Of a stretch of DNA of 64,000 nucleotides, positions 1-64,000 are shown in pieces. Numbering within the stretch: the stretch's first letter is position 1; each line of letters opens with the position of its first letter. The notes beneath the pieces are model-generated. The model saw nothing but the letters and a program-made list of their open reading frames with translations, did no database searches and was not told the DNA's origin. A program made the translations under genes and the position numbers. This stretch comes from Ceratodon purpureus (Eukaryota; Streptophyta; Bryopsida; Pseudoditrichales; Ditrichaceae): NCBI GenBank assembly GCA_014871385.1, contig CM026427.1, positions 11,966,430 to 12,030,429 on the forward strand. Direction: 5' to 3'.

Positions 1-325
1 CGGCATAATGCCTCGGTGCCGAGCACTCTTCCAAGGGGCCTTGACTTTGGTGACTGTTTGCTTTAATTTCAATGCATTTAGCTCCCTCTGAAGCAGCCGT
101 GAAGCCCCCGGCATAATGCCTCGGTGCCGAGCACTTCGCTATGGGGCCCTGTCCTTGGTGAATGCTTGCTTTGGTTTCAATGCATTTAGCGATCCTCGAA
201 GCAGCCGTGAAGCCCCCGGCATGATGCCTCGGTGCCGAGTACTCTTCTGAGGGGCCCTGTCTTTGGTCAATGTTTGGTTTTATGTCAATGCATTTAGCGC
301 CTCCTATGGCAGCCGTGAAGCCCCC
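1..325 (+). repeat. 108-bp minisatellite, array 1 (about 3 units)
   Basis: About three copies of a 108-bp unit run up to the first visible exon of the methylase-like gene. Each unit holds two adjacent palindromes, GGCATAATGCC and CTCGGTGCCGAG, and a pyrimidine-rich stretch beginning GCATTTAGCTCCCTCTGAAG. The array begins at the window edge and so probably extends further left. Confidence 0.9.
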
Positions 326-338
326 AGCATTTTCCCAG

Positions 339-3300
339 GAATGGTTATTAATTACGTTGCTGGGGTTGTACAGCACGAGATCAGCAGAGCAGCGGACGAG
401 GGGCTTCGTGCTTACCTGGAGAATGCCGAAGGCGATGTTGCTGAGAAGGATAAAGCTGCTGCTATGAAGCTCGCTGCAGCAAAGAAGACGGACAACCTCA
501 TGAAGAAAATGAACAAAGTTAGTTGCGGTGGCTAACCCGGAGCTGACACCGGGATTTTTGAAAGAGGTATCGTTACACTTCCTTCAAATCGCCTCTGCTG
601 ATAGTATACCAATCTCCGCGTTTAGAACTATCCTAATTATGCTATACTGATATTGCTGTCGGGACAGATTGAGCGGCACTACTCGCTGAGCGGCACGACG
701 GGCGTCGAGTTGAACCTTGAGAAGCTTCAACTCATAGCAACGGCGAAGGCATCTCCAGCCGCGAAAATAAGATGGCTCGAATTATTCAACTCCTCCGTAG
801 CCACAAGAGAGGCCCGATGCCTACCACCTAAACCATGCAACGAGCAAAGGCTAACCCACTGGCTGGCAAGGGCGTGCTACTGGGCTGCGGTGAGTCATTC
901 CTCTGTAATCTACCTTAAGCTAACCTGAATTTCAGATTTTCAGTTATTCTTTGCTATTTCCTACTCCAGCATATAACGCATGCCTGTTTCGGCTTTCAGC
1001 TGAGTGAGGAAGCATCCGCCTCTCTGGACGATATACTCCGGTCGGACCGAATTCCAATGAACATGAACGTGCCAACAGAGCCCATGAATTTGGAATCGTA
1101 TGTGGAGGATTGTAGAATGAAACTGTTTGACCATGCCTTCTTGTCGTATTTCAAAGGGACTGACGCTTTCACCAAGACAAACGACTTCAAGGAATACAAG
1201 GGGTCCGACTTAGTGGTTCGAAGAGTCCTTTTCAGGTATGTGTTTTGCTTCTGTCCACGGTTGGTTTCGACGGTTGCAGCGGCCTCTGAAGCAGCAATGA
1301 AGCATCTGGCATAATGCCTCGGTGCCAAGCACTCAACTTCGGGGCCTCTACTCATGCCTTTTTATGCTTTTATTTCAATGAGTTTGTAGCCCTCTGAAGG
1401 AGCCGTGAGGCACCTGGCGATATGCCTCACTGCCGAGCACTCCTGCAAGAGGCCCTGTCTTTGGTGATGTTTGCTTTAATTACAATGCTTTTCGCGCCAC
1501 CTGAAGCAGCCATGAAGCCCCCGGCATTATGCCTTGGTGCCGAGCACTTCCCGAAGGGGCCCTGTCTTTGGTGACTGTTTGCTTTAATTTCAAAGCATTT
1601 AGCTCCCTCTGAAGCAGCCGTGAAGCCCCCCGCATTATGCCTTGGTGCCGAGCACTTCCCGAAGGGACCCAAGCTTTGGTGATTGTTTGCTTTAATTTCA
1701 ATGCATATAACGCCACCTGAAGTAGCCATGAAGCACCTGGCATTATGCCTCGGTGCCGAGCACTTCCCGAGGGGGCTTTGTCTTTGGTGAATGTTTGCTT
1801 TAATTTCAATGCATTTAGCGCCCCTTGAAGTAGCCGTGAAGCCCCCGGCATTAAGCCTTGGTGCCGAGCACTTCCCGAGGGGGCCCTGTCTTTGGTGTCT
1901 GTTTGCTTTAATTTCAATGCATTTAGCGCCTTCTGAAGTAGCCATGAAGCACCTGCAATTATGCCTCGGTGCCGAGCACTTCCCGAGGGGGCCCTAGCTT
2001 TGGTGATTGTTTGCTTTAATTTCAATGCATATTGCGCCACCTGAAGTAGCCATGAAGCACCTAGCATTATGCCTCGGTGCCGAGCACTTCACTAAGGGGC
2101 CCTCTCTTTGATGAGTAGTTGCTTTTAATTTCAGGCAGTAAGCTCCATCTGAAGCAGCCGTGAAGCCTTCGGCATTAAGCCTCGGGGCCGAGCACTATTT
2201 TAAGGGGGCTTCTCATTGGTGATTGTTTGCTTTAATTTCAATGCATTCTTTTCCTGTGTTTAATATGCGTTGATTGATGTCCCTTTTGATCATATGCTTT
2301 GCAGGTATTTCAAGTACGAGCTTCTGGCCAAAGGGGCAATCTCGAAGGAAAATCTCCCTATTTTTCTCCAAGCTTGGGTAGATCGCTCGAGTCCGAGCTG
2401 TATGTTTTCTGCTGCTCAGCAACGCACTTGGACCACAGCGCACCTCATTGCAGGTGCTTGGTACTTAGATTGCCTCTCTAACTTCACACCGTCATTCGAA
2501 GTTGAGCTCAGGAAGTCACGAGACTCCGTAGGAGAATCTGGGGCTGAGATGCAAGACCTTCTGGGGATCGAAGACGAGGCCGAGAGGGCGAAGGCCTTAA
2601 AGCGCCGGGTTGAGGAGGATCGCAGGAAGGCACAGAAGGTCAAGGAGGCCGAGGAGAAGGCGCTTCAGAGGGAGGAGGAGAAGCAGCAGAAAGCCATGGA
2701 GAAGAGTTCGAAGAAAGGGAAGAAGAAAGTGAAGTCTCCCGGCGGGGAAGTTGGAATAAGTCCTATAAGCAATTCGGGCTCACAGGCACCTCCAAACTCG
2801 AGGGGCACAAAACGAACGGTGGACTCTACTTATGAAGAAGCACTGACTCAGGTCCCTAACATTAACGTAGGTGATGAGGAGGGGAGCAACAACCGCGAGG
2901 TCATCATCAATTCCTCACTAAAGGATGTCCTCGCGGGATCCTCTGATAACTTCACCCAAGCGTACCTCGACGTCAAGAGCTTCTTGCTTAAGGTACTTTC
3001 AAATAGCAATTAGTTATTTCTTGGATAATATTAGAGTGCACATGGAAATGATGGCAAGGGGTGCTACGTCGATGTACTCTGAAGAAATTCTGTTTTGAAC
3101 CCGGGAATCTGGACTCAGCTTTGACTTCGTATTGATGATTATATCGCTTGAAATTCTGCAGCAGTCCGAAGGGAGATCCCTGCGCTTCAGAGGCGAGCCG
3201 AAGGTGCATCCATTTGTGGATCTCATCATCGCAGACATTCCGGAGGGACTTCCGGTGCCAGGAATTTCCGATCCTCCCACATCAATTCCCTCCTGGAATG

Positions 3301-6300
3301 TTGACACCGATAACTGCTTGCAGCCCATTTTCGATTTTGCCGACAACCATTTGCAGGATGATGGGGCAGTCATATTATTCCACCCCTTTCGTGCCTCAAC
3401 AAAGGGTGAGATCTTCGGGTACTGCGATGCTTTTGAGTTCGAAGTTTGGAAAGAGTGGTGGGGGACCAATAAGCTTCACCTCACATCTCCCATCAATCCT
3501 TCACTAACTGTAAGTTCTCTTCCCGTAGCCTATGCGTCACCCCCCTAGAGTACTTTACATGATCATGGACTTTCTCATTTTGTTGCAACAATGTTATTTG
3601 CGGTCGAGAAGGTTTTACTCTAAGTTGGACATGTTCGACAGACAATGAAGTTCGGAATTCTACTTGCTGTGAGGAGCTTCAAGTCCGGAGGTCGGAAATC
3701 CCGGTTCTCCTTTCGCCAGGTGCCTGCTCTGGAGCGCCTTGGATACGATGTTGGTCGGGATGATGTCCTGCAGAATCACGTTTCCCGCGACAACCAGCTG
3801 ATGAACGCCTCAAGGCCCTGGCGCGGCCCTCGCGAGAAGTCCGTTCCCCTTTTACAGATGCTGATCGAGGCCACGACCGACCCTGGAGACGTGGTGCTTG
3901 ACTGCACGACTTCGACAGGTAAGCTATTATCTGCATTGTGGTATCGCCCTTTGCATTTAGCTCCCTCGGAAGCAGCCGTGAAGCCCCCGGCACTATGCCT
4001 CGGTGCCAAGCACTCTTCTAGGGGGCCTTGTCTTTGGTGAATGTTAATTTTTACTTCACTGCATTTGGGTCCCTCTGAAGCAGCCGAGAAGCACCTGGCA
4101 TTATGCCTCTGTGCCGACCACTTCTCTTAGAGGCCCTGGCTTTGCTGTATGTTAATTTTTATTTCAATGCATTTCGCTCCCTCTGAGGCAGCCGTGAAGC
4201 CCCCGGCATTATGCCTCGGTGCCGAGCACTCTTCTAAGGGGCCTTGTCTTTGCTGTATGTTAATTTTTATTTCAATGCATTTAGCTCCCTCTGAGGCAGC
4301 CGTGAAGCCCCCGGCATTATGCCTCGGTGCCGAGCACTCTTCTAAGGGGCCTTGTCTTTGGTGAATGTTAATTTTTACTTCATTGCATTTAGCTCCCTCT
4401 GAAGCAGCCGAGAAGCACCTGGCATTATGCCTCTGTGCCGAGCACTTCTCTTAGAGGCCTTGGCTTTGCTGTATGTTAGTTTTTATTTCAATGCATTTCG
4501 CTCCCTCTGAGGCAGCCGTGAAGCCCCCGGCATTATGCCTCGGTGCCGAGCACTCTTCTAAGGGGCCTTATCTTTGGTGAATGTTAATTTTTACTTCATT
4601 GCATTTAGCTCCCTCTGAAGCAGCCGAGAAGCACCTGGCGTTATGCCTCGGTGCCGAGCACTCTTCTAAGGGGCCTTGTCTTTGCTGTATGTTAATTTGT
4701 ATTTCAATGCATTTAGCTCCCTCTGAGGCAGCCGTGAAGCCCCCGGCATTATGCCTCGGTGCTGAGCACTCTTCTAAGGGGCCTTATCTTTGGTGAATGT
4801 TAATTTTTACTTCATTGCATTTAGCTCTCTCTGAAGCAGCCGAGAAGCACCTGGCATTATGCCTCTGTGCCGAGCACTTCTCTTAGAGGCCTTGGCTTTG
4901 CTGTATGTTAATTTTTATTTCAATGCATTTCGCTCCCTCTGAGGCAGCCGTGAAGCCCCCGGCATTATGCCTCGGTGCCGAGCACTCTTCTAAGGGGCCT
5001 TATCTTTGGTGAATGTTAATTTTTACTTCATTGCATTTAGCTCCCTCTGAAGCAGCCGAGAAGCACCTGGCGTTATGCCTCGGTGCCGAGCAGTCTTCTA
5101 AGGGGCCTTGTCTTTGCTGTATGTTAATTTGTATTTCAATGCATTTAGCTCCCTCTGAGGCAGCCGTGAAGCCCCCGGCATTATGCCTCGGTGCCGAGCA
5201 CTCTTCTAAGGGTCCTTGTCTTTGCTGTATGTTAATTTTTATTTCAATGCATTTAGCTCCCTCTGAGGCAGCCATGAAGCCCCCGGCATTATGCCTCGGT
5301 GCCGAGCACTCTTCTAAGGGGCCTTGTCTATGGTGACTGTTCGCTTTCATTTCAATGCATTTAGCTCCCTCTGAGGCAGCCGTGAAGCCCCCGGCATTAT
5401 GCCTCGGTGCCGAGCACTCTTCTAAGGGGCCTTGTCTTTGGTGAATGTTAATTTTTACTTCATTGCATTTAGGTCCTTCTGAAGCATCCGTGAAGGACCG
5501 GGCATAATGCCTCGGTGCCGAGCACTCTTCCAAGGGGCCTTGACTTTGGTGACTGTTTGCTTTTACTTCATTGCATTTAGCTCCCTCTGAAGCAGCCAAG
5601 AAGCACCTGGCATAATGCCTCGGTGCGAGGCACTCCTCTTAAAGGGCCCTGACCTTGGTCAATGTTTGCTTTAATTTCTATGCCTTTAGCGCCACCTGAA
5701 GTAGCGATGAAGCACCTGGCACAGTGCCTCGGTGCCGAGCACTCCTGTCAGGGGCCCTGTCTTTGGTGAATGTTTGCTTCTATTACATTGCATTTGGCCC
5801 TATCTGAAGCAGTCTTGAAGCACCTGTAAGAAAGCGTCGGTGCGGAGTATTGATGACCTTGCACTCTTTCTCAGGTTCGTCAATTCACGCTTGCCGACAT
5901 GCTGATCGGCATATTGTTGCATTGGAGGCCGACAACGACATCTTTGCAGCTGTATTGAAACCTCTTATTCGATCTACAGCTGCCCCGAATGTCGCTACCG
6001 GAAGACTGGTCACTAGTGAGGATCCCGATGGAGAAGTGACTGTGACAAAGGTTGCGAAGAGATCCCGGTTTACTACGTGAGTTTAGAAACTTGTTTATTA
6101 ATGTTACATACTCTTTATAATATGATTTGCTATGGACCGGATTTATGAAAAATGTGCCATTTATATTTGCAGATGCGGCATTATGAGTACTTCAATGAGT
6201 CTTCCTTTTTTTTGTCATCCCCACTTTTACCCAAGCCCCCCAAAATCATGGCATCTCCCCAGTTATGCGAACGATGCAGCTATTCAACTAGCTCGTGGCA

Positions 6301-6500
6301 ACCACCGTACCTTTCAGTCCAGAAACCCCCCCAGTAGGACTCTGGAATTTATCGATAGCGAAGCTGTGGAGTCTGACGGTGAGGCTCCTTCCGAGGCCTT
6401 CAGTAGTCCATCTAGTGTGACCACCTCATCATCCGAACTGACAGACTCTAGCGTCACTCTGTTCAGTACAGATCCTAGCGACTCCAATCATGTAGTATAG
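339..6500 (+). CDS. DNA-methylase-like protein (N4/N6 beta-class fold), 5' end probably outside the window
   Basis: Eight exons can be chained: 339-517, 668-889, 1000-1235, 2305-2992, 3165-3509, 3642-3918, 5875-6076 and 6173-6500 (stop TAG). All junctions are GT-AG and every phase agrees, giving 824 residues from the ATG at 341; exon 1 may continue an upstream exon, since the window starts inside a repeat-filled intron. A K/E-rich, probably coiled-coil stretch lies at about residues 300-360. Exons 5-7 resemble N-4/N-6 site-specific DNA methylases in beta order. A motif IV-like strand comes first (DLIIADIPEG, about residue 465). Next come target-recognition-like sequence and a motif I-like loop (GDVVLDCTTSTG, about 640), and then a strand ending in an acidic residue (HIVALEADND). 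The usual (D/S)PP(Y/W) catalytic motif and FxGxG loop are both altered, so catalysis is doubtful although the frame is open. The Ser/Thr-rich C-terminus is not recognised. Substrate is unknown. Confidence 0.72.
1262..2255 (+). repeat. 108-bp minisatellite, array 2 (about 9 units)
   Basis: Around nine diverged 108-bp units fill nearly all of the intron between the exons ending at 1235 and starting at 2305. Units differ by scattered substitutions and small length changes. The paired palindromes are kept in most copies. Confidence 0.92.
3945..5835 (+). repeat. 108-bp minisatellite, array 3 with 432-bp higher-order period
   Basis: About 17-18 units of 108 bp fill the intron between exons ending at 3918 and starting at 5875. 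Variant units recur every four units: near-identical blocks begin at about 4149, 4581 and 5013, a 432-bp step. This shows local amplification of a four-unit block. Because 108 is divisible by three and stops are rare, long open frames occur in both directions (for example 5000-5599 on the minus strand). I regard these as by-products of the repeat. Confidence 0.93.
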
Positions 6501-7090
6501 GACCCTTAGTCGCGTGATTAGCTTTGTCTTCAGGTAATCCATATCGTATTTGTATTTGCTTCCCATTATCACTTTTCGATTACTCAGAACTCGCAATAAA
6601 TATATTTATAGTAAGGGACGGCTCATATGCAACGTTGCTGCTAAGGGCCCTAGCACATGGCAAACTACACGATAAAATTAGCACATGATAACAATACAAA
6701 CGCATGAGTCTTGAACACCGAGGGATTATGCCGAGTGCTTCACGCTTGCTTCAATGGACTGTATTACTAACAACTAAAATACATTCGTTCACCAGACTGG
6801 TAGCCCCCAGGAAGAGTACCCGGCACCGAGGCATTATGGCAAGTGCTTCTGGTTGCATCGGAGGGAGCTACAAACATCGAAAATGAAATATGCGTTGACC
6901 ACAGTAAGAGCCCCTTGATAGAGAGGTTGTCACCGTAGGGGTAGACGATGCGATTCACACCGAAAATAAAAACACATTTTATTTACATCCTTGGTAATAC
7001 TTCAGAAACGTACACATATCCTCCAAGATCAACATGACCATCTTCGATTCTAAACAGTTCAACCACTCAACAGTCCTTGCGGAAGTGAGC
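6501..7090. other. Intergenic region with degenerate inverted minisatellite units
   Basis: No gene is seen. At about 6705-6760 and 6820-6880 there are degenerate pieces of the 108-bp unit in minus orientation (accgag, ggattatgcc, then gcttca), opposite to the arrays inside the upstream gene. The rest is ordinary low-complexity intergenic sequence. Confidence 0.6.
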
Positions 7091-7744
7091 CTAACCTAGA
7101 TTTACGAGGGTCAATCCTGAGTATTGCGATAAAGCCCCTGTGATTGAGTTAGTGGATTCCCAGGACAAACCCGCTCTGCTCCAATTTGTCACTGTTCTAG
7201 TGGAGTTGTTAGGTCCAATGAGGGAGTCTACAACTGAGAAGACCATAAGGTTTGCGTAGTCATCGTGGAGGTACTTTTCTTTCCAGAAATCTGCACGCAA
7301 GAATGTCGGACCAGAAGGCATACTCGGCTGCGTAAATGCCAGGACAATAGTATTCTGGTCGGGGACGGTTCCTCCGCGTCCAAGACCAATCACTTGTGCC
7401 GGTCCGGGGTCTTGTGCCTCCGGAATAAGTATTCCTCCGGTCATCGCCCCCTTGAATCCAAGCCCGTACTCCCAAACCATAAGCATCATGCACTTCATGT
7501 TCCGAGGGAGATCACTTCTACGATCACTATCTAAAGCATAAAGAACCGACGCCGGGAAGATCTTCAGCAGCCATGCCTTATGATACTGATTCCACTGTTC
7601 CGGAGACTTGTATGGGTAGTACCGGATGATGGAATTCGCCTGCCTTCTACGTATAACTATATCTCCAACTTGCGGTTCCAGCATTGTCCCAAGGTTGAGC
7701 AAGAATTGTGATTCAGAGTGGAGGCTAAACATGAGAGGAGACAT
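7091..7744 (-). CDS. Orphan ORF, 217 aa, function unknown
   Basis: An uninterrupted 217-codon frame runs from ATG at 7744 to the stop at 7091-7093. The composition is protein-like, with mixed hydrophobic and polar residues and no repeats. I see no signal peptide, membrane helix or motif I can name. A Trp/Tyr-rich part lies near residues 35-60 (YKSPEQWNQYHKAW) and an acidic segment (DFWKEKYLHDDYANL) near 150. It may be a single-exon gene or one exon of a longer one; no convincing acceptor stands just upstream of the ATG. It sits between inverted copies of the 108-bp minisatellite, next to the methylase-like gene and in the opposite direction. Coding status rests only on frame length and composition. 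Confidence 0.45.
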   Translation of the reverse strand: MSPLMFSLHSESQFLLNLGTMLEPQVGDIVIRRRQANSIIRYYPYKSPEQWNQYHKAWLLKIFPASVLYALDSDRRSDLPRNMKCMMLMVWEYGLGFKGAMTGGILIPEAQDPGPAQVIGLGRGGTVPDQNTIVLAFTQPSMPSGPTFLRADFWKEKYLHDDYANLMVFSVVDSLIGPNNSTRTVTNWSRAGLSWESTNSITGALSQYSGLTLVNLG

Positions 7745-8690
7745 AGTTAGGAGGCAGAAAATGATGATATACTATCCGCCTTAGAATGAAATCAGCATTC
7801 AGGTGTTTTGAGACAAGCGTGTTCTTCTTGCACCTGATATATGATGCAGTCTACCGTCAATCTCACGCCAAGGCAGCCCCGATATCCCCTTGATATTCAG
7901 GATTGTCTGTCCAGGTTTGTAACCGTAGATCCGCGTTTCTTAATGGTACACAGCCTCCGAGTCTAGTCTCCGGCGGGCAAATTCTAAATGGTCCGCTGCA
8001 TTATTCGATATAGTGTTAAGAACACATGATATGGCGCCGGCGCCATCACGGCCCAATTTACTTTCACACGAAAATGTCAGCTCTTGATACTCCAGCACGG
8101 AACAGTACAGTTCAGGTGGCCTTTATTAGGGACGAATCCGAAATTCTGTATGAGGCTCGACAAGAGTGCGGGCATTAAGAACGGACCCCATGAACAAAGT
8201 ATGAATGGCGCAGCAACGCATTAGAATTGACTAATATGGTTAGTGAACGAACGATGGAAAAATGGAAACGACCCAATCTTAACAGTTTTATTTTCCCCAT
8301 TTTTATTTAGGATTGTAATTGAATAGTTAATGCAAGACCTATGACCTCAAATACCACAGACTAGGCTGATGCGTTCAAATAATAAATTGAATTCGGGAGA
8401 CTCAGAAAATCTTGAATAGAATTACCAATCCACTGCATTTACATGATCTTCTAATTCAAATCCAATTTAATAATGATACAAGTATCTAAGATCTATTACT
8501 GATCTTCAATGAATCCTCGCCCTTTTTTCTGTGGTTAGAATTTATATTCGTAATAGATATTTCACCAGATACATACAACCACGGCATACACGGCATACAG
8601 TGTCATGATACATCTCACATACACTCACATGCTACACAGCACGTAGACCCGAAGGATGCATATGACATACGCACACATCAGCCACATCAC
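7745..8690. other. Intergenic, no gene seen
   Basis: AT-rich sequence with no supported ORF. A small cluster of CATACA/CACATAC-type simple sequence lies around 8575-8690. Confidence 0.5.
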
Positions 8691-8699
8691 ATGGACTCA

Positions 8700-8850
8700 A
8701 ACGATGCACCAAGGCATCATGCCTGGTGCTTCACGGCTGCTTCAGAGGGCGCTAAATGCATTGTAATAAAAGCAAATGGTCACCAAAGAGAGGGCTCTGG
8801 TTCGAACCCGGAGAGCCCTCAGCAGGGGTCCTCGGCACCGAGGCATTATG
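8700..8850 (-). repeat. 108-bp minisatellite unit, inverted, with a strong hairpin
   Basis: One to one and a half units in minus orientation relative to the arrays at 1-5835. At 8791-8819 AGGGCTCT is followed by the self-complementary GGTTCGAACC, then CGG and AGAGCCCT, forming a nearly perfect hairpin. The core resembles a tRNA T-arm/B-box, but no other tRNA parts are visible. Confidence 0.7.
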
Positions 8851-9815
8851 CGAATTCAAAGTAAATACCTGCAGTTGCTCGCAGTCTTTTGACCTCTCTT
8901 TTCACCTAGACCGTACACATTTTTAGATTTATAAATACTTTATAATATGAGGATTACCCTTAACCAACCCATTTGTTGCGAAAATGGAAGTTCAGAAACT
9001 ATTGTTCATAGAAACTGTGGTTCTTACAGAGGTCTCTTTCTAGAGACTTATCGCTTATGAATTCATAAATCAAGAGTCTAATTTAAATCTTATTTATCCT
9101 TTATTCCTCTTGTTTGGCCATGACATACACTCAGATGATACACATCACGTCCATCCACCCTAAACCAGATTACCTACCTTCAAGTATGTTACATTTTAAC
9201 TGAAGTCACATAATCATTTAATATGTCATATTATTTTCTTTCTTTCATGTCTTATTCTCTTTCCCCTTTGTCGTAAATGTTTTTAAACTTATTCTATTTC
9301 TTTCTGAAATTGTTTTTCTCTTCATGATTATTTGATTTTTATTTTAATTCCCTTTCTTTTTTATTTTAAATGGTATACGACTCATTTGTTTTTTTTTTTT
9401 TGGGAGACAGAACCCACTAAGTCATATCCTAAATTTGAATCACAGAATCTCCACTCTCACAGGCCTGCTCTATAATTTAAGTTTGTTCTTTAAGATGAAG
9501 TTGCTTAATTATATCCATGCAGCCTTGACATGAAGGAATCTTATTTGCAACCGCAGTAATTTTAATTTTTGTTTTAACCCATGCAGTCACACTAATTAAC
9601 GCAACCACACTAATATTTGCTTGAAGTAATCAGCACTTACCCTGCTGTCGAGGCCGCAGCACTTCAAACTGTTGAGAGCAAATTATTAACCACATTATTA
9701 ACTCGCAAACCGCTTTATTAACTCGCAAACCACATTATTAACTCGCAACCCAAACCACATTATCCCGTAAGCATTGGCCTAACCGGACTTTACTTCGATA
9801 TAACCAAACCTGCAA
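8840..9815 (+). repeat. Tandem segmental duplication, copy A
   Basis: About 976 bp beginning in minisatellite (aggcattatgcgaattc) and ending at the shared block near aaccaaacctgc. It is nearly identical to 10051-11035 and offset by about 1211 bp. No coding potential is evident. Small local duplications (attaactcgcaaaccacatt) distinguish copy A. Confidence 0.9.
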
Positions 9816-9827
9816 CAGACTTCTAAG

Positions 9828-10050
9828 AGAAGTGCTCCGCACCGAGGCAAATGCCGGGGGCTTCAAGGCTGCTTCAGAGGGAGCTAAATGCATTAAAATT
9901 AAAGCAAGTATTCACCAAAGACAGGGCCCCTTACTGAAGTGCTCGGCACCGAGGCATAATGCCGGGGGCTTCACGGCTGCTTCAGAGGGAACTAAATGCA
10001 TTGAAATATAAGCAAACAGTCACCAAAGAGAGGACTCTGGTTCGAACCCG
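9828..10050 (-). repeat. 108-bp minisatellite units (about 2) between the duplicated blocks
   Basis: Two inverted units separate copies A and B. The second ends in the same ggttcgaacccgga core seen at 8799 but lacks the outer hairpin arm. This suggests recombination or deletion at this point. Confidence 0.8.
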
Positions 10051-11035
10051 GAGGCATTGTGCGAATTCAAAGTAAATACCTGCAGTTGCTCGCAGTCTTT
10101 TTACCTCTCTTTTCACCTAGACCGTACACATTTTTAGATTTATAAATACTTTATTATATGAGGATTACCCTTAACCAACCCATTTGTTGCGAAAATGGAA
10201 GTTCAGAAACTATTGTTCATAGAAACTGTGGTTCTTACAGAGGTCTCTTTCTAGAGACTTATCGCTTATGAATTCATAAATCAAGAGTCTAATTTAAATC
10301 TTATTTATCCTTTATTCCTCTTGTTTGGCCATGACATACACTCAGATGATACACATCACGTCCATCCACCCTAAACCAGATTACCTACCTTCAGGTATGT
10401 TACATTTTAACTGAAGTCACATAATCATTTAATATATTATATTCTTTTCTTTCTTTCATGCCTTATTCTTTTTCCCCTTTGTCGTAAATGTTTTTAAACT
10501 TATTCTATTTCTTTCTGAAATTGTTTTTCTCTTCATGATTATTTGATTTTTATTTTAATTCCCTTTCTTTTTTATTTTAAATGGTATACGACTTATTTGT
10601 TTTTTTTTTTCTGGGAGACAGAACCCACTAAGTCATATCCTAAATTTGAATCACAGAATCTCCACTCTCACAGGCCTGCTCTATAATTTAAGTTTGTTCT
10701 TTAAGATGAAGTTGCTTAATTATATCCATGCAGTCTTGACATGAAGGAATCTTATTTACAACCACAGTAATTTTATTTTTATTTTTAACCCATGCAGTCA
10801 CACTAGTTACCTAAACCACAGTATTTATTTTTATTTTTTAACCCATGCAGTCACACTAAATAATGCAATCGCACTAATTTTTGCTTGAAGTAGTCAGCAC
10901 TTACCCTGCTGTCGAGGCCGCAGCACTTCAAACTGTTGAGAGCAAATTATTAACCTCATTATTAACTCGCAAGCCGCATTATCCCATAAGCATTGGCTTA
11001 ACCGGATTTTACTTCAATATAACCAAACCTGCGAC
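10051..11035 (+). repeat. Tandem segmental duplication, copy B
   Basis: Partner of 8840-9815 in the same orientation, ending at aaacctgcgaca. It carries an extra internal repeat of about 50 bp around 10800-10850 (acccatgcagtcacac repeated) absent from copy A. There is no ORF. Confidence 0.9.
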
Positions 11036-13402
11036 ATTATAATCTCGTCACTTGGGCAGTGGCTTCGGTGTGTTATACTTCTCGAGAGAAAGCAATGGAC
11101 GTCGTACCTCGCAAAGGATAATCGCCGGGGCCATTCCCAAACTGACATAAACAAATTCAAATCGGATAAAAGAAAAAATCTAATACAAGGAAATCTGCAG
11201 TTGCTGAGCAGTCTTTTTATCTCTCTTTCTACCTAGACCTTATAATAATAATAGACTCAGCGACTAAATTAAAATCCTTTCTAATAATGGAACAATTCCT
11301 AGTAGTCTAATAGTGATGAACAATTTATCCTTTGTCTCTCTTACATGGCTATACTTTATATTGATATTAGACTTACTTTATTTTGATAATAGACTTAGAT
11401 ACTAAGCAAAGGATAATACTCTATTCATAAAAAATTCCTGAATAATCTGATAGTCTTGATTACCTTAATCTGTATCCATGCATGCACGGGAATAGGCACG
11501 CACGGTGATAGGCGTTTTTAAGGTCATACTTTTTGAAAATAAAAATAAAAATCAAACCAACATGCTGCAGTTATAGAGTGTGAGAAACTTCACCAAAAAC
11601 ATCAAAATATCCGCAAAGTTACCGCTCACCGCTCTTCGCTCACCGCTCAAGGCTCGCAGAATAGCATTTCCCACAGCAGTGGGCACACGGTCGGTGACAG
11701 TGTCATTACTGCTTGTATTGTCCAATGGGGGGGTGGGGTGGGGTGGGGTGGGGAAGGTAAGCGATTGGCTGGACCCCCTAAATGCCAACTGCTGGCACTG
11801 CTGGCAGCATTTGGCGACCTACTGGCACCATTGGTGCGAGTAGGTAAAGTGCACGGGCATGGCAAAAATTCAGGTACAGAAAACATGGAAAAGGCCCGTT
11901 GGAGACCCCAAACTTCCCCTAATGCTTGAGTTGATAACATAAGGAGAGAACAAAAAAAGGTTCAGAGTAACTCACCGGAGATTTGAAGTAGTCCTTGCCT
12001 GAGTTCGTCAACTGAAAGAGAGGCGGTTGCAGCCGCAGTAGAATTCTATGAAGGCTAAGTTGACAGTTCCATGTTGGATTAGAGAACAAGAAAGTATCAA
12101 AACCAAATTTTTGAGAAGCGACGAAATACAACTTAATTGAGATGATTGAATTTTTCTTGGGGGGGGGGGGGGGGGGGGGGGGGGGGTGATGCAGGCGGTG
12201 GAGCAAGTTTAACTGAAACCAACGCGGCCGACGAACAAGGTGAGTAGCCAGCTGCACCAACTCCCTCGGTGAAGAGCTTTAGTTGTATGCACAGGTGCTA
12301 ACCACTCACATTTTATAACACAAAGGAAAAAAAAAAAAAAAAAAAAACAAAGGTGAGCCATTCTGCTCACATATGGCCGCATGCAAGCGGAGAAACATTC
12401 TCACCTGCAAGGCGTGGCGAAGTCGAAGGTCAGAGACCCTTGTCGTCTCGACTTTGATTCGGAGCCTACAATGCATGCATGAGTAGCATTAGATTAGCTG
12501 AATCAAAAAATAAAATTATAACAGCAGTAGTACTTACAAGAAGGAACAATCTGCCATGAAGTTGAACCATCATTATCACATCTTTCCGCAGATCATCAAG
12601 GCATAGGTTGTGTGGTGATAGGAAAAAAGAAAAAAACACTAACCAGACAACTGTGCGGGGATCTGTAGGTGGTGAACAGCACTTACCTGGAAGGCGGAGA
12701 GAACTCAAAGGTAATACTCCCTAATCTGATATGTTCCTGCAGAAAGGCTACTCTCGATGAGCAAGCACTAATTGCAAAGGAGAACTAAGTAGTAGAAAAA
12801 AAAATTAAAATACAACAAACTATAGAATTGTAGGAAAGGGGGGAACAACAAGGCTGTATACTGACCTTGTCTGCTCGACAATCCAAAGTTGACAATAAAA
12901 CCGACCTTCATGTTGGCTGCTGCTCCACTCCTTTGTTCTGCAAGCACTCGACTATAAAGGAAAATAAAAAACTAGAAATCAAACAGAGAGAAAACGCTAA
13001 TAGGAATTTGTGAGGGGGGGGGGGGGGGGGTGGAGGTGTATACAAGCGGTGAGCAGCAGATATGTGCAGGTCGGCGAAGCTTTAATGATGGTGAGTCACT
13101 TCGGCACACCTCTCTTCATGCTCCGAAACCTGCAACCATGCACTAGTTACAGTAGAAGTTAGAGAAGAAAATAAAAGGAAAAAAAATGTTAATTGGAATT
13201 TGTGAGGGGGAGTGGGGGGTGTTTACAGGCAAGGAGCAGCACCCACAATGTCGCCTTATGGCCTTGGTGAGCAAGCTTGCACAGTTTTCAAACCTCACTT
13301 GCAAGCCGCAGCTACGCTGTAGAATTTCAGGGCAACCAGAGGCCACTAAAACAGTAGAAAAAAAAATCACACATAAGAAAATTTAAGTTTGTTAAATACG
13401 CC
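11036..13402. other. Non-coding region with G-tracts, poly-A and degenerate ~190-bp repeats
   Basis: No gene is supported. G28 lies at 12159-12186, G17 at 13014-13030 and a ~20-bp A-tract at 12327-12347. Blocks near 12140-12245, 12990-13100 and 13180-13270 share an order: AT-rich lead, ggaatttgtgagg or G-tract, a gcaggcggtgagcag-like motif, then gtgag. They look like diverged tandem copies. Confidence 0.55.
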
Positions 13403-13900
13403 ATGCATGATTCATATGCAAGAGATAGGGGGGAAAATGCACTCTTACCTGAGAGCATTGAGAATACAAGTGAGCACATCCAAGCAAGACGTAGGCATTA
13501 TTGTGTGGATGTTCCAAACCCACAGGAAAGTAACTATGAGACATGTGAACATGTTAGCATAGATCCATCTTTTATGAAAGGGATCATAGAGAGAAATAAT
13601 GAAGGGGACATTTTGCAGTTCTTATATTTGCCTGAATTGATTCCAGCAAAGAAGAGGAAAAGACAACAACCTCTTCTAGATTACACCGATAGTAGGCTTT
13701 TAACTTCACAGGACTACATGAAAGGTTTGGAAGACCTGCTAGCCAAAAAGGAAGTAAACGCAGCTGCTGCAAAATAGAAGAGGAAAGAAAAGGAAGCCAC
13801 AAAAGAGCAGAGGAAAGCTGCAATGGAACAAGCACAAAAAGAGAAAGAAGAACGTGCTCATCTAAGAGCACAAAAAAAACAGGACAGGGCTCAAGAGCAA
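13403..13900 (+). pseudogene. Fragment of a pogo-type transposase C-terminus
   Basis: The frame at 13403-13777 continues in phase past a TAG at 13775-13777 to beyond 13900. The segment DYTDSRLLTSQDYMKGLEDL followed by a K/E/Q-rich helix parallels VHYSRSIILTTDDYLDIMAE plus the charged tail of the transposon at 28180-32511, which is on the other strand. The match is in order and spacing, not identity, so this is a different, older pogo-like lineage. No catalytic domain or terminal repeats are recognised here. A host gene with a similar tail is a weaker alternative. Confidence 0.5.
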
Positions 13901-15579
13901 GTTGCGAGAAGAGTACCTGGTCGAAATAGGTGCGGAGGAGGCCGTGGGAGCCTAGCTGCAACAGAGGGCGGAGTTGATGCTCTCAAAAATCTCCTCACTG
14001 TTGGAGGCGCGGTAGTGCTGGACGGGCACGTCCCACCTTCACAGAGTGTAGCCGAACAAGGTGGCGCTCTCGCAGGCGGGGGTGGGGCGGGACCGGGTGT
14101 GAACAGGGGAGCGCTTCGGCGGCCAATCCCGGAGCCCTATGCCTGTAGGCCGTTCGGAACGGAGGGGCACTGGACTTGACAGCCGCCCAACATCCACCGC
14201 CCTTCACAACCGTAGGCTACACAGCCCCGCGGCACCAACCCAACTCCCACGCAACACTCGAGGGTCGCTTCGAGGCCAATGTACTCTACGGTGAATTGCC
14301 GCTCGGTGGCCGCCCTCCTTTCCCGCCTTCTACTGCTCCCAATTGTTGGTCCAGACCTTCACCATCGGCTTCACATCCTCCACATGCACATCTCGACGTG
14401 TCCCTCTCCAACGTCAGTTGCTTACTGCTGATGCAAGGTTTTCAGACAGGTCGTTACAACCTTCAACAATTAAGCGGATTCTTTGCTCACGCACAAAACT
14501 CATTATCACGCCAGCAGAGGGAGGACATTAGGACCATGGGGCAGAGGGAGCTCAACGACGGTGAGGGGTTGCAATCCTCACTAGATCTGTGGTGAGGTGC
14601 AGGGAGATGGGCGGGAGATGGGCGAGAGTGGGGCGCGTCAAAGAGCGGCAGGGGGAGCACATGGACGTTGGAGTCAAACGTCCTCTGACAGGACAGCGGA
14701 CCGGCCATGGAGGGCCGCGACTATAGCCCCGCAGATTTAGGATCTGGGTGCCGCGCTAGCGGAGTTTGAATGAAAAGGTCGCCTTTTACCTTATCACCAT
14801 GGACGGTTTGGGGGTGCCAGCTGCTCTGAGTAGCACCACCATTTGGAATAGGTTGGGGTGTCCACAGTAGTCTGAATATAGAGCAAGTGCATGCTACGCC
14901 AGCTTGCAAGGGACAGCCCACCAAGGCATTGGGGTCGGTTTTGCTCTTGAGCCACATATTTTGGAGTACTTTGTAAGACTGTTTTAGTGCCCAAGCATGG
15001 GCTTGTTTTGGACCGGTTTTGGATCATTCACTACCTCTTTTTAAATTGTTTTCAAGGCATTCACTGCACAATATCTAGAGCCCACCCTCCTAAGAAAGGC
15101 ACTACTCTCTGGTCGGGCAGTGGCCACTCTAGGTCTCAATTTTTATAAATTTCTAGAAAATTAAATACGTTACCAAATTTTTTATTCTTTTTGGGATGGA
15201 CATGCACTACCTATGCAGACCATTCAAATATTCCATATTTTCTCAACCACTATTTTAAGTATGCAGATTTGAAATTTGGTCGGTTTTCAGATCCCTTATC
15301 CTAAGAGCCCTTGAAATGACCCCACGACTCTCAAAAAGAAGCTATCAAAATGGTGAGCCATTTCCATTTCCTTTGGGCCATCTTAGGCCATTTAAAGCTC
15401 ATGCATCAATCAAGGGTGAGCACGTTGAGAATCAAAATGGCCTCTCCTTGGCCTTGCAACCCCATAGCCCCCACATGTACTCTAAACAGGGCCTTAATAC
15501 CAACTTCACAACATTCCTTCCAAGCTTAGACTCTATTGATTTCAGTCTTAGTTTGTATTATTAAACATGGATGAATTTT
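13901..15579. other. Intergenic, GC-richer then AT-rich, no supported gene
   Basis: 14000-14720 is GC-rich and holds open frames on both strands, for example 14176-14595. They show no recognisable domain and a Pro/His-rich composition typical of chance frames. 14720-15579 shows nothing. Confidence 0.45.
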
Positions 15580-15583
15580 TTAA

Positions 15584-16512
15584 CCCCTAAAGGTTCTGGA
15601 AATCCAAAATGGCTCTCGGCTGTTTCGGGCAGCCTAGATGAAGGGGTTAAAAGTAATATTTTTGCCTAAGAATTTTACTGGATGCTCCTTATACCACAAA
15701 GTGTATGTGGTAAAATTTTCAAAGCCAAATTTCACTTTTAGAACCTTCATCTAGAAATTTTAGGTTTCAAGTCCAAAACGGGCAGTTTAAAATTAGGTTT
15801 TTTTAGATTTTTTTTTTGGAAATGTGTTCATAACCAATTCACTACTCAAAATCCAAAGTGGTCTAAGTCAAAAAGTTCACCAATTTTACAAGGGCAGCCT
15901 CCAAAAATTACAAAAACAACCTTCAAAGTTTTTGGTATTTTTTACAAATTTTTCTTTCAAAATTTGTCAAAATTTGAGATTTAGGAATTTTTAAATTTTT
16001 TTTTCCCAATAATTTAAAAAACTCAAGGAATTAACTTTAAACCGTTCACTTTTTAAAAAAACTAAAAGCATTTCACGTCATTTAAGTTTTACCATATTGT
16101 AGTTTTTGTACCTTCTTCAAGAAAATAATTTGCATGAAAGCCAAGAAAGTGTAATGAGACTCTAAAATTTTGCATGGAGGTGCTCAACTTAGTTACCTAC
16201 TTAGAAAAAAATATGAGCAAAATGTTTGAGGTAACAGTAATCAAGTCTCCCTTGGCACCATTTAGAGTATGCCTTTTGTGCAAAGAAAAAAAAAACAAAC
16301 AGTAAACTTTGAATGCTATAATCTCACAAAAGGTAAAGATCCAACCGTTGAAATTTGACATGCTATTAGTGCAGGTAGTTAGGTTTAAGATCTTACGGTT
16401 GGATGTATCAAAAATTAAAAAAAATTAAGAATCATGCTTCAACTTCTACAAGGTTGTCAAAAATCACAGTTTTTGGTCTTGGAGGTCCAAAAACGGCTTG
16501 AACCTTTAGGGG
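15584..16512 (+). mobile_element. TTAA-flanked non-autonomous DNA element, copy 1 (929 bp)
   Basis: The ends are inverted CCCCTAAAGGTTC and GAACCTTTAGGGG, directly bounded by TTAA at 15580-15583 and 16513-16516. The interior has no coding frame. It is nearly identical to the copy at 26871-27801 in the opposite orientation. TTAA on both sides with CCC-starting ends is what piggyBac-type transposition leaves. A PIF/Harbinger-type TTA/TAA duplication is the main alternative. Confidence 0.85.
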
Positions 16513-16516
16513 TTAA

Positions 16517-19500
16517 TAGTCAAGTAATGATTTTTGGATAACCTCCTAAGTGATGGTTTTATGAAAAAAACATTTTTAAAAGGTCCAACCTTATACTAAG
16601 GCTATACTTGGTGGCCAAGTTGAATTCAAACAACTAAGGGTTGTTGGACCCTAATAATAAACCACGCCATTGTCTTCATAACTAGGCAGGCCCTCCCCTC
16701 CTCCTTTCCCTCCCCCTCATCCTCATTGATTCTAATTTTAGGTGGTTTTCAACCCCATTTTAGAACTTTAGAAATTTTTAATGGAATCAATGACCCCAAA
16801 GTTGTGTAGAGGACATACATAGTTTATTTCAAATAGTCTAAATTAGATTTTTTTTCATCAACAAAATATTTTGAGGGGACTTTTTGCATCTTCCAATAGG
16901 AATCTTGCTTGGAGGCCTTTGTCATTAAAACGACGGCGAGGTTTATTGTTAGGGGCTATTGGAGCTGGTAGTTGGAAGGCTATCAATTTTCTTTCAACCA
17001 CTCCAATACCTCCAACCATTTAAGAAGGTAAAGAAACCAAAAACCGTAAATGCCCTCAAGGCGTGCAATAGAGTTGCTCAAAAACAAGGAAGTGGTAAAT
17101 TGAAAACAAAGATTTTCTGCATGGTTTTCGTTGACCAACTGGACCAATAAGGTTTTGCCACATGGTTTTCGTTGACCAACTGGACCAATAAGGTTTTGCC
17201 ACAGAATGTCATGTTCTGGTTCTCTCATTAGTCTTACGTCCGGTTTTCTGTGATATTAGCTAGGGCTTTTAGAACACCATCACGTTTTATTCAAGAAGAG
17301 TCTAGTATACAAGAAGGGGATTTGACAAACTTCCCCTTTTGAGAAAATTTTAGGCAATTATTTACGGGAAATAAAAATACGAAACAAGTTGCATTCTTCA
17401 TCATTTCTTCTTCTTAATCTAAAAAAAATTAAAGAATTTCTATCTCCGTCCTTATTTTCACAAGTCTAGTCGAATTGCCTTATTTTCACAGGTTTTGGTT
17501 TCTCTACCTTAATACCATCCTAGATTCCGGAGCTGCTGAAGTCCTTGGTGTGGCACTGGTATTAATCCCAAGTTTTTTTAATGCACAAAAGTCTCAAGGA
17601 TTTTATACATGAGAGTTTACAATTTGTCCGGATGAATCACACATGGGACCATCACCAAAAGCCCATAGCAACAGTGCCTTGCAACATCGAACATTGAACA
17701 ATGGACCAGAATCAGCTCCATCAATCATGCCCACTGTTGATGGCTCAAAAACATCCCAGAAAATGGGAAGCACTCATGTTGTGCCACACTAGAGATTCAC
17801 CTATAATATTAATTAATTGGAAGGTAAGTCATGGTCAGCCTCCAAAACTATTGCAGGGATTTCGCGGAGGAAGACACAGGTGCTTTTATTTGGAGAATTG
17901 TAGCTAATATATTGTCAGTTAAGTGAGTTAAAGAAGAAGAGGTGGAGGAGATTGAAACATATTGGAACAATGAAGGGATTTTCCTTTCTGATCAATAGTG
18001 GGAAATTAAAAAAAGTTCAAAAAATAATAATATCGTTCCTTCTCATCAATAATGAAAAATTAAAATATGCATGATTATAAAACTTTCTCTAATTATTTTA
18101 CTTTATTCAAAAATAAAGGAAAAATCAAATAATACCTGAAGAATGTAATGTGATACACTTGAATTGAAATCCTGGAAACAATAGAGTAGACACAATTTTC
18201 CATAATTTTCCATCTGCAATGTGCTTAACTTTGTGATGCCCAAGCCAAGCAACCAAAAGACCACAAACAGCCTTGGCATACCAAATGACAGAACTTCCTA
18301 TTCAGTTCCGTACATTCTGAGTTCCAAGTTCACAGTACATCTGTTTCCATCAGAATTAGCTGGCCAAAGCCATAGTCATCGTCGCCCAATCTAGAAACAT
18401 CTTCAAGAATATAAGTACAAAATGAGCACTATAAACTGAGGAACAGTTAACAGTTCGGAGACTCCATAAAATAAGATAAGCAATAGGAGTACTTCCGAAG
18501 CTCAAATAGAATAGTTCACCCCACTGATTACGGACCGCATCTCTGAAAAACAAGTGAAACACATACTTCCACTTGCACAAGTCAATAGTCATCACAACTC
18601 ACAATGCTAACAACCATGATTGATTCGGCCTCTTGTTTGAAATTCTGTTCAGACTCAAGTAAAAAATACCATTATTCAAAACCAGCAAATTGAACACAAG
18701 GAATTCTGTCTACTTCTGTTTTCCAAACATGAGCCCCATAGACTGGCGGTAAACCTTTCCTCTGTTGCAGACAACGTAAGGAATTGGTTTTTCTGAGCTG
18801 GACCGAGCTCATTGATCGAATTTTTTGATTAATTACAATGTTATGCAATACAGGTTCTCAACAGCTGGTTCAACACCTGTCGGTTCTTAATTTCCTGCAC
18901 GCATGAAAACTCCAGATTCTAGCAACACCTGTTCTACAACAGTGAAGTAGGGATAAATAAACACATAACAGACAAGTCATACAATAATAGCACATCAACA
19001 TCAGCATTGGACTCCGTAAACTGGCACTCGAGGCAAAACCCTCTCATGACTACGATACACGACCATCTCAACATGTTTCCAATGAATTCACACTGATCTA
19101 CTATCCGTCCCTACATAAGAACAACCAAGAGACGAAAGCTGCAGAAGATCGAGCTAAATTATGAAAAGAAGTGAAGCGAACTCCTTGTCACGAGCTTCGG
19201 AGCTACCTCTCGACTTTTCAACTGCGAGCGTCCCGTATATTCTAGACAATACGCTCCGAATGGGATAGCAAATAGCATTATTACATCGCAAATCTGAGCA
19301 AACTACCGCATAGAGCGTGTTACTGCAATGACCCGGTGCGAGTGCCATGACAGTCAGAATTATCATGTTTTCGAAAAAGATACCAGAGCCTCGGGGACAG
19401 GAAAATTACACTCGAAACCTGCTTACAAAGAAAGACTCGTTTAGACACCGAAGCAGAGGATAAACCACATGTGGGGCCTGGCAGGAACAGGCCCCACGAA

Positions 19501-20230
19501 ACTCCACTTGTACCTCAATTTCGTCAGATATGAAGTCACTGAACAGCGATAAAATTATATGCAGACGAGCAGCCCAGGAATCAAGTGTAAGATAACTTAC
19601 AGAGGCCAGAGAGAGGGAGAGAGAGACCACATGACCTGCGCTTGCAGATGACATGCTCTACAACACAGAGCAGTAACCCTAGCATCTGTAACCTACAAAT
19701 CCCGGACCAGAAACCAAACGCAAATCACAGTCCACGAAGAACCCGCTCCCAGAGACATACACATATTCTCTCAAACCACAGCCACCCAGTGAAATTCGTT
19801 GCCATGATAGTCGTTCCAAAGCTGTAGCAACGAATGGGCCATGGCCCATGGAACAGCCCCATCGCCAGGAAAAGCGAAACCTCGAAAACATGAAAACATA
19901 ACCATTCTCGATTCCAATGCCAAGTGACTATCATCAATCGGCCACATCTTAAGCACCATGTAGTAGCAATGAAGCATAAGTAGAACTCACATTTATCGCA
20001 CACCGTCTCCGAGAACTCGAGCTTAATTCTCTACTCCACGCAATCTTTCATGAGCTGCTCCTTCTGCTGCCGGAAAATCGACTCAGAAGTGCAAAATGCT
20101 GCAAAAATAGCGAAACCCAACTGCAGTTGCGGGAATTTTTTACTTTTGAGAGAAGAATTGTTGCTAATGATTCTAGATTCGCAGATCGTGATACCCTGAT
20201 GAAACCCTTTTGGGAGCGGGGCAGGTTCTC
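16517..20230. other. Long intergenic region without a supported gene
   Basis: Only chance-length ORFs are present. One 41-bp direct duplication lies at 17120-17201. A CT-rich/GA-rich tract is at about 19607-19626. The last part (from about 19600) is upstream of RPS29. Confidence 0.5.
17120..17201 (+). repeat. 41-bp perfect tandem duplication
   Basis: Two head-to-tail copies of a 41-bp unit beginning catggttttcgttgaccaac, at 17120-17160 and 17161-17201, with no mismatch. It looks recent. Confidence 0.95.
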
Positions 20231-20238
20231 GAAACCCC

Positions 20239-20246
20239 AAACCCTA
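20239..20246 (+). promoter_or_regulatory. Telo-box (AAACCCTA) upstream of RPS29
   Basis: AAACCCTA lies 135 bp before the RPS29 start codon. Telo-boxes are common in promoters and leaders of plant ribosomal-protein and translation-factor genes, so this fits the downstream gene. Function is inferred from position. Confidence 0.6.
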
Positions 20247-20380
20247 GTGCTTGCCGGGGGAGTGTTTGTGAAGGGGAAGGAAACGGGCGAGTTCTTTCTC
20301 TTTCGCCTCTCGACGCTCCTGCGAGTCGCTGCCGCTGCTCTCACCGCGCCATCATCTCTTGCAGAGTGAGTCTGCCCAGC

Positions 20381-20825
20381 ATGGGTCACGAAGCGGTCTG
20401 GAACTCTCACCCCAAGGGCTATGGCCCTGGGTCTCGCACCTGCAGGGTGTGCGGCAACTCGTGTGGAATGATCCGCAAGTACGGCATCAACACCTGCCGC
20501 CAGTGCTTCCGCATCTACTCCAAGGACATCGGCTTCGTGAAGGTGTGTTTTTATTCATTACTTTGATACTGCTGTGCATATGTGTGCTTGTTACTGTGTG
20601 ATTTCAAGGTGAACAGATCAGAGCATGTCTGGGGTTAAGCGTTAGGGTTTTGGATTAGGGTTATGCACTTTACGGGGTTTAAGTTGTTTTACATTGTTCT
20701 TTTTTTGTTGTGAGGAGGTTAGGTCATAGCTTTCAGATCACGGTTGCAGATTAGGTTTATGGACTTTGTTGGGGTTCAGGCTGGTTGACACTTTGACATG
20801 GTATGTTGTGCCACAGTACCGTTAA
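20381..20825 (+). CDS. RPS29: 40S ribosomal protein S29 (uS14)
   Basis: Two exons, 20381-20542 and 20817-20825, give 56 residues, the family's standard length. The first exon encodes [19 protein letters not shown] and onward to GFVK. The second is only nine bases and supplies Tyr-Arg and the stop, the expected KYR end of eukaryotic S29. Four cysteines in two CxxC pairs (C21/C24 and C39/C42) form the zinc site. The protein sits in the head of the small subunit near the mRNA path. A telo-box lies upstream and a pyrimidine-rich leader precedes the ATG. The 274-bp intron has GT-AG ends. Nothing suggests a pseudogene. Confidence 0.96.
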
Positions 20826-22070
20826 TTTGAGCGGACTCCGGAGGGCTTTGGCTGGCGCAAGTTTTGGATATAACGATGTAGGGCATACCAGGATGCGGCA
20901 CATGGATTGTGCCTGTAGAATACGCCTACCCAATACAGTTCATGATTGTGCAGCCCCCACTTTTATGGCTATGTGTATCGTTGATTGGCGTGGAGTAAAA
21001 AAAAATCTTTCCTCATCACTTTCATTCTGGTCCCCTAAATTTCCAACTATACCATGATTCAATCAGGGATTCTCCTATCTGTCTTCAGATTCTCATCTGT
21101 GAAGTTCATGAGGTCAGCGAAGTGGAAGTTCCGGAAGAGGCTAAGCATTGCATGTGTTCTTTATAGTCACTGTATTATGTCTTAGAAATTCGTGTAATTA
21201 GTGTCCTTGTTTGCTTCTTTCACCTGTCTGTTTCACATACTGTCGGTACTGTAATGTCGAAATCGAATGCTATGAACAACACTGTTTTTAACCATAGCTG
21301 CTGTTATTGCACAAATGTTACCGAAGGGTCGCACTAGGGAAGTTCAAAACAGCTGCAACGGAGTTGGTATCTATCACTCCATGACACCTGAATCATCACA
21401 GGCTGACCTTCCTGGTTCGATTTTCTCATAATCTGGTTATTGGAGGTCTGAGTTTAGTATGCATCGGAACAGTTTCTCTGGTCTGGTCTATTTATTTCAA
21501 CTGGAGTATGACACATCTTTTGACAATCGTAAGGATCCTTTGGGACTGTTCAGGGACATTCATGTTGGTGGTGTGTTTAAAAAATCTCAAAAGTAATAGA
21601 GTTATTCATGTTGGTGATTTGTATGATTATTCCTGAAAGTATGAGGGACGCATTAATTCTCTTCACCTCTCTTGGAGCTTTTCCCCAATCAAATTATTAG
21701 TCAAGCCACTGTTAACTTGTGAATTGAGTATCTTGTTGTGTTCTCCTTTAAATGAGAAATTCTAGACTATACCTTCATGGAGTAGGAAAGTGGCTTTATG
21801 TAGCAAGTCAATGTAGTTCAACTCAAAAGTGTGATAGGAGAGAAGCAAAAAGAGTACAGAAAGAGAAGTGGAGAGAGAGGAAAGGAAAGAGCATAGAGAT
21901 AGAGAGAGAATAGAAAGAGAAGCGGAGAGAACAAAGAAAAGTGGAGAGGATTGAAAAGATTAGAGTTCATTCAAAAACAAGCTATTTCCACTTTATATAT
22001 GTATAGACACCCGGTTTATTACACTATTTCTTTGAGGAAAGAGCCTAAATTGAAAATAGCTCTACACTTG
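20826..22070. other. 3' flank of RPS29 and purine-rich tract
   Basis: No gene is supported. A GAGA/GAAA-rich tract covers about 21838-21960. The remainder is unremarkable. Confidence 0.5.
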
Positions 22071-22073
22071 TCC

Positions 22074-22550
22074 CTACAAGATTTGCAATACCTTGCGCAA
22101 AAGTTGCAATTCCTTTTCTCCAAGTTGCAATTTTTTGTGTCCAAGTTGCAATTTTTCGTGCCCAAATTGCAATTTTTTGTGTCCAAGTTGCAATTTTTCG
22201 TGCCCAAGTTGCAATTTTTCGTGCCCAAGTTGCAATTTTTTGTACCCAAGTTGCAATTTTTTGTGCCCAAGTTGCAATTTTTTGTGCCAAAGTTGCAATT
22301 TTTCGTGCCTAAGTTGCAATTCCTTGTTCCAAAGTTGAAATTTCATGTTCCAAAGTTGCACTTTCTCGTTAGAGAGTAGTTTTCTCTCTTCATCATTAAT
22401 GCATATGATGATATCCTTTTCCACTCTTCCTATCTGCTCTTTCACTCTTCCCATCTGTTCTCGTCTTCTTTCTTTTCGCTCTGCAATTCTTTTTATGTCC
22501 TCTTTCACTTTTTTCATTTGCTCTTCCAAATTTCCACCACCATCATCCAT
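22074..22550 (-). CDS. Possible heptad-repeat coiled-coil protein, 158 aa
   Basis: An open frame from ATG at 22550 (context aggagaATGG) to a stop at 22074. The first 60 residues are charged and helical (EEQMKKVKEDIKRIAERKER). They are followed by about a dozen seven-residue repeats of the type H-K-K-L-Q-L-G, encoded by the 21-bp minisatellite. Heptads with Leu at fixed positions plus a charged, non-repetitive N-terminus make this strand more protein-like than the opposite one, which is also open because 21 is divisible by three. The Gly in each heptad weakens a regular coiled coil. No homologue is recognised. Whether it is expressed cannot be told. Confidence 0.35.
   Translation of the reverse strand: MDDGGGNLEEQMKKVKEDIKRIAERKERRREQMGRVKEQIGRVEKDIIICINDEERKLLSNEKVQLWNMKFQLWNKELQLRHEKLQLWHKKLQLGHKKLQLGYKKLQLGHEKLQLGHEKLQLGHKKLQFGHEKLQLGHKKLQLGEKELQLLRKVLQIL
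22100..22370 (+). repeat. 21-bp minisatellite (about 12-13 units)
   Basis: Unit ttgcaattttttgtgcccaag, with variants ttcgtgcc and ttgtgtcc. Units stay in phase throughout with almost no indels, which keeps both strands open across the array. Confidence 0.95.
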
Positions 22551-23145
22551 TCTCCTCTACAACTCAATTCAATACGCAACCAACAATAAGAGCCCAATCT
22601 AAAGAATACAACCTCCTTGAACCTCAAGGATCAATAGAAAATAAAATAAAATCACGACCTATCCAATCCAAGATCTCTAAATCCAATTTCAACAATTCCA
22701 TAGAAAACACATCACAAAACAAGTGCAGAAGGTCTAGACACAGAGCTCTCAAAATATTGAAGTGGTCACTAGAGAATGGAAATTAATGCACGAAACCCTA
22801 ATAATCCTTTTTACAAGTTTGTCACAATTTCTCACAATACTTCACGATCAATTAATAGGTGGGGTAAAAATCTAAATTAATTTTCTAAATAACATCTAGA
22901 TACAATCATAGGTCAACAATATCTTGGTTTAAACTCACCCATTCAACCATAGAGAAAAGACCTCAACAAAAGAAAGCTTCCACCTTCTCACATAGCCTTA
23001 TATATTAAGTTATTTCATTGTAAGAACTAATAGTCCTTCTCTACTCTTTTTACTTTCTATTTCAAAATTAGATCAAATCCATAGATCTAAAAGTCCATCA
23101 ACTCCTTCATCTAGAGTAATCTGACTTTTTAAGTCTTTTACTATC
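22551..23145. other. Intergenic, AT-rich, nothing seen
   Basis: No ORF, repeat or RNA signal is recognised between the 21-bp minisatellite ORF and the Stowaway-like element. Confidence 0.5.
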
Positions 23146-23147
23146 TA

Positions 23148-26055
23148 CTCCCTTTGTCCCACTAAAAGACTGTTGTTTGCTAATAATATCGGATTTAAGG
23201 GCAATTCTATTTCTGATTTTCCAGAACCGTGTCATTAGCCTTAAACAATAATTTGGCCAAATTTAGAAAACAAGTTTGCCAAATTTAAAAATAAGTTGGC
23301 CAAATTTAAAAACAAGTTGGCCTCAAGCTCCCTTTTCGGGGTAATTAAAAAGTCAACCAAGAAACAAGCCTCAGGGGAAAACACCCCGAGGAATGGCAGA
23401 GGGAACGCCTAGCCAGACCCAAACAGGTCGAACCAATCATCACTCGTGTGACAGGCCACGCAAAGTAGAGGTTAAACAGAAACTGCCTAACTAAAAACTA
23501 ACTAGCCTAACCACCTAGCTAAACCCAGAGAAACTCCAGGGGAAACTAAAGGAAAGTCGAATCAAAGTGAAACTGAAAACGGAAACCTTCAAACGGTCAC
23601 AACCGACCACAGTGAAGACTCAAGGCAAAGGCACTGCCTACAAGAGAAAACACTAACGCGGGGACCCTAAGAAAAGGATCTGACACTAAGTCATGGCCCA
23701 GAAATCCGCCTGAGCTTGAAGCTCCGTGGGATCCTGGAGATCATCCGGGAGATCAAGCCCCGGTGTATCCAAAGCGACCTCGGAATTGATTTCGCCTTGA
23801 ATGTCTGTCATAATTTGGAGGATTATGTCTTCTGCCATCCTTTCCGCATGGGAAAGGGCCAATGCCGCAGGCAAAGCAGACGCTTGAGCGGGAGGGGAAG
23901 ACTCCCTTGGTGCAGAGGGAACCTCCGACTCCGACATGGATCTATACCCTTGGTCCTCCTCAAGTGGGGCTCCATTCCTGAATATCCTTGTAGAAGAAAA
24001 CCTGTTAGAGAGTTCTTGCGAGAGAAATTCATGATTGGGCGTGGGCTTCCACCGAGGGTTACCCACATCATTGGCACAGAATAAATTTCCTTGCGACCAG
24101 ATATGAAGGAACACTTCCTGCATCGCAAAGTGTTTCGCTGGTGACCGCTTCTTCCTGAACTTTTGCAGTTCCTTCAAAGCAGCCATTCCTACCTGCACAG
24201 TAGTTTGCCACGCCTTGAATATCGCTACTCTGAGGTGGAAGATCCCAGAATGGAGATCATGCTCAATATGTTGGCACCAAATGTACCACAATAGACAGCA
24301 CCGCAAGATGTAGAATGGTGTCTCGTCATTAATTTTGCATTTTTGACCCGCGTCCCACAGATGGTCTTCCTCCAACGTGTTTCGACGACCTGGGGGGAGG
24401 GGACGCCCAATGTCCCCATAGAGAGCTTCATCCCAGTTCCGAATCCCTGGCTGTCTTCTCGCTAAAGTGTGCAGGCGCCGAAGGTTGGTCCACGCCGCCT
24501 TAACTGCCTCGCATCCAAACAGCGCATGTTCACTCATCTGCAGGACACCAAGGTTGCATAAAGTGCAAATCCCTGAGTGCCCTATGCACTTACGCCTCCA
24601 AGCTCCAATCGGGAGTCCCTCCGCTATGGTTAACCAAACCATACTCGAAATCTTGCGGGGGATCCAATTGTGCCACAGTTTTGAGAAGAATTCTTGTTTC
24701 TGTCCAAAGCTGTATCCACTGGATTCCAGCCAGCAATCAAAGCCTAATTGTCTATATTGACTCTTAAGGATGATCCGATAATCCCTTTTACAGGAGTACC
24801 CTAAGAAATGAGTCTTCTTAAGGGCCCCCTCTCGCGGCCAAGACCATTCTTTCGGGTCAAAGGTTAAGTCCTTGACTTTACCACTTCTGAATGCCCACAT
24901 CGCATATCCCGAGACCTGGCCTCCCTTTGGGTTGAAGGCTATCACCTCGCCCGTGGCTGATCTCATGAGCACTTGTGCTTCACAAAACCTGTACTGTAGT
25001 AGGGGTACAGGATCCTCCGAGGTCCTCTGAAGTTGCTCCGAGCCTGGGAGGAATCCGTAAGCATCCGCCATCCAATGATCGTCCACAAAGGCTCTGAGAA
25101 AATAAATCTCCTTCTCTATCCAGTAGGGAGCATCGAGTATAACCCAATCCCCCTTCTCAAGCTCCTTAAGAGCCCTAAGATCCCATGAGCTAAGGGCTCT
25201 GATAACTTCAGAGTGTAGCATAACGATGTTCGATGACCGAGTCCGTCTGCTGAGGAGCTGAACATCGATAAAACGATTCCTGTCCAGGTCCCAGAAATCT
25301 CCCACTGTCTGCACGCCTTTAACAGACCAATTGCGGTAACGCAAGTTCTTCTCCACTCCAAACGGGTGACCTGCTTGCCGAAGGATTTCTGGTTTAAGAT
25401 ACAAGTGTTGTCAAAGCTTCTCATCCCTCGTAACCGCTGGTCCCTTCTTGCCTCCTCCCCTCACTGAGACCCACGCTGCCCAAATCGCCTTCCACAAAGG
25501 GGAACCATCCGGCTTGACCCGAACTGCTGTAAATAGCCAGTGCTTGCTAGGTCCCTAATCACCGTTACGGCGGTACTGCAACTGCTTCATTCTGGGTCGC
25601 AACAACGTCTTCCAAGGCTCATTTCCTGGTGCTAATGCCCTAACTAACATCTTCGCCATAAGTGCCCTTGCTTGCGCGTAAGGGTCAAAAATCTTCAATC
25701 CTCCCTTTATGGTTGGGATCACCGCCGTGTCCCACGCCACCTTCGCCCTAACCCTTTTATCTAGAGTGCCTCCCCACACAAAGTTTCTCACCAACAAACG
25801 CACCTTCAAGAGGACACTCTTACTGATATTGCAACAAGACGCTAAGTACCATATGCTGGCCAGGATCACTTGGTTAGAAACTAGGACCCTAGTTGCGAGG
25901 GACAACTTCTTCCCTGTCCAGAGGTTCAACTTCGAACGGATCTGGAAAAGTACCTTGGCGTCTTTAAAAACAAGTTGGCCAAATTCATGAACAAAGATCT
26001 TATTTAGGGGCAGATTTTTTGAGCAAACAACGGTCTTTTAGTGGGACAAAGGGAG
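23148..26055. mobile_element. Stowaway-like (Tc1/mariner) MITE, split by a LINE
   Basis: Inverted ends of about 34 bp: CTCCCTTTGTCCCACTAAAA onward at 23148-23181 and its complement at 26022-26055, one mismatch seen. TA is duplicated at 23146-23147 and 26056-26057. The CTCCCTYYGTCCCA start with TA target site is the Stowaway signature. Removing the LINE and one copy of its target duplication leaves a MITE of about 250 bp, a normal size. Its interior has short repeated phrases of the ttggccaaatttaaaaa type. Confidence 0.9.
23323..25962 (-). mobile_element. 5'-truncated LINE (plant L1-type), ORF2 C-terminal part
   Basis: Flanked by an 18-bp perfect target duplication TTTAAAAACAAGTTGGCC at 23305-23322 and 25963-25980. 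One minus-strand frame runs from about 25960 to the stop at 23686-23688. It begins in the region after the reverse transcriptase (KLNLWTGKKLSLATRV), then carries the RVT zinc-binding domain (about 24450-24720, with CTLCNLG and HALFGC) and a long tail. Two in-frame stops interrupt it (25555-25557 TAG and 25411-25413 TGA). The RT catalytic core is missing by 5' truncation. About 360 bp of 3' UTR follow. No clear poly-A tail is seen next to the duplication. Confidence 0.9.
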
Positions 26056-26057
26056 TA

Positions 26058-26866
26058 CATCAAAGCAATCTAACTCCAATGAGACTCATCTAGACTTCTT
26101 TAACTTTAGAATGGTTTAATTTTAATGTAATAAAGGCGGAGTAGTCTAACTCCAACGTACATGATTTATATTTTGGGACTCTTAATCTTTAGTCCATCCA
26201 TCTTCAATTGTGGATTGTCTTCCTTTTCCATCCCTTGCTTAGAAAACTTATTCATCCAACAAATATCCCTAGTTATAGTTTATCCTTAATTTCTAACTTC
26301 TCCATAGCCTTAAAAAAATTATAATTTTTTATTATTATATTTTTATTTATAAATATTTTCTAAAATATATTATAGAAAAACTTTTAAGATTTGATTCTTT
26401 TTTTTAACCATATATAAAAGAAACTTCAATAGTATCTAATTCAAAAATCTTGAAATAGTTTTTCTGGATTATTAATGTAATTATTGTTTAAAAACTATTT
26501 TTTACTTTTTGGTGCTAAAAAAATTCACACTCAATTCATCTATACATAGCCAATTTTAAATTAAAAAAATATTAAAGTCTATAGTTACTTGATTTTTTAA
26601 ATAAAAATAGTGTTTGTAATGTTCTTTTTGTTTTGTAAATACTTTGTTTATACAAGAAAATTAATAAAAGATTTTAAGTAAAACATTAAGAAATAAAAGT
26701 GATTTTATTTTTACTAAAAGTTTACACTCTAATTATGAAAGCAACATTTTTTAACAGCTTCAATTTTAATGTTGCTTAATTATTAATATTACATTACATA
26801 TAGCAGTTTGATTCGATGAGAACTTGTTTCACTTTGAACGATTTGGTTAAAAGGTTCCATGCTTGT
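26058..26866. other. Very AT-rich intergenic region
   Basis: No gene or repeat family is recognised. The stretch 26290-26800 is extremely A/T-rich. Confidence 0.5.
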
Positions 26867-26870
26867 TTAA

Positions 26871-27801
26871 CCCCTAAAGGTTCAAGCCGTTTTTGGGCCT
26901 CCAAAACCAGAAACTGTGATTTTTGACAACCTTGTAGAAGTTGAAGTATAATTCTTGATTTTTTACCTTTTTGATACATCCAACCGTAAGATCTCAAACC
27001 TTACTACCTGCACTAATACCATGTCAAATTTCAACGGTTGGATCTTTACCATTTGTGAGATTATAACGTTCAAAGTTTACTGTTTTTTTTCTTTTTTTGG
27101 CTTTGCGCAAAAGACATACTCTAAATGGTGCCAAGGGAGACTTGATTATTGTTACCTCAAACATTTTGCTCATATTTTTTTCCACGTAGGTAACTAAGTT
27201 GGGCACCTCCATGCAAAATTTTAGAGTCTCATTACACTTTTTTGGCCTTCATGCAAATTATTTTCGAGAAGAAGGTACAAAAACCACAATCTGGTAAAAC
27301 TTAAATGACGTGAAATGCTTTTGGTTTTTTAAAAAAGTAAACAGTCAAAAGTTACTTCCGTGAGTTTTTGAATTTTCGGAAAAAAAAAATTTGAAAAATT
27401 CCTAAATCTCAAATTTTGACAAATTTTGAAAGAAAAAATTGTAAAATTACCAAAAACTGTGAAGGTTGTTTCTGTGATTTTTGGAGGCTGCCCTTGTAAA
27501 ATTGGTAAGTTTTTTTACTTAGGCCACTTTGGATTTTGAGTAGTGAATTGGTTATGAACACATTTCCAAAAAAACAATTCTAAAAAACCTAATTTTAAAC
27601 TGCCCGTTTTGGACTTGAAACCTAAAATTTCTAGATGAAGGTTCTAAAAGTGAAATTTGGCTTTGAAAATTTTACCACATACACTTTGCGGTATAAGGAG
27701 CATCCAGTAAAATTCTTAGGCAAAAATATTACTTTTAACCCCTTCATCTAGGCTGCCCGAAACAGCCGAGAGCCATTTTGGATTTCCAGAACCTTTAGGG
27801 G
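26871..27801 (-). mobile_element. TTAA-flanked non-autonomous DNA element, copy 2 (931 bp)
   Basis: CCCCTAAAGGTTC inverted ends bounded by TTAA at 26867-26870 and 27802-27805. It is nearly identical over its length to 15584-16512 but inverted, so the two copies are recent relatives about 10 kb apart. There is no coding frame. Confidence 0.87.
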
Positions 27802-28553
27802 TTAAGAATTATTCTTCTGAAATATTTGTACATGTGGGGCACTTATGTTAGAATGTTATGCAATTTGTGGATTGATACACCAATTCTTGTTAGAATTATG
27901 ACATGATCTTTATTAGAAAAATAGCCTATACACCAAACTATGAAACAAACCTTGAGTAGCATATCTGCACAATAGATTAATATTTTGTTAATAATATTGG
28001 GAAACACCGTACTTGCATGGCCAGTTCAGCAGAAATTAAGTCTGTTTTTAATGTGCCAAAAAATCCATAATTTAAAAAAAAATTAAAAAAATCATATTGG
28101 TACTCAAAAAAACCGGAATCACAACGAAATTAGGATTGCCAAACTCAAAAACTTAAAATTGATTAATTATTCAGCACTAAGGTAGAGGGTACTAAAAGCG
28201 TGCATTTAAGCGATTCAGGTGTGTACATTATTCCAAAAAATGGGACAAAAATCTGAAGCAGTTGCAAGAGGAAGACCAATTGTTCCACATTGTGCGCATA
28301 AAATTCAGAGCACCAAATCTATAATGAAAAATCATCGAAGTGATGGTAAAAACAACCCCCCTACATGTGCCCTGACGATGCTAATTGTGCGTAATTAGAA
28401 ATACTATATCGACCTGACAGATGATCAAATCCGCCCATGCCGCTACCCTACACCGTGGAGCCACTTGATGCATGCACACATCGTGACCTGGAAATTTGGC
28501 CATCTGTGGACCCTGCTACTGAACATGGTGCTATCCGTTCTCCCCGCTTCCGT

Positions 28554-29297
28554 TCGGGGGAGAGCACAATAAAGTGTACCACAAAATGCAACATGTGATC
28601 ACTAGGAAGTGAATATGAAGTGTGCTGTTTTTTATTGCTCAAAGCTGATTTTGAGCATTTTGGTGTAGTTTTTGAGCATTTTAGTCACGTTTTAAGGTGT
28701 CACAAGGTATCTTGCAGGCATCTCCATAAAAAAAACATCTTCAATTGAAACTTGATTTGACCACTAGTTCTAAATCATGAAAATGAACTTTTCCAAAGTC
28801 TTAATTTCTTCATTTGGGACCCTCTATTGTCTTTAGAGGATGTTTTTTCCAATTTAAAAAACAATGTTCGGTGAAAAAAACCTCACAAAAAGTTTCGTTG
28901 AAAACAGCTCCCCGAAAACGTCCCAACGAAACTTTTCGGCTATACAAACTTCCAAAGGAATTGCTTAGGCCCATTTTTGAAACCGCAATTCACAATTGGA
29001 GGGTACAGCGCAGTCAAAAGTGATTTCTAACATTTGTGCACTCTTTTTGGTCCACTTCTTCAAATGACAGCATTCACTTTGGATCACTTGCCGTGACTCG
29101 TAAAGCTTCGTTAAAGGCACACATCGGTTCCAAAATTTTGTAGACTCAAAATGACCGAGTCTATTTTCTATACCCGAAGCCCCTTCCAACATATCATCAA
29201 ATTATATGTCACTTTTCTTAATGTTTACAACAATGGCTGAAATTGGCAATGAGCTAAGCACTTTTGTGGTACACTTTATTGTGCTTCCCCTCGTTCT
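28554..29297. mobile_element. Inverted-repeat (MITE-like) element nested in the pogo transposon
   Basis: GCACAATAAAGTGTACCACA at 28564 onward is matched inverted by TGTGGTACACTTTATTGTGC ending at 29284. Weaker pairing extends outward into the C-rich flanks. The ~740-bp interval has no coding frame. No clear target duplication was found, so it may be either an inserted MITE or a subterminal part of the host transposon. Confidence 0.6.
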
Positions 29298-29461
29298 CCA
29301 GAAGCCGCTGACACCCCACGATGTGCCGCCCCTTGCATCGTCGATGGCCGACTCTGTCAAGGTCTGAAACTGCCCATTGTGGGGGCGCGATGCATGCCCA
29401 ACGGCTTGTTAAGCGCACTTAAGTGTTCCGTGGAAACACCCGCCTTCTTACATCGTCGACG

Positions 29462-31888
29462 CTAAATCACAATCCGCATGTTCTCTCGGCACATAGGGGT
29501 AGACAGGGCACGAACTTGCAGCTCGCGCAAGCTCTCTTGGCGAGGTACACCTCCGTTGATGAAGGCGTGCATGCGATCTCCAGCGGCAGCACAAGCAGCT
29601 GGCGTCCACATCGCATCGAAGGCTTTCTTCCTCTCGCGATCCTCCCGGCGCCTAATCTTCTCCGCAGCAGCTTCCGACTTCTCCGCTTCTCGTCGTCGTT
29701 TTGAGCCTTCTGCTTCGCAACGCCTTTTCTCCCACTCCTCCTCAGCTCTTTTCTTGCGTGCAGACTTCTCCGCCATTATGTCGAGGTAGTCGTCAGTTGT
29801 TAGGATGATGCTGCGGGAATAGTGGACGATGGGTTGATCGCTCCGGGGGCGGGGAGCAGGTCGCACATGCTCTGGGAGGGACAAAAACTGCATGATCGAA
29901 GATTCATTGGAGGTGGATAGACTGTGTTGGAGATCAGTCCCCTGTGCGGGAGCTCGAGCTACATCACATGCGCGTTCCTCGAGGTTGCTGTCATCGAACT
30001 CAGCCTCTGCGACAAAATACTGCCGAGGCGGGCTGCTCTCTGGCTGCGTCTCCGGAATGATGCAATCTGCTTCGACTTCCTGGATTATCAGTCCCGCCAG
30101 CTCCTGCTACACACGCTCTAGTCCTTCGGAGAAGATTGTCTCCTCCTCTGCATCGTGGAAGCATTTGCTCGGCTGCATCTTACCGTCCATTTTTGTGCTC
30201 TTGAGGGGCCAAATCCCGCATGCTTCGAATTCCTTCTTGATGTTATGCTGGGTCATGGCTTTCTTCATAGAGAGAGATACCCACTGCGCCAGTACCTCTT
30301 TGGTAGCAGAGTGCCCCTTGTGACTCAAAGACCAAACATCTCGGTACATTCGGAATGCAGTCTTAAAAGGCTTAAATATGGAGACATCAAGGGGTTGAAG
30401 TGTGTGAGATGTATGGGAGGGCAGTGTGAGCATGTCCAGACCTGCATCTCTAGCCTGTCTCACAACCTCTATAGTGACATGGCTATTGTGACCATCAAGA
30501 ATTACCAAATGCCTACAGCTACTCAAAATGCCCCCCTTTTTCTTCACAGCCTCAATGAAATGAGAGAGCCATTTGGAGAACAAAATACCTGTCATCCACG
30601 CACGTGGCTGCATTGCCATCGTAGCACATGCCTCACATTTTTCAATGAAATTTCTATTTGGAAATCGCTTACCTTTGAAGATATAGAAGTTTGGAATATA
30701 ATCGCTTGCTGCATTCATACATGCAAGAACACTCAATCATTCCCGTTGATCTGGAATAATAGTGTGCACACATCGTGACCCTGTTTTCGCCAAAACTAAT
30801 CCTCCTCCGTTGCGGCCTGCTTGTGCACCCGACTCATCACAATTCCACACTTGGTGAGCACCATATCCATGAGCATCATATAACACTGCCAAATTCGCAT
30901 AGAATGAAGCAACACTATCAGGGCACAAGCCACGAGCTCTCCCTGCTTCAAGGTCGTGAGAGTGACGCAATGTCAACTCCGGGTGCCTCCTCCTAAACCA
31001 CTTGACCCAGCCTTGACCCGGGACACCGTTTTGGAAGGGAGTGGCTCGAAACTGAGTGATCTCAGCCACCTTCAAGCGACATTGAGTTACAGTGACGGGG
31101 TGCCCAATGTCTTGCATCTTCGATATCCATTTGACTAGAAGTCCTTCCTCTTCAGCTGACAGTACTCCAGGACGTTCTTGGTGTCGCCCTATTGTGCGCC
31201 CCATCACATGATCTCTCAGACTTGATGCAGGGATGTTGTAATTCCGTGATGCTGCGCAAATTGGTAATCCCTCATCAATGTCCCGAATGGCTCGCCGAAG
31301 GGACTCTGCTGTCCAATTGCCGTTTTTCTTCTTCCGGATCCTGCTCGCCGTTCCTCCATGCGGAGACTGTCTGCAGGCTGCATTGCCATTAGCTTCTTCG
31401 TGTTGATCAGGTCCAATGCCCACAGGTGGCTGTGCATTCCTTCTCTAGGTACCAGGGGACCGGAGATGGCCATGCCGAAGATGAATAGGGCGACCACGAC
31501 TACTGCGAAGACGACCAGGTTGGTCACAAAGACCATCAGGCCGAACATGAGGGCGGGGACCATCACCTATCAGAACAGGCCGAACACCATCAGCTCGATT
31601 AGCACGAGGAAGACCCTCAGCTACCATATGAGGACAAAGATCATCAGCTCCAAAATCAAGACGACGACCATGAACTCGCTGCCCATCAGGGTCATCAACT
31701 GAGTACCGCTCAAATGCACTCCGCCGCGACTCCACAGTGCAGTCAAACTGCAGCTGATCGCTACCGGTGCACCTAAATTCTATGTCGTCGAAGGCACCAT
31801 TCGGACTACTCAGGTCGGAGTCAGAGTGATCAGACTCTTCCTTCTCTAAACTGTCTACATCCTCTTCCATGTGCTCTTCGACATGCAC
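29462..31888 (-). pseudogene. pogo-type transposase, three in-frame stops
   Basis: A single frame from ATG at 31888 to the end at 29462 spans 809 codons. It is broken by in-frame stops at 31445-31447 (TAG), 30737-30739 (TGA, where related proteins usually have Trp) and 30107-30109 (TAG), with no frame change. In order it shows an acidic N-terminus and a psq-type helix-turn-helix (about 31330-31200, NGNWTAESLRRAIRDIDEG). A CENP-B-like second HTH (about 31170-30950) and the DDE_1 domain follow. The three acidic positions are visible: CDESGAQ (about 30820), ILDGHNSH (about 30490) and QPLDVSIFKPF (about 30380). A charged helical tail ends it. With TGA inside the catalytic domain the copy should be inactive. 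Confidence 0.9.
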
Positions 31889-32513
31889 AAGTTAGGTACA
31901 AAATTGCATCCATGACTCTAAGGGCATTGACGCTAATACCATGACTTCGATGCCACTGGCTCCGATCAGGTTGCATGCAAACGAAGGTGTGCAATGGTAA
32001 ATGCGGCCAGATTGAGGGAGTGCAATGCAAGCCCGACCCTTTATCACCTTAATACGACTGCTGCGATTATCAATGTTGTTTGTGGGAGGCAACTTTTCCC
32101 CTCCACTGCGACTCATGATGCACACCCATGCAGAATTTTTTTTACTCCCACCATTAAACAATTGCGGCTTACAATGAAAGCACCACCGTTTTCAGCAAGC
32201 TGCAAAAACCAACTGTCGTGATTGGGAGCCACCGCTCACTAGAGAGTGCACTGGTGTCTGATTATGAACATTTAGTTGCACACTAAGTTTATAAGTAATG
32301 TCAGATCAGCTGAAGATTGACGTGCACTTCGAAGCCAAAAGCATGCAGCAGCTGCCGCCAACACGCCCTTGATTTAACTAATTTCGTCGTCCACTGGAGC
32401 TAATTGTGCACTTCTGCCAGGCCGCACAGGTTTCAGCCCTGCACTGGTTGGTTTTGATGCCCGGACCCACGCACGGTTTTCGGGCATGCACGCTTTTAGC
32501 ACCCTCTACCTTA

Positions 32514-32876
32514 CAGTGCCCAATTGGACATTGCACGTCCAGTATCAAGTCCAACAAAATCTGGAACAGTAATTCAAATTTGTTCTTCTTGGTAGAGCTT
32601 TCTCTTATGCAACCAATAGTAGAAGGATCTCTTGCACCGATTGTTTTGAAGACGTAGAAGTTTCAAGTTTCAAGTTTCAAGTTTCAAGTTTCAAGTTTCA
32701 AAATAGAATTTAGAATCAACGTGAAGATCATTACAGTACATTGCGAAACTGTTTCATTTTCTCTTTTCCTTTCAACACAACAACGCATAATCCTTCACAA
32801 ATCAAAGCGTAGAGACCTAAGCTCCCTTATTATCGACGAACTTAGGAAAAGAATTATCACTGCAAAACAAAACAGT
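32514..32876. repeat. Intergenic with (GTTTCAA)6 microsatellite
   Basis: Six perfect 7-bp units lie at 32660-32701, between the transposon end and the IRX10-like stop codon. The rest is probably 3' UTR of the IRX10-like gene. Confidence 0.8.
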
Positions 32877-32877
32877 G

Positions 32878-35499
32878 CTACAACGAATCCTTGCCCCAAG
32901 GCTTCAGGTCGCCAAGAGGACCCTCGGTCCAATTCAGGAAAGATTGCCCTGGCTTTAGAAAAATACTAGGATCATGAGGAAGCTTTCGTGCCAGCCCATT
33001 AAGAATCTGGTGAAACGCATCTCCAGGTTGTGCAGGTCGAGGGAAAAGCATAGCTTGCTTCATAGCTGGGTTAGCTAACAATCGTTGCTTCTCGAGCACA
33101 TCCTCAGGGCTGATTGTAGATAGAATTCTGTCCAATACAGGAACATCTTTCTCTGCCACGAACACGCCAATTTTCTCCCATGGTATGGCATCAGCGAAAG
33201 GTAGCACGATGTCATCTGCAATGATGACTGGAATGCAGCCGAAGATTACACCTTCAACGAGCCGAGGACTCCAGGGAGCCCAACCTAGTGGACACAGGCA
33301 GAAAATGGCGCGTTGCATGTCCTCATAGTAGGTTCCTGGATGGTTTGTTGAGATGTCAAACAATGGGTTGTCTTTAAAATTCTCCCAAATGGCAGCTCTT
33401 GCGCCCCTGATAAAATTAATCAGTAAAACAGTCAGTACTTCACGCACCAAGACTCTACCAAGAGTTGCAAAAGTATATCTTCACAATTTACATGTAATCA
33501 GTCAAGCAACTCCATAACTATAAAAACTTCTAAGTTCCGTCCGCAGAATATACAATAAATAATAAATATATCGACAAAGATTGGACCTGAGAATCTTACC
33601 GAGCATAGTATCCGCCTTCCGGATCGTTTCCAGTATCATAGAACAAACCTCTGAAGTACGCAAAAATAGAGCGTGGGGTGCTCGGTGGAGTCAACCTAGT
33701 TTGCATCCTTTCAGGTGGGGCATAAGGGGGAATTACGATTGAATCCTCCTTGAGACAAACATGATGGTTCTGACCAAATGTTTGAACCAAAGTTGCTCGC
33801 TTCAGAAGTGGGAGGATACCCCTCTCTATTGCCTTCTCTTCCTATTTGGAAAAACTTTACCCGTTAGGATTAGAAAATTTTCGGATTCTGAGTGAACCAA
33901 CTTCAAGGTAGAGAATATATCTGACAGACGTTGCAAGCCTTAAGATAAAAGGCAAAGGAGGAAAACATTTGTACCTGATAATGGAAGCAAGCAGCAAAAT
34001 CATGCGGTACAACAAAGAAATGGTCGGCTCCCTCAGTCCTGTTCCAATATGGCCAGTGGCTAGAAATATAACTGATAGCACTTCTCATAACACGGGGTGA
34101 CTTAAAAGGCAAAGGAAGCCCATTTGGAGTCAAATCACATGTTGTATATACGGGAGCATAAAACCAGTCGGCGTCTTCAGGATTTAATGTACGAACAGGA
34201 CTTTCCACCAAGAAATCGTGAAGATACTCCTCAACAGCGAACATATGTGTGAGGCAGCGAGGGTCCTTTTTCAACCAATCTGTGTTATATTTGCTGAAAG
34301 ATTACCAAAACACAAGAAAATTTGGGTTAACAAACTCCACTGCTGCGATGTCTCAAGAAGCAACCTTAAATCATTCTTAAAGAACTCACCCCAAGGAAAA
34401 TCCAAAGTAGATTCAGAGAAAAGACATCTAGACAACGAGTTTTAAATCAGAACTCTTAATCTCAACCATGCTCGCAAAATCGAAAGTGATCATTACCTCG
34501 GGAGGTCATAGATGAAAACTTTCAGACGACCAACAGGGTTGTCCTCCAGCACATCACCCGCACTTCCTGTGAGGATTTAATCAAGTACCATCTTTATTTG
34601 AGTTCATGATACAACATTCATAAAAAACTTAGTAAAATTGGAACATGAAATCCAAACAACGAAACTCATAGATACTGAAAGTCAATTGCTAGAGAAAATC
34701 ACACATTAACACACTGATTACACAGGTACAACTAATTTAGCAAACCATGCTACAGCAAGAGAAACTTTAGATCGACTCCAATAGGTTCAATATACCGACT
34801 CCAAAACTAATAACAATGACATAAGGTTACATTCTTCTGACAGCTTGTACTCTCATTTTAAACTCTTTCGAACTAGAGTCACGCATGGGATCAACAGAGT
34901 TAGGCTATGGTAACAGTGAATGATAAACGTTTACGGTAATCTCATTAACGGACTACATGTGAACCCCAAGTAGTTTACTAACTGCAAACAATCCGCAAAT
35001 ACAATTCATCACACTAGACGAGCTATTAGAAAATCCGGCACATACGCAAAACGATTCGGTCATGTGTTTTTTTCAGTCACGCGTGACTCTAGTTCGATAC
35101 CAAGCCCTTGCGTATGACTTCACAGCTGCCAAATGTCTTATACTCACTCTCCGAACTGTCTGCTCAGCTTGAAGCTTGATCAACTCGGAGTTTCTAACAA
35201 CTACTAAACAAGCTTCCAACACGCATTCTAGCAAAAGACGAGCTCCAATCGAACTCCAAAATTCACTTCCCAATGCTCAACATCGACGAACCCCTCTAGA
35301 CACGAGAAACCCTACCCAAGGTCGAGACAGTACCTGAAATTCGCTGATGACCCACTTCGGAATCCGCACCTCCAACTAAACACACCAACACCAACACGAG
35401 CACTCCAACCCAAAAGCCATAATTCCACAACCTGGGTCCCTTCAACCCCGCGCTGCCACATTCCCTACCCAAACTACAGCTCGGTCCAAAACTCCCCAT
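32878..35499 (-). CDS. IRX10L: IRX10-like xylan beta-1,4-xylosyltransferase (GT47, exostosin family)
   Basis: Five exons on the minus strand: 35499-35334, 34566-34497, 34293-33975, 33841-33600 and 33406-32878. All have GT-AG borders and matching phases, giving 441 residues, normal for IRX10. An N-terminal hydrophobic anchor (about residues 25-46, FWVGVLVLVLVCLVGG) places it in the Golgi. The exostosin domain starts at KVFIYDLPSKYNTDW and includes DADWFYAPVYTTCDL and FFVVPHDFAACFHYQ. It also has SIFAYFRGLFYDTGNDPEGG, and the conserved C-terminal part includes FCLCPLGWAPWSPRLVEGV. The enzyme family extends the xylan backbone from UDP-xylose. The tail adds GKDSL after the usual GDLKPW. Sequence favours IRX10 over IRX7-type GT47 members. 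Confidence 0.95.
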
Positions 35500-36906
35500 G
35501 GAGTCGACTCTCCAACCCAGTGTTATCTCACCATCATCCCACCATCACCTCTGAAACCCTAGCGAGCTCCAAACCTCCAAATACTCCCCCAAAACTCAAA
35601 AAACTCTCCCACCACCTCGATCACCAAATTCATGTAAATGGAACCAACCCGCCTAACTTAGCAGAGCAGTCATTCATTAGACTGTCGCAACATCGGATGA
35701 GTGCTCAAGATGCACATGATGGTAGCTAGAGCTTGCAACTCACTACTGTGCACGACTAAGTCTAAGTCGGTGTACTCTTTGTTCATGTAAATCATGTACA
35801 CCGATTAGTTAGGATCATCCACACTAAACCGTGTGAAGTACCGAAGAGTAGTACTAGCTTGGCAGATGGGTCCAGAGATGGTGGCGTTGGAGACAACTGT
35901 AGACTACATGGTGGTGCAACAGTGGAGAGTGAGCTGTGGCACACTGATGATGATGGTGGTGAACAGTGGTCACCGAACACGGTTTGGAGTAAGTTAAACA
36001 AGGTGGTGTGTCACGGAACGAGTCTGTGTTGGAGGGTCTTGGCAGTCGGTCCATGCCTGCAGTGCTTGCTTGACCCAGTGACTTACGGGTGTACGGAGTT
36101 TGATGGTTCGGAGTAGGAGTCAGGAGCTTGGAGCTTGTTTCTTGCTCGGCTTTGGAGGTTGCTTCGTTCCACTGCTTCGGTGTGCGTGATTTGGTTGTGG
36201 CGCTGTAGGTTGCTTACAGGTGAGTAGAGGAGTGATAGGGGGATTTTTTGTGTTGATATTTTAGTGCACAGAACTGTATGAATGATACTCCTATGGATTA
36301 GAGTGGAATTAATGTCTATTTAGTGTACTGATGTACCCTGAGTTGTCACCCTTAATGGGAATGAAAAAACGGAAGGGTTTGGGAGTTAATGGTCTTTTCA
36401 TATCAAGTGTGTAAGAGCGTGAAGTGTGTAGACTGCGGGTACACAACGCACCATGCGGTCCATGAAGAGGCTACAGGAACGAATAGATTCAATGTAGAAT
36501 ACATCGACAACCAACTCTGGAGAACAATCAGGAACACTAGCCCTGAAAAAGTACTTGGAAGTGCCAATTCTATATCACGAAACCATATATTTTAACCGCT
36601 GGTCTCTGTGAATACCATGGTTCTATACCTACTTCAAAATACCCTGGACCACGTGACTGCCAACAGGATGAGAAGAATAAACCATGATCGTTTCATCCAC
36701 AATTCAAAGCACTCAAGCCTATGGTTCTTAAATTCAGCTTTTCATGTCGTGAAGTGCAGGCCATGTTAAATTCCCACAAGGCTCCTTGGATAACCAGAGA
36801 TCATCAGCTTAAACGAATGGCGTCTTATTCAAAGCTCATATTCTTGCTTCAATCAGCTCCTACACTTGACAGGAAGGTTTGCTCTCTGACCTTCCATCCT
36901 TCATCA
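35500..36906. other. Intergenic between IRX10-like and PEX19
   Basis: Contains the IRX10-like promoter side (up to about 35700) and the PEX19 3' UTR side. Short frames near 35860-36116 and 36389-36595 have no support. No repeats are seen. Confidence 0.5.
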
Positions 36907-36907
36907 A

Positions 36908-39529
36908 TTACATAATGCTACAATTTCCTGGACCACCAAGTGGATCTACTCCTGTAATATCGGGGAGCCTGCAACGAACCAGACAAATAATCGTGAGAAA
37001 CGTTTTGTACTCTCAACTTCTACCCCACCTAAGAACATCCCGACCAGTACATTCTCTCTGCAAATAACCTTTAGAATCCAAGTTCCAGAAATAATTCATA
37101 AACCAGAGGGAGAAACATACATTGGCAAACCATCTTCTCCAAGTTCAAGGCCGGGCGCAAGCTCACGAACGATATCTGGGGGCGGTTGCCCACACTCTTG
37201 CATATTTTGCATAAGATCCACAATTTTCTTAAAATCGCCAGGCGTGGTTTCGTAAGCATGACACAGTTGCTTGATGAAGTCATATTGTTTTGTATAACGC
37301 GCTGTGTCCTCACTGCTAAGCTCCGACTTATGTGACTCCAGCCATTCTGGATATCGTTCACCTATTTCTTTCATGGGCTCATATAATACTTCCTTGGAGA
37401 GAAGCTGCTGCATCATAGTATCCATCAAGCCCTGCATATCCTGCGCGTGCACACATAAAACCCGAGATAAGACCACAAACGCTGCGTTCGCATATCAAAC
37501 ACGGACGATAACGATAGACTTTTTCGAAAGCAGAGAAGTGAATGTTCTTGTACAGAACCCACTAGCAGGAAGGATTTTGAAAGAGAACCTGACTTCCACC
37601 AAGAGCTTCAAACTGCTTAACGAAACTTTCCATATCGTCGGCTGTACTTTCACCTACAGAAGGGGCATCTATACTTTCTACAGTATGCCGTGTTTGTTCA
37701 GCCAATCTCTCCAGAGTTGCTGACAAGCTAGCCTGCGAGTTTGAACCCCTGTTGGTGTCGGCAACTTTGCCAGCAACATTTTTATCCTTCGAACCTTTAC
37801 CACTTGACTTCTTCTTTCCTGATGCCAATGATGGTAAACCAGTGCCCAACCCCTGTACTCCTGAAGTAGGCTTAGCTACTGTACTCGACTGAGAGGGACC
37901 AGATTGTGACACTGAAGCTGCTTCTGAAGGCCTGAAGTAATGTTTCGTATCAATATCTCAACATAGTCATCCACAAGAAACTTCTACAACGAAGTTTATG
38001 CAGTTATTAATATGTTTCAATTTATGGTGCAAAATGGACATAAACCCAAATCACTCTTATGTTACAAAGCTTCGTTCCAGTACTTCCTGACTTTGAGCAA
38101 GTATCTATGCTTCAAGACACTCACGGTCTAGATACACGAGAACAACGAGAATAGAGCTCGTAAGCAGCACAAAAAAAAGATCGCTAAAGAGATCAGAAAT
38201 CGTCTTACTTGACACCCAAACCATCAACTCCACGGAAGCCATCCAAAGCACCTGCAGACGAAATAACAAGCTGCATTATGAGAAGATAAAAATACACCGA
38301 CTCACGCCATCTCCGACCTTGCCACTAAGACGCTCACTAAAACCATTTATGAACAAAAGTGTGAAGTAGAAACGGCAACGACAAGCATGAATCGCCCTGC
38401 TAGTAGAGCATTATTCACGTACACAAAAACAAATCTGTATACATACGTTACGTTCTCCTAAAGATCAAGAACCTATATGAAATGCATGCCTGATTCTCTG
38501 CTTTGGGAAACATCAGTCGGAGGAACCGCCATTTTAGTCCTACTTCACCCCTTTTTATAATGTCCTAATTGGATGTACTTGAACGAGCATAAGTGTGATT
38601 CTAAACACAGTAACAGTCATGTTCTTCGCATGAGAGATTAATTCTTAAACCTCAATGTTACAGCAGAGTTACAGAGAAGACAGTAACATAAAAACATAGA
38701 ATCAATCTACTACTAATTAGCATCAGCAATTCAGTAGAAACTATATAAAACATCCCTCTCCTAATAACTACTAAGTACCGAAGCGCAAACTCAACCCTAA
38801 CCCCCTACTCCAAGTAAACCCAACCTAAACCCTAATCGGAACCTCGACTGCAAAACTTATCTGATCGCAACACAACTCTCTAATTAAAAAATCCCATTAA
38901 ATTCTAGTAGCACATAAATTCAAATCCGTTAAGTGCCCCCAAAAAACAGCAAGAGAAGAGAAAACAAAACAAAATCCAAATCCCACAACACACACGATTG
39001 GAAGCCGCTTAAAAACCAACATACTGAAAACTCAGACACCGCATCCAATTCTTCTTCTCAAACCCACATCCACATCCCCACAACCCGCTGGAGTCAGTTT
39101 CCACCTCAATCATCCATGAGCTGAACCACTAACCATCACCTCCCAGTACACAAGAGAGAGAATCCCAGACAGCAAAACCCAGGAAACAAGAACCAAAAAC
39201 CATGAATCTAAACTCATCCAACTAACCGAATTCGCTTGAAATTGCCTCGAGATCCCAATCTAAGGGTCTCAAGAGGCTACTACCGAGGAGATTTGCAAAG
39301 GAAAATGAACACAGACGACGAATGCAAGGTCGAAAATGAGCCACCGTGAACTTACGCAAAACTCCATGGAAAAGCATGAGAGAACTTTCAAACAAATCGT
39401 CTCGTGGTGGGAGGGAGGGTTGAAGGGCAACTTACTGTCGAGCAAGTCGTCGTCGAAGTCCTCGTGGTCCGCCATGGCGAAGGGCGATCCTGGCGATGGC
39501 GAAATGTTGTTGTCCATGTTGTTGTCCAT
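36908..39529 (-). CDS. PEX19: Peroxin 19, import receptor for peroxisomal membrane proteins
   Basis: Five exons: 39529-39436, 38251-38209, 37931-37589, 37440-37121 and 36968-36908. Phases close to give 286 residues. The acidic N-terminus (MADHEDFDDDLLDS) is the PEX3-binding side. A Lys/Ser-rich middle is followed by the helical cargo-binding domain (MQGLMDTMMQQLLSKEVLYE, YPEWLESHK, MQECGQPPPDIVRELAPG). The last exon, only 61 bp, ends in Cys-Ser-Ile-Met, a CaaX box for farnesylation, as in plant and animal PEX19. Two upstream in-frame ATGs (39529 and 39517) precede the strong-context ATG at 39475 (gccATGGcg) where family members begin. The real start may therefore be 39475, giving 268 residues. 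Cytosolic chaperone and receptor. Confidence 0.95.
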
Positions 39530-40456
39530 TTCATTTAGTTGTCATTTCGTTGCAACTCGGCTGAAGCGTGGAATGAGATGGACGGAAGTTTCTCCTTTGT
39601 TGTTGTCATTCCATCCTTGAAAAACTAGTTTCTTTTTGAATTAAAAATCACAAAGGTCTTATATACCAAATACTGCACTTCAATAACAAGTTAGTTCACA
39701 AATAAAATTAAAATTAAATTAACAAAAATTTAAAAATATGATGAATTAAAAAAATTGAAAAATTTGTATTTTGAATTATTTTGAAAAGAAATAAAAAAAT
39801 CACCTCTGATATAGACAAATCTTCCTTTTTGCAAAAAAATAATAATACTCATTTCAAGATAGACGAATGTACTATTCTAGTATAATATCGAGAGACCATG
39901 AAACTTTCATTTCTAATAGTCGAACAATCAAATTCAAATATGTTTAATCAAAATTCATGGAATCTATCTCTAATTCCAAATACCTCTACAAACAACTCCA
40001 ATACAAGTTCCTTTGTTCCTAAACCCCAAACCCTCAAGCTGAGAGAGAGAGAGTGTCAGTTATAAGTCCAGTAACGGTTCACGGTACACAACCCATAACG
40101 CCTTTAAGAGCCACCACGAGTGGATTGCATCACTAAACAAACAACCTCATTCTTCAACTCAATCAAAATCCATAAAAAAAATTAAAAAAACCTGAATCTC
40201 TCCAACTTTCCCCACAATTGAACTCCATCCCATTTTTTCCAAATCATGAAACATAACCTCAAATTAACTTATATCCAGGCTCTGTGCATCGGAGAATCTT
40301 AATCCTCACTTGCCATGAATCTACTTCATCAGCATCATCATAGTATAAATATTTTCTGAAGTTGTACAAAAGCTAGCACTTTTTAAAAAAAAAATCATGT
40401 TTTGTGCATCTTCTGTTGTTTGCATTTGAGCCATGTGAAGATCATTTGCAGATACA
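39530..40456. promoter_or_regulatory. Divergent intergenic region, PEX19 and RuvX/YqgF
   Basis: About 930 bp separates the two divergent start codons and presumably holds both promoters. It is AT-rich, with a short GAGA tract at about 40042-40052. No specific element can be fixed. Confidence 0.4.
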
Positions 40457-42580
40457 ATGCGTGGCCAGATGGGTACTCTGAACCATGTTGCGGTGGTTCC
40501 GAGATTGCCCAGTTTGCAGTTGGGTTGTGTCCGTTTCGTGCCATTGCGTGTTGAGGTGAGGGTGAAGTTGCAGATGAGGGGGATTGGAGTGGTGTGTGCT
40601 GGGAAAAGAGGGAGAGTTGAGGTTGGGAAGGGAGGAGAGGAGGTGGAAGGTGATGGAGTGAAAGTGCAGGAGGATCCGAAGCTGAGGTTGGAGCTCAAGG
40701 TGAAGGTTGCTGCTCTGGAGTGCAATGCCCGGAAGGCGAAAGGCGGTGAAGGTGTGGGTAGGTTGCGAGGGCATACGATTGGTGTGGATCTCGGGGATGT
40801 GAGGACTGGGTTGTCGGTCAGTCTTGGTGGATTTGCGCCTCGGCCTTTGACTGTAAGTTCCTGTTTTTTTATGCAATTCGGCTTGCGGAATGGGCGCACT
40901 TGAATTCCTTGTCGTTTTGGTGTTTATTGATATTGTGCCAACAGCGTGATATCGACATTGAGAATGCTGCTCAATTTCGAAATTATGGTGTCGAGCAGTG
41001 TCTTATGAAGGTTTATGGTTCTAGGTGGTGCGTCAGAGGGGAGACAAGCTACTGGAAACCATACTGCAAGTCGCTCTGCAGGAGGTATGTTCTGCTCACT
41101 TCTTTGATTGTAGCACATGTCTGGGACTCTTGCTTAATATGAGTTTAGTGTTGAGGGTTTAAGGTTTAGGGTTTAGGGTTTGGGAGTTTCAAATTGTGCC
41201 TCTCGCAATGGATTTCCCGCATTCCTGGTATCTCTTCCATCCTGTTTGAGCTGGTTGCTGGAAACAGGAATTCAGACTCTGGGAGTGCAATTATTGGGTT
41301 GATTGGGTTGGGTAATTCGTGACATCGGGGCACTAGAGATTTGAAATATACTGCAGCTCTGTGTCCCCGGTGCTTAATGATGCAGGTTGTGTACTCTGAA
41401 ATCTGAGATTGCGTGGACAAATCGTTGGGTGAGTTGTTGCAGAAAGCAGACGAGTTTGTGGTAGGCCTACCTAAGAGCTGGGATGGCAAGGACTCAGAGC
41501 AGGCTAACAAATGCCGGAGCTTTGCTGGGAGGCTGTCCAATCTTGCAGCTCGGCGGTAAACTCCTACTGCATCCCTCTCATAGTATGAACCAACTCATGA
41601 ACTTTGTGTTCTTGCTATAACGGTTGGAATGATGAGGCCGGTGGTCGTTCGAAATGCATTTACGTGCTTCGTGGTGTATTGGCAATGAGTAATTCTTGTG
41701 ATATCTGATGTTACCTGTGATATATTGCAGAGGGTGGCGAGTATATTTGCACGATGAGTATGGCACTTCGCAGGATGCGCTGGACTATATGATTGACATG
41801 TACATTTATTCCATCTCTCAACTTCAATTCCAACCTGCATAGCGAGTCCCTTGCATTTCGTTGAGTTGTATTTCTTAACGAGAGAAAGGGTGAGTATTAT
41901 CTGCAATGAGCGCAGGATTGCACGTATTTCTCTCAGGTCAACCAACAATGTTTTGTTTATGAGGTGAACGTTAGAGAAAGGAGAGAAGGCAAATGTGGTC
42001 AAGCACAAAAACTTGCCATGGTTTGCAACCTCGGGAAGTCTTGGTTAGTGACGATTTGGTGGAACTGCACATGTGCTGAAAATACTTGTGGCATATGTTG
42101 CAGAGGCAGTAATAGACGATCTCGGAAGGAGCAACTGGACGCTTACGCCGCCAAGGTCAGAGGGTGACTCTTTCTAATATTTGATTATTCCTGATGGTCT
42201 ATTGTTCAGCAAACCACATGCTGAGTACCGTAGCATAATTTCCAAATCATCAGGTTGCCTCATACTCGTGCGCTCTGGTTGAGATCTTGTGTTATCGATA
42301 ACTTAAGACATTAGGAAGGAGAATAAGTTTGCATTAAGCACAGTAATCTCCTACTCAGTGGACTAAAATGGGTTGGACTAAAATGGACGAACAATAACCA
42401 CGGTGCTGTTATCACCTACAGGCGCTGCTTTGTAACTACTTCGAATCGGGTGGGTCTCGTGCCCAAATAGTTGTCCCCAAACCACTCGACCTTCAGCAAC
42501 TCCTCTGCCAGGGGCCCTCAATGCCACCGCTTTCCAGCCTTGAAGATGATGACGGCTTTGGCGACTTTGACGACGAATGA
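40457..42580 (+). CDS. RuvX/YqgF-family RNase H-fold protein, probably organelle-targeted pre-rRNA nuclease
   Basis: Six exons: 40457-40852, 41025-41084, 41443-41555, 41731-41799, 42104-42155 and 42422-42580, giving 282 residues with consistent phases. After an Arg/Val-rich, acid-poor leader of about 110 residues that looks like a transit peptide comes the YqgF domain. It has HTIGVDLGDVRTGLS (first Asp), DEFVVGLPKSWDG, the region GRLSNLAARRGWRVYLHDEY and QLDAYAA (last Asp). The acidic residues typical of the family are present. Bacterial members trim the 5' end of 16S rRNA; plant versions are predicted in plastids or mitochondria. The C-terminus is acidic (EDDDGFGDFDDE). One oddity: the junction at 41799/42104 gives Ile-Gly where relatives have Met-Gly. 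The donor at 42156 (gtcaga) is weak. Confidence 0.88.
41153..41184 (+). repeat. Short interstitial telomere-type repeat
   Basis: Consecutive TTTAGGG-like units (ggtttagggtttagggtttg) inside intron 2 of the RuvX/YqgF gene. These match the plant telomere motif. Confidence 0.85.
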
Positions 42581-44260
42581 AGCACGACAATTGAGAGGAC
42601 GACATTTACAAGTTACGAGGACTGAGGACATCTCTATGACCAGGTCGTTATTCGGTTGGTAAGCGCGATGTGTGCAGGGGATGGGAAGCTTCCTCTAACC
42701 AACGTGTGCGTGGTTCAAGACCAGCAAAGTCACAGGCTTCAGCCCTTTGTAAGGCGAACCAGAAGCTTGTTTGTGTGACCCATCCTTAGTGCTAAGACCA
42801 ATGCGTCGCAGACTTCAATAACGCCTGCAATGTGAAGAATATTTGCAGGTAAGTTATTTGAATGCCGTGAAGTGTCTGAAGGCTTCACCTGCATTATTAA
42901 AGACTTTTGTGTCTCTTCATTCTCTTGTGTCCTGGTGTACGGTGTCGGTTGGTAGCCATGAAAGTCATGGGGAGTTCGAGGTGCACTTCCAGGAACTGGG
43001 CATACTCTGAAATGGGCACATTGCCTTCACACAATGTGCCCATTGGACACAAACAAGTTAAGGGCTTTAGGAGTCGGACTTTAGAAAAGCCTTGAGAGAG
43101 ACCATAGGTTACAGCACAAGCTACCTCAGTGACATGTCTAGGTAGAGGTCGTTGAAAGCATTATAAACATGATCACTAACTAGAGTATCATGATTTCCAC
43201 ACATCTTGCTTTACACATTGCCGTATGCAAATCTTTGTAACGAAATGTACCATTTTCACAATATATTGAAATTTGAAACACTCAATGCCATTCACCACGA
43301 ATTTCAGGTTTGACATTGCCCTCATTCGGATTCGATTTGGATGGTTCAGAAATGGAAATTGCTGTCACCACTGTCGATGAGAGTTATGATGAATTTTGTA
43401 CTGTACTTATTGGCTTTTATTCTGATCTAATATGAGTTTTCAATCTTTCCAACACAATTCTTGATAGCAGAGTGTTGAAGCAAACGTCAACATTCTGCAA
43501 TCCTATTTATTTCTTTACTCTGTCTCTCGTTTCGAATTGTATGTCCACAAATGAGTGAAGTAATGGATGGAATCAGGAATTTGTCTGTGTGAGCGTACAT
43601 GAGCCCTAACCTTTCAGGGTAACTCTATTCTATTGGGAAACCACCAAAATTTTGAATCCGCCATTGAGGATTTCACTAAAAAAGCTAAGTTACAACTGTA
43701 AGTTTACTGATGCAACTTGACCAAGACCCAGCTAACTTAGTTTCAAATTTGGACATCGAGCAGATTGTGTCAAAAATCTAGGTGTTCAGAAATCTGTCAT
43801 ATGTTGTCTCCTATGAACTGGGACAAGGTTGTTAGAAATGTCTGAAGCCCGAGGAGTTGGAAATTGGAATAATTCTGTTAAATCTTTTGTGTTTGCCTAC
43901 TTCGAATTTCACCTATAACCCCAACTATCCAAAATACTATGATTGGCACATCATTATATCTCCATGTGGATATGCATTGCACAATTTCAAGCATCCCTAT
44001 TACAGAGATGTAAGAATATGATACTATTTATGTATTGAACTTTTACAAGGATGTACTGTTCAAGTTGTGATAGTGTTCAAGTCTACAGTTTTGCTTGAGA
44101 AGATTGCTTTATATGGGAAAGATGAGTATGTAGTTGGCAAGATAGACTTGGTCGTTGCAGCCTCATTGTCCTTTGAGTCTGTCACAAGGACGTATGGTCC
44201 ACATTGACAAGGTTGGACGCATTCATTTTCTGTGACAAGTTGGTGTCACACCTAACATAT
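42581..44260. other. 3' flank of RuvX/YqgF and intergenic sequence
   Basis: No ORF of note and no repeat family is recognised. The first few hundred bases are probably 3' UTR. Confidence 0.5.
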
Positions 44261-44264
44261 TTAA

Positions 44265-44497
44265 CCCTTAAAAGATCAATTCCTTGCTTGGTACCGCAAT
44301 GCAAAATCTCTTTTAAACTCCATTTTAAGTACAATTCTCTTTTTAATTTGCTTTAGCACTTTCCTGACGAAGTACAAATCTCTTTAAGATGCTCGGTTTG
44401 GCATCTAAACCCAATTTGATGCAATGGAGTATAAAATATGAATAAGATTCTCCCAAAATAAAACCAAGCCCAAGGGGCTAGGGTTGACCTTTAAGGG
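44265..44497. mobile_element. TTAA-flanked MITE, short member (233 bp)
   Basis: Inverted ends CCCTTAAAAGATCAA and CCCTTAAAGGTCAA (one indel) are bounded by TTAA at 44261-44264 and 44498-44501. The ends resemble the CCCCTAAAGG of the larger elements but differ enough to be a separate subfamily. There is no coding content. Confidence 0.7.
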
Positions 44498-44501
44498 TTA
44501 A

Positions 44502-46908
44502 TAAATTTGTAGCAAGAACGCAATTCCAATTTTTTGTAACTCATCCAAATTTGTCTCAATGTATATCCAATTTGTTAAATATACCTAGTTCAATATAAAA
44601 TATGATATATCCTCATGTCTTTGCATAATTAGTTTTGAATCAAATAGCTATAGAATAGAAAAAACTTATTCCATGTAGTAGATCAAAGTAGTTTCATTTG
44701 CTTCTAATAAGAGATTAAAGTAAAGAAAGACAATAATAAGAGGTAAAGAAGATTCATAAGATTAAAGCTCCAAAAGAAAAGAAGTTATCTATGTTTTACA
44801 TAGATGGACACAAGGTTTAAGGGCATCGCCACCAATATCATCCATCAAGGGCGTCGGGAGCGTGGGTTTGGAGTGCGTCGGCCTCCTTGCCGGAAGCACT
44901 TTCTACAAATTTGCCAGCCAGCCCGAGGCCTCCTCCAGTGGAATGCGTAGCGGACGGGGGATGGCCCTCCTACCTTCTCCTTCCTTCCATCCACCTTCAC
45001 CACAATGCTTTTTTGTTCTCTCCTCTATTTTTTCTTTTAACAATCTGAAAATTTATGTGAGATCTCTAAGAATAAAATTTACCATTTAAAAATGGCTCAT
45101 TGCAAGCTGCCATTGAAGTTAGCATATTTGAAGTAACCAATATTGTTTTTGGCGTTGGCGGAACCTCGATGGTTACTGTGCTAAGACCCGCCATGCCAAC
45201 CTCCATTGGCGTAACCTTTGGCGAAACAAGTGCCGAAGGTCTAAAGGCATCCATAACATCCAATAATAAAAAATACCAATAATTACCATAATAAGATAAC
45301 TTACAAATGACATGTAAAATATCATAATTTAGGTGGATACAAAACATTGGATATTAATCAATGCAATCAAAATCATAGATTTCAAACATAACTCAAGTTA
45401 TTTGTGCATTATTAAAGGATATTTTAAGCAAAACCCCAAACATGTCATACCCTCTGCATGTGGGCCAATTGTCGCCATAGGCTTCTGACTCACCCAAAAC
45501 TGCTCATCCATGCAAAAGTGCACCCCCTTGGACCTTGCTGGACAAGTGCCAAGCATGGAACACAATCCCAGAGCATATACAAAATCACTTATCTTCACAG
45601 TCACCACCTTCCAGAGTACAACTACAGTGTTACAAATTCTCATAAATGCAGTGTGCACATCCATACAACATAAAAGGGCAGCGGAGATAAGAAAGGGGAT
45701 GATTAGCAATGATAGACCACATTTGTAGCACCTAACCTCCACCGCCGTCCATGCGCCGTTAGGTCAAGCCCCGCGCCGTTAGGTCTGGACTCTGCATCAT
45801 CGTAAAAGACACGCTGCCCGTTCCCGCACCGTCGCCTCGGGAACAGCCGCTTAGCCGCCCTGCTGCCTCGGGAACAGCCGCAGGCCGCCGCGATGTCGGC
45901 CGCCCACACTCCTCGGTGAAGGAGCCTCGATCGGAGATTCGGAGTACTGGAACGAAGGGTGCAGTTCCATAGGATGAGAGAATAAAATTTACTTTTGGGA
46001 GGATCTCACAATGATACCAGATTGTGACTGCATTGGAAAGGAGAGGAACTGGAGAAGCTGAGAGCAAAGCTAATTACAGAGCTGAGGGTGACTATCTTTC
46101 GTCTTGGAGCACTTAATCGCTTGGTTCTCGCCTAGGTCATTCGAACTGTGTTTGGGATTTCGATAACTTACCGAACATTTCAGTTCCTTCTGCAACAGAG
46201 GCACAGGCAGCTTAGGATTAACTAGGTGGACATAAATGGAATGAAGTTTGAACAATGGACAATGGTGAACACTCACTATTGTCATGTTCGGGTGCAGTGT
46301 TGTCGATATGCACAGGAAACTATTAAAACGTGAATATGTCATGCGGGATAAATTGCGGTTGATTAGTTTGCATGTTCGGAATCAGATACTAATCTCCCTT
46401 TCTCCCATTTAGTTCCATCTAACCTCGTTCCACTAACCCAACAAAGAAACGGAAGGTAAGATAATGGATACCATTAGCACATAATACAGATAAACTCGAG
46501 GAAAGTGATCTAGTATTTCAAACCAAAACGAATTGATGAGTCCTGCACAAAGAAACCTCCCAAGAAAATTGGAGTCAAGGATCAGACAGTCAATCAAAGT
46601 CATGGAATCGACCAATGAATCTACGCGTAAATTCATGAACGCCGTCCTTCACAAAGTTACACTCAATACGAAGGAAACACACCAATTTCACGAATTGCGA
46701 ATCAACGCAGACTTAGATATTATAATAGAGAAGAATGATAACAATCAGATCACGCCAGGCCCTGCCATCTCCGGTCAAGTACCCAGGTCTGTCTCTGCCG
46801 CGCCTGCAGCAAGTATATCGAACACGCACATAGTGCGAACAAATCTAGAGCCGCCAAAACAACTACAGAACACAAACAAAACTGCTGCTGCGGCTCATCC
46901 TGACCTAT
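44502..46908. other. Intergenic, no supported gene
   Basis: Frames such as 44862-45089 and 45398-46067 carry no recognised domain and overlap each other on both strands. The final ~300 bp should contain the eEF1A 3' UTR. Confidence 0.45.
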
Positions 46909-48252
46909 TCACTTCTTCTTGGCAGCGGCCTTGGTCACCTTGGCACCAGTCGCGTCCTTCTTCTCCACAGCCTTGATCACTCCCACAGCCACCGTCTGCC
47001 TCATGTCACGCACGGCGAAACGACCCAAAGGTGGGTACTCAGCGAAAGTCTCCACCGTCATCGGCTTGGTCGGAATCATCTTCACGAAACCAGCGTCACC
47101 GTTCTTCAGGAACTTGGGCTCCTTCTCCAGCTCCTTACCCGATCGCCTGTCAACCTTGGTCAAGATCTCGGCAAACTTCACAGCGATGTGAGAAGTGTGG
47201 CAATCCAGCACCGGGGCGTACCCGTTACCGATCTGTCCGGGGTGGTTCATGATGATAACCTGAGCGGTGAAGTTGGCGGCCTCCTTCGCGGGATCGTTCT
47301 TAGAGTCAGAAGCAACGAACCCTCTCTTCAGGTCCTTCACCGCCACGTTCTTAACGTTGAATCCCACGTTGTCACCGGGGTGGGCCTCGGGCATGGACTC
47401 GTGGTGCATCTCCACAGACTTCACCTCCGTGGTCAGTCCAGTGGGGGCGAAGCACACTAACATACCGGGCTTGATCACACCAGTCTCCACACGTCCCACA
47501 GGCACAGTTCCAATGCCTCCAATCTTGTATACGTCCTGAAGGGGCAACCGGAGGGGCTTGTCGGACGGCCTCTTGGGCTCCGTAACGGCGTCCAGAGCCT
47601 CCAACAGAGTAGGGCCCTTGTACCAGTCCAGGTTCGACGACCTCTCAATCATGTTGTCACCCTCGAACCCAGAGATGGGCACGAACGGGATCTTGTCGGG
47701 GTTGTATCCCACCTTCTTCAGGTAGGAGGACACCTCCTTCGTGATCTCCTCGAAACGGGCCTTGCTGTACTTCGGGGTGGTCGCGTCCATCTTGTTGCAG
47801 CAGCAGATCATCTGCTTCACTCCCAAAGTGAAAGCCAACAAAGCGTGCTCACGGGTCTGCCCATCCTTCGAGATACCGGCCTCAAAACCTCCGGTCGTCG
47901 AGTCGATGATCAGCACGGCGCAATCGGCCTGAGAAGTTCCCGTAATCATGTTCTTGATGAAATCACGATGTCCGGGGGCATCAATGACGGTGCAGTAGTA
48001 CTTCACCGTCTCGAACTTCCACAACGCGATATCGATGGTAATACCACGCTCACGCTCAGCCTTCAGCTTGTCCAACACCCACGCGTACTTGAAGGAACGC
48101 TTGTTCATCTCAGCCGCCTCCTTCTCGAAACGCTCGATCACACGCTTGTCAATACCACCCAACTTATAGATCAAGTGTCCGGTGGTCGTCGACTTTCCGG
48201 AGTCGACATGGCCGATGACCACAATGTTGATATGTACCTTCTCCTTACCCAT
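46909..48252 (-). CDS. EEF1A: Translation elongation factor 1-alpha
   Basis: A single uninterrupted coding exon of 447 residues, the standard plant length. All GTPase motifs are present: GHVDSGKST (14-22), DAPGHRDF (about 91-98) and NKMD (about 153-156). Domains 2 and 3 follow ([49 protein letters not shown]), with the basic [10 protein letters not shown] end. The protein carries aminoacyl-tRNA to the ribosome as a GTP complex in the cytosol. Codons are strongly C/G-ending, as expected for a very highly expressed gene and unlike its AT-rich surroundings. A 5'UTR intron and TATA-like box lie upstream. The frame is intact. Confidence 0.98.
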
Positions 48253-48262
48253 CTTGAATAGT

Positions 48263-48661
48263 CTGTCAACACAAATACCGTCAGCACTTCACACCACAAC
48301 CCTAAAATCCATCACATTCCAACATCCTGGTGCACAAGAATAAAATCAAACCAAATATCCACAACGAAATGGGTAACCTATCACACTTGGGAATTGAAAC
48401 AACTGCCACTCAGCTCCAAAATTAAACCCTAGTTGTAGCGCCCACTGTGCGAGTCAAAAACTCGAGACAGCATCTCATGAACGTGCGGGACAGAAAAGCA
48501 CGACAAGGGAAGACGGCAACCAACTCCCCCTGTGACTCGAGGGACCACTGAGCCCGCTGTAAAGCGACTCCGAAGCTGTAACCCTAGGCATAGCAGAGGC
48601 ACTCCGAAACATGAGGAAAAACCAGGAAGACAGAATGGCACAGCGAGAGAGAGCATCGTAC
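48263..48661 (-). other. Predicted 5'UTR intron of eEF1A
   Basis: On the minus strand CTCAG|GTACGATG marks a donor at 48661 and tttgtgttgacag|ACTATTCAAG an acceptor at 48263. That leaves ten leader bases before the ATG. A leader intron at this place is usual in plant EF1A genes and often boosts expression. Confidence 0.75.
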
Positions 48662-48770
48662 CTGAGCTGGGGTCCTGGCGAAGCAGGAAGAGAGGGCGGG
48701 GGCGGAGGGGGGCGAGCAGAGACTGTGCAGAAGTGATCGCAACTGGAGGGAGAGGGGCGGGGGCACCACT

Positions 48771-48778
48771 GATATAGT
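48771..48778 (-). promoter_or_regulatory. TATA-like box of eEF1A
   Basis: The minus strand reads cactatatc, about 110 bp upstream of the predicted leader-intron donor. That allows a short first leader exon. No other core element could be fixed. Confidence 0.45.
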
Positions 48779-49059
48779 GCGGTGCAAGGGGCGGAAGGGA
48801 AGCTAGGGCCGCTCCCTGCTCTCAGGGTTTCGCTGCCGTCCTCGGCCGTCGGCGCCGTCGATGTCGGATCCATCGGACTGCGCTTCTAACGGTGCGTCGT
48901 CTGCCTCGCGGTTTGTTGGCTTGGTCCTGTTCCCACGGCTCTGGAACTGGTTTTGGTTTTTCTTGTTTACTTGTCGTCGTTCTTATTCTAGCGGGCGGAT
49001 TTTGACATTAGTCAGAAGATGCGTTGTTGAGACTGGAGAATCCTTTAGCCTTCATTCCT

Positions 49060-52000
49060 ATATTTGACCTGTTCTAAATTTAAATTAAAAAATTAAAAAT
49101 AATTTTTAAACTAATTTTAAATTCAATTTTATAGTGAAATATCTAAAACATAAAAATATATAATGAATTTTGAAGGAAATAGAAAGTAATACGTTTAAAG
49201 TATAAATAAATTGAATTAATTTAAAGTAGGTGAAAGGTGAAGTATTTAAAAGTTAAAATTAAAAAATTAAAAATTAAGGGCTATTTTCCAAATGATGTAC
49301 CTTTCAAGGTACTATTATCAAAAAGAGCTACAGTATAGGAATTAAGACTAATGTATTGTCAATATATGGTACTTTATAATTTATCAATCATTTTAAGGTA
49401 GCTATCCAATATTAAAAAATTATTTGAGTAGTATTGAAGTCGAATGTTCATAAAAAAATTCATTCCATGTAGTAGGTCAATGTTCCTTGACTTGGATTGT
49501 GAGGACAAAAAGATGCATAGAAGGATCGTAGGATTAGAAAATGGATTTTAATTTTTTATATGAATTGGCAGTTAAGGTTAAAGCACTTTTGCGTCTTTAA
49601 GAGATGAGATGAGACTTTAAATTATTATACAAATAATTAATGATTGTTTATAATATAAATTTTTAGAGTGATCACTGATTTAAAACTCAATTTTTTTCTT
49701 TTTCCATGTTTTCATTTTATCGTATTTCAATTAATAGTCATATATCATGTATTATAAGCAAATGGATTGGTCCGTGATTTTTAGATCCAGAAGGATGTCT
49801 ACGAAGGATAAAAGACTCTAGCATTTTCAATAGCATTTACTTCAGAATAACAATGAAAATTATAATTCTTAAAAAAACTATAATTTATTCTACAAATATC
49901 AATTTTATAAATACAATTATATTTAATAGTCTTAAATTAGAGTGGACATATTTGATTGTTCATTTTGATCCCTAATTTAGCCATTTGTTCTTGATATATC
50001 TCAAATAAAAGTTTTATTCTATCATATCTTGAATGCCACATGGACCACCCATTAGAGCATCAGCAGTGCTTCCGTGTCATCCGCTCCCGACAACGACCGC
50101 TTATACCCAGGGAGGATATAACAGAAAGGGTCTCCAATAAGCTCCTTTAAAGACTCAGTTATGAGTTCAATCTCTTATGCCATCGTGGCAAAGTGGGAGT
50201 GGTTGCTCACGTCAAAGGGTCTGATTAAACGTGTTGACCAAGGTATTCTAATATAAGAGCGCCAATATCTCAACTTACCGGTGGAGAAACTTCTCCTGGC
50301 AAAACAGAGATTTTTGGCGAGACTGGGAGCTCAATGGCGAGTCCCGGCATTGTAGAGGGAGGAGTACAAAGTGCATTGGACGATGTATTGCCTCCAAGTA
50401 GATCCCTACTATTATAATATTAAAAATACAGTTGTCACCATCATTGTAAAGTTGTTCTAAGTTTTTATGAAGGGTCTTGAAAATGGAATTTAATAACAAA
50501 TGACAATACACAATAAGGTATTTTTGGAACCTCAAACCTTCCATTATCTTGAGATGGATTTGTGAGGTTCCAACTTCTAAGTAACACAATATAGTGCCAA
50601 TTTTGATTGAGAATTTGGATTTAGTTTAAGATGCAAGAAAGGTCAAAATTTTGTAAGAATGTATTATTTTTTTAATACCAAACCTTTGAAAGAAATTATG
50701 TTTGTCAAAAGAAATCTTTGTTTGATGCCTTGTGGCTTCAAAAGTTTTGTAACTCCCTTATAGTACATCTTAGACTTAGTAAATAAGTAGCCATTAAGAG
50801 CTTCGTTAAGATCATTAGAAAAAAAATGTCAATTATTCAAAAATTTCATTTCAGAAGAGTAGAGGTTTTTTCACCTTCTTCGGAAATGATGCAAAAGATA
50901 TTTTTTGTTATGCAAAAAATTGATTTTTTTCGTTATACAATAACAAACATAATCATTTGTTTAAACTAATACATGAATTCAAATTCTATGAAAAAATGAA
51001 CTAATAAAAAAATTCAATCTATATCAGCAATAATATTAATCAATATCTTTTTCCGTATTTTTTACAAATACTACACTCTTTTTCTACTTCTAAAAATTGA
51101 TGAACAAAAAATTCACATCATGTATATTGTGTTAACATGAAATTTAGACCTTATATAAAGCAAAAAATTAACACCAAAAAAAGTCAAAGTCTTTTTATTA
51201 TATTTGGATAAGATTAAGAAAACAAAATAAATTACTTAAAAATCTATCATTTTTAAATTTGTGCAATTAGATTTGATGAGTTTTCTTATGCATGATCTTT
51301 CACTGGTCCTACCGTAATACCATAATAGCTTCGTCCAAAAATATTTCTAAAAAATAAAAAATAAAAAAATATAGAAAATACAAAGACAAAAATAAATAAA
51401 TAGAATAAATTAGTTTTTGCATTACTTTGTTATCTCAATCCATTTAAGGTTATTTTTACTTATTTTTTGCCAAAAAATGAAAATTTTGAAATTCATGTTT
51501 TGAGAGGTTAACCTTATTTTATAATAAAAATATGATATTTGTTTTCTAGGTGACAAACCTCCTCTAGTGTTGTGTTTGTCATTCTTACAATTGGAAATGC
51601 AAAGAAAGGTATTTTTTAATTTTATTTTTCACTCATTGCTTTAGAAATGACAATTTTATAGTGTTTTTGATGAAAAATATTATGGAAATTTAAGGATTGC
51701 TGATGTGAGAGTTCTTTGGAAACCAAGTTTTTTTCCAAGGGCTTTAAGATTATTCAAGAACTTAACCTCCATTAAATCCCCTACCAAAAAATGCAGGTAT
51801 ATTTAGCTATGTCATTTTTTCATCCATGTTGGAAGTTTTACACTTGAGAAGTCTTGGCCTTAATGGTCATCTAATCCAATTTTGGGCAGCCCTACCAAGA
51901 CCCAAATAACCTTTAAGGATAAATAAGAACCCAACATCACGTGAATGTCATTTCTCTCCCATAACATAGCTCCATCTATTATACAATACATCTCGGTTTG

Positions 52001-52700
52001 TCTCTCTCGACCGTTCCGCCTTGGAATCCGTTGAGGAGACAAATCGAGCTGCGGCAATGTGCTCAGCGGTACCGGTCGCACTAGTCCCATACAAATTATG
52101 ACCGGTATCTTCTCCACCATAATGTAAACCAGGCCTAATTGCCCAACTCTCTCGTCAGACCTTCCTCCGATGTCGTTGCCTCCAGTCGTGCTGGTGGCCA
52201 TATCGAATTCAAGCCAACTAGGTTTTTAAACTGTCTCCTGTACGGTACTACTTCAAATTTCCTTGTTCAATTCACAATCAGATACTGCCACAAAACTGCC
52301 GAGTTCTGTGATTCAAGTATCAAGATCAGACTAGAATTTAAAAAGCCGAATGCGGATTCAAAGAAATGAAGAGATATAAGTATTCAAATTACTTGCAATG
52401 CATACCGTACTAATTTTCACATAATTCCTAGTGAGTGGTTCGGAGTTCTCGACGATTGCACAACTTACACATTACTATTGGATGTTGAGGTTGAAACTCA
52501 AGTATGTATTATACCATAAGCGCAGTACGTATACAAATCTCAATGCAAAAAGAATGTGCTGCAGGAAAGGACTTTTCTTTTCACAGTTTGGTATTGAATC
52601 CTGATTCCAATATATGTATGCATCAAAACAAAATCCACTAAAGAAGCACAGATTTGGAAAAGGAGAACATTTTAAAAACAACTCAACAGATAACCTCGAT
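49060..52700. other. Long AT-rich gene-poor region
   Basis: No gene is supported. Most of it is very AT-rich. The segment 51972-52084 resembles 57402-57513 in the same orientation and is listed separately. Confidence 0.55.
51972..52084 (+). repeat. Dispersed repeat, copy 1 (partner at 57402-57513)
   Basis: The order ccatct, atacaataca, tttgtctc, gaaatccgt-like, then gcaatgtgctca and cactag is shared with 57402-57513 at moderate identity. It is probably an old dispersed repeat of unknown family. Confidence 0.6.
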
Positions 52701-52716
52701 CAGAATAATGCCACTG

Positions 52717-54893
52717 CTGGTGACCACTTGCAAGAGCTGTATAGACCCAGGTTTGCCAAAGAGGAACCAATTTGGTCCGAAAGATTGGTCGTTAAAACAC
52801 GATACAAATATCGGCCACTTACACTGGGTGTACGGGTGGCAAGGAGATCGAGCGCTTCCCAAGGACGTCACTGTAACATGACCAAGACCTCCACTACCTA
52901 TACGACTTATCTACGTTATCATCGAGCTGTATGATATTCCAGAGGGCCTTCCGATTTTTTCAGCATCTACAAACGGCTCCCCCGCTCTACTTTGCATCCT
53001 TCACATGTCCACCACGACATGCTTAAGCAGGAAAGGAGAAAGAAAAGACCTAAAAATCAAAAGAAGAATCAAATGGCATCTACAAAAAGATCATCGTCGC
53101 CAGCCCTACTTTTGAACCTTCACATGTCCACCAGGATCTGTGCTGGGCTACAAAAAAATTGGAAAAAAAAAATTCATCAAATGGCTCCTAGGCTCCGCAA
53201 GATTGGCAGAAGAACGATCAGGATCAGAATGATGATCAGCGCAATCCCCATGCACACCCACTTCCGTTTTGCCCTCTGGTGGTCCTTGGCGACCTTCAGC
53301 TGAGTAGTTCCCCTCGCTACAAATGACGACGCCTTGTTCACCTGCTGCTCAATATCATTCAGCTGTTCTCCTTGCGCTTCAACCAATGTTGCCATGTCCA
53401 TGAAGATCTGGTTCAGTTCAATCAAGTTCCTCTCGATCTCCTTCACGGCATCGTGCCGTTCTTGGATCTCTTTGATAGTGTCAAGCACCTGGCCCCGGCC
53501 CTGCTCCTGGATTGCCTTCTGAAGGAAGGTCTCGCTGTTTCCAGTCTCGATGATGTTCTCAATTGTGTCATCATCCGCATGTTCTCCAGTCACGGTGTAG
53601 TATCTGCAACACAAAACAAAGTCTCGATTACCCGACTGATATAATGCATGACACTTCCTGGAATACATGATACCTGACACAGTAAATCTCACCGTCTGAA
53701 ACGAAGCATTATTCCTAAAAGTAACTGTCCACCCTATTCATCGATTGGAACTCAGACTGGCCGAATTTCCCAGAATCGGATCATTACTGCTAGCCAAATA
53801 ATTAATTGACAACCTCTTACGAAAGGATTTCACTTAGACAAGTTCTTAGCTCGTTTGCTCTGAACAGTGGTCCGAACAGAGCGATTGCATAGAGTGGCTT
53901 CCAGGAACAACAGCCGCAAGTTACCTTGAAAGAGCAAGTAACACTCTGACCTAAGACAAATATCAAATGTCCATATGCTGAATAGAATACTTCTGCGCAA
54001 CATTGTACCTGCAGATTCCCCTTTATCACTTCTACAACGGCTAAAGAAGATGTAAAAACTTCTCATAGTCGCTGAAACTTTAACAGATTATCACAACTGG
54101 TGTAATGCTTATTCCACGTTGCTTGACAATTAAGAAACGACAAATACACAACAATATCACGAAACACATATTTCTCACCTCCGTTCCACCGTCTCCTTGT
54201 ACTCCTCCATCATCCTCTGCCGCAGCACCTGAAATTCCCCCATCAGATCCTTCAGCTTCTTCCGCAGCGTGCTCGTGATCGACGTCCGCGTCCTGTCCGT
54301 CGGCGACCCCTCCTCGCACCCCCGAACCCTCCTGTTCGCCGCATTCGCCCTGTCCAGCACCTCCAGCTTCAGCTTGATCGACTTCGCCAGCTTCGTCACC
54401 TGCGCGATGTCCGAGTCCATCCGCGACCTCAGCGCCTTCATCTCCTGCGCCTTATGCACCGTCCTACTCTCATCATTCGCCGCCTGCACCTTCTCCAGCA
54501 ACTGCTTGATTCTGTCCATCTCGCTCTTGATCACCCCGACCTCGTCAAAAAACTGCGTCATATCCACCTCCCCGCCACCGTCCCCCATCGGCGCCTCTCC
54601 CATCTCAACGTCGCCCCTGCGGGCATCCTTCTTGAGATCCACATAGTTCCTTGCCTTCCCGACCGTGTTATTCAGCAGGCTGTTCATCGCAACCGCCGCT
54701 TGCAAAACCCCCACACCTCCTAACCACGAACACACTCCTCGCCTCAAATCAAATCCAACCCTACTCCCTCACCTCCTCCCCTCTCCCCCGACACTTAGGT
54801 CAACAAATCACAAAACCACTACCCTCGCATCCGAGCGCCAAAACTCCCAAACACTCGCAACGCTCCCCGCCTTCCCCGAAACCAAACCAGAAT
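52717..54893 (-). repeat. Inverted duplication, left arm
   Basis: About 2.2 kb pairs in inverted orientation with 58164-60711. It covers 5' flank, exon 1, parts of the intron, exon 2 and 3' flank of a syntaxin gene. The exons are almost identical; introns and flanks have many differences and indels. Confidence 0.92.
53177..54687 (-). CDS. Plasma-membrane syntaxin, SYP12-like Qa-SNARE (left copy)
   Basis: Two exons, 54687-54179 and 53603-53177, joined in an Arg codon before [14 protein letters not shown], give 311 residues, normal for the SYP1 group. An N-terminal three-helix Habc domain holds LDRANAANR and [11 protein letters not shown], features closer to SYP12 than SYP13. The SNARE helix follows ([20 protein letters not shown], with the zero-layer Gln in [12 protein letters not shown]). 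A C-terminal membrane anchor ends it (about 285-305, [16 protein letters not shown]). Qa-SNAREs drive vesicle fusion at the plasma membrane or cell plate. I chose the ATG opening MNSLLNN because SYP1 proteins start this way. It differs from the right copy at six residues. Confidence 0.93.
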
Positions 54894-57055
54894 CCAACGA
54901 ACCTCCTCCCACTCCCACCAAACACAGGAATCTCCACCTCAACGTCAACCCCGTCGCCGACTCATTCAAACCTAGCTCACTTCCACGAAACGCGCCTCAG
55001 CACTGTTGCGCTCAACCAACACAACCCCTTCCTCCCACCCGGAACGAAAACAAAACGAATATCTCAAACCGCAAGCGATCCTCTCCTCCTCCTCTCCTCA
55101 ACTCCGCTCCTGCTTCCCGTTGCAAGAGTCCACCGCAAATGTGCCTAAGTTAGACGCGGCCAGGAAAGCGGGAAGAAAATGGCAAAGAAAGAAAGTGCGA
55201 GCACAAGAGCATCTAAACTAACACGATGCCGAGAAGCTGCCTTTAGTGTGGCCTAGTCTGCAGCGATCAATGTGACCGATGTCTGTATGATTGGCGATGC
55301 GAGGATTTCCAAGTTCCCGAGAAGCGAATTGTTGGAGCGTTTGATTGCGAGGAGTGTTGTGAATCCGGTGGCGATGGGATTTTACCGTTGGCTGTGCTAA
55401 CGGCGGTTTAACGGGCAGACAAATGTGGTGGCGACTCGAGACGAGGTCTGGACTCGAGTCGTACGCGCTCGCTTGCTCACCGTTGCGGAAGCCTTTTCAT
55501 TTGAATTTCCAACTGCCCTCTGCTGGCGCTGCTGAGCTGTGTGCTTTCCGGTGTGGTTGTCTGTTGCGTTTCCCCCATTTTCAATCAGTGGGGGCAATGG
55601 AAACTTGCATTTGAAAATTTGAAAATTGTCATGACAGGGCACATTCTTGCATTATTTTCTAGTATTTTATTTATTTTATTTTAAAAAAATTTAAAAATTT
55701 AAAATTTGGATTTTCAGATTTTTTGTTTTTTTAAGTTTAATTTCGTGGGATTTTGGGTTCCAACAAATTCACATAGTTTTTCCCACTTAAAATTTAGCAA
55801 TTCCAATTTATAAAGTGTCATTCTAGAGTGATGGACCTACATGCACCAGACTGCTGAGACGTAAACCACTTCATCGATATTATTTGTAATCATCTTGCAA
55901 ATTGAGTTACCTGATACCCCTGTGACAGGGTTTCTCCAATTTCACAGAATGAGCATGTGTAGCAACTGTTCAACATGCTTTTGAAGCTTTGAAAATTCCA
56001 GGAGGAGAGCTTTGAAGCACCAGTTGCACGAACCTCGAAAAACAGACACCAACTGATTTCACTTCTTCAGAAAAGTGATATATTGATAATCTACACATTC
56101 TGGCTTGAGCATTGTGTACATAATCATCAACATTGCATGACAAACACACACACACATGAACATGTTTTTGCTATTTGCTGAAGATCTTTCCTATGCAAAT
56201 GAGGAGATCCCACCTAGCACGAGATCCTGAATTCATTAGAAGTAGAATGCATGACTCACTCTGTAGATATAATAGAATTGCAAAAGAATAGGATGTTTGC
56301 GTAAATTGAGTTCTTAATTTCAAATGTTTGGTTGCTGAAACTCTCAATGACAACTTGAAGGACTTGCCATAGTTCACATCAGTAATTCACGATTATCAAT
56401 AAACTCATTCAATACATACATAAACAAGGAAAAGCACGTGATATGAGGCTTGTCCACTTGGCAAAGCAAAGCGTTGATGCTCATCTACAGTAATTTATAA
56501 GGAGTCAAAGCACCAAAAGTCTTGCAACTGTACAGTACTCGCATCCAGCAATTAGCAATTTGCATAAGAATTGGTAACTGTCTTCTATGATTACTCCATG
56601 ACCCTGAAATCAAGCCTAACTTCAAATCTATTTTTCATTGAATTGAATTTTGGCGTAAAAATTTTCTGAAAGAAACACCACCAGAGGCCTGGTCATAAAT
56701 GCAAGTACCACGAAAGTATTCATAAATTTTAAACAATTATTTTACATTCCTTCAGGTTCACCGTCGGTAGCAATAAGCTTCCTTGACGGTACTGACTCAG
56801 TCTTGTACCAATTTAAAATATTGGTATCAAAACAAGCTCCAAGACATGAAATGAGAAAGTTTAGGAATGAAAAAATTAAAAGAAATGTATTGGCTAACTT
56901 AAGTTGAATAATAATGAGTGGGCGGCAGTGCCAGAACTTGACGGAAGTGTGATTCAAATAAAGGCCCGTCCAATGGTAGGCGCGCACTGCGTCCGTTACC
57001 ACCTTCAACGGGAAATTTTCTCCGGTCAGACCCAGCCCGGCGCCTAAATAACGAA

Positions 57056-57295
57056 TGCATTCGAACCCAAAAACCAACACTACATTCAAACGCAAAAATG
57101 AACACTGCACTTGAACCCAAAAACCATCACTACACTCGAACCCAAAAACCAACACTGCACTCGAACCCAAAAACCAACACTGCACTCGAACCCAAAAACC
57201 AACACTCCACTCAAACCCAAAAACCAACACTGCACTCAAACCCAAAAACCATCACTGGACACTAACCAAAAAACCACCACTGCATTCAAACAATA
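57056..57295 (+). repeat. 25-bp minisatellite (about 9-10 units)
   Basis: Unit aacactgcactcgaacccaaaaacc. The central copies are nearly perfect and the ends are degenerate. Confidence 0.93.
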
Positions 57296-57401
57296 GTTAA
57301 TTAGCAACTCCCACACGAATCTCATGCTCGGACAAAAGAAAAATAACATACACTAATTCATATCATTCAAGAAATCCACATCACATCCACTAAAGAGTGT
57401 A

Positions 57402-57513
57402 CCATCTCCTATACAATACAACTCCATTTGTCTCACTCAATAGTTGTGCATTGAAATCCGTCAAGGAAACTAACCGAGTTGCGGTCAATGTGCTCAACAA
57501 CACATGTCCCACT
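57402..57513 (+). repeat. Dispersed repeat, copy 2 (partner at 51972-52084)
   Basis: See the partner. The two copies flank the left syntaxin gene in direct orientation, about 5.4 kb apart. Confidence 0.6.
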
Positions 57514-58163
57514 AGTCACCTAACACTAAAACAACACATAATACACCTTCAAGGTAAACATCATGTCACAAATAGTCCCCTAAAAATAGTATTAAGAAAA
57601 TCAACAAGCCGAAATTCATTGCAAGGTGACTATCACTACCCATTCCTCCTCATTTGTGACATTCAACCTGGATTGTCAATCCCAATTGTCAGAATCAGTT
57701 TCAGATGAATCCATCACAGTCCTGCACAACATCAAAGCTGCGCCGATCCCCGACCAACAAACACTAATTGCTCTCCTCATCAACTCACTGATCTCAAGCT
57801 CTGCCCTCAAGACCTCAACAACTGACTCGCCCCTCGAAGAGAATTGCACACGACTGTCCGGTAACTTTGCCGGATTGAAGACACTGTAGAGCTTGGCAAG
57901 TTGGCGGAACACTCGCTCCGGAGTCCGACTCCGAGGATAAAGCATTTTCCTTCTAATTTGTGCCATTTTTTTCCTGAATTTGTGCGCCGGGCCCCATGCT
58001 CGCCCTGGTCAACGTACATGAGGGCGATGCAGCGTTGTACACTACAACAGTGCTCCGCTGCTGACGTCGGGGCGAATCCTGGAGCCTCAAGGGACGCTTC
58101 CAAGCCGTGTTGGACGACCAGATTGCGCTTCTTGAGTCGTTCAGGGTTTTTGAGCGTGGATGT

Positions 58164-60711
58164 TGTTTTCTGGTTTGGTTTGGTTTAGCGAAGGGCGGGT
58201 GAGTTTGAGTTTTGTTCGTGTGTTGGAGATTTGGCGCTCGGATGCGAGGGGAGAGGTTTTGTGTTTGTTTACCGACTGACCTAAGTATCGGGGGAGAGAG
58301 GAGGAGGTGAGGGAGTAGGGTTGGATTTGAGGTGAGGAGGTGCGGGGTTTTGTAAGCGGCGGTTGCGATGAACAGCCTGCTGAATAACACGGTCGGGAAG
58401 GCTAGGAACTATGTGGATCTCAAGAAGGATGCCCGCAGGGGCGACATTGAGATGGGAGAGGCGCCGATGGGGGACGGTGGCGGGGAGGTGGATATGACGC
58501 AGTTTTTTGACGAGGTCGGGGTGATCAAGAGCGAGATGGACAGAATCAAGCAGTTGCTGGAGAAGGTGCAGGCGGCGAATGATGAGAGTAGGACGGTGCA
58601 CAAGGCGCAGGCGATGAAGGCGCTGAGGTCGCGGATGGACTCGGACATCGCGCAGGTGACGAAGCTGGCGAAGTCGATCAAGCTGAAGCTGGAGGTGCTG
58701 GACAGGGCGAATGCGGCGAACAGGAGGGTGCGGGGGTGCGAGGAGGGGTCGCCGACGGACAGGACGCGGACGTCGATCACGAGCACGCTGCGGAAGAAGC
58801 TGAAGGATCTGATGGGGGAATTTCAGGTGCTGCGGCAGAGGATGATGGAGGAGTACAAGGAGACGGTGGAGCGGAGGTGAGAATCTGTTTCGTCGTTTTG
58901 TTTTAATTTTATACGCTTTTTTTGTCGAGCAATCCGAATTACGTGGTCGTAGACGCGGTGCGCTGTTTGCAAACTGTTTATGAGATGGTTTTGTTGTTTA
59001 GTGTGCTTGTTGCCCGAAGAATTTGAAGTGTGGAAATTTGGTTCTCTTTGTTGCTCGAATTTCGATGGTTTGGTATCGGTAGGTGAATTGATTTCTTGTC
59101 AAGTATGCCGAGCATATTTTGGTGGTGGTGCTTTTGAGTTGCCATGGTGATACTTTACGTAATTCTTTCTTGAAGAGTCCAGAATCTGAGGTCTTCAGGC
59201 TGTTCCTCCTGACCTTTTTAGATGCAATCCTTTCAGCGTTAGGGCAGGACATGTGTGCCTGAAGTGAGCATAAGATTATACTGTGGAGCATACCTTCTTG
59301 CTTCTTGCTTCATATGATGATCGATGCTTCAGTCAGTTTCGAATTGATTTGTGGAAGTCGTTCTTACAATCAAACTTAAGTTAGCTACCATAGAGATGCT
59401 TGCGCATCATCATGCTTGGCAGAAGTGAAGAGCGTTTGCAGTATCGGTTGTAATCTATCTACACAGTTGTATTTTTGTAGAAGTTGTTTGGCTACTCATA
59501 CGTCAATCAGCAGTGCTTGCTCTTTTGTCAGCTTCTAAGTGTACCCGTATAGCAGATGATTTCTGACGTGGTGCCTTGAGAGTTTTTCACTGATATCGAA
59601 TATGCCAAAATAATCTAGGTGAACTGTTCTTATGGCGGTGCAGTGATCTAGCCAATTCGGATGATTACTCCGTCTTAGAAATCATTCTGCATTTTTGCCA
59701 GGGATAATTCAGAACCATTGGATCTATTCACCCAGTCAGTCTTTCAGCGATGTTTCTTTCTACTGTTCGGAGTGTGCATGTGTACCCGGAAGTGTCATGC
59801 GTTCTGTTAGTCGGTCTAATCGAGACTTTGTTTTGTGTTGCAGATACTACACCGTGACTGGAGAACATGCGGATGATGACACAATTGAGAACATCATCGA
59901 GACTGGAAACAGCGAGACCTTCCTTCAGAAGGCAATCCAGGAACAGGGCCGGGGCCAGGTGCTTGACACTATCAAAGAGATCCAAGAACGGCATGATGCC
60001 GTGAAGGAGATCGAGAGGAACTTGATTGAACTGAACCAGATCTTCATGGACATGGCAACGCTGGTTGAAGCGCAAGGAGAGCAACTGAATGACATTGAGC
60101 AGCACGTGAACAAGGCGACATCATTCGTAGAGAGAGGAACTACTCAGCTGAAGGTCGCCAAGGATCACCAGAGGGCAAAACGGAAGTGGGTGTGCATGGG
60201 GATTGCGCTGATCATCATTCTGATCCTGATCGTTCTTCTGCCAATCTTGCGGAGCGTAGGAGCCATTTGATGAATTTTTGAAAGCTTTTTTTTTAGGGCC
60301 CAGGTGCAGATCTTGGTGGAGATCTTGGCAGATCGTGAAGATTCGGGAGTAGGACTGGAGACAATGATCTCTTTGTAGATGCCATTTGATTTCTTTTTTT
60401 GGTCCTCGACTTGAGCATGTCGTGGTGGACATGTGAAGGATGCAAAGTAGAGCAGGGGAGCCGTTTGTAGATGCTGAAAATATCGGAAGGCCCTCTGGAA
60501 TATCATACAGCTCGATGATAACGTAGGCAAGACGTATAGGTAGTGAAGACGTCGGTTGCGATACAGTGACGTCCTTGGGAAGCGCTCGATCTCCTTGCCA
60601 CCCAGGCACCCAGTGTTAGGGGCAGATGTTTGTATTGTGTTGCAACGGCAGTCTTCTGTACCAGTTGGTGCCTCTACTTGGGCCTGTACAGCTCGGATTT
60701 GTGGTCAAACC
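58164..60711 (+). repeat. Inverted duplication, right arm
   Basis: Counterpart of 52717-54893. It is longer mainly because its syntaxin intron is 967 bp, against 575 bp in the left arm. Confidence 0.92.
58368..60270 (+). CDS. Plasma-membrane syntaxin, SYP12-like Qa-SNARE (right copy)
   Basis: Exons 58368-58876 and 59844-60270, with exactly the same exon lengths (509 and 427 bp) and splice position as the left copy, give 311 residues. The differences are Ile for Val27, Ala for Glu in VHKAQ(A/E)MK, His for Gln in DIEQ(H/Q)V, Thr for Ser in KA(T/S)SF, Glu for Ala in FV(E/A)RG and Val for Leu in RS(V/L)GAI. None affects the SNARE zero layer or the anchor. The gene is head-to-head with its twin, starts 3.7 kb apart. 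Both copies look functional. Confidence 0.94.
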
Positions 60712-61215
60712 AATGTTAGCATGATGCTTGGGGTTGTGTCGCAAGTCCGATTTTAGTCGTCTGCCTTGACCATCTCAACATTACTTGATCGGAGTTGGAT
60801 TCTATCTGTTCATTTTTTCAGGGTATGTTGCACAACTTGGAAAATAACTAAATTCTAAGCTACGAAGTCAACACTTGCTGTGTACAATGCTAAATTGTAA
60901 GGTCAATTGTGCACGCTTCTGTTATCTAATTTCTTTTCGAAGTCTAATTCCTGTAAGACCAACATGCTCGTGAGGGCTTTGCTGATCTTCCCTATGCAGA
61001 GAACTGTTCTGCACAGAGAACTAGCATACCCGGTGAATGTCTACGAAGAATGCTTACGAATTCCAGATGAAAGCCAGTGCAGTGAAAAATTTGACCAACT
61101 CTGGAATGCGAGAACTTGCCAAGAGGTGAATGTACTTAGGATTTTGAAATTCTGTTGGAACACTAGTGAAGTGTATTTCAACACTGTAAAAGAGACTTAC
61201 ATATTAACTGCAAAA
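60712..61215. other. Intergenic with exon-like segment 61048-61170
   Basis: 61048-61170 (+) matches 62709-62830 (-) at both DNA and translated level (ECLRIPDESQCSEKFDQL and ECSRIPVRSKCSEKIDQL). The open frame 60907-61314 carries it. Possible relic of a coding exon; family not recognised. Confidence 0.45.
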
Positions 61216-61219
61216 TTAA

Positions 61220-62081
61220 CCCCTAAAGTTCTGAGGGTATTTTTCATCAAAACTGCCTCAAAACAGCCCCTCTTCAAAGCAAGGTGGATTTTGCAAACTT
61301 GGGGTCTTTTTTAGAACATCTAACCGGTAAGATCTTGTAGCTAACTTCTATGTCTACATGTCCACCAAAACTCACACACTCATTCTTCACCAATTGCAAG
61401 ATCATAACGTTCAAAGTAGAAAAACAATTTTTTTTTCCCTGCAAAAAAAGGGGACAGCAGAGTTTTGAAGGCCCAAAAAACCATTTTTTTGCAGTATGGA
61501 TTTTGGTGGTTTTGATGCACGTCAAAGAAGACTGAGTTAGCTAATCGTCCTATGAAAATTATATTCAAAAAAGTTGTGGAAAGTTGCCAAAAAAATCATT
61601 TTCCGCTAAGGGGTATATTGAAATTCACAAACAAAGGCCGTTTTTCGACAATAAAAATAGCATATTAAAAAAATTTGGATTAAAAATCCGAACGGTGGGA
61701 ACATGCTCTATTGCCTTCTCTATACATAAATTTTTTTATTTTTGAAATATATTAAAATCTCAATTTTTGGTGGAATTTCAAAGTTTAGTCTTTGGGCAGA
61801 TTTTGGCAGTTTTGGGCAGTTTTGGGCAGTTTTGGGCAAAATTTGCTGCATTCACAGTGGCTTAGAACAATTCAGCAGCTGCCCAACGAGCAACGTTTGA
61901 CACTTAAACCTTCATAACTTTTGATCCCGATGTTGGAATTGAAAAATAAGAATACCTACACCAAGATCTTTGAACGGCCCACCTTCAATAAAAATTTCAG
62001 AAAATCTTGATATAAATTACATTCATAGGTACCTGCCCAAATTCCAAAAAAGCCCAAATGTGGCAGATTGTCCTTTAGGGG
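61220..62081 (+). mobile_element. TTAA-flanked non-autonomous DNA element, copy 3 (862 bp)
   Basis: CCCCTAAAG inverted ends bounded by TTAA at 61216-61219 and 62082-62085. The interior shares short phrases with the other long copies (taagatctt, agatcataacgttcaaagt) but is well diverged. It contains a 10-bp tandem repeat, ttttgggcag, at about 61798-61838. There is no coding frame. Confidence 0.8.
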
Positions 62082-62085
62082 TTAA

Positions 62086-63444
62086 ACAAGTGTTTGCATT
62101 TTTCTTACACACTATGAACTACCTGTTACTTCCACCCCTTTCCAAAAACATTGTTATTGAAAGTGTTGCCTCATGTGTTCTTAGGTGGATTACACTTAGT
62201 GTTTTTAATCAAAATTGACTTCAATTGAATTCTTGATATATTTGAATATGGCGCAAACCTCATAGAAGGTATTCAACACAGTATTTGGCATCTACCTCCA
62301 AATATGGAGGAAAATCTACGGTGGTCTCTGATGTGTTTACTTGTTTTGACAAAAGTCTAATACTCATTATGCTACAAGGAAAAAGAGTTGTTCTTTTTCT
62401 ATAAAATGTTTATGAAGGAACCTTTGAACAGGTTATATTTTATTATACTTTACAATAATCCACAGTCATAGAAAATGATAGTCTTGTTATTAAAGTAAGT
62501 TGTCAAAGAATTGAAGACAAGCTCATGATATGAAAAGGTTGGTTTGTCCTCCAAATTCACCCAATCTAAATCCATAAATAGGATTAAAGCAGTGGTTTTG
62601 GGAAGGGGTGGAAGTATTAGGTGGTAGATTGTGTATAAGAAAAATACAAATACTTATATAGTTTTGAAGTTTGTATTTATCTTTTACAATGTTGATATTG
62701 ATATCTTTCACTAGTATTCCAACACAATTGGAAATTCCAAAATCTTTTCATCTTTGAGCAAGTTCTTACATTCCAAAAGTTGGTCAATTTTTTCACTGCA
62801 CTTGCTTCTGACTGGAATTCGTGAGCATTCTGTACCTGACTGAAGAGGAGAGTCCAACCACCATTCAAAATGCAACGAACAAAGCACGCACAGGATACAC
62901 TTCAGAATTCCTCGGTGCTTATTAATGAGTGCAAGATTGGTTAAGTACAATTGTACATTACAACCGATCTAGAATTCAAAAGCACAGGAGAAACTTATAT
63001 GCTGTAGCAGCTCATCAAGCTGTTACAATTGTAATCTAGACCTTATTTACGCTGCAGTCCTTGAGTAGAGTCTCTTCAGATATGTAAGGTATATCTCACC
63101 TCACTTGAGGACGAGCTACTAAATTGATGATCTATCTCCGGGATAGTGGAGTATGGCAAATCTTGTCACCATTTAGTTTCCCAGTTCTAAACCATTATAG
63201 TCAAAATTCTATTAAAATGAAGCTAGAACCTGAGTATGGCCAAAAAACTAGAGCGAACTGCCATTGCCATTGCGATGATCCCATAGATCCCACTTTATCT
63301 TCTCTGTCAAAATCCTCACAGGGGAAACGAACTGCCTTGGCAATGTCGTCATCTGAGTGTTTGTGAACACCATATTAGAATTCTATACTTACACATTGTT
63401 GCATTCCATTGTAGCAAAGCTGGAACCCTTCGATGAAGTGAGCC
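62086..63444. other. Intergenic, with inverted exon-like segment 62709-62830
   Basis: Apart from the minus-strand segment matching 61048-61170 no feature is supported. The 3' side may hold UTR of the membrane-protein ORF. Confidence 0.45.
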
Positions 63445-63840
63445 TCACTGGTTATGGTGTAGGAAGGGTAGAACAACAAAGGCACCCACTCCTGTGAACA
63501 TAAGGAACGTCGATACGGCGTACATGTACATCTCCCACTTGAAAGACTGGGGATCCTCGGGAGAGAGAGACAGAAACTTCGAAATCGCAACCGCCCAGAC
63601 GAGTAGCAGGACTAAGAAAGAGAATGGGCCATGAACGTACATGAAACGGAAGTAGGGAGGGACGATGAAGCTGATGGTGTAGATGATGTAGCCACAGATC
63701 ATGACTGTCATTATGAGGGCCAACACTGCTAGGAGTATGTGGAAGAGCACTGTTCCAGTTTTCTTCACTAGGTGGTGCTCCGTGGCATCGTCGAACCTCT
63801 GTCTCATGAAATCATATGTGGTCATGGTGGAGATGGTCAC
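63445..63840 (-). CDS. Small multi-pass membrane protein, unknown function
   Basis: An open frame of 131 residues from ATG at 63840 to TGA at 63445-63447. After a hydrophilic start (TYDFMRQRFDDATEHHLVKK) come three to four hydrophobic helices: about residues 28-60 (possibly one long or two short spans, with TVMICGYIIYTISFIV), 72-92 (FSFLVLLLVWAVAISKFLSL) and 105-126. Charged loops between them (SPEDPQSFKWE) support a real membrane protein. The length suits a tetraspan-like small protein, but I recognise no family motif. It appears intronless. An upstream ATG lies in frame only at the chosen start and Met6. The promoter side lies at the window edge. Confidence 0.6.
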   Translation of the reverse strand: MTISTMTTYDFMRQRFDDATEHHLVKKTGTVLFHILLAVLALIMTVMICGYIIYTISFIVPPYFRFMYVHGPFSFLVLLLVWAVAISKFLSLSPEDPQSFKWEMYMYAVSTFLMFTGVGAFVVLPFLHHNQ

Positions 63841-64000
63841 CGACAGACTCAGGAATCGCTGAATTTAAGTGTGTGATGATCGGTTTATCAGGTACACCTG
63901 GTCATCTCCAACAGCTCTTAACTTAGTAATCCTGAAACTTGTGCAAAAATTGGAGAACAGAGGAAGCTCAATCCTGGAACTGCAGATACAGAGCAATGGA

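Follow-up and report, generated by a model that had tools for sequence, protein, structure and literature searches.

The left end of the window, the whole stretch of 64,000 nucleotides of Ceratodon purpureus DNA that was analysed here, is occupied by the right part of a large DNA transposon. The complete element is 26.2 kb long, from about -14509 to 11672 (negative coordinates lie before the start of the window), and from left to right it carries a two-ORF transposase-like gene on the minus strand, a 180-aa ORF on the minus strand, a methylase-like gene on the plus strand and a 226-aa ORF on the minus strand (Table 1). Its ends were set by aligning a copy on contig C11 with the window plus the DNA that precedes it (L041, L044), the homology stopping at these points. 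All three copies that were read at both ends are flanked by perfect target-site duplications of 10 bp, namely the copy in the window, that on C11 (CTCGTCGGTT) and that on C2 (GATGATCCTC), and both termini have in common an imperfect inverted stretch, subterminal and about 60 bp long. Both marks of a DNA transposon, target-site duplication and defined ends, are thus present, and the methylase-like gene can be regarded with near certainty as accessory to a large element of this class that seems to have been active recently.

Table 1. Features of the transposon and of its methylase-like gene, in window coordinates.
Feature	Position	Strand	Remarks
Transposon, right part	1..11672	.	Similarity to the C11 copy stops at 11672; 14.5 kb of the element precede the window
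Target-site duplication, right copy, 10 bp, ACAGCAGTGG	11673..11682	.	Left copy at -14519 to -14510
Transposase-like ORF, 486 aa	-13291 to -11834	-	One ORF of the two-ORF gene
Transposase-like ORF, 733 aa	-11170 to -8972	-	Other ORF of the two-ORF gene
180-aa ORF of the element	-8572 to -8033	-	Pfam-scanned
Methylase-like gene, exons	341-517, 668-889, 1000-1235, 2305-2992, 3162-3509, 3642-3918, 5875-6076, 6173-6500	+	More exons upstream of the window
Motif IV exon, DLIIADIPEGLPVPG	3162..3509	+	ADIPEG read; profile alignment
Target region, motif X-like WRGPREKS and motif I LDCTTSTG, then ALEAD	Exons 3642-3918, 5875-6076	+	Alignment, PF01555
Convergent ORF, 217 aa from its own ATG	7091..7744	-	Open frame of 226 aa, 7091-7771
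Satellite array (~108 bp), end	1..331	+	Continues upstream; inferred intron before the exon at 341
Satellite array (~108 bp), intron 3	1283..2247	+	Repeat search
Satellite array (~108 bp), intron 6	3952..5847	+	17 cores
About two satellite units (~108 bp), reversed	9829..10033	-	Repeat search

The eight exons of the methylase-like gene that lie in the window form one open frame of 2478 nt, or 826 codons including the stop, and every intron is GT-AG; use of the alternative acceptor in a CAG/CAG pair (3165 for 3162) gives 825 codons. The preliminary description was therefore right that the eight-exon chain closes in phase, but the ATG at 341 is not the start of the gene, since homologous exons of the same gene precede the window at about -2210 to -1300. 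A 316-aa exon found upstream of a sister-clade methylase (L063) is related (E 1e-52) to the stretch from -2090 to -1300 in the window's element, with identities of 45% (166 aa) and 33% (72 aa). Among the weakest near-full-length matches to the upstream exon, seven (48-50% identity) have, judged by eye, a sister-clade methylase 4.2-5.5 kb downstream of them. The second upstream exon is interrupted by an in-frame stop in the window and is open in both of the other copies read there (C11 and C5), so that the window's own copy may be inactive. The upstream exons contain a DGNHRxxAW motif, of the GNHRxxAW type, which seems to us reminiscent of ParB/Srx domains; profile searches for such a domain in these exons yielded none.

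Splice edges were examined in ten other copies, of which one (L059) gave none. The edges of intron 4 are GT and AG in all nine copies and those of intron 6 are conserved in all six readable ones; at intron 5, the AG acceptor is present in nine of nine copies and the GT donor in eight, the exception being L021, whose donor has apparently been lost. These edges stay constant while the intron lengths vary widely between copies: intron 6 measures 1956 bp in the window versus 81 bp in six sister copies, and intron 5 measures 132 bp versus 309-1208 bp in eight.

PF01555 is the only Pfam model above cut-off for the product in the window, matching residues 614-674 of its 825-aa version with 26.8 bits against a cut-off of 26.7, and at E values up to 1 it is matched by eight of nine family members. 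A profile built from these nine members matches the solved structures 5hfj and 5hek (E 1e-9), which are named DpnA in the PDB and which we take to be the beta-class enzyme M1.HpyAVI, as well as CcrM (6pbd; E 6e-7). Residue alignment to the three structures gives the order motif IV, target region, motif X-like stretch and motif I, which the window's protein has in common with these beta-class N6-adenine methylases. The beta-class domain order proposed earlier from the letters alone is thus borne out, and the two stretches singled out at that time, ADIPEG and CTTSTG, are present as read and are placed at motif IV and motif I by the profile, in which D-x-P-x aligns with DPPY and D-x4-TG with DPFMGSG.

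Motif IV was read by alignment at 45 distinct loci (48 rows, with L001, L050 and L051 merged, and likewise L003 and L055; L006 and L007 were unreadable). It reads DIPE at 28 loci, DQPF at seven, DVPE at six, DIPK at two, and DQPY and DTPF at one each. The aspartate and the third-position proline are present at all 45, a proline at position 2 is present at none and the catalytic pattern [DNS]PP[YFW] occurs at none; position 4 is the non-aromatic E or K at 36 loci and F or Y at nine. For motif I, 39 rows were reduced to 34 distinct loci by merging overlaps: 33 end in T-G and one (L047) in T-S, and the SAM loop FxGxG is found at none, its first glycine being replaced by S or A. Compared with beta-class methylases, the family therefore has D-[IVQT]-P-[EKFY] in place of DPPY and D-x-[TSNA]-x-[SA]-T-G (T-S at one locus) in place of DPFMGSG; it differs from them also in having extra N-terminal regions and introns and in being carried by a transposon. 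What the family has kept includes the aspartate and proline of motif IV, the aspartate of motif I, T-G, RG-x2-EK and an acidic residue resembling that of motif II. Because xPP[YFW] appears at no readable locus, the alteration is a property of the whole sampled family rather than a peculiarity of this one gene. The family includes a sister clade (L002, L004, L008), which, together with the related L001, has 28-32% identity to the window's methylase-like protein. When viral contigs were searched with the family profile, 12 pattern matches and no relatives came up.

Introns of the methylase-like gene are filled with a satellite of about 108 bp. Its 24-bp core, GGCATTATGCCTCGGTGCCGAGCA, occurs 84 times (with up to 5 mismatches) across 84 kb (-19999 to 64000), and all 84 occurrences lie inside the element: 77 have the plus orientation and sit in introns (known or inferred) of the methylase-like gene, and on the minus strand there are four between the two transposase ORFs and three near the 226-aa ORF. 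Core columns are 94.6% conserved against 76.0% elsewhere (55 units were cut, of about 77 expected), and the best-conserved stretch of 24 columns, at 94.8%, lies one or two columns off the core. The core comprises two small inverted repeats, GGCAT-T-ATGCC and TCGG-TG-CCGA. The satellite is present in the near relatives L017, L019, L031, L037 and L061 and was not found in eight sister-clade or distant loci (L063 and L071 of the sister clade, L046, L057, L058, L059, L069 and L070); it therefore characterises the window's subfamily together with its near relatives rather than the whole family. When four 108-nt satellite sequences (three sense, one antisense) were folded as RNA, the z scores, -0.77 to -2.14, were unconvincing, and an Rfam search of positions 1-12000 of the window gave no match.

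The element is abundant in its own genome (362 Mb, 151 contigs). A tblastn search with the product of exons 5, 6 and 7 gave at least 205 exon-level matches, a lower bound because 150 of 3303 candidates were scored, and the matches listed are spread over all contigs from C1 to C13, with C9 represented only by a subfamily at 66%. A single-exon query from the upstream part of the gene gave at least 151 matches (150 of 1857 candidates scored), which indicates a copy number well above one hundred, decayed copies included. At least 151 matches were likewise obtained with the 226-aa ORF and at least 167 with 336 aa from the 733-aa ORF. Six near copies were compared with the window at the DNA level; among the matches listed, the best rows for four of them have 97.0-98.1% identity over 2.3-3.4 kb, introns included. 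At 47 window-type methylase loci drawn from the exon-5/6/7 matches, the upstream domain accompanies the gene in at least 41 cases, the transposase ORF on the opposite strand in at least 36 and the 226-aa ORF in at least 34, and all three partners are present in at least 28, these counts being lower bounds from partial match lists. For the other 19 of the 47 loci, one or more partners are absent from those lists. Linkage extends to the sister clade, in which one methylase locus (L005) has a full-length relative of the transposase upstream on the opposite strand, its core 49% identical to that of the window's element. PF01555 has 32 matches in the genome, and the ten that were read (L001-L008, L046 and L047) are all members of the transposon's methylase-like family.

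The methylase-like protein changes little between these copies. In comparison with five sister copies that have all four exons (L017, L021, L031, L034 and L036; 496-501 codons), dS is 0.41-0.43, dN is 0.033-0.035 and dN/dS is 0.08-0.09; five partial comparisons gave 0.06-0.08, and six near-identical copies gave values from 0.10 to 0.79 that derive from very few changes; the comparison with L059 yielded no computable ratio. With the copy at C11:1.32 Mb as comparator, dN/dS is 0.12 (dS 0.33) and 0.16 (dS 0.15) for the two transposase ORFs and 0.33 (dS 0.17) for the 226-aa ORF. The methylase-like protein is thus the most constrained among the element genes tested, in pairwise NG86 estimates in which the transposase and the 226-aa ORF were each compared with a single copy and dS was unequal between genes (0.33, 0.15 and 0.17 versus about 0.42). 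A dN/dS of about 0.08 between subfamilies indicates strong purifying selection, and the near constancy of the protein across copies suggests that the element itself needs it. The description of this gene as maintained accordingly applies to the conserved protein family but not to the locus, which is one copy of a dispersed repeat with an in-frame stop in its upstream part.

The two ORFs at the left of the element are called transposase-like because they move with it and because of a Mutator-like pattern seen by eye (FDHVRRV, FMADGAQANWNAV, CLFHW, CNLAESIHNRW and CTC...CKH), whose arrangement of D..D..C-x2-H..E and CxC-xn-CxH resembles, as far as we can judge, that of Mutator transposases. Target-site duplications of MULEs measure 8-11 bp, a range that includes the 10 bp of this element. 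In spite of the 10-bp duplication, membership of the MULEs has no profile support: neither the 93 PF10551 matches nor the two PF04434 matches listed in the genome (150 of 384 and 150 of 452 candidates scored, respectively) lie at the window's element, and hhalign of the transposase against two of the genome's own MULE proteins gave a probability of 0.7% with a two-row template. The two ORFs matched no Pfam model at E values up to 5, and four core sequences gave one match at chance level (E 0.042). Because the transposase matches no Pfam model convincingly, its assignment to a superfamily is withheld. The convergent 226-aa ORF had no match in a Pfam scan, and its predicted structure (pLDDT 32) has no usable fold.

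Any account of what the methylase-like protein does has to start from the mobility of the element, the linkage of its genes, the methylase fold, the altered motifs IV and I and the constraint on the protein. The reading that we prefer, tentatively and at somewhat less than an even chance, is that this accessory gene of the transposon encodes a protein whose methylase fold and N-terminal region would bind DNA, and probably SAM, on the element's behalf; it would recognise the element's own sequence and thereby aid transposition or prevent silencing of the element. The window's clade (DIPE, DVPE or DIPK) lacks the aromatic residue that stacks against the flipped base and has therefore probably lost base methylation or altered it; absence of this residue at 36 of the 45 loci suggests altered catalysis in that clade, whereas in the sister clade (DQPF, DQPY or DTPF) catalysis may survive. 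The repurposed methylase proposed earlier holds up in so far as a fold with an altered signature is present and the constraint fits a retained, possibly changed function, but that proposal missed the transposon setting. As a single host gene maintained after repurposing from a DN4MT-like enzyme, which its open exon chain and conserved splice sites had suggested, the locus is no longer credible: the many dispersed copies within one element with target duplications, as well as the membership of all ten PF01555 matches read (of 32) in the transposon family, speak against it, and copy number and element ends together lead us to reject it. Plant transposons often carry gene fragments, and a host gene captured as a passenger and drifting without a role would agree with the stop upstream in the window's copy; we nevertheless regard this as very unlikely, given that the protein has the lowest dN/dS among the element genes tested and that methylases only 28-32% identical are paired with the transposase in two clades.

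Two further alternatives, in which the protein works for the element in other ways, deserve more weight. It might be an active methyltransferase whose atypical active site places 4mC or 6mA on the DNA of the element as a mark or a shield; this would agree with the retention of the motif IV aspartate and proline, the motif I aspartate and T-G, RG-x2-EK and the motif II-like acid, with the F or Y at position 4 in the sister clade (nine of 45 loci) and with the dN/dS of 0.08. That position 2 of motif IV is never proline, that E or K replaces the aromatic residue at 36 of 45 loci and that S or A stands in for the first glycine of the SAM loop make this possibility rather doubtful, though worth serious consideration. 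Slightly less probable still is that the methylase-fold protein belongs to the transposition machinery, as a subunit engaged in end binding or assembly of the complex and with no epigenetic part. Frequent co-occurrence with the transposase and strong constraint are what such a subunit would show, and nothing speaks directly against it; the fold makes a role in modification, or in reading a modification, at least as natural. The most far-reaching reading is a distinctly improbable one: the element would represent an undescribed superfamily of large plant DNA transposons in which the best-conserved gene specifies a non-canonical protein of methylase fold; in the window's subfamily this protein would recognise the satellite in the element's introns and mark or shield the element against silencing by cytosine methylation on the part of the host.

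Bacterial-type amino-methylases have been described in eukaryotes, namely N4CMT of bdelloid rotifers and a 4mC methylase of Marchantia (PMC8885841, PMC12344493). As far as the available text of these papers goes, N4CMT retains a catalytic SPPY, and changing SPPY to APPA abolished its activity (PMC8885841); both enzymes are products of host genes, in contrast to the window's gene, which is transposon cargo with altered motifs. In the VANDAL transposons of Arabidopsis, according to passages of PMC10398659, the extra protein VANC removes silencing and binds tandem repeats located in non-coding DNA of the transposon that encodes it. The window's element is likewise a DNA transposon with an extra gene and with tandem repeats in its non-coding parts, and VANDAL/VANC is its nearest working parallel, with binding of the satellite by the methylase-like protein being putative; the two proteins differ in that these passages give no description of a methylase fold for VANC, whereas the window's product matches PF01555. 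Fungal DNA transposons, including KDZ elements, encode TET/JBP dioxygenases, and others carry SET genes, as stated in the accessible part of PMC12730594. These resemble the present case as DNA transposons with a gene of the DNA-modification type and differ from it in both enzyme and transposase; the KDZ model PF18758 had no match in the genome, in a scan whose controls matched nowhere either. Transposons with DNA-modification genes are known already, and this one is set apart by its enzyme, the altered active site and the unassigned transposase. A literature search by title and start of abstract, which covered few subscription papers or preprints, returned no description of this element.

Transposons that encode DNA-modifying or anti-silencing proteins reveal how mobile DNA escapes host control. 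A multi-copy moss transposon that carries its own satellite, and in which the gene under most constraint among those tested encodes a methylase-fold protein with an active site altered throughout, would offer a testable plant system in which to study the contest between host and element. In addition, the present case calls for caution in the annotation of such genomes, in which genes labelled 'DNA methylase N-4/N-6' can be transposon genes rather than epigenetic enzymes of the host.

Satellite copies sit in introns of genes carried by the 26.2-kb element: of the 84 copies of the 24-bp core, 77 run in the sense direction within known or inferred introns of the methylase-like gene and 4 do so between the two transposase ORFs. 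Intron lengths vary from one copy of the methylase-like gene to another. Other loci of the same genome (L046, L047, L057, L058 and L060) belong to a further clade of methylase-like ORFs, more distantly related and also present in multiple copies. This clade carries DVPE as motif IV, and its coding sequence runs from motif IV to motif I uninterrupted by an intron.

Features of the window
Feature	Position	Strand	Details
108-bp satellite arrays	1283-2247, 3952-5847, and upstream of the window		sense to the methylase-like gene
Long inverted repeats	15577-16299, 27087-27808		444 and 360 nt; 90-91% complementary
zf-RVT ORF	23686-25410		
Pogo/Tc5-like transposase, in pieces	29462-31444	-	HTH_psq, HTH_Tnp_Tc5, DDE_1
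Elongation factor 1-alpha, open frame	46909-48288	-	459 aa
Syntaxin-like gene	53177-54768	-	
Syntaxin-like gene	58356-60270	+	

Further along the window lie an open elongation factor 1-alpha reading frame and an inverted pair of syntaxin-like genes, each split into two open pieces, one of which per gene was covered by the Pfam search. The long inverted repeats, spaced about 11 kb apart and enclosing the zf-RVT ORF, are perhaps the termini of another element, and the Pogo/Tc5-like pieces probably represent a separate transposon.
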